64,000 nt of DNA, taken from assembly GCA_021234155.1 (NCBI GenBank), contig JAJEKV010000003.1:33031166-33095165 (forward strand), given 5' to 3'. The DNA comes from Isoetes taiwanensis. Lineage: Eukaryota; Streptophyta; Lycopodiopsida; Isoetales; Isoetaceae. The position numbers and the translations under genes were made by a program. This document shows, one piece after another, positions 1 through 64,000 of this stretch. Positions within the stretch are counted from its first letter, which is position 1, and every line of letters starts with the position of its first letter. The notes below the pieces were generated by a model. It was not told where the DNA came from. It ran no database searches and saw only the letters and a list, made by a program, of their open reading frames with translations.

Positions 1-960
1 CTCTCGTGAACAACAACTTAACTGGTTGTCTTTAGACATTGGGCCACCAGTCACACCTGTTTAGGGCCTTGGTCGAGCCGGTTCTCCTATACGGGGGCGT
101 AAGTATGGGGTCCGGTGATATACCTCACCACCTGGAATGATCTCGAGCAGGTGCAGAAAGCCTTCTTGGCACGAGCCCTTGGGATAAAGTCCACAGTTCC
201 ATACCACGCGGGTTTTCTACCCCTTCAATGGGCTGCATTGGAACGCCATATTATTTAGTTCCAGAAGGTGGTCGCTATGGGTGATACACATTTGCCCAAC
301 CTTTCTTTGGTCATAGCAATGGGTCCCCAACGCCTCAAAGCCTGCTGGAAGGACAAGCAAGCTCAGTGGTTCTCATGTAATGGGATGTACAAGCAAACAG
401 ATGCGTACAGGTACGGACAAAGAAGGATCACAATGCACTAAAGCTGTACCTAGATGCTAGTTTCCTTCGCAAGCTCTGGGATGCAGATGCTCTGACACAC
501 GTTAAGATGGCACACTATCAGCAGCAAGTCAATCCTCCCACACCAGTACTTGTACACCCATTTGCCCATGAAGAAGCGCAGACTTATAGCTTCCCTTCGT
601 ACGGGTGCACATCGTCTCCGCATTGAGACAGGGCGTTGGACTCGGGAAGCACGAAAGGATAGGCTTTGTCAGTGTTGCCACCAGGGCGCCATTGAAGATG
701 AATGTCATTCGATCTAGATCTGCCCAGCGTTTGCCCATATCCGAGCGCAGTATATTCGGTTAGTTGTGCCTGACCAGCTGCTGCATTAGTTATTGAATAC
801 GACGTCCCCGGGCTTGTTGGAGTTATACCTCCAGAAGGTTATGGATACACGGACTCAGTTGTGTCCTCCGGGACAATATTGAATTGTCCTATACAATTGT
901 ACAGTGTACCAGCATACTTATTACTGCTAAGGTTTTTCCTTCGAAAACCCTTCGGGGGAA
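1..960 (+). mobile_element. Decayed LINE: end of reverse transcriptase and C-terminal zinc-binding region
   Basis: In shifting plus-strand frames the first 450 bases read as the post-catalytic part of a non-LTR reverse transcriptase (a WNDLEQVQKAFLARALGIKS-like stretch near 137-195). At about 570-710 follows the segment typical of LINE C-termini, RRLIASLRTGAHRLRIETGRW, and then CQCCHQ...EDECH, the usual Cys/His zinc-binding cluster. Several stops and frameshifts break the frame, so this is a dead copy. The 5' part lies outside the window. The minus-strand 69-aa frame at 529-738 is a shadow. The family assignment rests on motif recognition only. Confidence 0.7.
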
Positions 961-1060
961 GGGGGTGTTAATCCTGACAGTAATATACTTGCTGCTCTCT
1001 TTTTGTTTGGGTCCCATAGGCCAATCGGTCTCCATGGACGGTAAAAAATCTATTATGCAT
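885..1060 (+). repeat. LINE 3' tail repeat, copy A
   Basis: The stretch from 'ttactgctaaggtttttcc' through 'gggtcccataggccaat' recurs at about 37340-37490. It directly follows the LINE coding remnant here, so it is most simply the 3' untranslated tail of that LINE family. Confidence 0.6.
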
Positions 1061-1110
1061 TAATGCCACTTGTCCTTTAAACCTATTGTCCTTAGGTTTA
1101 ATGGTCCTAT

Positions 1111-1190
1111 ATGACTTAAGGCCCAATATATGTATATAACATACGTATATATGACCTAGGGCCTAACATATGTACGTAACAATCGCCAAG
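1111..1190. repeat. Two tandem copies of a 40-bp unit
   Basis: Two imperfect units, each starting 'atgac' at 1111 and 1151 and sharing 'ggccyaayatatgt', lie head to tail in AT-rich DNA. Confidence 0.7.
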
Positions 1191-3130
1191 GTAGAAGTCA
1201 CTAAGGTAGAAAGTTGAGAAATCGGATTTGATATTGTAAGATATGATCAAATTGACATCCAAATGGATGCATTATAATAGTTAAAAAAAAAAAGCTTAGC
1301 TTAACCAAAAGAGTGCTCCCGGCTAACGCTGGTCGCAGAACCCTTTAGAACGCGCTTTCCAACTTCTAGTCTCATGCCAGAGCTTCATAATTATTGGAAG
1401 TTGTGTCAAAACAAATGTTCTTGCCAGATTTTGGATTTTAAATCCAGAGCAACCTAGGGATGAAACATGTTTATAGACTATGCCATTTTAATTCTATCCT
1501 TTATAAGACTCTACTAAAATATGTTATTGTACTTTTATCTAATTGAGAAAGTAATACATTGATGTGTAAGACAAAATATAGCACTTTCGAACAAGAACGT
1601 TATTTGCAAAGGCAACTAGATTTTTTGATTTATAAAATAATCGAACCTTCACATGCAAGGTAGTTATAGTTTAACAATTGTGCAAGAATCTTATCTAAGT
1701 TACACTCTTATTATATTCATATCTTGCTTTCATGACATCCATTGCTATTTAGTTTCTATGAAATCTTCTCTTGCTTTGAAGTTTTCAAACCAAGCCAATA
1801 TTTAGATTTTATTCTATTTCTAAAATATATGAGATTTGCTAATGAGATCTAATCAAGTTCTTATGAAATCTAATCAGCTTTTCTGAAAACATATAGATCT
1901 TCAACCTTCTATGCATAGAGCATTCTAAGTTGACATAAATTGGTGAAGTATGGCAAATAATCTACATCGGGACTGATGTTAAGGGGTCCAGCACGCCGAC
2001 AATTCCCTTAAAAAGACATCAATAGGTTTTAGTATGATGTCATTTAAAGATCATTAACATCTTTGTGAAACAAGTGAGATGAGCAAATCTCTGAAGGTGT
2101 TGTCATCTATAGTGAACTACAACTGGTAAATTGATTGTCGGAACAGAAGCGGATCAAATAATTCCACCAACGGATCAAATAATTCTACCACGAACATGTT
2201 GTGAAGGGTACGATATCCAAGATCTCGACACATGGATTATTCGATATAGGCACAAACAAACTGTAGAAGAATTTGGAGTACAACAAATAGCGTAAGCTAT
2301 TCTATGTTCATGTTGGTGTTGATTTTGATAGTAAACAAATAAAAAAAATATTTATAACCATGCAAACGTAAATATAATAGAATAGAATATGAATACGCAG
2401 CCGTATAGGAGGAACAAAATAATACTATTTAAAAACCATGTAAAAAGTTTAAAAAAATAATATGCAATCGTATAGCCCTATACGGCCGGCAACTTACATA
2501 GTATGTCTGTTCATATATATTAACTGCGCAGTAGGCCAGCAGTATAGAGGTTTTTTTTCCACGATAGTCCAGAATAAGTAGCTCGCCGGAGTAAATCCAT
2601 CTGCAATTTCTTGCAGGACGAAGTTTTTCTTGCCGTTCATACTACGCAAGCGATCTCTGCAGAAAAAAATCCTCCCTTTTGCTCTCATTATTTTATTGGC
2701 TTATAATATCGTGGGGAAAGAATTTGCATCCAAGACGCTGATAATTTAGTAAATCCTTGCGCCAAAATTTGGATTCTTCTGTCTGATTTTGATTTGGGTT
2801 ATTTGGTGTTGAATTAGATTGCTGGCCGATATTTCTTGGGAATTCTTGTGTCTGAGAAGGTTTTGGGATCATGAGCCCTCTTCTGAGCAGAAAGGATTTC
2901 AACTGTGAAATGCCGAGGTTGAAAACATCTAATGGGGAGTCAGTTGCATGTTCACATGCATAAATTCAATCTGCGGGGAATATCTTTACATTTGTCCCGG
3001 CTTAGAAAGGGATTTGGGAAGGATCGCTCTTAATCTTTGCGCTTGATAAAGAAGGAAAAGAAGCATCTATTCAAAGAAACATCTATTCTTTGGTTCCAGA
3101 TAGAAAGACAGGTGATACTATGCCAGAGAA
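1191..3130. other. Intergenic AT-rich DNA and upstream region of the kinase gene
   Basis: I see no coding evidence here. A short tandem duplication of about 21 bp ('cggatcaaataattc') lies at 2150-2190. An inverted repeat (CGTATAG-CC-CTATACG) lies near 2468-2483. The last few hundred bases must hold the promoter and 5' UTR of the kinase gene, but no core promoter motif stands out. The minus-strand frames at 2494-2902 match no family I know. Confidence 0.5.
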
Positions 3131-6100
3131 ATGAGCTGCGCAATTCTAAAATCGGTAGCTATAGAGGAGGTTAAGATCAAGAATCAATTGTACAGCAGCA
3201 GCAACTATAGTTTGGACAAGAATTTTGGGTTAAAGAGCTCGGAGGAAAAGCTGGTTGTAGCATTAGATGCGTCGAAAGAAATAACACGGCACGCTTTAGA
3301 ATGGGCTTTGAACAATATAGCACAGCCTGGGGATAAGATCACTGTGCTAGCTTTGCTGCCTGTAAACTATTCCTCTAAATCGGGCACAGGTATAGTCAAA
3401 TGTCTTACGTTTTGGGTTCATTTTTTGGCAAATTTTTCTTTGCATGTCGGAATTCATGTGAAACGGCCGGGTCCATTTGCAAGCTGGAAGTTATGGACCT
3501 TGCCAAGGATGGCAGGGGAATGCACAGTGTACAACGGCTTTTTAAGCTCGCAACAAAGAAGAAAAGAGGCCCGCAAGAGCTGTGCTTATATGATGCAGTC
3601 TTTGCAGAAGTTATGCACCTCCAAAAAGGTCTGTATCCATGCGCTTTGCATATTGATTTATTCTTTATTCATGTTTGTATCATGCTCTCCACATTCCAAT
3701 TTAGGAGTAGCATTCTCTATTCACCTTATTTACTGATTTACTCCACAGGTCACCATGACGTTGAAGATTATTCATAGAGATCTTCCAGGAGAAATAGCTG
3801 CAGAGGCAAAAAGATATCAGGCTTCATGGGTAGTGCTGGATCGGTAAGGAATTTAATTTATGATAATGGATTGGTCTACATGTGGTGGTATTTAATTACA
3901 TAAATCCTTGGGTTTTGAGTAAGCATAATCTCTCTATTCTGCAGGCATTTGCGCAAAGAGAGCAGGCGTTGTTTGGTTGAACTGAAATGCAACATTGTGG
4001 TCATAAACAAGCTCAGCCCTAAAATTTTGCGTCTCAACCTTCATCAAGCTCTTCCAGGAAAGGAACTGCCATTTGCTGATGAATCTATGCTATCCCTTAG
4101 AGACCCTGATCAAAGGAGCAGATTGGCCTTGACCATATCTGAAGAAGCCGATCTGGATGCTTCCGCCTCATCTTTGACCAGTAATTCTGATCAAGAATTC
4201 CAAACCTTTGAAGGTCCGAGATATGAAATATCAAAGAATTCACATACACAGGCTGGTTTACAAAATAATACATGGAATGGCAATCACAACCACCCATATG
4301 ATTCAGCAGAGCTCAGCAGTCCAGGTAAGTTGATAGCTTAGCAACGTATTTTTAGGATGTCATGTTCATGCATGTTTTGAAATCCCTCATGCCTTTTTAA
4401 CCTCACAGATCAGGGCCACTCCTTATCTCTAAACTCATCTATTATGAGGCTCAATGCTTCTAACATAACAGCCTTTCTCAACGAAAATGTGGGAAGAGAT
4501 GATACAAGAATCATGAGGAGGTCAAAAGGTGCACCAAGGCAATTGTTTGCAGATCTTTTGTCAGGGAACGGAAATGGAAGCAGAGAGCTGAAATTTTATA
4601 CCAGGTCTTCTTCCAGAAAAAAATCACATCACGAGGAAAGCTCTGAGGATATTGATCGAAGAAAGAATAACCACATGAGCAAAGAAAAATCTCCTAAGTT
4701 TGCAGGTAATGAAGTAGATGAAGATGAATATAAAGAGCAAAGTGATGAAGACAATACAGTCTCGAGTATAAGGAAGGCAATTTCCTTATCAAGAAGTTCA
4801 CCTGCAGGGCCACCACCACTATGTTCCATTTGCCAACATAAATCACCAGTTTTTGGCAAACCTCCAAGGAGATTCACATATGCAGAATTGGAATTTGCTA
4901 CTGCTGGATTTTCAAAATCTAACTTCCTGGCAGAGGGTGGATTTGGGTCAGTCCACAGGGGTGTGCTTCCTGATGGACAGGCTGTGGCAGTGAAGCAGCA
5001 CAGAGCAGCTAGCTCACAAGGGGATAAAGAGTTCTGTTCGGAGGTGGAGGTTCTGAGTTGCGCCCAGCACCGGAATGTGGTGATGCTTATTGGGTACTGC
5101 GTTGAACTAGGCAAAAGATTGCTAGTTTATGAATTTGTCTGCAACGGATCTTTGGATTCTCACTTGTATGGTAAGTTCACTAGGTTTAAGCTAATGCAAT
5201 AGTTGTAAACCTGATTAGAACGTGATTTTATAAATTCAGCAGGGCGTAACCATCCACCTTTACCCTGGTCCTCTCGACAAAAGATAGCCATAGGGGCTGC
5301 TCGAGGTGTGAGATACCTGCACGAAGAATGCCGTGTGGGATGTATAGTGCATCGAGATATGAGGCCAAATAACATTCTATTAACTCACGATTTCGAACCT
5401 ATGGTAATAATTAAGTCTTCTAATCCATATATCTAGTTACAGAAGCTGAATTCAAGTTTGTGAGCCCATTCCATTACGAATACAGGACTAAAGCATTTTT
5501 CACTTTTGTTTGTAACAGGTTGGGGATTTTGGACTTGCTAGATGGCAGCCTGATGGAGATCTTGGAGTGGAAACTCGCGTTATTGGTACTTTTGGGTAAG
5601 TCTGTCTTTTGGTACTTTGGCACTTATTTAAGTTAGAAGACTTGTTCATTGGGTCTATTAGTACAGAACAGAAACATTTTAGAGTTCTTTTGTTTTGCAG
5701 ATACCTGGCGCCTGAGTATGCACAGAGTGGGCAGATCACTGAAAAAGCAGATGTTTATTCTTTCGGGGTGGTCCTTCTAGAACTTGTGACTGGTCTAAAA
5801 GCGATAGATGGAGGCCGCCCCAAAGGGCAATGCTGTCTTTCTGAATGGGTTAGTATTAGCGCATGAATTTCTTTATCTTGTCTTTATCTGGCAGGTGCTA
5901 TATATGCTTGACTGCTGTGCTCCACGTTGCTCTATAAAGAGCGTGTTCGAATAGCCTGATAAAAGCAACCCTCTAAGATTTCTTTTCTGACCTTAACTGT
6001 AAAGCTGATACTATGCCCTCTGTCTAAGACTTGATTACCTATTTTGTATATCTAGGCCCGTCCTTTCCTGGATACAAATACGTATCATGGTTTTATCGAT

Positions 6101-6640
6101 AATCGTCTGGAAGGCCAATTCGTGGACTCTGAAGTTTGTTCAATGCTACAAGCTGCGTCTCTTTGCATACGCAGGGATCCTAAATCGAGGCCTCGAATGT
6201 CACAGGTACAGCTTTTGGACTATTCTCTTAAGCTTATGGTCAGGTTAGATATGGGCAAACTGTGAAGCTCTTGCTTTGTAATAAAATATTTTCAGGTACT
6301 TAGGATACTGGAAGGGGACACAGTGATAGACACAAGCAGCCCCTCGGTACAGGCTTCTAGTGTGCAGTTCTCTTCAGATGCTCCATCTTCAAGTGCAAGT
6401 CCAAGTGGTGAAGCGTCCCTGTCCAGCAATAGTAGCAGGATCTCGATAGACCATAATGTGTCTAGCCCACTAAGTCCAGCCCTGATCAGTTATAGCAGAA
6501 AGCTTTCTAAAGAGCTGGTTGCCAGGCATTTCAATCCTGCCCCTTCTGCACAGAATAGCAAACTCTCCCTTGAAGACCTAAAAGAAGCTTACAAGCATGC
6601 AACTGCCCGCCATCATACTACCCAGTTGGAGCAAGGATAG
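3131..6640 (+). CDS. USP-domain receptor-like cytoplasmic kinase ('inactive protein kinase SELMODRAFT_444075-like')
   Basis: Ten exons are readable. Exon 1 is 3131 to about 3394 (its junction with exon 2 is uncertain). Exon 2 runs from about 3491 to 3628. The others are 3749-3843, 3945-4324, 4409-5170, 5243-5403, 5519-5595, 5701-5848, 6056-6205 and 6296-6640. From exon 2's donor onward the junctions are GT-AG and phase-consistent, giving about 835 residues. Exons 1-4 encode a universal-stress-protein-like domain ([13 protein letters not shown], then [17 protein letters not shown] and KCNIVVI). A low-complexity linker follows, then a kinase domain from FTYAELE. The glycine loop [20 protein letters not shown] and [15 protein letters not shown] are present. 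The catalytic loop reads HRDMRPNN, so arginine replaces the usual lysine of HRDLK, which is why the family is called inactive. There is no signal peptide or membrane segment, so it is probably cytoplasmic. The family's substrate is not known. The first-ATG start agrees with the family's short N-terminus. Confidence 0.9.
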
Positions 6641-7369
6641 CCCTGTCTTCTTTATCATTTCAGCCTAGCCAAAAAAAACCTGCAGGTTGTATGGAGCCAG
6701 GTTTTGTATTCTTTTTAATCTAAACAAGGAGATCTTGCCTCAGTTTTGTTGTACAGTGTAGAATATAATGGTCTTATTTCGAACTGGGTTTCAGACTTTA
6801 TATCCCTTGTATGTTTTAGCCTACTGAAAATGATTAAACGGGCTGTTTGGTATTTGTATGTAGTACTGGGGAAGAAGAAAGAAATAACAAAGGACAAAAG
6901 GTGAACTGTGTTGTTTTGTTTGATTGTCGTATTGCTGAGATACTCATTCAGGCAATCAGCTTGTGTTTTTTTGTTGTTGGCATTTATGCCCTTCACGGAC
7001 TTGGGTCATGACCGCCAGCCAGCTATTTTCTTCCCTACCTGGCTACCTGGTTCTTTTTGAATGGACAACAATCCCTCTCATAAAATGACTTGATCAATGA
7101 CTTTTTTTCTTCTCCATTTATGAGAGAGCCTTCAAACACTGCTCCATTTCAGTGAAGTGTGAAAACCATTTACCTGCTTATGTGTAGTGTGGGTATAGAA
7201 TTAATGAACTCTAGCACGTACTTCAAAAGAAACTCATGATGGTCAAAAATATCATTCTCAAGTATTCAGATATTATGTAATGCTAGCCTAACACCCCAAA
7301 AAAGGACTTCCACTATTGTGGTTCAATGTTTATTTTACCATATTTGACCAAGCTATCTTTTTCGACTTG
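6641..7369. other. Kinase 3' flank and intergenic DNA
   Basis: This T-rich sequence follows the kinase stop and probably includes its 3' UTR. No clear single polyadenylation signal can be chosen, and I see no gene. Confidence 0.4.
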
Positions 7370-7565
7370 GTAATATGCAATGGGTTGGCACATTGGCCAT
7401 CTTTTGCAGGTATACCTGCAGGCAGGAGAACCAAGGGCCCCAGCGTTGTGGATTATGTACTGGTGCTCGAATCGGATCTGCATTTGGCTACCTTTTTTTT
7501 GCGTTCGAATTACGTACTGGTGCTAGAATCGAATCTGCATTTGGTTACCTTTTTTTTGCGTTTGG
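7370..7565 (+). mobile_element. LINE endonuclease scrap with an internal 57-bp tandem duplication
   Basis: The frame reads NGLAHWPSFAG then RRTKGPSVVDYVLV, which resembles the C-terminal part of LINE apurinic-type endonucleases (the 'xxSVVDYVLVS' signature). The last part is duplicated head to tail: 7452-7508 and 7509-7565 differ at only a few bases. The fragment is short and isolated. Confidence 0.5.
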
Positions 7566-9257
7566 GTCTACCTGTTTAATAATAATATCAAATGATATCC
7601 AAGTATACTTACCCTCAGCTTAAAAGCTTAAGTCTCAACTACATTGTGGTGTCTTCATTGAAGCATAGCCTATTTGAAACCATCTCAACATGTATATACT
7701 TATTTCATATTCAGAGTGTGCCAAGGCTTACCTAGAGGCTCTTAAATCTAGGAATTTATTCTATTACCTACTTGTAATGAAAATACAGGCAAGCCATCTC
7801 AATATCACAGAAATTTGCTTCCGTGGCAACTTGCACAGCCGGTGCACAATCTACTTTGTTCCCAGGTTTAGCATCTAGAAAGTCTAGTATTTATTACTTC
7901 CAACAGCTTCCTAAAATCCTTCCCCTCATAAGGAACATAACTTGCTGGGTAATCTATCTACTAAATCCATTAGCTATGTCAACTTCCCATTTGATGGAAA
8001 TACCCATGCCTTAGCGAATGTATTAGTAGCCCCTTGGGCTCCATGCCCATGCTCAAAAGCCCCCATAAGCTTCTCAAGCCCTTCTTCTTAAGGAGAAATG
8101 GCATTTTGCGGTTAGCGTACAAGACAATTTCCTTCGTTATATAAATGTGCCATCTTAAAAACAAATTCCATTCCTTGCGTGAGGGATTTATTTAACCCTT
8201 ATATGCCTCATTGTTATAGCAAAAAACTACCAACAAGCTCCACAAGGCCATCTCTAGCCTAATATACCTTGATTCTCAAAGGTCTCAACATTTGGATCAT
8301 GATAAGTCATAATTCTAACCCCTCCATCAAGATCACACCTTATTTCAAAGTAATAATTTTGTTAGCTATTTAACTATGCCATTTGATTTGTTCAATATTT
8401 TCGTAGCTTTAGTTCATTAATTTATCGTAGTCGGATCACAACTTTTGAGTGCCCTTCAATAATTGTTCCCTTATTCCAGTCTCACAAGAACCTTTGTTAT
8501 GCACAAAGGCACAACTCGATAATCCCTTTCACATTCCAGCAAGCACCAATCTTTCAACATCTCCAACATTAATAAATGTTTTAACCCCTCTAGCTATGTT
8601 TACAATTTTAACCAAATTCTTAACAAAAATAGCTTCATCACAATTGTGGTCATCCACTGTTGCAGGTGGTAGCAATCCGATAGCATGCACTTGGATCTCG
8701 GGGATGTTTTTCCTGAACCAAATTGGGCCCTAAGGAATAGATTCCAGCCTGTTCGAACCATTTCCCACTTTACAGTTTGCAAATCTAGCTCCAGCAAGAG
8801 TATTTTGAAGACCAATATCTAATGGGGATTGGAAGTGAGGCGATATGAGAACTTAAAACAGCATGTAGAATGTGACGTTCCAGAAGAAAAGGCAGATTGT
8901 TACACAGAAGGATTCTAGAATTGTCAATGACAAAGAAGACCTAGATACAAGATTCAACCCAATGGTGCAGGTTGCTCCTGGAGATCATGCTGGCATGAAG
9001 ACGATGAGTGATGGATTCACCAGAAGGCTAGTTTGTCAAAAAGTTTTGAGAAGGAAGATTCATGTCAAGCACTAACACTCCTGAAAGAAGATGCCTGGAA
9101 GAATGCAGACAGTGTCTCTACACAAAATTATGGAGATGGAGATGCTACAATGCAGAGAAATGGAGATGCAGCAATCAAGGGAGGGCCCAATATTACAAGA
9201 GAAAATGAAGATGTATTAAAATGGAGAAAGCTGCTCCTAGACTTAATTTCTTAAAAG
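7566..9257. other. Intergenic DNA, no recognised gene
   Basis: Only short frames exist. The plus frame 8449-8733 and the minus-strand reading of the same region (near 8450-8700) look protein-like, with stops, but match no family I recognise. The plus frames 8872-9254 end 4 bp before the transposon. If they belong to a gene, the transposon has cut it from 29325 onward, where the 67-aa frame 29483-29686 begins downstream. This link is conjecture. Confidence 0.35.
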
Positions 9258-9261
9258 TGAT

Positions 9262-9286
9262 AAGTCGTATTTAATTAAAGTGGGAC
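9262..9286 (+). repeat. Left terminal inverted repeat, copy 1
   Basis: This is 25 bp, identical in inverted orientation to 29296-29320. A TGAT target duplication precedes it at 9258-9261. Confidence 0.95.
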
Positions 9287-9589
9287 TCATTCCATTCCCA
9301 TTTTTGGAACCCTTAATTTACATAAAAGGAGCACCCGACCGAAAACTATCCATTGTATTCGAATTTTTTGTCTAGAACTCGTGATCCAAGCTTTCCTCGA
9401 TTTTCCACGGTTAGCGGAGTCGAGAACAAGAAACAATGCAACCTGAAACAAAGGGAAATTCATTAAAGATTGAAACCAAAGATCTAGTTGAAAAAGAATT
9501 TTTTTAATAAATTGAATAGGTACAATGTATTTTTACATCGGACCATGAGACCATGGCGGTCTTGCTATCACTCAGATTACATCATCTTG

Positions 9590-10075
9590 GTAGGTGGTCC
9601 ACCTTAGGGGATTAACTACGCGCTTCTTCCGCCTACTTGTAGTTAAGCCTTGGGAGCAACCTCGAAGAGTGTGGAATGCCTCACGTGGAGGTGCCTCTGG
9701 AGCTACCCGGCCAATCACCCACCCGACTTCTCCCACTTTGGCCTCCGCGGCCTTTCATCGAATATGCTCCTTCCCAACCTCCATGGATGTTATGCAATGC
9801 TTTGCAAGATGCTTTGTGCTTCTGGGACCTCTCAAATTTCTTAGCGTGTTCTTTATCCCGGGGTGTGCATGGTATCTGAATTCACGAGCAAACCGCATCC
9901 CAAAGGCAAAGAGTGTAGCGTGACCGGATGCGCGCCGAAATCCATTTCTTCGCCTTTGAGCGGATCTCGTGTCGCTGGAGCGGTCTCTGGTGATGCCCTC
10001 GAAAGGGATGCGTGGTGCTCTGGATGCGGTACACGAACCACCTGGAGCAAGGAGAGTCTATGATTAGCAATTACG
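9590..10075 (-). other. Conserved left-arm segment, possible terminal exon
   Basis: The segment is conserved in the second copy at about 52030-52505. Minus-strand frames carry related peptides (for example ...HGGWEGAYSMKG in copy 2), but indels break them in both copies and no family is recognised. It could be the last exon of a minus-strand transposon gene or a long 3' UTR. Confidence 0.35.
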
Positions 10076-10109
10076 TTGCCATTAGTCAAAACGAAGAAAA
10101 AGAATGTTG

Positions 10110-10445
10110 AAATCAAATTACAATGGAGAACATTCATTCCATACAACCGTGATCCAATGACGTGGGGAAGTAGTGTGTTTCTCGACTCATGAGTGAGAAA
10201 GGACGGATAAGTCAAAGTACAACCATTCTCATTAGAATATGGTTGCATCCAATCACATACGGGAAGCATACAAATGGTTTTAGATCATTAATAAGGATTA
10301 ACCCAGTGCCTTTCGACTCGGAAATGAAAGGCCCAGAATGCAATGTACAACCATTATCATAGTAGATTGGGATCATCCAAATACACAATCAAACATGGTC
10401 TCATCATCAGATTTTCTCACGACTCGTAAGTCGAGAAAGCCGGTA
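10110..10445. repeat. Array of about 130-bp units, each with a CTCGACT/AGTCGAG palindrome (copy 1)
   Basis: Three units share 'tacaaccatt.tcat.a' and 'catacaaatggt'-like sequence. Each carries a degenerate palindrome, near 10178, 10310 and 10424 (for example 'cgactcgtaagtcgag'). The same three-unit array lies at about 52560-52900 in the other copy. The array borders the stop-codon side of the FCP1-domain gene. Confidence 0.7.
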
Positions 10446-10542
10446 AACTCAATATACAAGTATATTCATTACAAAATGTTTAATACATTTGTTCACGTTT
10501 CTTTACAATATTCACACAATTTGACTATCCGGAAAGCAGAGG

Positions 10543-13500
10543 TCACTCTTCTTGATCACCAAAATATTTTCCGTCCATAGCTTTCATGATCGCCTTGCTC
10601 TGGATCGGGTTCCGTGAGGCTCTCGGATAGTTCTAATCACATGGGGACAAGAATGGCAAGAGGGATTCTGCCAAGACGGGACAAAGTCCGGAAGGACAAC
10701 CACCTATCCGCCTCATACTCTTCAGGTCGATATGCCTTAGCAAGGATTGTATTTTTGCGAGTTATGATAGCACTTGTAGTGAGTCATCTATGATCGGGCC
10801 AGTGTTGTGTTTGCCATAGTCCGGGTTGCTCATAAACCCCATCCCTTTTCACCATAATAGGCTTCCCCTTTGTGATGGCTGGATCGAGGGTCCGAAAACA
10901 TGCTTTTCGACCCTTTCATTTCCCCAAAAGCATCCTTGAACTTCAAAGCTGGAAGGCCGAGAACACCAAGAACATTGACAATATTTTCTTTGCCATACAA
11001 GACCATATGCCCACTTCGAATCCGTTTCGGGCACCATTCAACAATTTCCTTTGCTCTAGGCCTCGGATACACTATTTTATGCTCCGCTTTGTTACCGGAT
11101 CTGCGAGGTGTTGAGCTCGGGGGCGTCTTTATCGTGGTATCGCAGCTAATACCCCATTGGCGTCAAATATTACAAGCTTGGCGAGGACCGGTGGATTCGA
11201 TTGGAGTTTAGCTCGATCATATTTCCGGTTCATCGGGATCCATATGCGGGATCATTATCTTTTGAGGTCCTTTACGGTGCGGCCGGTGTCTTGCTCTGGA
11301 TTATCCTTGGAGTGCATTGTCCTCCTCGCGGCGTGAACCGCTAGATATTGACAATGATCGAGTTTCATTGACATGGAACTCCACGAAATGATGACATCGT
11401 GGTGAAAGGAAGCGAGTTTTCTCCGCTACGCGGTCGAGAATAAAAAAAAAGTATTGAAAGGAAGCGAGTTTTTCTCGACTTCATGGTCGAAAACACCCGA
11501 TAAACAAAATAAACTCACCCTCAATCTCAGGGTTTTCAAGAATGTGTTCGGCGGCATTACGGTCTAAACCTTCGACATTATCGTCTCCGTGGCATTTTGT
11601 CTCCCTAAGCTCCCGAGGTTTGTCTTAATCTTAACCCGTCGTCTTTCTTTGCTTCCATTTGTCTTCCTCCCCTTGAAATGCTCTTGAAGCAGGATCCGGG
11701 TATGACCAATGGTTTCAACCATGTCCTTATTTCCAACCACGGATATAGGTTTCATTCCATAAAGCATAGCCCCCCCGAGAGAACATGCCATTCATGTACC
11801 ACTAGCGCCACAATTTGATCTTCCTCGACCAAGCTGGTTATGAAGTACTTGATAACTCTTGGCGGATAGGAATTCTATGTATAGGACCCGTCGCACCATC
11901 TTTGGCGACTTTATCCATGGATGGCACATCCTCCATAAATCTGCCTTCCTTCGGTTCCATTGCTCTTGAGAGATCATGAACCCTGTCGAGATAATGATGT
12001 TAAGCTAAACCACCACTTATCGGTCTATAGCCGATCTTGAAATCAAAACCAAAACTATATTGGCAAAAGCTTGGTGCCTTGGCAAGCCAAGTCTACACTC
12101 ATGTTCAAGTTAGGTATATGGAGTACATGATCTTGTTGGTGAAGTTAATATCATTTGCCCATTGGGAGAGCAGGTTTGTCTGATTGCCCAACATGCAAAA
12201 GACAAAGGAAACCTGAAATTATCCAGTCGGTCATGTCGGACCGTCTTGTACCTTTGCTCTATGTCGGCTTTGTCATAAAAGGGTGGGTCTTCGATCATAT
12301 TGATGGCAAATAGTGCCACGGGTCCAGGTGCCGTTCGGACCACCAAATCCCTTGTGCCCCAAAGTTACCCGAAATGGAGGGGGCTATCGCCGGCCTTAAA
12401 TGGGACCACCCCGAATCCAAGCTTCCTCTTGAAATTGTCATTGCACGTTCGGGGAAGGAAGGGTTTGGCGTTACGCTTTAGCTTGGTGTTGATGTAGGGT
12501 TGACATAGATGGTTCAATTCCTTCATGTCTTCCTCATCAAAGGGGCAGCCCTTTCCTTGTAATAATCAAATTCATGGTATTCATTAGATGCAGCGTTCTT
12601 TGAGAACTCCGTGATGCCTTCTTCTAGCATACTTATTTGTCTCTTGGATTGTGGCATAATCCTTTGTGTCCGCATTTTAGAACTCCCTAGTCTTCCTTAG
12701 CGGTTGTTCCATCCAAGGTCGCCTTGTAGGTCAAGCGTTTCTTTGTCGCCGTCAGTTACAGTATCCTTTTCATGAACACAGCTTGTCGAACAACTTGGGG
12801 TCCTACCTGCTTGGAAATTCTCCATTGTTGTCCTTGGCTTGCCTCTTGTCCATTGAGCCCATATCTCAGCGTCCATTTCTCTTAGGCCCCCGATTGCTAA
12901 GAATGAGGTCATATTGATGTGAGAGAGACTCCTTGCCCTTCCTTGGTGTTCTCTTCTTCTTCTCTCTTCATCATCTCCCTCATCATCTTCCTGGCCCCTC
13001 CAGCCAGAACATATCTGCGGAGTTTCTCAAAGGTCTTCCACTTGTCCAGGGAGCCTGTTTCCTTTAGGGCCGAGGAGGACAACCCAATGCTTTCCACTAT
13101 TGCGGCGTGTGTAGCAGTCTGATCGGGGATGATAGGCTGCATTCGATCAATGTCCCAATGTCGAGGAGCATGAAAGTATCTACAAACACCCAAGGTAAAC
13201 ACTAAATAGTAGCTTTGATAAAGAAAATTAGACATTCAAGGACTTTCTCGGCAAAGTCCTTGAATGTCTAATTTCTTTTTACTGGGGCGGCTTTGACTCG
13301 CCGAAGCCGAGAAAGCTCTGCATCCCTTGATTTTTACGTGTTCCTCGCTTTCTGGGCTACGCCAAATCGAGAAACCCCGATGATAATCGAAAATGTTAGG
13401 ATGGTAGAGGGCTTTCTCGAAATCGGCGAGGAAATGAATCGAGAGTTATTCACCTTCGTAGGGCGGCGGCTTTCGCTGCTATTGTGTTACAGCGTTGGCT

Positions 13501-14267
13501 AATCTTTGGCCGGTTAGGTTGCTTTGGCGTCTCCAGCTGAAGAACTTCTGCACTCTTTGGCAGCGTATCTATCCTTGATCCTTTGTGGCTCCTTCTCCGG
13601 TTTCGCAATACTTGCGCCCGCCCTCGACGGAATGCTGACCGTCTACTACCCGCAACCGACGCGTCTTTTTCCCTTCAGATCGCCCTCGGACTTCAGGTTG
13701 AACAACCCCGGCCGGGTCGATCTGCTGGCATGACATCCAGTGCATTGGATCCTGGGGATAGGATGCACCATCGGGGTTCATAATCTCCGCCATGTATGCT
13801 GGATTAAATTCCACCGTGTTTTGAACAAGGCGGCATCTCCCGTGCGGACCTTGAGGCGTCGATGTCAAGAGCAGACTTGTGTGCTATTCCCAACGGATAT
13901 CTTGAGCCAACCAGCTCCATTTTTGTGCCCCCTCTGTGAAATCCACGATCTGGTCATCTTGATCCATTAGTTGGGAGTCGACCATATCTTAAATGCCTTC
14001 ATCATCACGATTCCTCCCGTGTGGTGTCATCTTCTCCATCTTTGGTCTTGTCCGGACTTTTTTCTGTATGAACCACAACTTCCCTCCCCGCTGCGAGGAG
14101 AGTCTTGGCTGGTAAGTGAAGCTCCCCGTATTGAACAGTTTTTCCCTGACTCTAGAAATCTCCATTCCAAGCTCCCTAGATGTTAGGGTTCCGGCCTCCT
14201 TCATCCCTTCCAGATCCTTCCACCCAAGGTTCTGACAATTTAAAGGCGACGGCTTCGCCTTGCTCAT
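10543..14267 (-). CDS. FCP1/HAD-phosphatase-domain transposon gene, tandem unit 1
   Basis: The reading runs from the MSKAK start (CAT at 14265-14267) to a TGA at 10543-10545, after a C-terminus ending KAIMKAMDGKYFGDQEE. The N-terminal half contains SNLGWKDLEGMKEAG-type, LFKHVEFNP and KWKTFEKL segments of unknown family. The middle has HEFDYYKEKAALDEEDMKEL and LGHKGFGG segments. The C-terminal domain has FDANGVL (about 11150), YPRPRAKEIVEWC and IDDS, the FCP1/NIF-type HAD motifs. Introns hold palindromes; one carries the 50-nt perfect hairpin 13225-13274. Many frame breaks coincide with CAG/CTG sites. This unit lacks the upstream exon found beyond unit 3, so its own expression is doubtful. Confidence 0.6.
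13225..13274. repeat. 50-nt near-perfect hairpin within an intron of unit 1
   Basis: Arms of 22 nt (starting AAATTAGACATTC) flank a 6-nt loop. Equivalent, slightly decayed hairpins lie near 17088-17142 and 20945-20998. In copy 2 the two arms are separated (near 55660 and 55850). Confidence 0.85.
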
Positions 14268-14422
14268 GGTCTCATCAACAGGACAAGCATGCCTTTCTCG
14301 ACTCGTAAGTCGAGAAAGCCAGCGAAAACTCAATATACAAGTATATTCATTACAAAATGTTTAATACATTTGTTCACGTTTCTTTACAATATTCACACAA
14401 TTTGACTATCTGAAAGCAGAGG

Positions 14423-17400
14423 TCACTCTTCTTGATCACCAAAATATTTTCCTCATCCATAGCTTTCATGATGGCCTTGCTCTGGATCGGGTTCCATTCG
14501 AGGGCTCGGATAGTTCCTAATCACATCGGCTTACAAGAATGGCAAAGAGGGATTACGCCAAGACAGACAAAGTCCTAAGGACAACCACCTATCCGCCTCA
14601 TACTCTTGGTCGATATGCCTTAGCAAGGATTGTATTTTGCGAAGTTATGATAGCACTTGTAGGCGGAGTCATCTATGATCAGCGCAGTTGTGTTTGCCAT
14701 AGTCCTGAATTGCTCATAAACCCCTCGCCCAGCCTTTTTCACCATAATAGGCTTCCCTTTGTGATGGGCGGATCGGGAGGTCCCACACATGCTCGACCCT
14801 TTCATTTCCCCAAACGAACTTGAACTTCAAAAACCGGAAGGCCGAAACACCAAGAACATTGACAATATTTTTCTTTGCCATACAAGACCATATGCCCACT
14901 TCATCCCCCGTTTCAGGCACCATTCAACAATTTCCTTTGCTCTAGGCCTCGGATACACTATTTTATGCTCCGTTTTAGTCGATCTGCGAGGTGTTAAGCT
15001 CGGGGACGTCTTTATCGTGGTATCTTTGCCTAATACCCCATTGACGCCAAATATTACAAGTTTGGCAGGACCAGCTGGATTCCAGCTTGGAGTTTGGCTC
15101 GATCATATTTCGGTTCATCGGGATCCATATCTTTTGGGATCATTATCTTTTGGTCCTTTTCGGCCGCGGAGTCTTGCTCTCGATTATCCTTGAGAGTGCA
15201 TTGTCCTCCTCGCGGCGTGAACCGCCGCTAGATATTGACAATGATCCGAAGTCGTTGACATGGAACTCCCCGAAATGATGACATCGCGAGAAAAGGAACG
15301 AGTTTTTCGACTCGCGAAGTCGAATAAAAAAAAAAGTATTGAAAGGAAGTTTTTCTCGACTCGCGAAGTCGAAAACACCGATAGAGCAAAGTAAACTCAC
15401 CTCAATCTCGGTTTTTTCAAGAATGTGTTCGACAAAGATTCGGTCTAAACCTTCGACATTATCGCCTCCGCCGCTTTGTCTCCCTCGCTCCCGGGTTTGT
15501 CTTCGTCTTAAATGCCTTTATTGCTTCCATTTGTCTTCCTCCTTGAAATGCTCTTGAAGCGCATCCGTGTATGACCAATGGTTTCAACCATGTCCTTATT
15601 TCCAACCACGGATATAGGTTTCATTCCATAAAGCATAGCCCCCGAGAGAACATGCCATTCATGTACCACTCGCATACAATTTGATCTTCCTCGACCAAGC
15701 TACTTGATAACTCTTGGCCGGGATAGGAATTCTATGTATAGGACACCGCACCATCTTTGCTGACTTTGTCCATCGATGGCACATCCTCCATAAATCTGCC
15801 GCCCTTCCGGGGTTCCATCTGCTCTTGAGAGATCATGAACCCAGCCGAGATAATGATGTTACGCTAAACCACCACTTATCCGTGTCTATAGCCGATCTTG
15901 AAATCAAAACCAAAACTATATTGGCAAAGCTTGGTGCCTTCGGTAAGCCAAGTCTACACTCATGTTCAAGTTCGTATATATGGAGTACATGATCTTGTTG
16001 GTGAAGTTAATATCAGTTTGCCCATTGGGAGACAAAGGCGGTTGTCCGATTGTCCGGCATGCAAAAGACAAAGGAAACCGAAAGTATCCGTCGGTCATGT
16101 CCGCAACGCCTTGTACCAATCGCTCTATGTCAGCTTTGTCATAAAAAAAAGGTGGGGTCTTCGATTATATTGATGGCAAATAGTGCCACGGGTCCAGTGC
16201 GGTTCCGGCACCACCAAATCCCTTGTGCCCCAAAGTTACCAGAAATGGAGGGGGCTATCATCGGCCTTAAATGGGACCACCCGCGAATCCAAGCTTCCTC
16301 TTGAATTGTCATTGCAACGCTCGTTGGAAGGGAAGGGTTTTGACGCCACGCTTTAGCTTGGTGTTGATGTAGGGTTGACATAGGCGGTTCAATTCCTTCA
16401 TGTCTTCCTCATCAAGGGCAGCCTTTTCCTTGTAATAATCAAATTCATGGTATTCATTAGATGCAGCGTTGCGAGAACTCCGTGATGCCTTCTTCTACGC
16501 GAGACTGTGTCTCTTGATCGTGGCATAATCCTTTGTGTCACCGCATTTTAGAACTCCTAGTCTTCCTTAGCGGGATTGTTCCATCCAAGATTACTCGCCT
16601 TGTAGGTCAAAGCGTTTCTTTGTCCGTGTCCCCGGGCCTTTTCATGAACGCTTGTCGAACAACTTGGGGTCCGCCTGCTTGGAAATTCTCCATTGTTGTC
16701 CTTCAAATTGCCTCTTGTCCATTGAGCCCATATCTTCGGTCCATTTCTCCCCACCGCCTCGGTGCTAAGAATGAGGCTCATATTAGTGCGAGAGAGACTC
16801 CTTGCCCTTCCTTGGTGTTCTCTTCTTCTTCTCCTCTTCATCCTCTCCTCATCATCTTCACGGCCCTCCTCCAGAACATATCTGCAGAGTTTCTCAAAGG
16901 TCTTCCACTTATCCGAGGGAGCCTCGTTTCCTTTAGGACGCCGAGGACAACCCAATGCTTTCCACTATTGCCGGCGCGTATGGATCCCGTTTAGGATATT
17001 TGGCTGCATTCTGTCCAATGTCCCAATGTCGAGCATGAAAGTATCTACAAACACCCAAGGTAAACACTAAATAGTAGCCCAGTAAAAGAAAATTAGACAT
17101 TCAAAGGACTTTCTCGGCAAAGCCCTTGAATGTCTAATTTTCTTTACTGGCTTCGACTTCTTGAAGCCGAGAAAGCTCTCGCGATCCTTTGATTTTTCTG
17201 TTCCCGGCTTTCGACTGCAAGTCGAGAAACCCCAAAGATAATAACGGGAAATGTTAGGATGGTAGGCTTTCTCGACTTCGCCGAGTCGAAATGGAAAGAA
17301 TCAGAGAGTTATTTATTTTTACGTAGGCCGGCACTTTCATTTGCTATTGTGTTACGGCGTGGCTAATCTTGGCGGATTCGGTTCTTTAGTCTCGGCTGAA

Positions 17401-18122
17401 GAACTCTTGCACTCTCGCTTGGCATATCTATCCTTGATCCTTTATGGCACCTCCTTCTCCTCGTCTGCAATACTTGCGCGCCCTCACTAAATCTTGGCCG
17501 TCTACTACCCGAGCCGGGCGTCTTTTCCTTGGTCGTCCTCGGACTTCGGCTGAACAACTGACCGGCCGATCTGCTGAAAGGTATGACATCCGCTGCATTG
17601 GATCCCGCCAAGCGAGGATGTCGCACCATCAGGTTCATAATCTCCGACATGTGTCTTTGGATTAAATTCTCGTGTTTGAACAAAGGCGGCATCTCCCCGT
17701 GCGGACCTTGAAAGTCGATGTCCAAGGCGGCTTGTGTGCTATTCCCAACGGATATCTTGAGCCCGGCCGGCTCCATTTTACGTGCCCTCTCGTGAAATCC
17801 TGATGGGTCATCTTGATCCATTGGTTGGGAGTCGACCATATCTTCGTGCCTTCATCATCGATTCCTCCCATGTGGTGTCATTTTCTCCATCTTTGGTCTT
17901 GTCCGGGACTTTTTCTCAGATGAACCACAACTTCCCTCCCCCCTGCTTGAGAGTCTTCAAAGACCAGATAGAAGTGAAGCTCCCGTATTGAGCAGTTTTT
18001 CCACGACTCTAGAAATCTCCATTCCAAGCTCCCTAGATGTTAGGGTTCGGCCTCCTTCATCCCTTCCATCCTTCCACCCAAGGTTACGACAATTTAAAAG
18101 CGGCGGCTTAAGCCTTGCTCAT
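14423..18122 (-). CDS. FCP1/HAD-phosphatase-domain transposon gene, tandem unit 2
   Basis: The layout matches unit 1: start CAT at 18120-18122 at the unit boundary, stop TGA at 14423-14425. HAD motif I reads FGVNGVL here (about 15035-15060), without the nucleophilic aspartate that the other units keep. The affected codon (GGC for GAC) sits beside a C-rich site and may be a reading error. IIDDSAYK near 14670 and KPIMVKK near 14740 are visible. Introns near 15300-15375 hold two CGACT...AGTCG palindromes. It lacks the 5' exon of the parental gene. Function beyond the phosphatase-like fold is unknown. Confidence 0.55.
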
Positions 18123-18277
18123 GGTCTCATCAACGGGGACAAGCATGCCTTTCTCGACTCGTAAGTTCAGAAAAGCCCCCAAAACTCAATATACAAGTAT
18201 ATTCATTACAAAATGTTTAATACATTTGTTCACGTTTCTTTACAATATTCACACAATTTGACTATCACAGCGAGAGG

Positions 18278-21200
18278 TCACTCTTCTTGATCACCAAAAT
18301 ATTTTCCGTCCATAGCTTTCATGATCGCCTTGCTCTGGGATCGGGTTCCGTGAGGCTCGGATAGTTCCTAATCACATCGGGACAAGAATGGCAAAGAGGA
18401 TTACGCCAAGACAGGACAAAGTCCGAAGGACAACCACCTATCCGTCTCATACTCTTGGTCGATATGCCTTAGCAAAGGATTGTATTTTTCGCGAGTTATG
18501 ATAGCACTTGTATGGCGAGTCATCTATGATCAGCGTGTTGTGTTTGCCATAGTCCGGAATTGCTCATAAACCCTCGGCCCGGCCTTTTTCACCATAATAG
18601 GCTTCCCCTTTGTGATGGCTGGATCGAGGTCCGACACATGCTCGACCCTTTCATTTCCCCAAACGAACTTGAACTTCAAAACTGGAAGGCCGAGAACACC
18701 AAGAACATTGACAATATTTTTCTTTGCCATACAAGACCATATGCCCACTTCGAATCCCCGTTTCAGGCACCATTCAACAATTTCCTTTGCTCTAGGCCTC
18801 GGATACACTATTTTATGCTCCGTTTTCGTCGGGATCTGCGAGGTGTTAAGCTCGGGGACGTCTTTATCGTGGTATACTGCAGCTAATACCCCATTGACGT
18901 CAAATATTACAAGCTTGGCGGGACCAGCTGGATTCCAGTTGGAGTTTGGCTCTGATCATATTTCCGGTTCATCGGGATCCATATGCGGGATCATTATCTT
19001 TTCAGGTCCTTTCTGGCTGTGAGCAGTGTCTTGCTCTGGATTATCCTTGGAGAGTGCATTGTCCTCCTCGCGACGTGAACCGCCGCTAGATATTGACAAT
19101 GATCCGGAGTCGTTGACATGGAACTCCCTGAAATGATGACATCTGTGAGAAAGGAAACGAGTTTTCTCGACTCGCGAGTCGAGAATAAAAAGAAAAAGTA
19201 TTGAAAGGAAACGAGTTTTCTCGACTCGCGAGTCGAGAAACACCGATAGAGCAAAGTAAACTCACCTCAATCTCAGGTTTTCAAGAATGTGTTCGGCAGC
19301 ATTCTGGTCTAAACCTTCGACATTATCGTCTCCGTCAGCTTTGTCTCCCTCGCTCCCAGGTTTGTCTTCGTCTTCGTCGTCTTTACTGCTTCCATTTGTC
19401 TTCCTCCCCTTGAAATGCTCTTGAAGCAGATCCAGGTATGACCGAATGGTTTCAACCATGTCCTTATTTCCAACCACGGATATAGGTTTCATTCCATAAA
19501 GCATAGCCCCCTGAGAGAACATGCCATTCATGTACCACTCGCATACAATTTGATCTTCCTCGACCAAGCTACTTGATAACTCTTGGCCGGATAGGAATTC
19601 TATGTATAGGACCTGTCGCACCATCTTTGCTGACTTTGTCCATCGATGGCACATCCTCCATAAATCTGCCGCCCTTCCAGGGTTCCATCTGCTCTTGAGA
19701 GATCATGAACCTGTCGAGATAATGATGTTCGCTAAACCACCACTTATCCAGGTCTATAGCCGATCTTGAAATCAAAACCAAAACTATATTGGCAAAGCTT
19801 GGTGCCTTCGGCAAGCCAAGTCTACACTCATGTTCAAGTTCGTATATGGAGTACATGATCTTGTTGGTGAAGTTAATATCAGCTGCCCATTGGGAGACAG
19901 CAGTTGTCTGATTGCCCGGCATGCAAAAGACAAAGGCGAAAGTATCGAGGTCGGTCATGTCGGACACGTCTTGTACCAATTGCTCTATGTCAGCTTTGTC
20001 ATAAAAAGGGTGGGGTCTTCGATTATATTGATGGCAAATAGTGCCACGGGTCAGTGCAGCCTCGGACCACCAAATCCCTTGTGCCCCAAAGTTACCAGAA
20101 ATGGAGGGGGGCTATCATCGGCCTTAAATGGGACCACCACGAATCCAAGCTTCCTCTTCAGAATTGTCATTGCACGTTCAGGGAAGGGAAGGGTTTTGAC
20201 GTTACGCTTTAGCTTGGTGTTGATGTAGGGTTGACATAGATGGTTCAATTCCTTCATGTCTTCCTCATCAAGGGCAGCCTTTTCCTTGTAATAATCAAAT
20301 TCATGGTATTCATTAGATGCAACGTTCTTGAGAACTCCGTGATGCCTTCTTCTAACGCCGCGCTGTCTCTTTAGGATCGCGGGCATAATCCTTTGTGTCC
20401 TGCATTTTAGAACTCCTAGTCTTCCTTAGCAGGATTGTTCCATCCAAGATTCTGCCTTGTAGGTCAAGCGTTTCTTTGTCCGTCAGGCCCTGTATCCTTT
20501 TCATGAACTGCTTGTCGAACAACTTGGGGTCCGGCCTGCTTGGAAATTCTCCATTGCTGTCCTTCAGCTTGCCTCTTGTCCATTGAGCCCATATCTCAGT
20601 CCATTTCTCCCAGGCCCTTTCGGTGCTAAGAATGAGCTCATATTGGTCCGAGAGAGACTCCTTGCCCTTCCTTGGTGTTCTCTTCTTCTTCTCCCTCTTC
20701 ATCCTCTCCCTCATCATCTTTCTGGCCCTCAACCGAGAACATATCTGCGAGTTTCTCAAAGGTCTTCCCACTTATCAGGAGGAGCCACTGTTTCCTTTAG
20801 GGCGAGGACAACCCAATGCTTTCCACTATTGCCGGCGTGTATGATCGGGTTTAGGATGCAGCTGCATTCATCAATGTCCCAATGTCGGGCATGAAAGTAT
20901 CTACAAACACCCAAGGTAAACACTAAATAGTAGCCCCGAGTAAAGAAAATTAGACATTCAAGGGACTTTTTCTGGGCTTCGCCCTTGAATGTCTAATAAT
21001 TTTTGCTATGAGATTTCTTTCGACTTCGAAGTCGAGAAAGCTCGCATCCTTTGATTTTTCGTGTTCCCCGGCTTTCTCGACTTTGCGGAATCGAGAAACC
21101 CGATGATAATCGAAATGTTAGGATGGTAGGGCTTTTCACAGCTGGAGAATGGAAATAAATCGAGAGAGTTATTTACCTTCACGTAAAATTTGGCACCGCT

Positions 21201-21973
21201 GCTATTGTGTTACAGCGGTGGCTATCTTGCGGCTTTGATTCGGTTCGCTGGCGTCTCATTGAAGAACTTCTGCACTCTTTACAGGCATATCTATCCTTGA
21301 TCGCTGCGGCACCTCCTTCTCCGTCATAATACTTGCGCCCTCACACTAAATCTTGACCGCCTACTACCCAACCGGACGTCTTTTTTCCCTTCAGATTTCC
21401 TCGGACTTCCAGTTTGAACAACCGCCGGCCGATCGTCTGAAAGGTATGACATCCGCAGGCATTGGATCCGCAGCGGGATGTCGCACCATCGGGTTCATAA
21501 TCTCCGGCATGTGTTTTGGATTAAATTCCACGTGTTTGAACAAGGCGGCATCTCGATGCGGACCTTGGTCGATGTCCAAGAGCGACTTGTGTGCTATTCC
21601 CCAACGGATATCTTGAGCCAGCCGCTCCATTTTACTCAGCCCCTCTGCAGCGAAATCGTCGGTCATCTTGATCCATTAGTTGGGAGTCGACCATATCTTC
21701 GCAGCTTCATCATCCCCCATTCCTCCGGTGTGTGTCATCTTCTCCATCTTTGGTCTTGTCCGGACTTTTTAGATGAACCACAACTTCCTCCCCCCGGGCG
21801 AGAGTCTTTCAAAGACAAGAGAAGTGAAGCTCCCGTATTGAGCAGTTTTTCCCTCGACTCTAGAAATCTCCATTCCAAGCTCCCCTCGATGTTAGGGTTC
21901 CGGCCTCCTTCATCCCTTCGAGATCCTTCCACCCAAGGTTCGACAATTTAAAGCGCCCGGCCGCCTTGCTCAT
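18278..21973 (-). CDS. FCP1/HAD-phosphatase-domain transposon gene, tandem unit 3 (best preserved)
   Basis: This is the most readable unit. From the 5' side it shows SNLGWKDLEGMKEAG, HKSLLDIDQG and LFKHVEFNPKHMPEIMN. Then come LFDKQFMKRIQGLTDKETLDL, HEFDYYKEKAALDEEDMKEL, ADINFTNKIMYSIYELEHE and LVEEDQIVCEWYMNGM. An acidic linker (DDEDEDKPGSEGD) precedes an intron at about 19121-19266 with GT-AG ends and two full palindromes. The C-terminal FCP1-like domain has FDVNGVL (18886-18906), YPRPRAKEIVEWC, KGKPIMVKK (about 18590-18617) and LIIDDSPYK (18511-18533). Motif I keeps the nucleophile Asp but has Asn for the second Asp, as in some plant FCP1-like proteins. It is probably a nuclear phosphatase-like or phosphopeptide-binding protein; the substrate is unknown. 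It is the only unit in copy 1 next to the upstream exon at 22023-22421. Confidence 0.68.
19121..19266 (-). promoter_or_regulatory. Intron of unit 3 carrying two CTCGACTCGCGAGTCGAG palindromes
   Basis: On the minus strand the intron starts GTGAGTTTAC and ends in ...TTTCAG before GGAGTTCC. Two complete palindromes lie near 19213 and 19164. The corresponding introns of units 1 and 2 and of copy 2 (about 53830-53955) also carry paired palindromes. No function is known; a binding site for an element-encoded protein or a hairpin in the pre-mRNA is possible. Confidence 0.55.
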
Positions 21974-21975
21974 GG

Positions 21976-22430
21976 AAGAGTGAGAATAATTTGAAACCCG
22001 ATAATTTTTGGTGTGATAGAACTTACTCTTAAAGCGGGTCTTAGACATGTAGTGTTAGATGCTTGAATCACCTTTGAGATGGAGAGCACAACACCGATTT
22101 TCTTGTACTTGTCTCGGAGCTCTTCTTGTCCCTTTGGTGGAGAAATAGATCTTTCTCCTTCCCACTTGTTGATACCTCGACATACCACCAAGAATCTGCT
22201 GGTGTGTTAAGAAGCTCATCTCCAGTCCCTCGATGGCGAAGAATGGAGTTCGGCCGATGATCACTAGTGAGTCCGCGGTGAATCTTTGCAAGGCGAAAGG
22301 ATGGATCGGTTAAGGTATTCCGACCAAAGAAAAACGTCGAGCTCACGAGGAGCTCGTTTTTTTCTTCTTTGCCGCAGAACCGGCATCCCCTCCGGCCTTG
22401 CTTCTTGGGCCCGGTCGCCATGTCTCCGTA
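21976..22430 (-). CDS. Upstream exon region of the FCP1-domain gene (copy 1)
   Basis: A minus-strand frame begins MATGPKKQGRRGC at 22421 and runs with frame uncertainty to about 22029. There the sequence ACCCGCTTTAAGA|GTAAGT gives a donor. The same donor context (CTGCGGAAAGA|GTAAGT) occurs in copy 2. A likely acceptor lies at the MSKAK site ('gagcaag|G'). If so, MSKAK is inside or next to the splice site and the true start is upstream. The peptide is not recognised. This exon is single-copy, outside the tandem units. Confidence 0.45.
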
Positions 22431-22820
22431 TGCCCCCTCATCTTCTTCTGCTTTCGAACCCTTACGTAAATTAAGTTTCCTCCGCCAGCATTGTAAGTTT
22501 TAGGACTGCATGTAAAAAATCGATTGTGTTCTTTAATTTGAATTTAAGGACATGCAATCATTTAAGAAAAAAAAAGGGCTAAGGGTGCAACCGACGGTCG
22601 CCTTTAGCCCATGAAACACTATTTCGAAATTGAATCACATCAAAGGGACTTAGTGGCGGAGTGTAGTTTATCTTCAACTGCGGCATTGGCGACTTTGAGT
22701 TGGGAGGCGAGCATCGACCGTAGACTTCGGAATGGCGCCGACGATGTAAGCTCCTCCACAGCGCCTTGCTCGTGTTTTTTTCTGACCGCGTCTTATTGCA
22801 AAAGCGGTTGATTTGATCGA
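22431..22820. promoter_or_regulatory. Spacer between divergent exons, putative bidirectional promoter
   Basis: The minus-strand gene starts to the left and a plus-strand exon to the right. The spacer contains 'gctaagggtgcaaccgacgg' facing 'cgcctttagccc', an inverted pair also kept in copy 2 (near 57412-57440). No TATA box can be assigned with confidence. Confidence 0.3.
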
Positions 22821-23035
22821 TGAGCACGGAGCTAAGGTAGGAAGCGGAGAGAGGAGCCGGAACCACGGGAACTCTACATTTCGCTAACGCCATGGAATCG
22901 GGGGATACGAGAATCGCAGTGATACAAGTATTAGATGCGAATGCACTCTTGATGAGACCGACAGAAGAAGCAAAGACTCTCGGTGAGGCTGCGGGATCCG
23001 TGATACAGTGGCCCAAGGAATTACTGCGTGAAGAG
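22821..23035 (+). CDS. Plus-strand exon with an 'IQWPK' motif (copy 1)
   Basis: The frame reads MESGDTRIAVIQVLDANALL... then LGEAAGSVIQWPKELLREE and ends at a clear donor (GAG|GTGAGT at 23036). The same exon and donor occur in copy 2, ending at 57875. The 'LGEAxGxxxQWP' pattern recalls plant transposon-linked domains such as DUF8039; this is recollection of a motif, not a search. It may be a 5' exon of the transposase or a separate small gene. Confidence 0.4.
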
Positions 23036-23269
23036 GTGAGTTTCAGAGATGCCTGTGTGTTATTTCGCGTGTAGAATATGCCGTCTGTGTTTAGATAATA
23101 GAATTGCTCATAAGCTCGAGGGATTTATCGTTTCCTTGTCCAGCATTTTTCAGCTTCGAGAGATGATTTACTCTCTGGGTTGAGAGATGCTCGGCAAGGA
23201 AACGATGGATCGGGGGTAATGAACAGTTCCATTTTAGGTGTATTTTTACTTGGAATGTTTTCTTGGAAT

Positions 23270-24900
23270 GTTGTACATAGATCAGGCTAGGTCTAAGGCC
23301 CAGGAGATGCGGCTCAAATGCATCCTCTTGTGGTTAGTCGGAGGGGCCTCCACCCAGTCGGAACCACTCCTCTTCGCAATATTCGAGGAAGATGGTTCGA
23401 AGGAGAGTGGCTCAGACATGCTAGAGGCACTTGGGACTAAAAACAGGAGAATACAAAGTGCTAGTTGTAGAGACCTGTGCTAAGACCCAAAGGCCTGCAG
23501 ACAGTCAGGGCCACTTCCCTTCGCAAAATTCGAGCAATATAGTTTGAAGGAGAGTGGCATAGACTGTCTGCAGGCACCTTGGCTTCCTCTCTGTGGTTTC
23601 CCTGTGGTTAGTTGTAGAGGCCTCCACCCAGTCCGAGCCCCTCCCCTTCGCAATATTCGACGAAGATGGTTCGAAGGAGAGTGGCTCGACTTGGTCGAGG
23701 GCCATTTGCTACATACGGGGAGAATTGGTTGCTAAGGGATTCTCGACTTGCGAGTCGAAACCGAGTGTTGGCCTTTCTGTTTGCATTCTCACTTCGGCAA
23801 GTCGGTGAATCGTTAGCCATCGAGACTCCATATGGTACACAGAGTGCTGGCTGGTTAAGGCACTCCCGGCTTCGCGGTCGAGAATGCGAACATCAAACTA
23901 CGTGGTTTCCCTGTGGTTAGTTGTAGAGGCCTCCACCCAAGCCCTCCCCCCCTTTATATTAGGCGAGGATGGTTGAAGGAGGAGGCTGCGGCGGGTAGAG
24001 GCCCGCTGGCCTTACCGCGAGGAGAATTGGCTGGCTAAAGGATTCTCCGACTTGCGCAGTCGAGAATCGCGGTGTTAACTTCACGTCTACATTCTCGACT
24101 TCGCAGAGTCGAGAATGCCTGCTCGTGAAGAACTCGGATGAAATGCGCATGGAGTGCGGGCTGGGTAAAAGGCATTCAGGCTTCCTTGGCCATATGTCTT
24201 GAACATCAAACTGTGGTTTCCGTGGTTAGTTGTAGAAGCCTCCACCCGGTCAGGCCCATCCCTTCGCAATATTAGAAGATGGTTGAAGGAGGCGGTCCCT
24301 GGCGGGGGGAGCCCATGCGACCCACCGCCAGGAGAATTGGAGTTGCTAAGAGTTGGCTGCTTGAGCGGTCAAAACCACTTCCCTTCGCAATATCCGAGGA
24401 AGATAGTTTGAAGGAGAGTGGTTAAGACCGTCTCGCAGGCCAACTCTAGAATGCACTAGAGCTTCGTTTTCCGACTCACGAAGTAGAAAGGAGCCAACAC
24501 CTCGTGGTTGTCGCTTGAGGCCTCCACCCGGTTGGGCAGGTCCTCTTCGCAATATTCGGCGAGGATGGTTCGGCGGAGAGTAGCTTCGGACTGGGTGGAG
24601 GCACCTCTGGCTGCGCACAAAGGGTCATTGGCGGGGTATGACATTCTCGACTCACGAAGTCGAGAAGGTCTGCAGCGAGCTTAAAAAGAATGTGAAGACG
24701 TTGGGTAGCTGTGTGCAATCTCGAATCATCATCGAGAATCCCCCAACCAGCCAGCGGTCCGAGTGTGTACACTCCCTCTCGCCTCGCGGTCGAGAAATTC
24801 TTGACTTCGCGAAATGAGAAGAAGGCCTGCAGACTTCTGGATTGTTGGCAAGCCGAGGTATTCTCAACTTCGCCACTCCCTTCTCGCATCTCTCTGCGGT
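23270..24900. repeat. Degenerate tandem repeat array with palindromes, right arm (copy 1)
   Basis: A module 'cttcgcaatattcgaggaag' (with 'ggagagtggct') recurs near 23369, 23518, 23648, 24262, 24382 and 24547. It alternates with 'gagaattgg.tggctaa' and CGACTT...AGTCGAGAATG palindromes (near 23737, 23865, 24045, 24092, 24645, 24780). The spacing is irregular at about 120-310 bp. No protein is supported; the many short frames are by-products of the repeat. The counterpart in copy 2 is at about 58140-59640. Confidence 0.65.
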
Positions 24901-25240
24901 GGAGGATATCTTTGTGAGTTAGAATTGCGGTTACGTGAAGCAATTCCTATTCTTAGTTCATAGTGAGAAAAAAACATTCCTAGTTATGTTCTGTTATGAA
25001 ACACTCTTAGACAGTTTAGCTATATCTTTTGTGAATCATTCCTAGTAATGTTCTGTTAATGCTCTGCAATATCTTACTTCCTAACACCTGTCTCTGATGA
25101 TTTCTATCTCGGTTGCTTGCTACTACTCTTACCACTATTCTCACTTGTGCCCGTACAATGTATTCAATTCAACAACAACCAAGAAAAAGATAACAAAAAC
25201 AGAAAACAATACAAAAGGAGAACAGATAACAGAGAGATTA

Positions 25241-25320
25241 ATGAGATTAATGAGAAAACAGAGAACAGTGGAGACAAATGAGATTAATGAGAAAACAGAG
25301 AACAGTAGAGACAAATGAGA
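25241..25320. repeat. Two tandem copies of a 36-bp unit
   Basis: The unit 'gagattaatgagaaaacaga' plus 'gaacagt.gagacaaat' repeats twice in a purine-rich stretch. The same stretch in copy 2 (59895-59945) is shorter. Confidence 0.7.
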
Positions 25321-25344
25321 TTAAAAAAGGGTATGATATTACAA

Positions 25345-25850
25345 AAACATACCTGGAAGATTTGCTGGATGAGGAGGAAGCTCCCGTGTTCAATTGCATG
25401 TGGGTACAAAGCGCCGCGCAAGCGTGAATAAGGATTTGTCGGGCCGAAATTGTATCGCAATAATAAGAACCTCTAACAACGTAATATAAGTAAAAATACA
25501 AGAAAAGACTTACGAAAACTAAAAAGCATCAAGAAAAAGGCCTAAAACTTAGAGAGAGAAGCCTCACTTTCTTCTCCGCAGAACGCGCCCACTCGAACAC
25601 TCAATCTCACCGGCGAAAACTTCTGGCGCTGGGAAGTCCCCCGATCCGTCACCAAGTCCAACCATAAGATGGCCTTTGAATGGCTCGGTTCGCTCTCTAT
25701 GCCCGACGCGGAAAACCGGGCGCTTTAAGGAAGGGAGAGCCAAGACCGATCGGAGAAAAACAGGGAGGAAGAATGGTCGAGGGGGAGAGGAAGAGGGTGC
25801 AGTTAATCCTGGCTGCACCCTCGAACCTCGTAAAAGTGCAATAATAAATA
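25345..25850 (-). other. Conserved minus-strand exon and start region, right arm (copy 1)
   Basis: A minus-strand exon of about 120 bp ends at a GTATGT donor (near 25352). Its copy-2 counterpart (60015-60135) also ends before GTATG and shares a PDKSLF/PPHP-like peptide in one frame. Upstream, 25560-25830 is a C/T-rich 5'-UTR-like segment. The CACGTG G-box at about 25933 lies just beyond it. It could be the 5' end of a long minus-strand transcript. Confidence 0.35.
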
Positions 25851-25954
25851 TCTGTCACGTGTGGGCCATGCCCTACATGACGTGGCAGTGCGGGTTGCTG
25901 ACATGGCCACGCTATCAGCCTCTCAGGAGGCGCCACGTGGCCATGACAAGATAT

Positions 25955-26190
25955 TAAAGGTTATGTTATATGTTTATATATGTTATGTTATGTTATATAT
26001 TTAATATGGTTTCAATGGTTAAATAGTTTCAATGGTTATATATGGTTTATATATGTTATGTTAGGTTATATATTTAATATGGTTTCAATGGTTAAATAGT
26101 TTCAATGGTTATATATGGTTTTAATGTGTGGTTTATATGGTCATATTTGTGGTCTTTGGGGCTATATGGTTTTAATGTGTGCTTTTTCAT
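25955..26190. repeat. AT-rich low-complexity repeats before the transposase
   Basis: Imperfect repeats of 'ggtttcaatggtta' and 'gttatatatttaatatggtt' include a near-duplicate block of about 75 bp. The counterpart at 60590-60835 has a different number of repeats. The region ends in a TTTTTCATTCAG acceptor-like site, so it is likely intronic. Confidence 0.6.
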
Positions 26191-26194
26191 TCAG

Positions 26195-29124
26195 GGAGCA
26201 TGTGAGATGAGTAAAATGGAGCCAAGGAAGTCCAGCACAGGCCATTGCCCTAGGCTCCAATGGAGGAAGGTGGGTTGCTTGTTGTTGCACCCTTGCAACC
26301 AGACGGTATTTGCAGAGGGCATAATAACTGCAGTTGATCCTTTTGATAGTGTGAATGATGAAAGGCTGGGAGATGAACATCTTGGAGTTGGCATTGTGAA
26401 GCTTCTTATCGAAGTTGATACAATCATGTCCCAGGGAAGCTCTAGTGATTGCATTGTGTGCTCTGGGCTGCTGGAGTCCCAAGCTCAGTTGAGATGGCCA
26501 ATTAGATATATTACACACAAGAATGGTGATAGTCTAGAATGCCCTACTGAACTACATACCCCAAGGCCCACCCAAGGCCATGTGGAAGATTTGGTGGTCG
26601 ATGAGCATCCTTTGATCACAAGGAAGAGACGCTATGTTTTTCATAGAAGGCAGCCAAGGGTGCCCAAGAGGCCTAGAAGTGACAAATATTTAGAAAGGAT
26701 GGAAAGTATGGCACCAACCAGAGAAAATCTAGAGGCAATTAGGGGACAAGAGTGTTGCAACCTAGATTGCAGTCAAAGCGATACAATGTGGATGACCTCG
26801 TGCAGATAAGGTCCCAATACATTGGACAGCTTCAAAAAGATAGGATTAATTTCATTTACTCCTTGTGTAGGAATTCCAGCTATGATGAAAACACAGGAAG
26901 TCTACTATATCAATTGAGGGGCATGAAGGTATGTATGAGAGCATTGAGATGGATTCTTGGGGTGAGCAAGTCTTCATTTTACGAGATCTTTGGGAGCGTG
27001 GTTAGAAAAGGGCACGTTTGTTCCAACATGGTAATGCACTCACTTTGAAACCTAGAGCAAATACTCTCAAGGCCATTGCGGTCTTGAGCTTTGTGAGATA
27101 CATGTCTCAATCTATGCCCCACAAGTCGAGGTGAGAGCGAGCTTGCACGGTGTGCGAGTGGTGCAAAGAGTGTTGCCACAACACTACATCCAAAAGGAGT
27201 GCCTTAAAGAGGTCAACTCCATCCTGGAAACTACTGAAGGTAGGCCTCTTTCTCAATCACATTTCAGCAAGTTATGGAGCACTCACTTCTCGGGGCGTGA
27301 GTGTCCTACAACACATGCCATTCTCAAAGTGCAACACTTGCATTCAACTCAAGGATACACTTGCATCAACTGCAATAGAGAAAGAAACAATGGCAATTAG
27401 GGAGCAATTTGCAGATCACCAAAGGGACCAAATATCATGTAGAGCGGTTGTATTGGCGGTGGAAAACATTTTTCGAGATGCAGGTAGGACAAATTTTTGT
27501 GTATAATTCATGATAAGATGGACCAACACAAGACTTTCTGGCCAAAGCTAGATCCTTTACCCAAGCGTTGTCAAAACGTTTTTCGGATGAAAGTAAGCTT
27601 TGGCGGGTGTATTAACACATGGTCATGGAACCGGAACATATGGTCATTTTGTGCTTGATCTATGGAGGGATGATCCAAACTTCCATGTGAGCTCTATTTT
27701 CAAGTGCTTGAGAACACTAGAGAAAGGATCGATAGAAGGGAGGAGGTATTCCCCTTGACACCCATTTTTGAGGCTTTGATGGATGATCAACCGCTTTGTT
27801 ACCAAAGGCGGATAAAAAGCTCACATCCAAGGTGTCTAGTGAATCAAGGAGGACTTGGGATGATTTCCCCTTACTTGAAAAGCACTGCTTGAGGAGCTAT
27901 GTGTTCGGTTGGACAACTCACTGAAAGAAAACAAGAATAGATGGATGTTTGGGGCAATGTCATACTTGTGAGCGAAAGTGGGAGTATTCAAAGTTGTGAA
28001 AGTGGGATTCATGATGGTTGGGCATACGATGATGATATAGATGGATTCTTTGGAACTTTCTCCACCAAGCTCAAGAGAGAAAAACGTGATCACTCTCCCT
28101 CTGAACTAATGGATGTGTTTGAGAGCTGCATTGACCCCAACCCAATGGCTTTCTTGATGGATGAGGTTGCAGATTGGAAGTCATTTGTAGAGGATACTTG
28201 CTAGATGGTAAGGACCGGTTAATGACAGACACACAAAGCCACTTCAGTTCAAGTTTTGGGTTAGGGATGGAATACCAATCATGCAATATAAGTGGAGACC
28301 GGGTGACAAGTTGTGAATGCCCTGTACAAGGTATCGAAGTTGTGGCAAAGGGTGCCGTTGGTGAAGTTCTCATTCCTAAAGGGCAGCCAAAACCACTACC
28401 TCCCTTCAAGACTATCAAAGACTCTAGCCAACTAGTGAAGGGCATCAAGGATTACATAACGCACTGGGATGATGTTCGAAATGGAAAGCACACCTTCACT
28501 CTTAAGAAAAATCAAATGGACTCCCTAATCAAGTACTGGGAGAAAGTTGTGACATGCTTAGAAACTGAACAACCATGTGGGAGGGAGCTAAGAGACGGGT
28601 TCTTGCCAGAGTCAAGATGGGAGGGTTCTCAAGGTGCAAGCACGTCTAAGAATGCTCACTTGGGTACTAACAAGGGTTCCAAGTGGTTTGTGGGAAGTAA
28701 GGCCTCAAAGCCGAAGTGGTTTGATCTTCCTGAGTGGGATCCCTTTGAGGACATCAAGGAAGGATACTTTGTGCTAGTAAGGCCTGATGATGAGGACTGT
28801 CCAATATGGTTAGGGGTGGCACTCTCTGATGTAACCACCACTTATGGCTGATGGAGAGAGTTGCGTCCTGGATTCCAAATTCAATATTGGGAGCCCATTG
28901 GGAGACACAAGAAGGGCAACTTGAAGGAGCAATACACTGACTGCTGGGAGAAGAAGTGGAGGGCAAATTATGCTGATCCTCAAAGGAGGGAATTGGTGGA
29001 GTGTGTGGTATGGTCATATCCAAGTTCTCACATTGCAAAGGACAACACACACAAGATCCCAAAAAGGGAGATGGACAAAGCCATGAGCAACCTCCATGCT
29101 TTATCATTGTATGAGGGTACATAA
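26195..29124 (+). CDS. DDE-type transposase of the giant element, DUF7869-like (copy 1)
   Basis: The exon opens after an acceptor at 26193-26194 (first ATG 26207) and ends TAA at 29122-29124. In order: an N-terminal segment (MSKMEPRKSS...), a CCNLDC cluster (about 26755), GVSKSSFYEI, and QSHFSKLW with FSKCNTCIQLKD, a probable zinc site. The candidate catalytic motifs of an RNase-H-like fold follow: DKMDQHKT (27512-27535), LDN...KENKNRW (about 27908-27943) and GWAYDDDIDGFF (about 28018-28050). FGLGMEYQS-type sequence comes next, then a C-terminal EGYFVLVRPDDED...WEPIGRHKKGN module that resembles an SH3/BAH-like reader. Stops and shifts (for example after 26800 and near 27100) lie at CAG/CTG sites and differ from copy 2, so the real frame is probably open. 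The assignment rests on family motifs I recall. Confidence 0.72.
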
Positions 29125-29295
29125 TATTGAGAAGTTTGAAAACTTTCTCAACTAGTGGTTTGTAAAATTTATGAGGAAAACAAGTAACCCAATTCTTTGT
29201 GTGTCATGTGTAATTCTATTCAAGCAATCACTTCAGAAATTTTTTTTATGGTGCGTGAGTCCCATTTTCAGTCCGAATCCCAAAATTCAAGATTT

Positions 29296-29320
29296 GTCCC
29301 ACTTTAATTAAATACGACTT
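29296..29320 (-). repeat. Right terminal inverted repeat, copy 1
   Basis: This is the exact inverse of 9262-9286, followed by TGAT at 29321-29324. Just inside lies a second 'gggactc' pair (inverted, near 29269) that echoes the subterminal sequence of the left end. Confidence 0.95.
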
Positions 29321-29324
29321 TGAT

Positions 29325-30125
29325 ATCAATTTGGAAGGACTATAACTAAGACTTGAAGAAAATTTGAAGGAGGATAATGCGTATTCTCAAGGTATTCATC
29401 TGATTTGTAATGAACCTATAAATTCTAACTTCTCAAGGGAGGGAGAAGCAATTGATATGAGCAGTTTACTGAGATTGAAGAAATGGCACAAGTTGTTCCA
29501 TTAATAAGCTTGAGACAACAAGCAGATTTATATGACCTCTGTTATGACTTTGCTAATGATCATGAAATGATCCAACTAATTCTAGAAGGCAACAATACGA
29601 ATCTTAAAGAAAGCTGTAAGTATCATCGGAAGAATGCCAACAGCACATATGAAACAAGAAGTCGTTGCTCCAAATTTGAAGAATAATATTCAGAAGAAAA
29701 CAAGGGGATGTCGGAGGACCCAAAGAGGGCTCACTTACGAGCCTAGCCATGGTGATTTTGGTTGATTCAGAGGTGTAGGTTTGAGGGAGGGTATTGAATA
29801 TATGCAACCCTCCACCTCATCATTATAGGCTATGTCATCAAAGTGACATGGCAATCTACATTAAGAATCATGTCTGTTCATCTACATATATCAGAAGCTA
29901 CGATGGGAGGCTTGTTCCTAGCCAGTTTTCTCATTATCAATATATACTTGCATTATAGTTATTAGTTGATTCCTAAACTTAAGAAGGAAACCCTCTGCAA
30001 TACCATTAGAAGGAATCAATACCTACTACCTCTCCTTCGGAACCCCAGATTCTCCCATGGTGCCCAAGAGTCCTTTCTCTGATTGATGGCTAAAATTCAA
30101 AATCCACCAATAGGCTACGTAAAAA
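29325..30125. other. Flank of copy 1, possible LTR-retroelement remnant
   Basis: A 67-aa frame (29483-29686, + strand) is not recognised. The purine run 'ttgagggaggg' near 29782, followed by 'tattgaatatatgcaacc', looks like a polypurine tract next to an LTR start. No matching LTR was found, so this is only a suggestion. Confidence 0.3.
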
Positions 30126-30128
30126 ATG

Positions 30129-30371
30129 CTTAGGAAGCATCGTTTCGCATCCGCTAGTAATGCCTTGCCACGTGGCACTGTTTCAAATAAAGAATGTAAA
30201 TAAAAAGTTTTCTGAGCACAGAGCAGCAACGGAGCAGCGGCAATGGAGCAGCGAGGAGCTTCTATTTGCATTCTTGAGTATTTACCCCGCATTCTGCCCT
30301 GTTTACCTAGCATTCCAAGAACTTACCCTGCATTCTGAATCTTTTTACCTGCTGCAGAATGCTTCCTAAGT
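30129..30371. mobile_element. MITE-like element A
   Basis: Terminal inverted repeats CTTAGGAAGCAT and ATGCTTCCTAAG bound about 240 bp without coding capacity. The interior has repeated 'tttaccc.gcattctg'. The element at 51374-51595 shares the start 'atgc.t.ggaagca', 'ctgtttc' and the 'ttaccc..attctg' repeats, so both seem to be one family. No clear target duplication was found. Confidence 0.6.
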
Positions 30372-31620
30372 GTCTTCCATGTTACAAGAATGGCAAGTAG
30401 ATTGCCATTCCTGTATACAAAAAGGCTTATCTAATTTTGCAAATTTAAAATCCAGATATAATGGCAAACTACATGTTCGATGGGCTCTTCGTAAAGAACT
30501 TGAGCCAAAATCAGGAATCGACGACCCTACAGGTAGCATCAGATCCTTTGGGGATCAAATCGGTAGCCTATCGTTGTACAGGCTAAAGAATAGGCTTCGT
30601 GCCTTTCTTGATGTATGCCCAATTGGGTGACGCCATATCACCTCTTTATAAGAATAATGTTCCCTTTTTATACAAAATTTTTAGGGCCTTCCCCTTTAAT
30701 GCTTACCTCTTTCACCTACTTTGTTGCTACGTCATTTCTTAATATGGAATAACTATTCCTATGGTCTTGACCTGTTCCGATTTTCTAAAGGCTTCGTGAT
30801 ATTATCTATAATTACTTGAATTTAATTATAGACCATAATGAATTAGAATGACTTTAGTTGCCTATTAGATAATTTTACAAGAAGGATAAATTATTTGAAG
30901 TAGGGCGGTAGATATAGAACATGTAGAATATTGAAGATAGACAATTAAATAGAATTGAAGTTCCATCATGTTGCTAGCCTAGCTGCACCTTGGTCTGTGC
31001 CCAACTCTCTGGAGAGACTGAGGCCATGAGCGTTTATCACTCGGCACTAACGAGTGGGCATTGATGAAGCTCTGCTAGTGAGGACTTGGCATTGGTCATG
31101 TCAAGTTGCATCTAGTTGAAGTTTATCGCTTGAGCTAGAGACCAGTAGTTCAGAGATGCTGCAACATATTATTTGGATTTTGGGACGATACATAGGTTTT
31201 GCACCCGTGGATCCTGAGGTAATTGCCTGGGGGTCCCATTTATGCATATGGGAATACCTCATGTCCATGCAAGGGGTTACCAGAAGACGCCTGTACAAAA
31301 GTTTTTAGGAATGGAAAACCCATATATACGTAAATATAAAAATCCAATTTCCCTGCCCCCTTCTATAGATGTATTATGGACTACCTTAATTATGGCATAC
31401 CCCTACTTGAGCTTATACTTGAGTTTGTGCACCCTAGCTTTATGTAGAGAAGGAGAAAAAAAAATCACAATGTTTTTAATAAACATTTCTTGCATCTCGA
31501 TCTTCATTTCCCTGCGATTCCCTAGTTTAAGATTGCACCACTGCATATTCTACAAAGGGGCACTAGAACTTACGTTCATATGGGGTGGGATATGGGAGGT
31601 ATTATTATGATCTCATGTTT
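30372..31620. other. Intergenic, no gene seen
   Basis: The short frames (30370-30630, 31242-31610) have no recognisable features. Confidence 0.4.
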
Positions 31621-31644
31621 ACATAAACTATACAAGAAACTTAT

Positions 31645-31666
31645 CGCGGCGGCCAAGGCCGCCGCG
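31645..31666. repeat. GC-only 22-nt hairpin
   Basis: Arms CGCGGCGGCC and GGCCGCCGCG are separated by AA, in an AT-rich context. A related sequence at 48898-48940 has the same flanks ('acaagaaa.ttatcgcgg' and 'tttctctt') but lacks about 17 bp of the hairpin. Confidence 0.85.
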
Positions 31667-31946
31667 AACGTTTCTCTTCCCCAACTCGTCTATACATGAT
31701 AGAACATGCAGAATTTGAACCTGCATTTTGTTGCCTTGTGTTCGGTGCCCGCAAATCAAGGCTGGAGCTTTCCCACAATTGAATTTTGGATTTAGTATTT
31801 GAAACTCGTTTAGATCTTTAAAATTTCAGTGCTCTCCAGGCCTTTGATTAAGGCTTACCGTGAAAACTTCTAGTTGTTAAAGACGGCTGCCTACTAGGAA
31901 CTCGGCATATTTTGATCATGACAACCACGGACAAAGTATTTCGATA

Positions 31947-32033
31947 AATCAAATACATAGATTGTATTAGCACCTAATCAAATACATAGATTGTATTAGC
32001 ACCTAATCAAATACATAGATTGTATTAGCTCCT
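31947..32033. repeat. Three tandem copies of a 29-bp unit
   Basis: Units start at 31947, 31976 and 32005 with 'aatcaaatacatagattg' and are nearly identical. The last differs by one base in 'agcacct'/'agctcct'. Confidence 0.9.
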
Positions 32034-32339
32034 ATACCATTTTTCGTGCTTTTATTTCTAACTTCATATGCGTAGAATATTTGGATATGGAACTCCAGCT
32101 GGTACATCTTGGTTGCATACTTTTTGTTGCCAGCCTATTCTTTGTATTTGTAGATTCTAACAATCCCTCTTGACAACAGAAGGCAAGACATATTATATTA
32201 TCTTCTCATTTATATCACTAACTACTAATAGATTGCCTTCCTTATGGAACGTAACCAATAATTACGCGATTTGCCCTGAATATGTTGGATCCGGGCAAAT
32301 ACAAGGTCCCGAACCGGGTATGGAGAAATGATCTGATGC

Positions 32340-32865
32340 GGAAATGACAATGAGACCTTTTGTTTGGCATTTCTGAGTTCAACAACAATCTTGGAAACTT
32401 CAACTTGTCGGTTGTTATGGATTGCGGTAATAATGTAAGCATCGGTGTTCTATGCGGATTGCCCAGCAAATGTGTTGCCAAAAAAAAACTCGGCTTGGCG
32501 AAATTAATTCAAAGTTTATACTTTTGAACTCAGGCTCAAAAAATGGAGGTTTAATTTGGGAATCTTCAACTAATGTATCTTCTACAGAGCTGAACGAGTC
32601 TGGCAACTGGATAATGTATAACAATGAGCATCAAGTGATATGGCAAAGGTTGGTTTTTCCTTCTGATGTTATACTCCTATGGCAGAGCCTTGCAAGTCCC
32701 TCCATGCTGATGAGCAGAAAAAACTCTTCAACTGGAGAACAGGGGATCTATACTACAACTATTGAACATAACAGGTTGGACATAACAGGTTGGCTTTTAA
32801 AGCCTCCAGTTCTGATCTTTGCAAGCAAGCTTCGCTCATCTACAAACCCAATAATCTTGAAATGA
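32340..32865 (+). pseudogene. G-type (bulb) lectin domain fragment of a lectin receptor kinase
   Basis: The frame 32452-32865 reads GEINSKFILLNSGSKNGGLI, WESSTNVSSTELNESGNW, NNEHQVIWQ, then VFPSDVILLWQSL. This aligns by eye with the mannose-binding lectin domain of S-locus-type receptor kinases (W.SNT..VSSAEL..SGNLVL, VIWQSFD.PTDTLLPGQSL). An earlier piece resembling GTF.LAFL is in another frame near 32355. No S-locus, PAN or kinase part follows, so it is a truncated, frameshifted remnant. Confidence 0.6.
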
Positions 32866-32868
32866 GTT

Positions 32869-33250
32869 TTGCAGATTCTAATATTTCTTCAACTTGCAAA
32901 GGCCAGAGTGCTGGTTACCTGTGGCGAAGTAACAGTGGTGACATTCAGAGCTCCTTCAGAAACCCATCTGGATGGGCTTGTCGGGTCTGCATTATTCGGA
33001 GATGGAGCTGCTGCGCTTATCATTGGATCAGACCCTGTTCCAGAAATAAAAAAACCCCTGTTTGAGTTGCATTGGTCGGGAGAATCCATAGTTCCAGAGA
33101 GCGACGGGGCAATCTTGGGGTATTTGCGAGAAGCGGGGCTTGTCACCTTCTCAAAGATGTTCCCGGGTCAACCAGTTAATATTTCCATTTCTTTCAAGAA
33201 GACTTCATGCAATCCAAAACAGAAGTCGCCAGAGCCCGCATCTTTAAGGG
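32869..33250 (+). pseudogene. Type III polyketide synthase (chalcone-synthase-like) fragment
   Basis: The frame includes [40 protein letters not shown] and [18 protein letters not shown], then [14 protein letters not shown]. This is the middle of the CHS fold, with the GDGAAA motif. After GLVTF the frame slips: the expected LKDVPG is present in another frame near 33150 and soon meets a stop. The N-terminal half with the catalytic Cys and the C-terminal part with the GFGPG motif are absent. The sequence directly upstream is the lectin fragment, so this is a rearranged, non-functional piece. The FELHWSGE wording is closer to what I recall from ferns and other non-flowering plants than from flowering plants. 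Confidence 0.8.
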
Positions 33251-33609
33251 TATCTGTATTACAGGTGGGTCTCCTTAGCCTATTCTGTTGCTCGGAATCT
33301 ATGTACATTTGCAGATGGATTTCAACCTGCATTTTGCGCACAATTTCTGAGAGATCAGAATTTAAGCTGTCAAATTTTCAAGAGCATATTTTATTTGAGA
33401 AAGAGAACCGATCAGAGATGAGAAGGAATTCTGGGTTATTGAATCCACTGCGAACATTAATTCTTTGCCTTTCATTCACCTTAGAAACTTGAAAGCATCC
33501 GGCCTTGGAAGATCGCATGCATGTGGTCTCCATCTATAGCACAAGTAATCCGTGTGCTATCTTCCATTTTTTCAATTTTCATGTTTAGAAATGTAATTGC
33601 AGGTAATAT

Positions 33610-34218
33610 TCATGTATAAAACTCAGTATCTGTCTTCTTCAAAGTCTCGACAGCAGTTGTAGCAGCAACTCTGAGCTGTTTTCTTTGTCTAGCAAAAGAA
33701 GCACGGGGATGGACAGCACAACCATCAATCTGAGAAACTAAACGGAGTCCAGAAAAGCTATTGAAAGAGGGTTTTAGGGATCCAAGGCGCTCGGGGGCAG
33801 AGGGCTGGGAAGAAGCAGCGATGGAGGAAGCTGGAGAAGAGGCGACGATGTGGGTGGCGGCCATAATAATCTCAGAAGCATGAGAAGCAGAAGCAGCAAT
33901 GTGGAGGGTAGTAGAAACTATAGCTGCAGCTGATGGTGTTAAGGACGACACCATCGGAACTGTATGTAGAGCATCTTCCATAGCCAAGGAATGCAAAGCA
34001 ACCGGCAAAGGTTGATCATGAATAGACGAAGAAATAACAACGGGAGCTTGAACCTGAGAAGAATGTTGAACAGATGCCTGCGATGCATGAGTACCTCGAC
34101 GAAAGCTAGCAAAAGCCTCATTATCAGGAAGTTGGACTTTGCCAAAGCTTTTGACACGCACGCTAGGGAGAAGTTGTGGGAAAGATTGGTCACACTGAGA
34201 GTTCTTCAAGAGATGCAA
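33610..34218 (-). other. Long Ser/Ala-rich frame of unknown status
   Basis: This 202-aa minus-strand frame is rich in Ala, Ser and His and has no recognised domain. A LINE reverse-transcriptase piece reads on the plus strand through its 5' end (34120-34260), so the frame may be accidental within a retroelement. Confidence 0.25.
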
Positions 34219-34263
34219 AACACAGCCTACATTCGGTACGGTGGGATAGATTCAAGGCATTGA
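34120..34263 (+). mobile_element. LINE reverse transcriptase scrap
   Basis: The plus-strand frame reads LDFAKAFDTHAREKLWERLV, the first palm motif of LINE reverse transcriptases (DFAKAFDxVxxxxLW). It stops at 34261-34263. The fragment is isolated. Confidence 0.7.
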
Positions 34264-34596
34264 AGTGAGGGGATGGGCGCTCGTGACAGTGGCGCTCAGG
34301 GCTGCCGGCATTTTTCTTGTAACTTGAGCATCTGGACTCTGTTTTCGATGATCTTTAGTTCGTTGGAAAGCTTGTTCTGAGAACTCTCCGTCAACATCAA
34401 TTTTGTTAGGGTTTGCCATCAGGTTAGGGGCCGGCTTTGGGTCTGCTGATTTCGGCCACTTATAAGGGATGGGGAAGTCAGATATTGGTCCAGCATCCAA
34501 GGCGGCGGCAAAATGGCATGAGTCTACCACCAGTTTGGTGATACGTGATCCTCAGTTGCTGCGCAAAAAGAGGTAAATAATTCAGTTGGAAGTTCT

Positions 34597-35660
34597 TTGC
34601 CTTCGATGGTGGCTACTCCAGTGGTTCTTGAAGAAAGGGATTTTCCTCCCTCGCAAGGCGCTGCAAATAAGGGAGCGGAAGTTAATGGGAATTTGCATCA
34701 AACAGGTATAGATTCCAGTCCTAATTTGGTTCCTCAGTCTCAGGCAAGTGATAGTGCTTGGAAGTCATCTGATTCTGTTACAAAAGTTTCATATCAAAGA
34801 TTTAGTGATTGTCTTTGCAAGGATATATCTAGTGCATCTAGAAAGGTAAAGGTAGAAGCTACTTTACAAGTGTTGTCTAAAGGGAGTAAGGATGAGTTGC
34901 CGGCAATCTTGGACACATTGAAAGCCCGACAGATTCAACTTCAACAACAATTGCCTCCAGATGACATATTTTACCAGGTCGACTGTCAAAATGTAGTTCA
35001 GGCTTCTGGTATTCCTGTGATTGAAGTGGACCATCAAGCTCATATTAAGTGTGCTGAGAACTTATCTTCCTGTGCAGTTCTTGGGTATTTTACTGGTGGT
35101 TATTTAGATTTTTCACGGTTTCGTGTTTGGTTATCTCGGCTTTTAAGAATTTGTTGGCAAAAAACTTTGTTCTATTATGTTTGAAAGTAGTGATGCAGTG
35201 GATTCTTTGGTATCAAGAGGGATTGATCCACTTGGTGGAGAATATATAATGTACCAGTATTACTCTCTTGGCTTTACAGTAGATATGGTTCGTGCATTAA
35301 AGATGCCTTGTTGGCTTGTTGGTTCTCGTTACCTAATCTTCCTCCTGATCTAATGGGTCATCAATTTCTAGTTGCAATTGCAACGGGACTTGGGATTCAT
35401 ATCTCACACGCCATCATGAATGGTCCAAGGATTTGTGTTTCTATGCCAGTGGACTCGCATTTACCAGGCTGTATAGTTGTGAAGAGTGGGCCTTGGTATA
35501 AGAAGTTGGATCTTAAGCTTCTGAATGGTCCAGAATTCCTTACACTTAACATGTGGCATTGATAATGCTTTTCATGCTTTCATGTCGAGCTGCAACATGC
35601 AGCTCCCATTACGATGTGGACATTTTTTGCAGCCTTTAGGTAGTTCTACTCATAAAGTAG
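34597..35660 (+). mobile_element. LINE ORF1-like (nucleocapsid-type) remnant
   Basis: Two plus-strand frames, 34597-35184 and 35308-35562, join through an intervening frame (SRGIDPLGGEYIMYQYYS). The second contains LPNLPPDLMGHQFLVAIATG and SMPVDSHLPGCIVVKSG. In another frame near 35600 there is LPLRCGHF, as in the DUF4283-plus-zinc-knuckle ORF1 proteins of plant LINEs. The broken frame indicates a dead copy. The family call is by resemblance. Confidence 0.5.
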
Positions 35661-36875
35661 AGAAGGAAGATAATTGAGTTTATTTTCTTGCAAAGTCTTG
35701 TGGGTCCTTTTTATCGTTTGAAGGCATTAGCCCATTCTTATTATCCTTGATACAAAAAACATTTTCACCATTTCCACCTATCCATTTCCTGCAAGGCAAA
35801 TATCTACCCCTAAAAGTAGAAAGCAATGGCAGTTAAGAAAAGATTGTCTATGTTGTTATAGCTTGCTTTCCCTTGTTGGCTACAACTCTAGATCATCACG
35901 TTCCTTTCTTTAGAATAAGACTTCCTTTTGTTCCTTCACAAAATTTATCTTTTTATAGTTTATTTGCAGGACTAACTTATCATGTATGTATTGGGATCTA
36001 GGAACTTTTTTTATTTATGCTACACATAGTTTAGATCAATCCTTTGTTCTCATGTGCTTTAAATTCACTAGTTATTGTCTGTATGCAGGATTAGCTTATC
36101 ATGGATAGAGATGTAGATTTTTTTGTCCTACCAAGTTGAGCTCAATTGATTTCTTATCTTCATCATCAATGCCAATATTCCAAGCTCTAGAGCAAAGAGG
36201 CTCATGGGAACAGAAGCTTTGCAGGAAGCCAACATATCATATGAGTAATAGGATATACTGGGTTCAAGTCCCAAGAAATATGTTGTTTCTTTTCTTCTTA
36301 TTGGAGTTCCAATGGTACACAATTTAATGTCTGTACACGGCTTCAATCAAACGCTGAACTTGGTGTACATATATATATTTGTTCATTAATGGACTCTTCC
36401 ACAAACTCTACAAGCAGTTGGACATTGTGAGCTTCCTATTCACATTATTCTAGCAGGATTCACATGTCACAATCTACTCTACAATGAGTTTTATTTATCC
36501 CTTGGAGCAAAAAACACATTTGTTTACAATGTATGACTTCACAATGTGCTATTGCTCATCTGTAATCCAATGACACCTCAATGACATTTCCTATCATTAT
36601 TAATCATAGCAATGTGGTCATGCTAAAAGCCCCTAAGGATTATCTATAATATTATTACAGATGTTTTCTACTTTGTTTGTCGATCCCTTCAATAGGCATC
36701 CACTAATACCCCACCGGCGAATTTGATCTCTTACTAAATAAAAATAGAACTTATGTCGTGTCTCCAAAAGAAAGAAGACCAATTTTGCAACATATGGCTC
36801 CCCACCTGCACTTGGATAAAAAAAACCTTTGGTGGTCACAAAGGAAAAAACCCGAGTGCTAATATTTTCTAGTAA
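35661..36875. other. Intergenic AT-rich DNA
   Basis: No gene, RNA or clear repeat is seen. The short frames on either strand are not protein-like. Confidence 0.4.
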
Positions 36876-36879
36876 CTCT

Positions 36880-37110
36880 TCTTATCTTCAAGAACATGAA
36901 GAGCTTTAACATTGTCTTCACGTCGCTTTTGGTGTCCTAACATAAAGTTCTTGGTCATCAAGATAGTATCATCAACATAAAGTGTAATCACAAAGCCTTT
37001 CTGATGTCATTTTAGGTAGATGTTAGGATCTGCAAAACTTGAAAGAAATCCTTTTAATAGAAGAGTAAATAATCATTTTCACGTACCAAACTCGTGAGAA
37101 AATAGGGTTT
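36880..37110 (-). mobile_element. Ty1/copia reverse transcriptase fragment
   Basis: The minus strand reads FADPNIYLK, a stop, then HQKGFVITLYVDDTILMTKN, the YVDD catalytic motif of copia-type reverse transcriptases with its usual upstream context. About 75 residues are recognisable, with stops. No LTRs are visible nearby. Confidence 0.75.
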
Positions 37111-37339
37111 GCCAATGCTGTCAGTTGAGACTTATTGAAGATGCGAGCCACACCCTTCAGCACTGTCTAACATTTTCATATATACGAACACGATACGACA
37201 GGTCAGTTACACCTAACTGATCGCTAAATATAATGATGAAGTTCCCTTCGGTGGGTGCACTGACATCTTACATCCAGGAGATAATGCCCATGAGGGCTTT
37301 ATTGTGATCTTGATCATTAGATTAATGTACAAATGTACA

Positions 37340-37490
37340 ATTCATCAGTTGACCTATTACTGCTAAGGTTTTTCCTTCAAAAATCCTTCTGGGCAGGAGT
37401 TTTCTAATTCTGTACAATAATAGACCGATAGTTCTTTGTTATTGCTTGGGTCTCATAAGCCATTTGGTTTCAATAGATGATAAAGTTCAA
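37340..37490 (+). repeat. LINE 3' tail repeat, copy B
   Basis: It matches 885-1060 ('ttactgctaaggtttttcc', 'gggtctcataagccatttgg'). It is truncated, with no LINE coding sequence directly upstream. Confidence 0.6.
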
Positions 37491-39013
37491 TCGAATAATT
37501 CTTTAGGAGTTATCACAGACTTACAACATCGTAGGAACTTTGCTTCCATTGCCCAATTTGATGGAGTAAATCCTCAAAGTGGGCATTAAGGCGATAATGC
37601 CCGGCCCTTGGGGCATTTATGGAAAAAACTACTCAGACCGCTACGGCCAAAATGGTTCAGGCGTACGCTGCACACCCTCGCAATTTTGGCGTTGGCCCAT
37701 ATGGCCACACCCTTTTCTTTCCCTTATATAACACCTCATGTCATGGCATTATCTACACCTTATTTTTGCTATCGATATATATCTCCCTAAAACTTTACGA
37801 TGAGTCTTGGGGGGGATTTAGTTTTGAGGTATATTCTCCAAAGTTTAGAGCATTGTATTCTTTAAGGGCATCTATATAGATTAGTTTTTCCATGTATATG
37901 TGCAAGTCTTATTCGTCAAAATCTATAAGCGAATTTTTTTTAGCACATTTGCACAAATATGAGTGCAATATTCCTTGAAATATCAGCGTATCAATCATCA
38001 TTCATTTAAATTGGGATTATATCTTAATTTTGAAAAAAAAAATTATATTGCGTGCCTTTGGTAGCATATTGAAATTCACAAATTTTATATCCAAAGTACG
38101 AAAATGTGATATCATATTATTTAGAAAATAGACAATATGGCAGCATGATGACATAGTGGCAGCGTGATCAATAAGGACCAACCAATGGCTCCTATTTTGC
38201 TTAACATTCGATTGCTGTTAAGTATCAATAATAGATGCAAATGGTGGCAGAAGAGTTCAATTAGTCCGCCATTGGCAGCAGATTGTTTGAAAACAAATAG
38301 AAATAAAAAACAAACATGGAAAAATAAAACATATCTGAAACAATTCCCCAAACCTGCAGTTCTGTTTGTTCTGAGCAGACGAGTCAGCATTTGACACAAG
38401 CATTAAGAATTTGGCAGTTCAGTTCTAATGTTATATAAAGCATCCCAAAGTTGTATATAAGGAAAATTGATAAAGAACTTGCAAGAAGCAGCTGATCAGT
38501 CTTGTAAGAGAAAATTGCCTGTAGGAGTCCTACAATTGCAGTTTACTGATTTCTTCTCTTTCTATTGTCAGACCACTTATCTTTTTGTTCTTCTCAAGTA
38601 ACGACACCATTAGCAAATCCAACATCTCAAAATGGATGTGGTTTTTCCATTTATTCTCAAACCTGTAAACCAAAATGCACTTCCTACATGTTATACGTAT
38701 AATAAACAGGAAAGTACCTGGCATAAATACTCTGCTTCAAAGAGATAGATAGGATAAAAATACACTTTCTCAAAGAGATAAACAAGATAAAAAATGCAGT
38801 ATTTAAATACCCTTCTAAAAGAAATTCCTTTACTTGTGAATCAACTGTCAACCTACCAATTTTACAGTTTGCCTTTTTGTCCTTTTGTAATCAATAAAAC
38901 CTCTTCAGACTATCTTACAATGTGACTATGAGAGAAAAAATAGAAAAGACCAGGTCAGCGTGCAAAACGTCCTATTCAGAAACATAAATTATTCATGCCA
39001 GTTATGTATTGGT
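37491..39013. other. Intergenic AT-rich DNA
   Basis: Only short frames without features. The minus-strand frame 38121-38399 has a hydrophobic stretch but no family resemblance. Confidence 0.4.
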
Positions 39014-40026
39014 CTATACTGGAGGTGGATATGTCTTAGCTTGTTGTTTAACCTTTCGCTTATATTCATCAGGATCCTGCGGCCACAAGAAAAGAATCAC
39101 ACCAGTGATAGCTAGAAAATACCAAAGATTACACTGGCATACCTGAATAAAAAGGTGATAAACTTTTGTTTGAGGCGGATCTACAGGATTTGGTGCATCT
39201 AGAAGTTCTTGGATTCCAACAAGGATTTGTTTCACTGTAATAACTGGTCTCCAACCCTGAGAAAATCTTATAACATTGAAACCAGAAGAGAAAGAAAGGA
39301 ACAAAATATGACCATCTCGATAAAGTTGGAGCCTTTTACTCACTGAATCCTCATTAAGAACAGAGAGGCAGACTGTTCCAGAAGCATATACATTAGGATG
39401 GAAAAAGCCTACAGGGAACTTGCACTTTGGAGGTTTACTAGGATAATCTTTACTGAAATAACCTTTTTCCCAATCTGTCTAGGATAGCAATAAAACATCA
39501 TCAGAAAGTAAAGCATAGAAGATAATATATTCCACGCTACATCGACATGCATATTGATAGCACTGCCAAATCATCAGGTTCACAGATCCATCAAGTTGAG
39601 TATCTGGTCTGGCCGCAAATTCTTGCAGGATCATACGAATATCAATAACTTTCAACAAATGTGCTCTAGACCTAGAAAACAGGATTATATTGATAAAGCT
39701 CGTGCTAATAGAATAAAGAAAACATTAGGAATGAACAGAAACTTCTACTTCCCCTTCTACTCTAACCGAAAGGCCTTTATCAAACGTTTTGAAGCAATTA
39801 AAAGTCTTGATGGCAGTAAGGCCATAACTTAGAACCAATTTACCCTCGTAAAGAAAGGCCTCAGATGCAAATTACTTGAGTTACAATTAAAAAGAGAAAT
39901 CAACCTAAAAGTTACAGGAAGAGAGAACTCTGGCTCCAACTAAACAGAAAGGGAAAAACAGTGAGATGCTTACATGAGGATGATTCTTGCGGCATGCCTT
40001 GCGTTCTTCTGCCAAGCGACCTCTTG
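39014..40026 (-). pseudogene. SCE1: Decayed SUMO-conjugating enzyme E2 (SCE1/UBC9) copy
   Basis: Minus-strand exons are 39974-40022 or so (GRLAEERKACRKNHPH), about 39545-39620 (FAARPDTQLDGSVNLMIWQC), 39344-39478, 39143-39256 and 39014-39076 (stop 39014-39016). The third encodes [20 protein letters not shown] with the catalytic Cys in SGTVCLS. The fourth encodes [19 protein letters not shown]. Exon order and most donor and acceptor sites match the plant gene, so the copy arose by DNA duplication, not retroposition. Defects: RKAW is RKAC, the C.TIPGKAG segment is replaced, about five residues are missing before FSKDYPS, one acceptor is out of phase, and no MSGG start is found. It is probably not a working E2, though the core is well kept and the loss may be recent. 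Confidence 0.75.
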
Positions 40027-40129
40027 CAACAACAAAAAAAAATCGAGCACCCAAATCCTAAGGAGAAACGGGAACAATAAGACCATCGCCATCGCAGGGA
40101 TCGTGGGGGATTTTCTTTACTTTCTAATT

Positions 40130-40275
40130 TTCTTTACTTTCTAATTTTTCTAACCATAGATGCGAAATTAGACAGATCTAATGGCATGGAATCAATTTGT
40201 CCTATGTGGCATGACATGTGGCATAGCTAGAATCGCAACAATTTGTGCACCTCGGATTAGGCAACCCTGCTAAAA
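40130..40275 (+). repeat. SINE-like repeat with poly-A tail, copy A
   Basis: It shares 'ctaatttctatgg'-like, 'ctagaatcgcaa' and a terminal 'ctaaaaaaaaaaaa' with 40490-40655. Both copies have the same orientation and end in A12-13. No internal RNA polymerase III promoter was confirmed. Confidence 0.45.
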
Positions 40276-40489
40276 AAAAAAAACACGAAGGGAAACAATG
40301 GCAAAAAGAAAGAGACAACAAACTGGGAGAAATAGCATGTCAAATCCGAGGAAATAAAAAAAGAAAGAGATCCAAAAGGAAGGAGACTATTTTTCCTCCA
40401 CATGAATGCTAGGGTTTGAGGGAGGGGGCGGAATGCAAAAAGAACGGGAGGGGACGTGACCATCTCAATCTCCATGGCTACTTTTTGCC

Positions 40490-40655
40490 TATTTTCTAAT
40501 TTCTATGGCCTTAGATCCTGAAAAAAAAAATCTAACGGTAAAAACTAATGCCATATCAGTTTTTGATGAGGTGGAGGTGCTACGTGGATAGGCTAGAATT
40601 GCAAGAAAGGCTTTAGGCTTGGTTGAGCTGGTGTGCTAAAAAAAAAAAAAATAAT
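40490..40655 (+). repeat. SINE-like repeat with poly-A tail, copy B
   Basis: This is the second copy of the repeat at 40130-40275, ending 'gtgtgctaaaaaaaaaaaa'. The two are roughly 70 percent alike by eye. Confidence 0.45.
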
Positions 40656-41562
40656 CTACTGGAAGTAAAAATTTCCTACTATTTGTAAGCTGCACCACGC
40701 TGTGAAATCTGAATTCCACACGGTAAGGCTTCGAGAAAATCTCCAGAATCAAGTAGTACGTAATAAAACACTTCGTTAGAGGACGGGTCAAGCATACCAA
40801 ATCAAGTGGATTGAATTTGTCTTGATCTACTTATTTAAAATGTGTACACGTTTATTAGTGGCTATTTATACTTATTTTTTTATTTATCGTTAGTTCAGTT
40901 TACTTTAGAGGCAAATTTAGCCGAATCGCATTAACAAAGCGCGCCAATTTCCAATACAAACTTGGCGAAGCGACGGCGGCGCCACCAAAGGGCATGAGGG
41001 ACAGGTCAGCGGGAGGGTAGCGGCGACGCCAAGGTGATAGCGGCGCCGGAGCTTGTGCAAATGGCAACTTGAATCTGCAACAATTGCCCAGATTCACGTG
41101 TTTTTTTGTTCAATATAGAGCTGCAACGAGTTTTTTTCGCATCTTTGGAAGCTGTCCTAACCAATAAGCACGTCTCTGCCCCAGTTTCCGGCTTCTTCAA
41201 ACCGTAGCTTCACCCATTTCTGGATTAACATTTGGGCTTCAGTTCTGTCAAAATCTGTCGATTCTTAGCCCTAGTTTCTTAAGATCTTCACTTTCTTTTT
41301 CTGCGGCTTAATCCCAGACTCCTGGATTTTGATCCACAATTTTCTCTGCATGAGCTTCTTTATTGCTTTTTAATCAGATTTGCTCAAAAGGGGATTGAAT
41401 CGTTCTATGATTTAGTTTTTTGATCCAATTCAGAAGTAATCCCTGTAAGTATAAATATTGCAGGTTTCATGCATTTCTGTTTTATTTCTTGGATTCCGGT
41501 AAGCAGAGGTTCCCCCAATTTGTAAAAGATACTTCGAGTTTGATCTCTTCAATCTGCTGGCA
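40656..41562. other. Upstream region and 5' UTR of the kinesin gene
   Basis: No other gene is seen. The stretch before 41563 is T-rich and includes a possible 5'-UTR intron acceptor (tattgcag near 41462). The minus-strand frames 40900-41200 are shadows in a short GC-rich patch. Confidence 0.4.
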
Positions 41563-44500
41563 ATGTCACCAAGTCTTGAGAAAGTGGATCAGTCTCTTCC
41601 CGAGAAGCATCTAAGTGATATGGAATATGACGGAAGTTGGGTTACTGGGGAACTGCCGAATGGGGATTTAGTAAAACATAACCCGACAAGGTTAAGCGAT
41701 GTGAACTTGGCATCTAGGAAAGCAGAAGAAACAGGTAAGCTTTCTTTGAAGAACAACAACCTGAAAAGCTTTTAAGTTTACGGCATCAAGCATGATCATG
41801 TCTCCTATATTAATAAAAGTTTCAACTAGTAAATTTGGAATTACCCAATTCCCATATCTACAGTCCTCAAAATTTGTAATTTGGAAGTGTTACCGGTATG
41901 CCAATAAGAATGAACAAAAAATGTGGTTAGAAGTATTGCTTCTGTCAATAAAAAGAAGAAGAACAAAGATTTATTTGATGTCTAAGCTACCTAAATGAAC
42001 ATGTTCAATCTGAAGAATATGCTATGATCAGGGTGCTAAATCCAATAGCTAATGCCATATTGGCTGCATGTGCAGCAATGAGAAGGTACATGGCAGTTTC
42101 ATGGTTGCAGGAAATAGTGGGACCTATTGACCTTCCTCATGATGCTTCTGAGGAGGAACTAAGGATTTCATTGAGGAATGGTCTTATTCTATGTAATCTT
42201 GCCAATAGAATTCGTCCTGGAGCCATACCTAAGGTGAGAGTCAGGATACCCAATCAAAAATTTCAAGCCATGTCTCTGTTGCTGATGAAATAAGGTGCTT
42301 GGAAACTTAGGTGATTGAAAACCCCACCCTTATCACATCAACAGATGCGGCTCTCTCTGCTTATCAGTATTTTGAGAACGTCAGGAACTTCTTAAGAGCA
42401 GTAGAAGAAATGAATCTGCCAACATTTGAGGTTTCTGATTTGGAGCAGGTATGCGTCTGTGTGTTGTTAAATGTCATGGATAGATCAGATTGGCGTGATT
42501 ACTAGGAAGCTATCTTTAAAATGCAGAGCTTGGTTACTGGTGCAACTTCCAAAGTGGTAGATTGCATTCTTGCACTGAAGTCATTTTATGAGTGGAAACA
42601 ACGAGGTGGAACAGGACAATGGAGGTTTGGAGGGGTTACAAAATCTCTTATACATGCGGATAGCGGTCGAAGGGACAGTCTTTTGTATGATGAAGCTGGT
42701 GAGATAGGCTTTGTGAATTTAAACAGACATGTCAAGGTGCAGCCTTTGGAGAAATGACAATGAAGTTTAGTTGGCAAACTTTAGATTTTTATCGATCTAA
42801 AATGTCATTGCAATTTTGAATGCAGATTGGACAGCAAGTTCGTTGCATCAATTATGTTTTAGCTTCTTGGAAGTTCAAACAAAAGTTAGAGATGGCAATA
42901 ACCAGAACTTCAAAGCTTCAAATGGGGTTGAGGTCTGCCTAGGCATTTGACATGTGGTTGAAAATTTTCCATAGGTTCCTGCTGTCTTATGTTAATTTTT
43001 CATATCTTCACAGAATGGGGATTCACAATCCTTATCTAAGATTGTACAATCATTTCTAGCTGGCAAACATCTCGAAGAGATACCATCTGTGAGTCATAAC
43101 AATGTGTTTACGAACATTTTCCACTTTGCTCCTCACATCTTTTCTTGTGTCCAGTTGGTGGAATTTATGCTGAAAAAAGTGATACATGTTTATAAGCAAC
43201 AGTTTCTTATACAAAAGGAAGAGATGAAAAATGTATGTGGCTTTATTTTCTGATAATCTAAGGCAAATTAATAATTTTGTTTTGATTCTTGGAAGTAGTT
43301 GACAACTGCTCTGAGAGAAATCTCGGGTGGCAACTCAATGATTGAATCAAATATGAACAAATGGTTGCAAGACCATAAGGATGCACCTCAGGTATCAGAT
43401 TACCAACTAAATTTAATGCCGCACTTTGTAACCACAAATGCTAATCAATTTTTGTTGTCTTTTATAGGTGGTACCTGCCCAACTGCAACTAGTGAAGGTT
43501 CTTCTCCCCAGTCATTAGTAGCTATGTATAATTTCAACTAAGAAATCACAAAAACAAGCTCTTGCCAGTCTCCAAATGCAGAAAATGATAGTTACAACAA
43601 TTGGGGTTTAATGCACTCATAGAAAGCCTATAGATGTTGCACTCAAAGACTATAGGCCTTAGCATATTGCAGGATGCACCTTTATGAAGTATTTATGGGT
43701 GATGGAATTTTACAGGAATTGAAGGAAACTTCAGATGCCACGAAGCAGGAAGTCTTAGAAATGAACCTGAAATGGAAACAGGAACTTCAAGACCTTGGTA
43801 ATATTTTCAACCCCCTCTTCCAGCATGTGCGAAAGAAGCATGCTATCCATTGTGAATGTTCTACTATTATAGGATTAGTTGATTATAATAAACAAGTGTC
43901 TGAATGGCGTGATATCAATTGAATTAAAATTAAATTAAATAATGGATAGTATAGAGCTATGTACTGGAAACAACCTCTCACGTTAACGGTGGAGAAAAAA
44001 GGGTTTAAGATAGGTAAAGCTGTCTGGCATTTACATATTGGTATCGCATGTATTATCATTAAATTTGGGTTGATCACTCCTTGAGGTTTCTCTTGCAGAG
44101 TCTCGGCTTCAGGTTCTAACAAGTGCAGCGGTCAATTACCATCATGTTCTTACTGAAAATCGTCGCTTATATAATGAAGTCCAAGATCTTAAGGGTATGA
44201 TCTGAAGATACTACTTCTTTAAAGCATTATGTATAATTGATTATTTGCCTGGATGCCATTGTTAGGTAACATTAGGGTCTTCTGCCGCATAAGGCCTTTT
44301 CTTGCTGGTGAGGCTAAACAACAGGAAACTGTAGATTACATAGGCGAAAACGGTGAAATTATGATACTCAATCCTAAAAAGCAGGGAAAAGATGCGCGCA
44401 AGTCATTTAACTTCAACAAGGTCTTTGGACCTTCTGCCTCTCAAGGTAGAGATTATAATACTGCAACATTGGAGGATCATATTAACAATTTTTTTCTCTT

Positions 44501-47500
44501 TTAATGTTCACAGAAGAAGTCTTCTTAGATACGAGGCCGTTGATCCGTTCTGTTCTGGATGGATACAATGTCTGTATATTTGCATATGGGCAGACTGGTG
44601 CAGGGAAAACCTTTACAATGGTAACTTGTCAATAATACCAAATTTTTTTGGCAATATGAAATAAAAGACAGGAAACAAGAAAAAACGTGCCTATCTTACA
44701 GAGTGGTCCAGCTGATGAATCTGAAGGTTCCCATGGTGTTAATTATCGTTCACTTGAAGATCTTTTTCATATTTCTAGAAGCAGGAAAGACGATCTTCAG
44801 TATATCATCAATGTCCAGATGATGGAAATATACAATGAACAAGTGCGGGACTTACTTAGCACGGATGGAACTAACAAGAAATATCCTTAATTTCTATATC
44901 TTTTTTCTTTACTGTTTCCTTTTTATACCAATGGCATGTCAAATTTAACTATAAGTACATTAGAGATACGAAACTTTTCTCAGCAGAATGGAATGAATGT
45001 TCCGGATGCCAGCATGCATCTAGTAAATTCCACCGCTGATGTTTTGGAGCTGATGAAAACTGGACAAAGGAATCGGTCAGTTGGTTCCACTGTTCTCAAC
45101 GAGCGTAGCAGCCGTTCACACAGGTTTATATTTCTTTTTTATGATGATTGGTTCTTAGAAAATCAAGAAAACATTATAGCACTAATGTGTTCATTCACTA
45201 TCTTTCCAGTATATTGACTATCCATGTTCATGGCAAGGATTTGGTATCGGGGAGTTCTCTTCGGGGTTGTCTTCATTTAGTTGATCTTGCTGGAAGTGAA
45301 AGAGTCAATAAGTCTGAGGCTGCTGGTGATAGGCTAAAAGAAGCCCAGCACATAAACAAGTCACTTGCTGCTTTAGGAGATGTGATATCTGCTCTTGTCC
45401 ACAAAAGCAACCATATTCCTTATCGTAATAGCAAGCTTACACAGCTTCTTCAAGATGCATTAGGTACGCTATGCTGTATGGCTTGTTGCTAGGATGTGAA
45501 TATCTGTCTTACTATATATATTTCATGCAACAGGTGGGAAAGCAAAAACGCTAATGTTTGTCCATATAAGTCCGGAAGCTGTATCATATGAAGAAACTTT
45601 GAGTACACTCAAGTTTGCCGAGAGAGTGGCTTGTGTCGAACTTGGGGCGGCACATACAAACAAGGAGAGTGGAGAGATACGAGACCTGAAGGAGCAGGTT
45701 TGTGGATATGTTAATTAGAAATTATTAACTGTACATTTGCTTACCATGTGCATACTGCATTGGGGGAATATATTGAATGTAACGTAAACATCCAGCACAG
45801 CTTGGGTTCCCTTGTATTTCTTGCCGACGTTGATAACTAAATTTATGGTGATTGGCCATGAGTCAATTGGGAAACGTTTAGCGAGACAATTCTATTTGTG
45901 GATCACTATAATAACAAAAATTAACGCCAAAGCTCTTAAAGTATTTATGCTTAAGCCATATTTGTGCCACTAGGATTAATGACATGGCAACAAGTTGTAT
46001 CTATGAGGATTGTTACAATCTCGTCCTATAAATCATGTATTGTGCTCTTTCTTGATCAACTTAGATTCTCTTCTGGTTTCTAGCCTTGTTCTTCCAGTCT
46101 AGGAGCTCTCCAACCTTATCACAAGGCTTATAAGGTTTGTTGAAATTACAGATATCTGCTTTAAAGGATGCATTAGCAAAGAAGGAGCTTGAAGTAGAAA
46201 GTTTTAAAGTGACACGGAACAATGCAAGAACCTATTCACGCAGATCAAGTACAGAGGTACAACAGGCTATCAGTTTCAACTTAGAGCTTTGTTTGCAGAA
46301 GGCAAAAAATGATTTTAGTCAGTCCATTTCGCAACTTGGAGCTATTTTTGCAGAACGGCCGAAAAAGACAAACTGATCTTTATAAGTTTTGTTTTCTTTT
46401 CCCATTTAGGATTCTCATGTTGCAACAATTGGATCGCCGGAAGGTATGGATGGTGAAGCAGCCGTTAAATCTCCAATGACAAGTGGCATCTTCATTGATC
46501 AGAAGAAGAAGCCTGTGAATTCTAGGCAGCCACTTGTGCGTTCCAAATCGTCAATTGCAACTGAAGATTGTTTGTCAACCGGAATATCTGTTAAGCCAAA
46601 GCACATAAAACCTGTCGAAGAAAGGATACGATCAGATGAAACTTCAAAAGCACAGACAAGTGGCTTATCAATTATCCCAGAAGGACCATCATCTGAAGGC
46701 ATTGTTAGGGCACATCCTCTGGGAAAGATCAGTTCGCGCGATGATGGATCAAGATGTGCTTCTTATGACAGTACAAATATCCATAGCAATGGAAAGGCAA
46801 GCAAGAATGATGTAGTAAAGCCTGGTGATAGTATTCCTTTAAGGGGTCAGGGTGGTAGAGTTGTTGATGCACAAGATAGGCTTGCTCTTGAAGCTACATC
46901 TAGAGTGCAGAACATGTTAGAGGCCGACAAGCCACATGAGGCAGGCTTTTGTGTCTCGACTGGAGGAATAATCTCTGAAGCGACGAACACTACAAAAGCA
47001 TTTCCAGACAGGGAAGATAGTAGCTGTGAAGGGAAAGAGATGTCTCCTTCCAGTAAAATTAACATCTCACAAAAGTCTATTGGGCATCTGAAAAAGTAAG
47101 TTTTTTCCTTTTGGAAAATATAATAAAGGCACTGTAAAGTGGTGCAAATAGTTACCTTATCTATCATATTATTAAACCATCGGTTGCAGGTCCCCACAAC
47201 GGGCAAGTATTTTGAAGAATGGGAATAGATTGCCTCCTAATGGATCAATTTATGGGAATAGAAGACATTCTACTGGAAGGCCTCTTCTTCCTTGGAGGGC
47301 CGAGTCACCCAATAAGAGACGTGCGTCTCTTGGCACAAAGCCTCCTCAAGAAGTTGATACCATTGAAAGTGAGTTGTCCTGATCTTACAGGAAGAAATAC
47401 ATGAAAGGAACTCCACAATTAGCTGCTTTTGCTTTCTAACAAAGACATGTTGCCCTCTGAAATGGAGAATCAACGTTCTATCCATGTAGTATGGTAGTAC

Positions 47501-47762
47501 TTCTTACATATTTATGGTCCTTACCTTACCCTTGTCTTTATTTTTTGCAGTTTTGGCCAAGAGTGCAACAATTGAGCTCCCTGTGAAACAAACTCTTCCA
47601 CGTCAGGTTATGTCCCCTGGAACAACATCTAAGTCATTGAAAAAGTGAGTGATCAACTGTAACTTCCAGACTTTTTCTGTTCCATAAAATCAATGCTACA
47701 GCAGGAAAAAGCAGATGAAACCCCAATGAAGATAGTTTCTGTTTTCTTAAAACAGGATCTGA
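41563..47762 (+). CDS. KIN-14: Kinesin-14 with calponin-homology domain (KIN-14/KCH type)
   Basis: Readable exons: 41563-41734, 42016-42233, 42311-42448, 42527-42736, 42826-42932, 43014-43088, 43155-43232, 43299-43391, 43716-43797, 44099-44194, 44266-44445, 44514-44620, 44702-44880, 44959-45123, 45210-45463, 45534-45698, 46152-46256, 46410-47095, 47190-47368, 47551-47645, and a final few bases to TGA 47760-47762. One small exon near 43470 is uncertain. Order: short N-terminus, CH domain ([10 protein letters not shown] to [10 protein letters not shown]), coiled-coil linker, neck, then the motor from [11 protein letters not shown]. The P-loop is GQTGAGKT (44588-44611), switch I NERSSRSH, switch II DLAGSE (45283-45300) and YRNSKLT. 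A Ser-rich basic tail follows. The motor lies C-terminal to the coiled coil, as in minus-end-directed kinesin-14s; CH-type members bridge microtubules and actin. All key motor residues are intact. Confidence 0.93.
44881..44958 (+). other. Probable U12-type AT-AC intron in the kinesin gene
   Basis: The 78-bp intron begins ATATCCTTAA, the U12 donor consensus, and ends ...TTTAACTATAAGTAC. A branch-like TTTAAC lies about 10 nt before the terminal AC. Splicing AA|A TTA GAG restores the family sequence NKKLEIRN exactly. No GT-AG alternative keeps the frame there. Confidence 0.8.
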
Positions 47763-50700
47763 TGGATTCAAAGCAAGTAACGTAATGTCACAAGCAGAAT
47801 TCACAAAGCAACTTGCAACATTGTTCTAGGGTTGCAGTTATCAACAGAAGGATTACAGAGTAGGATGTAGTCTACTTTATATTGTTACTGTTACTTCATC
47901 AGGTGGCAATTTGCTATTCTAGTTTAGATTATTAATTCCTTCAATTGCAGATAGTGGCAAATCTGCGGTATGTTGACAAGCGGAATGTCTAATCAAGTTA
48001 TGTATGTCACCATCATGAACGTCACCATGAATGCTTCTTCGAGATGCTTCTTCGAGTGGCTTATGTAAACTGAGAAAAAACATCTTGTGATGTAGAAATT
48101 CAGTCTTGGAGATGATGCCAGGTAATTACACCACTCGCTTAAGAGCATACAGTTCCTTGGCTAACATAGCGTTTATTTTAGGTGGGTATCTCTTACTGGT
48201 GGCGAGGACATTTTTGTTTAGGCCTCATGTTTTCTGTATCAACTGGATTGTCAACAGTGAGAGCAACAGGCAGGCACCCGCGGTATCTATCTTGTAAGCT
48301 TTATGAGGAAAATGCAAAATGCAATAGCCAAAATTTGATTCTAGATGCAAGTGTAATCCCGAGTATTCTTAACTTTAATATTGTTAAGCATTAGATACTT
48401 TAATGAAGAAATGTGGAATTCAGAAGATTGAGTCATGCATGTCACATTATCTAGAAACGGAGCTAGAATCGTACTTCAATGAGTGATGGCCGCATTTCGC
48501 ATCTGTTGATGTGGCAATCACAGTAATGTTTTGCCTTGATCCTCGTTTGGAAATGGCATACTAAGCCACGACGCTAGGGCATGAACCCCTTTTCATTTCT
48601 GTGTATATACAGTAGTCAGTAGGGTAAAGTGGAAGAGCCATACGCCACTCTTGTTTGATCTGCATAATGGTAGTGAGCAGAGGTAAAGCGGAAGAGCCAT
48701 ACGACGCTTGTTTGAAAATCCTAAAACTTCGGGGCCACGGGCGGCAGTGGTTGACCGAAATCACACTTGGGCGGTGGACCGTTTCTGCACTCACCAAAGA
48801 TTAAAGATGCCTGCCAACATATTTATCCAAACAATTAGGGCCAGATTCCCCAAGGTCTCACGAACATCTTTAACCCATACCTTATACCTTATCTCTTACA
48901 AGAAATTTATCGCGGACATTTCTCTTCTCCAACATACTTCTAGAAAGGCGGATTTGTATATCTTTGGAATGGTATAGAAAATGTTCTTGAAATCCAGGAC
49001 TTAATAGTGAAGAATTTGTGGGAGAACATTCCTATGTATTGACTTATGTAAGTATGTCGAATTTGTGTGCATATGAATTTGAGTAAGGAACTTGAACTCG
49101 TGTTGTTGCCTCATGATTCATGCCCATAGGATAGTCGAGGGTTGCAGACATGGGTCTCTTAAGCCATTGTAATTGATGGGGATGTAGTCACATATTTGAA
49201 AGTAGACCAATGGTATACAAAGGAATATCTGTGGGTATATCCACGTGGTTGGTCACTATCCATATTTAATCTATCATTTTTAGCCCCCTCAAATTTTATC
49301 CTAAAATAACATTTCAATAATCAAGAGAACCATAGATCAATTGAATATGGATAGCAAGAAAAATGCGACTTTGATGAATGGCATGAAAAAAAAATGCAAA
49401 CTTTGCCACTGGCATGGCAGGGTATACACCAAATTTGCCAAAATAATTTAGTCATTCAAATTTGATACACTTTTTCCAATGCAGAGTACATACCTAATTG
49501 CCCAAACAATTTACTCATTTATAAAGATCTTTTTGGGCTAAGTAAGCAATGGTGTGAAAAACATATATGAAGAATGAATTCACAAAAACCCTAATAGACA
49601 GAATGCTTAGAGCATTGGCCTGAGATACAAAACGAGTATAGTCAGAACGTCTAGGAGTGGTCTAAGGCATAAAAAAAAAGTTGTTATATGCTATACCCAC
49701 TTGGTGGAAAAGCTTTCTTGACCATTAAAACGTGAGCAGGTCTTGAGGTATTTTCTTCTGGATTTTTGCCAATATGCAGGGGCTGCAACCATGGCTGAAT
49801 GAGAAGAGAAATTAGGCAGTTGAAGTAGTTCCTTAAGCTTAAATTATGTGACAAAGTTTGTATCAAAAAAGGGGAAAAAGCCAAGGCGAACGACAGAAGA
49901 CAGCTTTGAATCTGATCCAAGACCACACAATAGAAGTTTGAATCGGAGTTAATCAACTCGAAGTAAAGGTTATGAAAATGGTTGATGAAAAACCATTGAA
50001 AGACAAAAATATTTTAACACAACGAAATTGTTAGATAACCTAAAATCATTGAATGAAGATAAGATAAGATAAGATAAATTTTTCATTGATGAAGGAAAAG
50101 TGACGGACAGGGTCGTGCAAAAAGCCAGACTTGGATGCAGGCACATATGGAGCATTCTGCGGCAGTTTGAAGCAAATCACATGGAAACATTGCCTTCAAA
50201 AAATTAAAATTCGAAGGAAGGAAAGCAGACAGAGGAGGAGCTCGGATTAGCTCTTCAGACTTTCTTAATCTCGCCATGGAGTTCTTTTTTCCTTCTGCGC
50301 CAAAAATGGCTATGGCAATGGCACCTAAGCTGCTTCTGCAAAAACCGCTTCTCCAAAAATCGCAACAGAACAGAATTGTCCGCCGCCTTACCAGCTTCTA
50401 ACGGATTGAATGCTTCTGATGATACGTGGCATCTATACAGTGAAAAGGATTGCGGCGGAGAAAAAATAGAAGTGCAAAAAAGAAAAAAAAAAAAGGGAGA
50501 CTCGATTACATATATGTATACCTTATCTCTAACCCATACCTTATTATTATTATTTAATTTATTTTGGCTAAACCATTGGATTATAAACCATTGAATTTGT
50601 TAAATACGAATAAATACACAAAGTACGGGCATTCGAATGGCCCAAAGCTTCAACCTGAAAACCTCCGGTGAAGCAATAAACATCCGGAGATAGAAGAAAC

Positions 50701-51373
50701 AACAGAATCAGATCTACACAAATTTGGAGCGAAATCCAAAATAAGAAACTGAAGCAACAAACAGAGGAACCAACCAGCTATACAGAAGATTTACTGGCCA
50801 GGGAGTCGAACCCCGGTAATACCAACCAGTTACACATAAAAAGCATGGAAACATCTGATTTAATGATAAGAAACAACACAACACCATCGCTTCCAGCAAT
50901 CGAGACTGCCCCGTTCAAAATTGAAGTCTTGAATCTAAACTTCTTTCTGACACCAAGAACAAAATACCAAGGTTTGAATATGCATTTAATCCAGCAGTGC
51001 ATAATAACATCCCCGAAGGTAGGGTTTGCGGTCATTTAGAAGCCCTGTTATGCTTAGAAGCTCCTCCCTTGGCCGCCATCGCCTAACGCCTCATCCTCTA
51101 TTCCTGCTCTCTAATTTTGGTTTTTTGGTGGTCACGTGATGTGACGCCCATGCTGTTCCTAAAAAAGGACCATGAACAAAACAAAAAAAAGGGGGAAAAA
51201 AAACAAAACCAACCCTACACCATTGAAAAAGACCCCCGCAGGATCTTTTGCGCACCTTATTGATAGGGGTCACATGAGACGTTTTTGATATGGAGTGTTT
51301 AATGTCAACATGAATTGGTTCCACTGGCTTCCCTCCTCGGTTGAATGGGAATACCTTGGATTTGGACATGTAA
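47763..51373. other. Intergenic DNA downstream of the kinesin gene
   Basis: Noted within: a 59-bp imperfect tandem duplication at 48622-48715 ('ggaagagccatacg' twice), and a repeat at 48890-49150 related to 31620-31770. A 42-codon frame from ATG 50277 (MEFFFPSAPKMAMAMAPKLL...) looks like a plastid-targeting N-terminus but stops early. The rest has no supported gene. Confidence 0.4.
50797..50845 (-). repeat. tRNA-like B-box remnant
   Basis: The minus strand reads GGGGTTCGACTCCC, which fits the polymerase III B box and a T-arm. No A box or full cloverleaf fits around it, so it is at most a tRNA- or SINE-derived scrap. Confidence 0.3.
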
Positions 51374-51595
51374 TGGAAAAGATGCCTGGAAGCAATCCAG
51401 CCTTGCCGTCCAATTGTATAGTGACACGTGTCGCTGTTTCTTTCTCTGAAAATCGTGCAGAAACTTTACTGGTCGTTCTGCCATTTTTACCCCATGTTCT
51501 GTTTTTTTTACCCTTTATTCTGTTGTTTTCACCTGTTGCTCTGATTTTTGTCGCCATGTGGCAGCGCTGGATTGGTTCCAGGCATCTTTTTTGTT
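51374..51595. mobile_element. MITE-like element B
   Basis: Terminal inverted repeats of about 24 bp (AAAAGATGCCTGGAAGCAAT and its complement, ending ATTGGTTCCAGGCATCTTTT) with one or two mismatches bound about 220 bp of non-coding DNA. The interior has 'tttaccc..attctg' repeats like element A at 30129-30371. It lies about 100 bp from the second giant element. Confidence 0.75.
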
Positions 51596-51693
51596 AGGGC
51601 AAAGTCCTCAGGGATTCGGTCCAGGAGTGTCAACCCGACCTCCGCTGGCGAGTCGTGAGGTTTTTCTCCTCCTAATCAAGCCCAGAGGGACTT

Positions 51694-51718
51694 AAGTCGT
51701 ATTTAATTAAAGTGGGAC
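51694..51718 (+). repeat. Left terminal inverted repeat, copy 2
   Basis: Identical to 9262-9286, preceded by the target duplication ACTT. Confidence 0.95.
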
Positions 51719-52029
51719 TCATTCCATTCCCTTTTTTTTTCGGAACCCGGTTAATTTACATAAAAAGTAGCACCCCGACCCGAAAACTATCCTTAATTCG
51801 AATTTTTGAATAAAACTCTGAATCCGAGCTTTGCTGCAGTTTTCCCTGGTTCGCGAGTCGAGAACAAAAACAATGCAACTGAAACAAAGGAAATTCATTA
51901 AAGTTTGAAACCAAAGATCTAGTTGAAAAAGAATTTTTATTAATAAATTAAAATAGATACAATGTATTTTACATCTGGACACGTAGACCATGGCGGTCTT
52001 GTTTGCCACTACACATTACATCATCTTGG

Positions 52030-52505
52030 TAGGTGGTCCACCTTAGGGGATTAACTTGTGGCGCTTCTTCATGCCGTCTCGTAGCCTTGGGGCAACCTCG
52101 GCGAGGTGGAATGCCTCACGTGGAGGTGCCTCTGGAGCTACCGGCCCTCGGGTCCACCCGGACTTCTCCACTCGCCTCCGTAGCCTTTCATCGAATATGC
52201 TCCTTCCCACCCTCCGTGGATGTTATGCAATGCTTGCAAGATGCTTTGAGCTTGCTGGACTTTCTCTTTGTTCTTCGGGCCGTTCTTTATCCCTGTGGTG
52301 TAGCGAAAGCAACCTCTCAATTCGCGAAAGCAACCTTGTCCCAAAGGCCGCAAGAGTGTAGCGTGAATCTGGGATGTGCGAAGCGGTATTTCTTCCGCCT
52401 TGAGCGGGATCCGTGCCCGCTGGAGCGTCTCTCGTGATGCCCGAGTGGGATGCACAGGGTGGTGTCGGATCTGGTTCAACCACTCCGGAGCAAGGAGAGT
52501 ATGAT
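52030..52505 (-). other. Conserved left-arm segment (copy 2)
   Basis: Counterpart of 9590-10075. The minus-strand frame 52138-52530 is the longest here and includes SILQALHNIHGGWEGAYSMK. No family is recognised. Confidence 0.35.
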
Positions 52506-52559
52506 TAACAATTACGGTGCCATTAGTCAAAAAGAAGAAAAGAACGTTGAAATCAAATT

Positions 52560-52900
52560 ACAATGGAGAACATTCATTCCATACAACCGCATCCAATGAC
52601 GTGGGAAGTAGTGTCTTTCTCGACTCGCGAAATGAAAGGCCCATAAAAGTGAAAGTACAACCATTCTCATTAGAATATATGGTTGCATCCAATCACACAC
52701 CTAAGCATACAAATGGTTCGTCACCGAGATAATTGAAGATGCCTTTCTCGACTCGCGAGTCGAAAGGCCTAGGGAAACGCAATGTACAAGCATTATCATA
52801 ATAGATCATGCCTCGCATTCAGTCACACAATGAAACATACAAATGGTCTCATCAACAGATAAGCATGCCTTTCGACTCGTGAGTCGAGAAAGGCATCTAA
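52560..52900. repeat. Palindrome array, left arm (copy 2)
   Basis: Three units of about 130 bp carry palindromes near 52616 (decayed), 52744 (CTCGACTCGCGAGTCG) and 52871. It matches 10110-10445. Confidence 0.75.
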
Positions 52901-52996
52901 ACTCAATATACAAGTATATTCATTACAAAATGTTCAATACATGTGTTCACGCTCGCTTTACAATATTCACACAATTTGACTATCCCAAAGCAGGGG

Positions 52997-55900
52997 TCAC
53001 TCTTCTTGTTCACCAAAGTATTTGTCGCCCATAGCTTTCATGATCGCCTTTGCTCTCTCTGGATCGGGGTCCGTGGAGGCTCGGATAGTTCGTAAAGCAC
53101 ATCGCCACAAGAATGGCAAAGAGGGATTCCGCCAAGACAGGACCAGAGTCCCGGCGACAACCATCTATCCGCCTCATATTCTTCGTGTCGATATGGCTTA
53201 GCAATGATTGTATTTTTCTGCGTTATGATAGCACTTGTAGGCGAGTCGCCTATGATCAGCGTGTTGTGTTTGCCATAGTCCTGAATTGCTCATAAACGCT
53301 GTCCAGCCTTTTCACCATTATAGGCTTCCCTTTGTGATGGCTGGATCGAGGTCCTTCATATGCTCGACCCTTTCGCTTCCCCAAACGAACTTGAACTTCA
53401 AACTGAAATGCCGAGAACACCAAGAACATTGACAATATTTTTCTTTGCCATACAAGACCATATGCCCACTTCAAATCCCCGCTCCAGGCACCATTCAATA
53501 ATTTCCTTAGCTCTAGGCCTCGGATACACTATTTTATGCTCTCGTTTGGTTGGGATCCGCGAGATGTTAATCTCGGGACGTCTTTGTCGTGGTATACCGC
53601 AGCTAATACTCCATTGATGTCAAATATTACAAGCTTGGTGGGACCAAATTGATCTTAGTTGGAGTTTGGCTCACCATATTTCCTGCTCATCGGGATCCAA
53701 ATGCGGGATCATTATCTTCTCCGGCCCTTTCGGGTCATTAGCGTTGTCTTGGTCTCCGGATTGTCTTTGCGGCGAACCGATGCTTTCCAATGACAATGAT
53801 CCGAGTCGTTGACAAGGAATTCCAAATGATGACATCCGCCGAAAGGAACGAGTTTTCTCGACTCGCCGAGTCGAAATGAAAAGAAAAGGTATTGAAAGGA
53901 ACGTTTTTCTCGACTGCGAGTCGAGAAACACCGATAGAGCAAAGTAAACTCACCTCTGCCTCGTGTTTTCAATAATGTTTTCGGCAGCATTCTGGTCCAA
54001 ACCTTCGACATTCTCGTCTCCGTCGCCTTTTCTCCCCTCGGCCCTCGCCGCCTTTATCGCTTCCATTTGTCTTCCTCCCCTTGAAATGCTCATGAAGCAA
54101 GATCCATATGACCGAATGGTTTCAACCATGTCCTTATTTCCAACCCACGGATATAGGTTTCATTCCAAACAAAGATAGCCCCCCGAGAGAACGCCATTCA
54201 TGTACCACTGCGATACAATTTGATCTTCCCTCACCAAGCCGGGTTATGAAGTACTTGATAACTCTTGGCCGGATAGGAATTCTATGTATAGGACCCGGTC
54301 GCACCATCTTTGCTGACCTTGTCCATCGATGGAACATCCTCCATAAACCTGCCCCCTTCGTGGTTCCATCTGCTCTTGAGAGATCATGAACTTGTCGAGA
54401 TAATGATGCTCGCTAGACCACCACTTATCCAGTCGAATCGCCGATCTTGAAATCAAAACCAAAACTATGTTGGCAAAGCTTGGTGCCTTCGGCAAAGCAA
54501 GTCTGCACTCATGATCAAGTTCAGATATGGAGTGCATGATCTTGTTGGTGAAGTTAATATCACCGCCCATTGGGAGACAAGATTGTCCCGATTGCCCTAA
54601 GATGCAAAAGACAAGGAAACTAAAAGTATCCGTGTCGGTCATGTCCGTTACACGCCTTGTACCAACGCTTCTATGTCACTTTGTCATAAAAAGGGTGGGG
54701 GGGTCTTCGATCATATTGATGGCAAATAGTGCCACGGGTCCAGTGCCAGTCCCGCACCACCAAATCCCTTGTGTCCCAAAGTAACTAACCGAAATGGGGA
54801 GCTTATCGTCCCTTTAAATGGGACCACCCGAATCCAAGCTTCCTCTTGAGAATTGCCATAGCACGCTCAGGGAAAGGAAGGGTTTTGACGCTACGCTTCA
54901 GCTTGGTGTTGATGTAGGGTTGACATAGACGGTTCAATTCCTTCATGTCTTCCTCATCAAGGGCAGCCTTTTCCTTGTAATAATCAAATTCATGGTATTC
55001 ATTAGATGCAACGCTGCGTAACCTCCGTGATGCCTTCTTCTAACGACGCCGCCGCTTTAGGGATCATGGCATAATCCTTTAAATCCCCGCATTTTAGAAC
55101 TCCCCGGTCTTCCTTAGCGTGATTGTTCCATCCAAGATTTTGCCTTGTAGGTCAAGCGCTTTTGTCCGCAGGCCCCGTGATCCTCTTCATGAACCGCTTG
55201 TCAAACAACTTGGGGTCCGCCCGCTTGAAATTCTCCATTGCCGCCCTTCGCCTTGCCTCTTGTCCATTGAGCCCATATCTCAAATTATTTCTCCCGCACC
55301 GCCTCGATTGCTAAGAATGAGGTCATATTGGTCCGAGAGAGACTCCTCGCTTTCCTTGGTGTTCTCTTCTTCTTCTCCTCTTCTTCCTCTCCCTCGCCAT
55401 CTTCCTCATTCCTCCAGCAGAACATATCCGCATAGTTTCTCAAAGGTCTTCCACTTATCCGAGGGAGCCCTCGTTTCCTTTTAGGACGCCGAGGACAACC
55501 CAATGCTTTCCACTCGCTGCCTGGCGTGTATGATCTCGTCGGGATAAGGGCTGCATTGATCAATGTACCAATGTCGGGAGCATGAAAGTATCTACAAACA
55601 CCCTAATAAACAAGAATAGTAGCCCCGGGTTTTCTCGACTTCGCCAGTCGATAGAAAGTCCCTTTGAACGCCTAATTTTTCTTTTACTTATTCGGTTTCT
55701 CGACTCATGAAGTCGAGAAAGCTCTACATCCTTTGATTTTTAGAAGTTACCGGCTTTCTAGCCTCGCCATGAGTCGAAAACCCCAAAGGATAATCGGCAA
55801 ATGTTAGGATGGTAGGGCTTTCTCGACTCGCCCGAGTCAGAAAGTCCTGAATGTCTAATTTTCTTTTTACTTCTTCAGGTTTTCTCGACTCGAGTCGAGA

Positions 55901-56863
55901 AAGCTCTGCATCCTTTGATTTTCTCAGTATTACCTGGCTTTCACTTCAGCGAAATGAAAACCCCAAAGATAATCGGGCAAATGTTAGGATGGTAGGGCTT
56001 TCGACTCGACGAGCCCAGAATGGAAAGATTCGTGAGAGTTATTTACCTTTAATGTGAGCTGGCACTCACGCTATTGTGTTCGGCAGTGGCTAATGCCGCC
56101 CGGTTCGCTTGTGGGCGTCTCACGAAAGAACTCGCACTCTCGCTTGGCATATTTATCCTGATCCTTGCGGCACCTCCTTCTCCGTCAAGTAATACTTGAG
56201 CCGCCCTCGAATCGTCGACCGCCTACAACCCGTAACCGGACGCCTTTTCCCTTCGGATCTTCCTCGGACTTCCAAATGAACAACTCACTGCCGATCGCTA
56301 AAGGTATGACATCCGGGCATTGATCTCGCAACAGGATGTCGCACCATCGTTTCGAATCTCCAAAGATGTGTGCCGGATTAAATTCCCCGTGGTTGAACAA
56401 GACGGCACATCTCCGCGTGCAAACCTTCAGCCGTCTAATGTCCAAAGAAGCTTTTGTGTGATATTCCCAACGGATAATACCGAAGAAGCCGCTCCATTTT
56501 CCGGCCCCTCTCTCGCGGAAATCTCGATCCGATCATCCGGATCCATTATTGAGAGTCGACCATATCTTCGTCTCCGTCGCCATCCGATTCCTCCCTGTGG
56601 TGTCATCTTCCCCATCTTTGTTTTTGGTGGACTTTTTTGTGTATGAACCACAACTTCATTCCCCAATGAGTGTTGTAGAGCCTTCAAAGACAAAGAGAAG
56701 TGAAGCTCCCGTGATTGAACAGTTTTTCCCCGACTTTGGAAATCTCCATACCAAGCTCCTCGGATGTTAGGGTTCCGCCTCCTTCATCCCTTCCAGATCC
56801 TTCCACCCAAGGTTCGACAATTTAAAGGCGCCGCCCTTTTTCGGTGCCCTTAGCCTTGCTCAT
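52997..56863 (-). CDS. FCP1/HAD-phosphatase-domain transposon gene, single unit (copy 2)
   Basis: This is the single-copy form of the gene triplicated in copy 1. The MSKAK site is at 56861-56863 and the stop at 52997-52999. Motif I reads FDINGVL (about 53605-53628). The RPRAKEIIEWC-like and KANPIM..K-like segments and the final KAMGDKYF..EE-like tail are recognisable with frame breaks. The 54244-54642 frame (INFTNKIMHSISELDHECRL) and 55285-55563 (EEEEEKKKRTP) correspond to the middle exons. The intron at about 53830-53955 has two palindromes. The long intron near 55600-56000 holds at least four palindromes and two separated hairpin arms. Unlike units 1 and 2 of copy 1 it keeps the upstream exon. 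Function is unknown beyond the HAD-like domain. Confidence 0.58.
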
Positions 56864-56865
56864 GG

Positions 56866-57290
56866 AAGAGTGAGAATAATTTGAAACTCGCTAATTTTTG
56901 GTGCGATAGAACTTACTCTTTCCGCAGGTCCCTACATGTAGTGTTAAATGCTTCAATCCGGGCTCTTCTTGTCCCTTTGGTGTAGAAACAGATCTTTCTC
57001 CTTCCCACTTGTCGATACCTGGACATACCACCAAGAATCATTGCTGTTTTCAGAAGCTCTGTCTCCAGTCCCTCGATGACGAAGAATGGAGTTCGCCGCT
57101 GATCACCGCGAGTCCGAGGTGAATCTTTTGCAAGAAGAAAGGATGGATCAGTTAAGGTATTCCGACAAAAGAAAACCTCGAGCTCACCCGGGTGTTTGTC
57201 TTCTTCTTCTTGTCGCTGGTAGTAGCATCCCCTCCGGGCGCCACCAGCTTCTTGACGGAGTCATGTCTCAGATGCCCTCTCATCCTCTTC
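56866..57290 (-). CDS. Upstream exon region of the FCP1-domain gene (copy 2)
   Basis: Counterpart of 21976-22430. The donor CTGCGGAAAGA|GTAAGT lies near 56925. Conserved peptide pieces read GMSRY.QVGRRKI.F.TKGTRRA in one frame. The frame is uncertain because of indels at C/G-rich sites. Confidence 0.4.
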
Positions 57291-57659
57291 GGACCCCCCT
57301 GTAAATTAAGTTTCCTCCGCGCGTTGTGAGTTTTAGGACTGCATGTAAAAAAGATCGGGCGTGTTCTTTAGTTTGAACTTAAGGACATGCAATCATTTAT
57401 GAAAAAAAGCGGGCTAAGGGTACAGCACGGTCGGCTTTAGCCCGCCCAAACACTATTTCGAAATTTAATCACATCAAGGGACTAAGTGAGCGGAGCGTAG
57501 TTTATCTTCCCTGCGGCATTGGGGACCTCGAGTTCGGAGGGGAGCATCGACTGTGTTTACGACCCTCGAATGGCGCCGCGACGCGGTAAGCTGCTAACAG
57601 CGCCTTGCATATGTGTGTTTTTCCTGACCGCGCGTCCTATTGCAAGCAGTTGATTTGAT

Positions 57660-57875
57660 CGATGAGCACGGAGCTAAGGTAGGAAGCGGAGAGGAGCTGC
57701 CAGACACGGGAACTCTACACTGCGGCGCCATGGAACGGGGATACGCGAGAATCGCAGTGATACAAGTATTAGATGCGAATACACTCTTGAAGAGACCGGC
57801 GTAAGAAGCAATCACCTAGGTGAGGCCGCGGGATCCATGATACAGTGGCCCAAGGAATTATCAACAAGTGAAGAG
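57660..57875 (+). CDS. Plus-strand exon with 'QWPKEL' motif (copy 2)
   Basis: Counterpart of 22821-23035, ending at the same GTGAGT donor. The reading ARIAVIQVLDANTLLKRP continues with frame breaks to QWPKEL (written across two frames). Confidence 0.35.
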
Positions 57876-58139
57876 GTGAGTTTCCAGAGATGCCTATGTT
57901 ATTTCGCTTGTAGAACATGCCGTCTCGTGGTTTAAATAATGGGATCTGGATAAGCTCGACGGATTCATTGCTTCCTTTGTCCAAAGATTTTTCAGCTTCG
58001 AGAGATGATTCTCTCCTGGCTCGAGATGCTCGAAGGAAACAATGGATCGGGGTTAATGAACAGTTCCGTTTTAGGTGTCTTTTTTCATGGTGTTTTCTTG
58101 GAATGTTGTGCATAGATCAGGCTAGGTCTAAGGCCCAGG

Positions 58140-59640
58140 AGATGCGGTTCAAATGCATCCTCTTGTAGTTAGTTTCCGGGTTTCAGGGCCTTCAACCGAA
58201 CCACCTCTTCGCAATATTCGAGGAAGATGGTTCAAGGAGAGTGGCTCGCAGGACAGGCTAGAGGCACTTGGGACTAAAAAAAGGAGAATACAAAGTGCAA
58301 GAGTTGTAGAGAATGCAAGCCTTGGCTTCCTCTCCGTGGTTTCCCCGGGTTAGTTGTAGAGGCCCCCACCCGTCCCCCAGCCCCCGCTACCATATTCGGC
58401 CATGGAGAATTGGTCGGTTAAGCGATTCTCGCTACTTGCGCAAGAGAATGCGATCGGTTATCGCTTTGTTGGTCAATTTCGACTGTAAGTCGAGAATGCC
58501 TTTACCATCCGTAACTCCTGCTAGTACACACGGAGTGCCGCTGGTTACAGCATTCCCCACTCGCGAGGCGAATCTGCATGTTAGCTCTATGGTTTCCGCG
58601 GGCAGAGTGGCTCGATCGGGTAGAGGCCATCGCTATGACCACACAGAGAATTGGCTGGCTAGAGTGATTCTCGACTTGCGAAATGAGAATGCGATACGTT
58701 GGTTTTCGTACGTGTCTTTCATTCCGCAAGTCGAGAATGCCTTTAGCCATCGGTAGAACTCCGGTGGTACAACATGGAGTGCGGTTGGAGGCATTCCCCG
58801 ACTACGAGCCGAATGCATACAAAGAAGCCTGCGGGTTTCCCTGTGGGTTGTTAGAGGTGGCTGCGGTGACCAAAACAACTTCCTTCGCAGAATGTCCGAG
58901 GACGATAGAAGGAGTTGTTAAGATCGCCCCAACCAGCTCTAGAGTGCACTAGAGTCAAGCATTTTCTCGACTCACGAGTCGAAAGCTGCCAAAGATCTTC
59001 GCGGTTAAAGTCGGCCACCCAATCGTGAGCCCATCCCCTCGCAATATTCGACGGCGATGGTTCAAGGAGACGGTTTTGATTGGGTAGAGGCCATCGCCAC
59101 CACAATACAGAGAATTGGGTTGTTAGCAGAGTTGGCCCGGCAGACAAGGAAAACCACTTCCTCTCGCATGTCCGAGGAAGATAGAAGGAGAGTGGTTAAG
59201 AGTGTCCTCCGTGAGGCCAGCTCTAGGAGTGCACTAGAGTTTTCACTCACGAGTCGAAAGTCGCCTGTATATTCGTTGTCGCCGGTACCTCCACCTTTGT
59301 TACCCTCTCGCAATATTCGGCATGAGCATGGTCTCAAGGAGAGTGGCCTCGATCGCGGAGGAACGCGACCGCACAGCGGGCCATTTCGGCGTATCACATC
59401 TTCACTACCAGCTTCCAGAAGGCCGCGCAGGTTCTAAAGAATGCAGAAGACATGGGTAGCCGCGGTAATTGATCGCAGTCGAGAATTCAACTCCGCCAAC
59501 AGTCCAGAGTGTACACTCCCTCTTCTCGCCTCGCCCGAAGTCGAGCTCACCGCTCAGTCGTCGAAGAAGGCCTGTACTTCCCGGACTGCTGGCAAGTCAA
59601 GTATTCTCAACTCGCCACCCTTCGCATGTCTCCTCCCGCA
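58140..59640. repeat. Degenerate tandem repeat array with palindromes, right arm (copy 2)
   Basis: The 'tcgcaatattcg' module recurs near 58210, 59041 and 59308, with altered versions near 58886 and 59166. 'gagaattgg.tggctag' and CGACTTGCG...GTCGAGAATG palindromes lie between them. Unit number and order differ from copy 1, so the array is evolving by gain and loss of units. Confidence 0.6.
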
Positions 59641-60014
59641 AAGGATTTGCTGTGGAGTTAGAAATGGAGATTCCGTGAAGCAATTCCTATTCTTAGTTCT
59701 TGCCGGAGAAAGACATTCCTAGTTATGTTCTTTAATGCTCGCAATATCTTACTTCCTAACACCAGTCTCCTCGATGATTTCTATCTCGCTGTTTGCTACT
59801 ACTTTAACCACTATTCTCACTTATGCCCTGCATAAATGTATTCAATTCAACCACAAGCAAGAAAAGATCACAAAAAACAAAAAAACAATACAAAGATTAA
59901 TGAGATTAATGAGAAAAAAAGAGAAAATGCTGGAGAACAAAAGACAGAGAAAAGGAGAACAAAGACAGGTAAAATGAGATTAAAAAAGGGTATGATATTA
60001 CAAAACATACCCGA

Positions 60015-60470
60015 AGATTTGGTTGGATGAGGAGGAGGCTTCCGAAGTTCGCCCCATGTGGGTATAGTCGCTGGCAAAGCGCGGAATAAGGATTTGTCTG
60101 GGCCAGAATTGTATCGTGGATTAATAAGAGCCTCTAACAACAGAATATAAGTAAAATGCACTAAAGGACTTACAGAAAACTAAAAAGCAAAGCACTAAAA
60201 AGGGCCTCACTTTTCCTCGAAGCAGAACGCCTCGGCCAACAATGAATCGCATGAGAACTTCTGGCGTCTGAAGCCGCCCCGATCCAAAACCAAGCCGCTG
60301 TCATAAGATGGCCTTGGAATCGCCGCTCGATCGATCGCCTGATTAAAAAGCGGGCGCTTAGGGAAAACAGGAGCTCAAGAGTGATCGAGAAAACAGGGAG
60401 GAAGAATGGTCTGGGGAGAGGAAGAGGGTGCAAGCACTCGCTGCACCCTCAACCGTCGAAAAGTGCAATA
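60015..60470 (-). other. Conserved minus-strand exon and start region, right arm (copy 2)
   Basis: Counterpart of 25345-25850. The exon frame reads ALINPRYNSGPDKSLFRALP before a GTATG donor. The CACGTG box lies near 60551. Confidence 0.35.
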
Positions 60471-60850
60471 ATATACTTAACTGCAGGGCCATGCCTCCAT
60501 GACGTGGCAAGAGGATTACGACGTGGGTTGACGGTTTTTTCCAAGAGGCGCCACGTGGGCTACATGCCAAGATATGAAAGGGTAGGTTATATGTTTATAT
60601 ATGTTATCTTATGTATTTAATAAGGTTTCAATGGTTGAATAGTATCAATGGTATATATGGTTACAATGTTCACATATGGTTTAGAATGAGTGTGGTTGTA
60701 TGCTTTAATATGGTTATATGATTTTAGTTAATATGGTTGTATGATTTAATATGGTTATATTTAATATGTTTGTATGGATTTTATATGGTTCATATGGTCA
60801 TATTTGTGGTGTTTGGGGCTATATGGTTTTAATGTGAGCTTTTTCATTCA

Positions 60851-63768
60851 GGAGCATGTGAGATGAGTAAAATGGAGCCAAGGAAGTCCAAAGGAGGCCA
60901 TTGCCCTAGGCTCCAATGGAGGAAGATGGGTTGCCTTTTGTTGCACCCTTGCAACCGCAGACGGTATTTGCAGAGGGCATAATAACTCCAAGTAGCTTGA
61001 TCCATTTGATAAACAGAATGATGAGAGGTCGAGATGAACATCTTGAGTTGGTATTGTGAAGCTTTATCGGTTGATACAATCATGTCCCAGGGAAGCTCTA
61101 GTGATTGCATTGTGTGTGCCTGGGCTGCTGAGTCCCAAGCTCAGCTTGAGATGGCCAATTAGATATATTACACACAAGAATGGTGATAATTTTACAATGC
61201 CCCATCAACTACACACCCCAAGGCCCACCCAAGGCCATGTGGAAGATTTGGTGGTCGATGAGCATCCTTGATCACAAGGAAGAGACGCTATGTCTTTCAT
61301 AAAAGGCGCCAAAGGTGCCCAAGAGGCCTAGAAGTGACAAATATTTAGAAAGGATGGAAAGTATGGCACCAACCAAAGAAAACCCGAGGCAATTAGGGGA
61401 CAAGAGTGTTGCAACCTAGATTGCACAAAGGCAAAGACAAATGTGGATGACCTCGCAAGTATAAGGTTCCAATACATTGAAATCAGCTTCAAAAAGATAG
61501 GATTAATTTCATTTACTCCTTGTGTAGGAATTCCAGCCATGATGAAAAACACAGATTCTACTCACTATATCAATTGAGGGGCATGAAGGTATGTATGAGA
61601 GCATTGAGATGGATTCTGGGGTGAGCAAGTCTTCATTTTACAGATATCGAGCAGGTTAGAAAAGGGCACACTTTGTTCCAACATGGTAATGCACTCACTT
61701 TGAAACCTAGAGCAAATACTCTAAAGGCCATTGCAGTCTTCGAGCTTTGTGAGATACATGTTCTCAATCCATGCCCCACAAGTCGAAAACGAGCACAAAG
61801 CGAGTGGTGCAAAAGAGTGTTGCCACAACACTATATCCAAAAGGAGTGCCTCAAGGAGGTCAACTCCATCCTAGAAACTACTAGAGGTAGGCCTCTTTCT
61901 CAATCACATTTCAGCAAGTTATGGAGCACTCACTTCTGACGCGGAGTGTCCTACAACACATGCCATTCTCAAAGTGCAACACTTGCATTCAACTCAAGGA
62001 TACACTTGCATCAACCGCAATAGAGAAAGAAAGAATGGCAATTAGGGAGCAATTTGCGATCACCAAAGGGACCAAATATCATGTAGACAAATTGTATTGG
62101 CAAGGAGAACATTTTCTTCGAGATGCAAAATGACAAATTTTTTGTGTATAATTCATGATAAGATGGACCAACACAAGACTTTCTTTGCCCAAGCTAGATC
62201 CTTTTACCCAAGCGTTGTCAAAAAACTTTTTCGGATGAAAGTAAGTCCAAGTGGGTGTATTAACACATGGTCATGGAACTGGAACATATGGTCATTTTGT
62301 GCTTGATCTATGGAGAGATGATCCAAACTTCCATGTGAGCTCTATTTTCAAGTGCCCGAGAACACTAGAGAAAGGATCGATAGAAGGGAGGAGGTATTCC
62401 CTTCAAAGACCCATTTTTGAGGCTTTGATGGATGATCAACCGCTTTGTTACCAAAGGCAGATAAAAAAAAAGCTCACATCCAAGGTGTCTAGTGAATCAA
62501 GGAGGACTTGGGATGATTTCCCCTTACTTGAGAAATCACCGCACGAGGAGCTATGTGTTCGCTTGGACAACCGCTGGAAAGAAAACAAGAATAGATGGAT
62601 GTTTGGGGCAATGTCATACTTGACAGCAAGTGGGAGTATTCAAAGTTGTGAAAGTGGGATTCATGATGGTTGGGCATACGCATGATGATATAGATGGATT
62701 CTTTGAACTTTCTCCACCAAGCTCAAGAGAGAAAACGTGGACCACTCTCCCCCTAACTAATGGATGTGTTTGAGAGTCGTATTGACCCCCAACCCAATGG
62801 CTTTCTTGATGGATGAGGTTGCATTGGAAATCATTTTGTAGAAGGATACTTGCTAGATGGCAAGGACCAAATGACAGACACACAAAGCCACTTCAGCTCA
62901 AGTTTTGGGTTAGGGATGGAATACCAATCATGCAATATAAGGGAGACCAGGTGACAAGTTGTGGATGCCTGCATAAGGTATCGAAGTTGTGGCAAAGGGT
63001 GTCACAGGTGAAGTTCTCATTCCTAAAGGGCAGCCAAAACCACTACCTCCCTTCAAGACAAACCAAAGACTCTAGCCAACCGGGTGAAGGGCATCAAGGA
63101 TTACATAACGACCGATGATGTTCGAAATGGAAAGCACACCTCCACTCTTAAGAAAATCAAATGGACTCCCTAATCAAGTACCTGGAGAAAGTTGTGACAT
63201 GCTTAGAAACTGAACAGCCATGTGGGAGGGAGCTAAGAGACGGGTTCTTGCAGAGTCAAGATGGGAGGGTTCTCAAGGTGCAAGCACGCCTAAGAATGCT
63301 CACTTGGGTCCCAACAAGGGTTCCAAGTGGTTTGGGGAAGTAAGGCCTCAAAGCCGGCGGTTTGATCTTCCCCGAGTGGGATCCCTTTGAGGACATCAAG
63401 GAAGGATACTTTGTGCTAGTAAGGCCCATGATGAGGACCCATTCAATATGGTTAGGGGTGCCACTCTCTCGATGTGACCACCACTATGCCTCGGATGGAG
63501 AGGAGTTGCGCCCCGGATTCCAAATTCAATATTGGGAGCCCATTGGGAGACACAAGAAGGGCAACTTGAAGGAGCAATACAATCGACCACTGAGAAGAAG
63601 TGGAGGGCAAATTATGCCGACCCTCAAAGGGAGGGAATTGGTGGAGGTGTGGTATGGTCATATCCAAGTTCTCACATTGCAAAAGACAACACACACAAGA
63701 TCCCAAGAAAGGAGATGGACAAGGCCATGAGCAACCTCCATGCTATATCATTGTATGAGGGTACATAA
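60851..63768 (+). CDS. DDE-type transposase of the giant element, DUF7869-like (copy 2)
   Basis: The exon opens after TTTTCATTCAG, first ATG at 60863 (MSKMEPRKS), and ends TAA at 63766-63768. All landmarks of copy 1 recur: CCNLDC, QSHFSKLW, FSKCNTCIQLKDTLAST, DKMDQHKT (near 62163-62180), and here a clear RLDNRWKENKNRW (about 62560-62600). HDGWAY then DDIDGFF follow across a frame slip near 62680. LKFWVRDGIPIMQYK and the C-terminal EGYFVLVR...FQIQYWEPIGRHKKGN module close the protein. Broken frames sit mostly at CAG/CTG sites and at places different from copy 1. A merged reading would give one open frame of roughly 950 residues. Confidence 0.72.
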
Positions 63769-63939
63769 TATTGAGAAGTTTGAAAACTTTCTCAACTAGT
63801 GGTTTGAAAAATTTATGAGGAAAACAAGTAACCCAATTCTATGTGTGTCATGTGTAATTCTATTCAAGCAATCAATTCAGAAATTTCTTTTATGGTGTGT
63901 GAGTCCCATTTTCAGTCCGAGTCCCAAAATTCAAGATTT

Positions 63940-63964
63940 GTCCCACTTTAATTAAATACGACTT
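63940..63964 (-). repeat. Right terminal inverted repeat, copy 2
   Basis: Exact inverse of 51694-51718, followed by ACTT at 63965-63968. Confidence 0.95.
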
Positions 63965-63968
63965 ACTT

Positions 63969-64000
63969 TCCTTTATTCAGGATTGCATAGTAGATGGACA
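63969..64000. other. Flank right of copy 2
   Basis: Thirty-two bases with no feature. Before insertion they adjoined the sequence ending at 51693. Confidence 0.4.

Follow-up and report, generated by a model that had tools for sequence, protein, structure and literature searches.

The question raised by this locus, a 64,000-nucleotide stretch of Isoetes taiwanensis DNA analysed as a whole (the window), is what kind of element its two long, similarly ended insertions represent. They had been described, in a sequence-only reading, as two complete DNA transposons with identical 25-bp terminal inverted repeats (TIRs) and clean 4-bp target duplications, TGAT and ACTT. This was confirmed by direct reading and by a 25-mer scan of the window, in which the TIR gave four matches, all exact with up to three mismatches tolerated, and none in 100 shuffles. 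The ends of both elements, copies A and B, read AAGTCG.

9258..29324, plus strand: copy A with its duplications, a 20,059-bp element with TGAT on each side
9258..9261, unstranded: target duplication TGAT, left of A (direct reading)
9262..9286, plus strand: 25-bp TIR, left of A (direct reading, 25-mer scan)
29296..29320, minus strand: 25-bp TIR, right of A (direct reading, 25-mer scan)
29321..29324, unstranded: target duplication TGAT, right of A (direct reading)
51690..63968, plus strand: copy B with its duplications, a 12,271-bp element with ACTT on each side
51690..51693, unstranded: target duplication ACTT, left of B (direct reading)
51694..51718, plus strand: 25-bp TIR, left of B (direct reading, 25-mer scan)
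63940..63964, minus strand: 25-bp TIR, right of B (direct reading, 25-mer scan)
63965..63968, unstranded: target duplication ACTT, right of B (direct reading)

Genome-wide, TIR ends were found 1661 times in forward and 1709 times in reverse orientation (at most two mismatches), and the reversed-sequence control gave none. Thirty genomic TIR pairs were drawn from the first 100 TIR places among the matches listed. Together with A and B, 29 of 32 pairs carried an exact 4-bp duplication adjoining the TIRs; 4-mers agreed by chance in 7 of 992 mismatched left/right combinations (0.7%). Pair L051 displayed a 5-bp duplication, and none was seen at the TIR pairs L041 and C10 (two of the 32 examined). 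C128a and C128b have the same flanks and hence are not independent within this set, and L046 lies inside a run of A. Duplicated bases were A or T at 86 of 116 positions, as against 60.5% in the window flanks, which gives the 4-bp target duplications a loose AT lean. Since the 32 pairs were chosen via their TIRs, their end positions are assumed. Among 30 loci chosen by transposase similarity, 25 had the TIR (at most five substitutions) in the examined flank, and L016, L019, L024, L031 and L034 had none there. The refuting condition named earlier, copies with other end points, was checked in this way and by the duplications next to the TIRs in 29 of 32 pairs. Twelve of the 30 genomic pairs spanned 11.0-12.7 kb. 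In place of the earlier size range of 12-20 kb there is a standard length of about 12.2 kb, plus, in copy A, two extra 3.86-kb units; that 20 kb with cargo is the natural state was not borne out. A and B are members of a large, abundant cut-and-paste DNA transposon family in this lycophyte genome, and no description of that family was found in a literature search.

Copy A measures 20 kb because its accessory gene, oriented opposite to the transposase, is present three times.

10413..14293, minus strand: accessory-gene unit, tandem copy 1 in A
14294..18149, minus strand: accessory-gene unit, tandem copy 2 in A
18150..21975, minus strand: accessory-gene unit, tandem copy 3 in A
18533..18955, minus strand: C-terminal, FCP1/NIF-phosphatase-like region of the unit 3 accessory gene, open over 141 codons
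19265..20771, minus strand: upstream coding blocks of the same gene in unit 3, frame-shifted, perhaps with introns
52843..56958, minus strand: single accessory-gene unit of B

The 3.86-kb repeat unit includes the accessory gene, and its divergence suggests that A was enlarged by a recent tandem triplication. An artefact of assembly would be an improbable source of the three units: the assembly is a noisy nanopore one, and elsewhere no two exact accessory-probe matches lay less than 5 kb apart (among 100 of 805 matches), but divergence at clean sites is 0.66-0.95% among the units of A against 3.7-4.1% between these and B, and the three are nearer each other than to B or to four other copies. 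That copies of 23-27 kb are further tandem amplifications was not supported: the exact accessory probe, which diverged copies would escape, hit once in each of the four.

The merged accessory protein matched PF03031 above the cut-off (E=9.2e-6), the C-terminal part of unit 3 alone below it (E=0.001). A DNA probe from this gene gave 390+415 matches in the genome (control, 0). Among the TIR pairs listed, the exact probe fell inside 13 of the 18 of at least 10 kb and, in 12 of those 13, lay 3.18-3.29 kb from one element end; a position this constant speaks for a regular part of the element and against cargo taken up by chance. FCP1-like domains are frequent among plant genes, which would favour the random capture of a host gene in the manner of Pack-MULEs, yet the constant position in 12 of 18 long pairs and the 805 probe matches make this very unlikely. 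The gene, with its C-terminal FCP1/NIF-like domain, is by its fixed place a standard part of the element. The 'multi-gene cargo' of the sequence-only reading was not borne out, since as far as readable there is one accessory gene, in three copies in A. None of the eight units examined had an intact accessory frame, and the frames remained shifted in a majority consensus of seven units, so that no gene model is claimed. A protein search with the merged accessory protein gave no relatives, and among the papers listed by the literature search none was seen to report an FCP1-type accessory gene in such elements.

The transposase gene lies towards the right end of each copy.

26216..29114, plus strand: transposase gene of A, apparently intronless, with shifted frames in the assembly
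60872..63758, plus strand: transposase gene of B, apparently intronless, with shifted frames in the assembly
62245..62685, plus strand: open stretch of the B transposase, part of the DUF7869 core (PF25273, E=1.5e-6)

Near-open copies were found elsewhere in the genome, the cleanest one examined being a single 956-codon frame with one stop and no introns. The transposase matched PF25273 (DUF7869) at E=1.3e-43. Six sequences were aligned, namely L010, L087 and L088 from I. taiwanensis and three database proteins, the other five being 30-36% identical to L010, and the motifs D-x-M-D, QLDN, N-K and GHTHDxID were invariant. The profile match and these invariant D, D, D motifs support the earlier assignment to a DUF7869 DDE/D-type transposase. 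Values of pN/pS were 0.21-0.43 in all nine comparisons against L010. The enzyme would be a DDD transposase of RNase H fold: the strand/helix order predicted for the catalytic region fits RNase H, in a model with a pLDDT of 40. AlphaFold models were poor (pLDDT 34 for the full transposase), and Foldseek gave no PDB match at E<=0.001, PDB matches being meaningless with models of this quality. A protein search with L010 returned three matches, and a four-sequence alignment search returned none, missing even its own three database proteins, which makes 'few relatives' a weak statement. Sequence search of the PDB yielded nothing usable, and searches for relatives in viral contigs and species genomes gave no matches. 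The genome contained 9902 first-look DUF7869 candidates, of which 150 were scored, all above the cut-off. L087 and L088 share the catalytic motifs and sequence likeness beyond the core, but their catalytic regions are 30-32% identical to that of L010, so that this genome has at least one further diverged DUF7869 lineage.

The frameshifts of A and B can be read as sequencing error or as decay. Indels at most one base from a CG or CHG cytosine numbered 28 of 36 in the A transposase (6.9 expected) and 48 of 90 in that of B (17.6 expected), the other 8 and 42 lying away from such cytosines. Five more noisy copies also showed an excess, which for each of the seven, A and B included, was reached in 0 of 1000 simulations; it was absent in L009, L011 and L012, the three clean copies tested. 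The division into noisy and clean was our own, and the clean copies were picked by score, so that selection accounts for part of their cleanness. Base-calling of R9.4.1 reads makes errors at 5mC in a CHG context. The clustering of indels is what nanopore errors at methylated sites would produce, and part of the decay is probably a base-calling artefact. Much of the apparent gene damage in A and B may accordingly be sequencing error at putatively methylated bases. The assembly was built from nanopore R9.4.1 reads with miniasm, racon and pilon (PMC8566536). That the frameshifts are genuine and both copies dead relics is unlikely. Their transposases are broken in every frame, mismatches are elevated at CG and CHG sites, in clean copies too at CG (5.8-15.4%), as true deamination would give, and nearly half of the indels in B are away from these cytosines; but deamination produces substitutions rather than short indels, the excess occurred in seven of seven noisy copies and in none of the clean ones, and the accessory units of six long copies, A and B among them, differed by 0.4-5.4% at clean sites versus 4.1-9.5%, with 190-309 gaps, over all aligned sites.

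CpG-rich palindromes are a further shared feature.

55632..55901, unstranded: cluster of CpG-rich palindrome half-sites in B

The window contains 45 half-sites, 44 of them within A or B and the last at 7359. Five long copies (60.9 kb in all) had the half-site AGTCGAGAA 86 times, 11 short copies (45.6 kb) had it 90 times, and 31.6 kb of window flank had none. The palindrome arrays are thus common to the 12-kb copies and to non-autonomous ones of about 4 kb that have no transposase.

As to classification, En/Spm (CACTA) elements have 3-bp duplications, CACTA ends and TNPA sites in internal motif arrays; they are similar as large plant elements with a second gene and such arrays, but were rejected on the 4-bp duplications and AAGTCG ends. 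The KDZ transposase domain and the Ginger integrase core (rve) have Pfam models. The profile search suggested earlier gave DUF7869 only, plus an HTH_7 match below the cut-off, with no KDZ domain or rve core and no placement in a described family. None of the 29 four-base duplications was TTAA, the sequence duplicated by piggyBac and Kolobok. In mechanism the element appears to resemble giant Sola, on a comparison of descriptions that took in the duplication length, the DDD residues and the size, and the suggested Sola-like duplication length was upheld. According to PMC10741241, Sola has 4-bp duplications, a DDD transposase, TIRs of 11-1124 bp and lengths mostly of 2-9 kb, some above 15 kb; the 25-bp TIR and the 20.1 and 12.3 kb of A and B fall within these ranges. 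The lineage may be undescribed, as suggested earlier, though giant Sola elements of more than 15 kb have been published before (PMC10741241, PMC12477816).

We lean slightly towards true membership of the Sola superfamily, probably in Sola1, a group reported from Physcomitrella and including 21.5-kb Ectocarpus elements. Besides the 4-bp duplications, the DDD-type residues of the six sequences and the lengths, there is an accessory gene in Sola1-1_Ec32 from Ectocarpus (21.5 kb) too, encoded on the strand opposite to the transposase (PMC12477816). The likeness is drawn from published descriptions, and the accessory genes differ in kind, ParB plus methyltransferase there and FCP1-like here; the lycophyte host and the palindrome arrays set our element further apart. 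Sola2 elements with Fanzor1, from Dictyostelium and Polysphondylium, likewise combine AT-rich 4-bp duplications, short TIRs and an additional gene, but that gene is Fanzor1 and the TIRs are 12-21 bp, not 25 bp (PMC3627910). Alternatively, DUF7869 elements may form their own superfamily outside the named ones, with a coincidental duplication length. The absence of the name DUF7869 from the literature searched, the thousands of candidates and the diverged L087/L088 lineage are consistent with this, but a Pfam name missing from papers is a weak argument and duplication length and DDD are common to both groups, so that we consider it doubtful.

The most probable joint explanation is an abundant cut-and-paste family of about 12.2 kb with a Sola-like mechanism, in which A is triplicated and many frameshifts are consensus errors. 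The putative DDD transposase would cut at the TIRs, insert with a 4-bp stagger and mobilise the ~4-kb copies in trans, and the CpG-rich palindromes would be binding sites for it or for the accessory protein. Copy A would have reached its size through recent tandem triplication, and much of the frame-shifting in the two copies would stem from consensus errors at putatively methylated CG and CHG cytosines. A much bolder proposal, to which we give little credence, is that DUF7869 is a separate superfamily hugely expanded in Isoetes and that, in the present family, an FCP1-like accessory protein acts on methylatable CpG-rich palindromes to counter silencing by the host, its gene dose raised by amplification within the element as in A.

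These observations document a giant cut-and-paste family that is abundant in a lycophyte and has an accessory gene at a fixed place and shared cis palindromes, and copy A would be a case of gene amplification within a transposon. In nanopore plant assemblies, young transposons may pass for dead ones because of errors at methylated sites, and their genes may be missed by annotation.

Direct reading of the window confirmed the 25-bp terminal inverted repeats (TIRs) and 4-bp duplications claimed for copies A and B by the sequence-only reading. Host-type genes were located between and beside the two copies, as follows:

4381-5202, + strand: protein kinase
9258-29324, + strand: copy A, duplication TGAT
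26216-29114: transposase gene of A, frame-shifted
32866-33492, + strand: chalcone synthase fragment
39014-39478, - strand: ubiquitin-conjugating enzyme
51690-63968, + strand: copy B, duplication ACTT
60872-63758: transposase gene of B, frame-shifted

In a search of the assembly (1,658,258,908 bases, 1110 contigs) with up to 2 mismatches, the TIR matched 1661 times in forward and 1709 times in reverse orientation, and a reversed control did not match. Thirty-two TIR pairs were analyzed: 16 genomic copies taken whole (12 short, 4 long), 14 taken by their ends, and A and B, the genomic pairs being a non-random sample from the first 100 places listed in contig order. Duplications were exact at 4 bp in 29 of these 32 pairs, among which C128a and C128b have identical flanks and the short copy L046 sits in a run of A residues; one pair had 5 bp and two had none. 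Random left-right flank combinations, a chance control, agreed in 7 of 992 cases. The C128 pairs (C128:91575-106371 and C128:130592-141805), located on one contig, are a segmental or assembly duplication. Among 30 loci chosen by transposase similarity, a TIR (up to 5 substitutions) was found nearby in 25 and was not found in five. Taken together, these results firmly establish the termini and the 4-bp rule in most copies.

The 30 genomic pairs fell into several sizes: twelve of 11.0-12.7 kb, twelve of 3.5-5.8 kb, two of 14.6-14.8 kb and four of 23.5-26.7 kb. In eleven of the twelve short copies (L039-L049), the sequence shared with B was limited to 43-104 bp at one terminus and 168-247 bp at the opposite one, and transposase was lacking; they are non-autonomous copies whose TIRs and palindrome arrays are those of the long ones. 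A long pyrimidine-rich tract lies close to one end of L044. The remaining short copy, L050 (5.1 kb), is internally deleted and retains the transposase region. The four largest pairs (on C22, C112, C113 and C148), with clean 4-bp duplications, are probably nested insertions, a candidate reading from their ends only.

Copy A owes its 20.1-kb length to a 3.86-kb unit present three times. Away from gaps and CG/CHG contexts, where divergence was measured, these units differed by 0.66-0.95% from each other and by 3.7-4.1% from B, which indicates that the triplication arose recently, in the lineage of A. No two exact matches of a probe for the accessory gene were less than 5 kb apart among the 100 listed of 805, and the triplicated state looks untypical for the family. 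The 20 kb with multi-gene cargo proposed earlier thus reduces to local triplication of one gene.

This accessory gene, located on the opposite strand, is a regular component of the family. The 30-base probe gave 390 + 415 matches genome-wide (control 0). Of the 18 listed pairs with a length of 10 kb or more, 13 contained it exact, and in 12 of these it lay 3.18-3.29 kb from one end; C118 (L057) carried it within 3 mismatches, and C10, C22b (L053), C128a and C128b had no exact match. The C-terminal part of the protein matched the NIF/FCP1 phosphatase family, below the cut-off for the open part in A (E=0.001) and above the curated cut-off for the hand-merged protein (E=9.2e-6). Active FCP1-type enzymes have D two positions after the nucleophile; N occupies this position after the putative nucleophile here, making phosphatase activity uncertain. 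No relatives were found among 5.8 billion proteins. With counts pooled by hand against B, L055, L057 and L051, three blocks had a pN/pS of about 0.5, 0.3 and 0.35, and a fourth, acidic and of doubtful framing, had one of about 2.

Long and short copies also shared palindrome arrays. Five long copies (60.9 kb in total) contained the half-site AGTCGAGAA 86 times and eleven short ones (45.6 kb) 90 times; it was absent from 31.6 kb of flanking sequence in the window. A slightly looser half-site occurred 248 times in 17 copies, 134 of these paired as inverted repeats, the spacer being 4 or 5 bases long in 53 of 67 pairs (most commonly CGCG or CGCGA). Clusters lay at about 0.55-1.3 kb in all eleven short copies, with further sites at 2.9-3.5 kb in eight, and near 0.9-1.2, 2.1-2.2, 3.9-4.3 and 6.7-7.7 kb in most 12-kb copies; placement was less regular in L051 and L053. 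Within the window, 44 of 45 half-sites fell in A or B; genome-wide, the exact 18-base palindrome occurred at 3851 places (control 0), not all within TIR pairs. Since these palindromes are common to copies with little else alike, they suggest a cis function, and we infer that a protein binds them. The terminal AAGTCG of the element (window 9262-9267) resembles the half-site, a likeness that may be due to chance.

The DUF7869 part of the earlier assignment to a DUF7869-like DDE transposase was borne out by Pfam (E=1.3e-43); the fold is only hinted at. Copies outside the window have a nearly open frame, with one TGA in 956 codons in L010, the cleanest copy examined. Database searching found just three proteins, at 31% identity, all DUF7869. 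Alignment of L010 with these and two further DUF7869 genes of this genome revealed invariant residues, among them D430 with M432 and D433, QLD564N with N570-K571, and GHTHD603-x-ID606 (L010 numbering). A low-confidence model (pLDDT 40), for which Foldseek returned no match, put these motifs where strands 1 and 4 end and on the helix that follows strand 5, a hint of the RNase H fold order. pN/pS was 0.21-0.43 in all nine comparisons of L010 with other copies selected for high score, a sign of purifying selection. This genome has very many other DUF7869 genes: the profile PF25273 had 9902 first-look candidates, all 150 scored ones being above cut-off, and no match in any of 14 control genomes. 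The two of the 150 that were examined, L087 and L088, had open frames in the stretches fetched (1-2501 and 1-1501, respectively) and represent a diverged DUF7869 lineage. Their catalytic regions share 32% (L087) and 30% (L088) identity with that of L010, and the two are 54% identical over 405 residues.

The broken frames of A and B, taken as assembled and unmended, can reflect decay or sequencing error. The published assembly of Isoetes taiwanensis (1658.30 Mb, 204 scaffolds and 909 contigs) is based on nanopore R9.4.1 reads processed with miniasm, racon and pilon (PMC8566536). Pairwise alignments of copies showed long identical runs interrupted by messy spots. Scored against the L010 frame, 28 of 36 indels in A (6.9 expected) and 48 of 90 in B (17.6 expected) lay no more than one base from a CG or CHG cytosine, the other 42 in B lying elsewhere; the excess recurred in L051, L053, L055, L057 and L013, and was not found in the clean copies L009, L011 and L012. 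Base-calling errors at methylated cytosines, persisting in repeats beyond the reach of short-read polishing, would produce this indel pattern. The clean copies belong to the best-scoring ones, however, and are therefore no proof of the base-calling reading. Mismatches in the seven noisy copies amounted to 10-18% at CHG versus 2.5-3.6% at CHH; the three clean copies had 4.3-9.6% at CHG and 5.8-15.4% at CG against 2.2-5.6% at CHH, so that part of the substitutions is probably true deamination.

KDZ, Ginger, piggyBac/Kolobok and CACTA each differ from this family in at least one feature. Sola elements are described as DDD transposons with 4-bp duplications and TIRs ranging from 11 to 1124 bp; most are 2-9 kb long, some exceed 15 kb, and they are known from Physcomitrella (PMC10741241; PMC9033089). 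In Ectocarpus, a Sola1 of 21.5 kb carries a ParB-methyltransferase gene on the opposite strand (PMC12477816). The family of A and B works in the manner of these elements and may be a Sola by descent. It is real and well-delimited, and is a new variation on a known kind of transposon.
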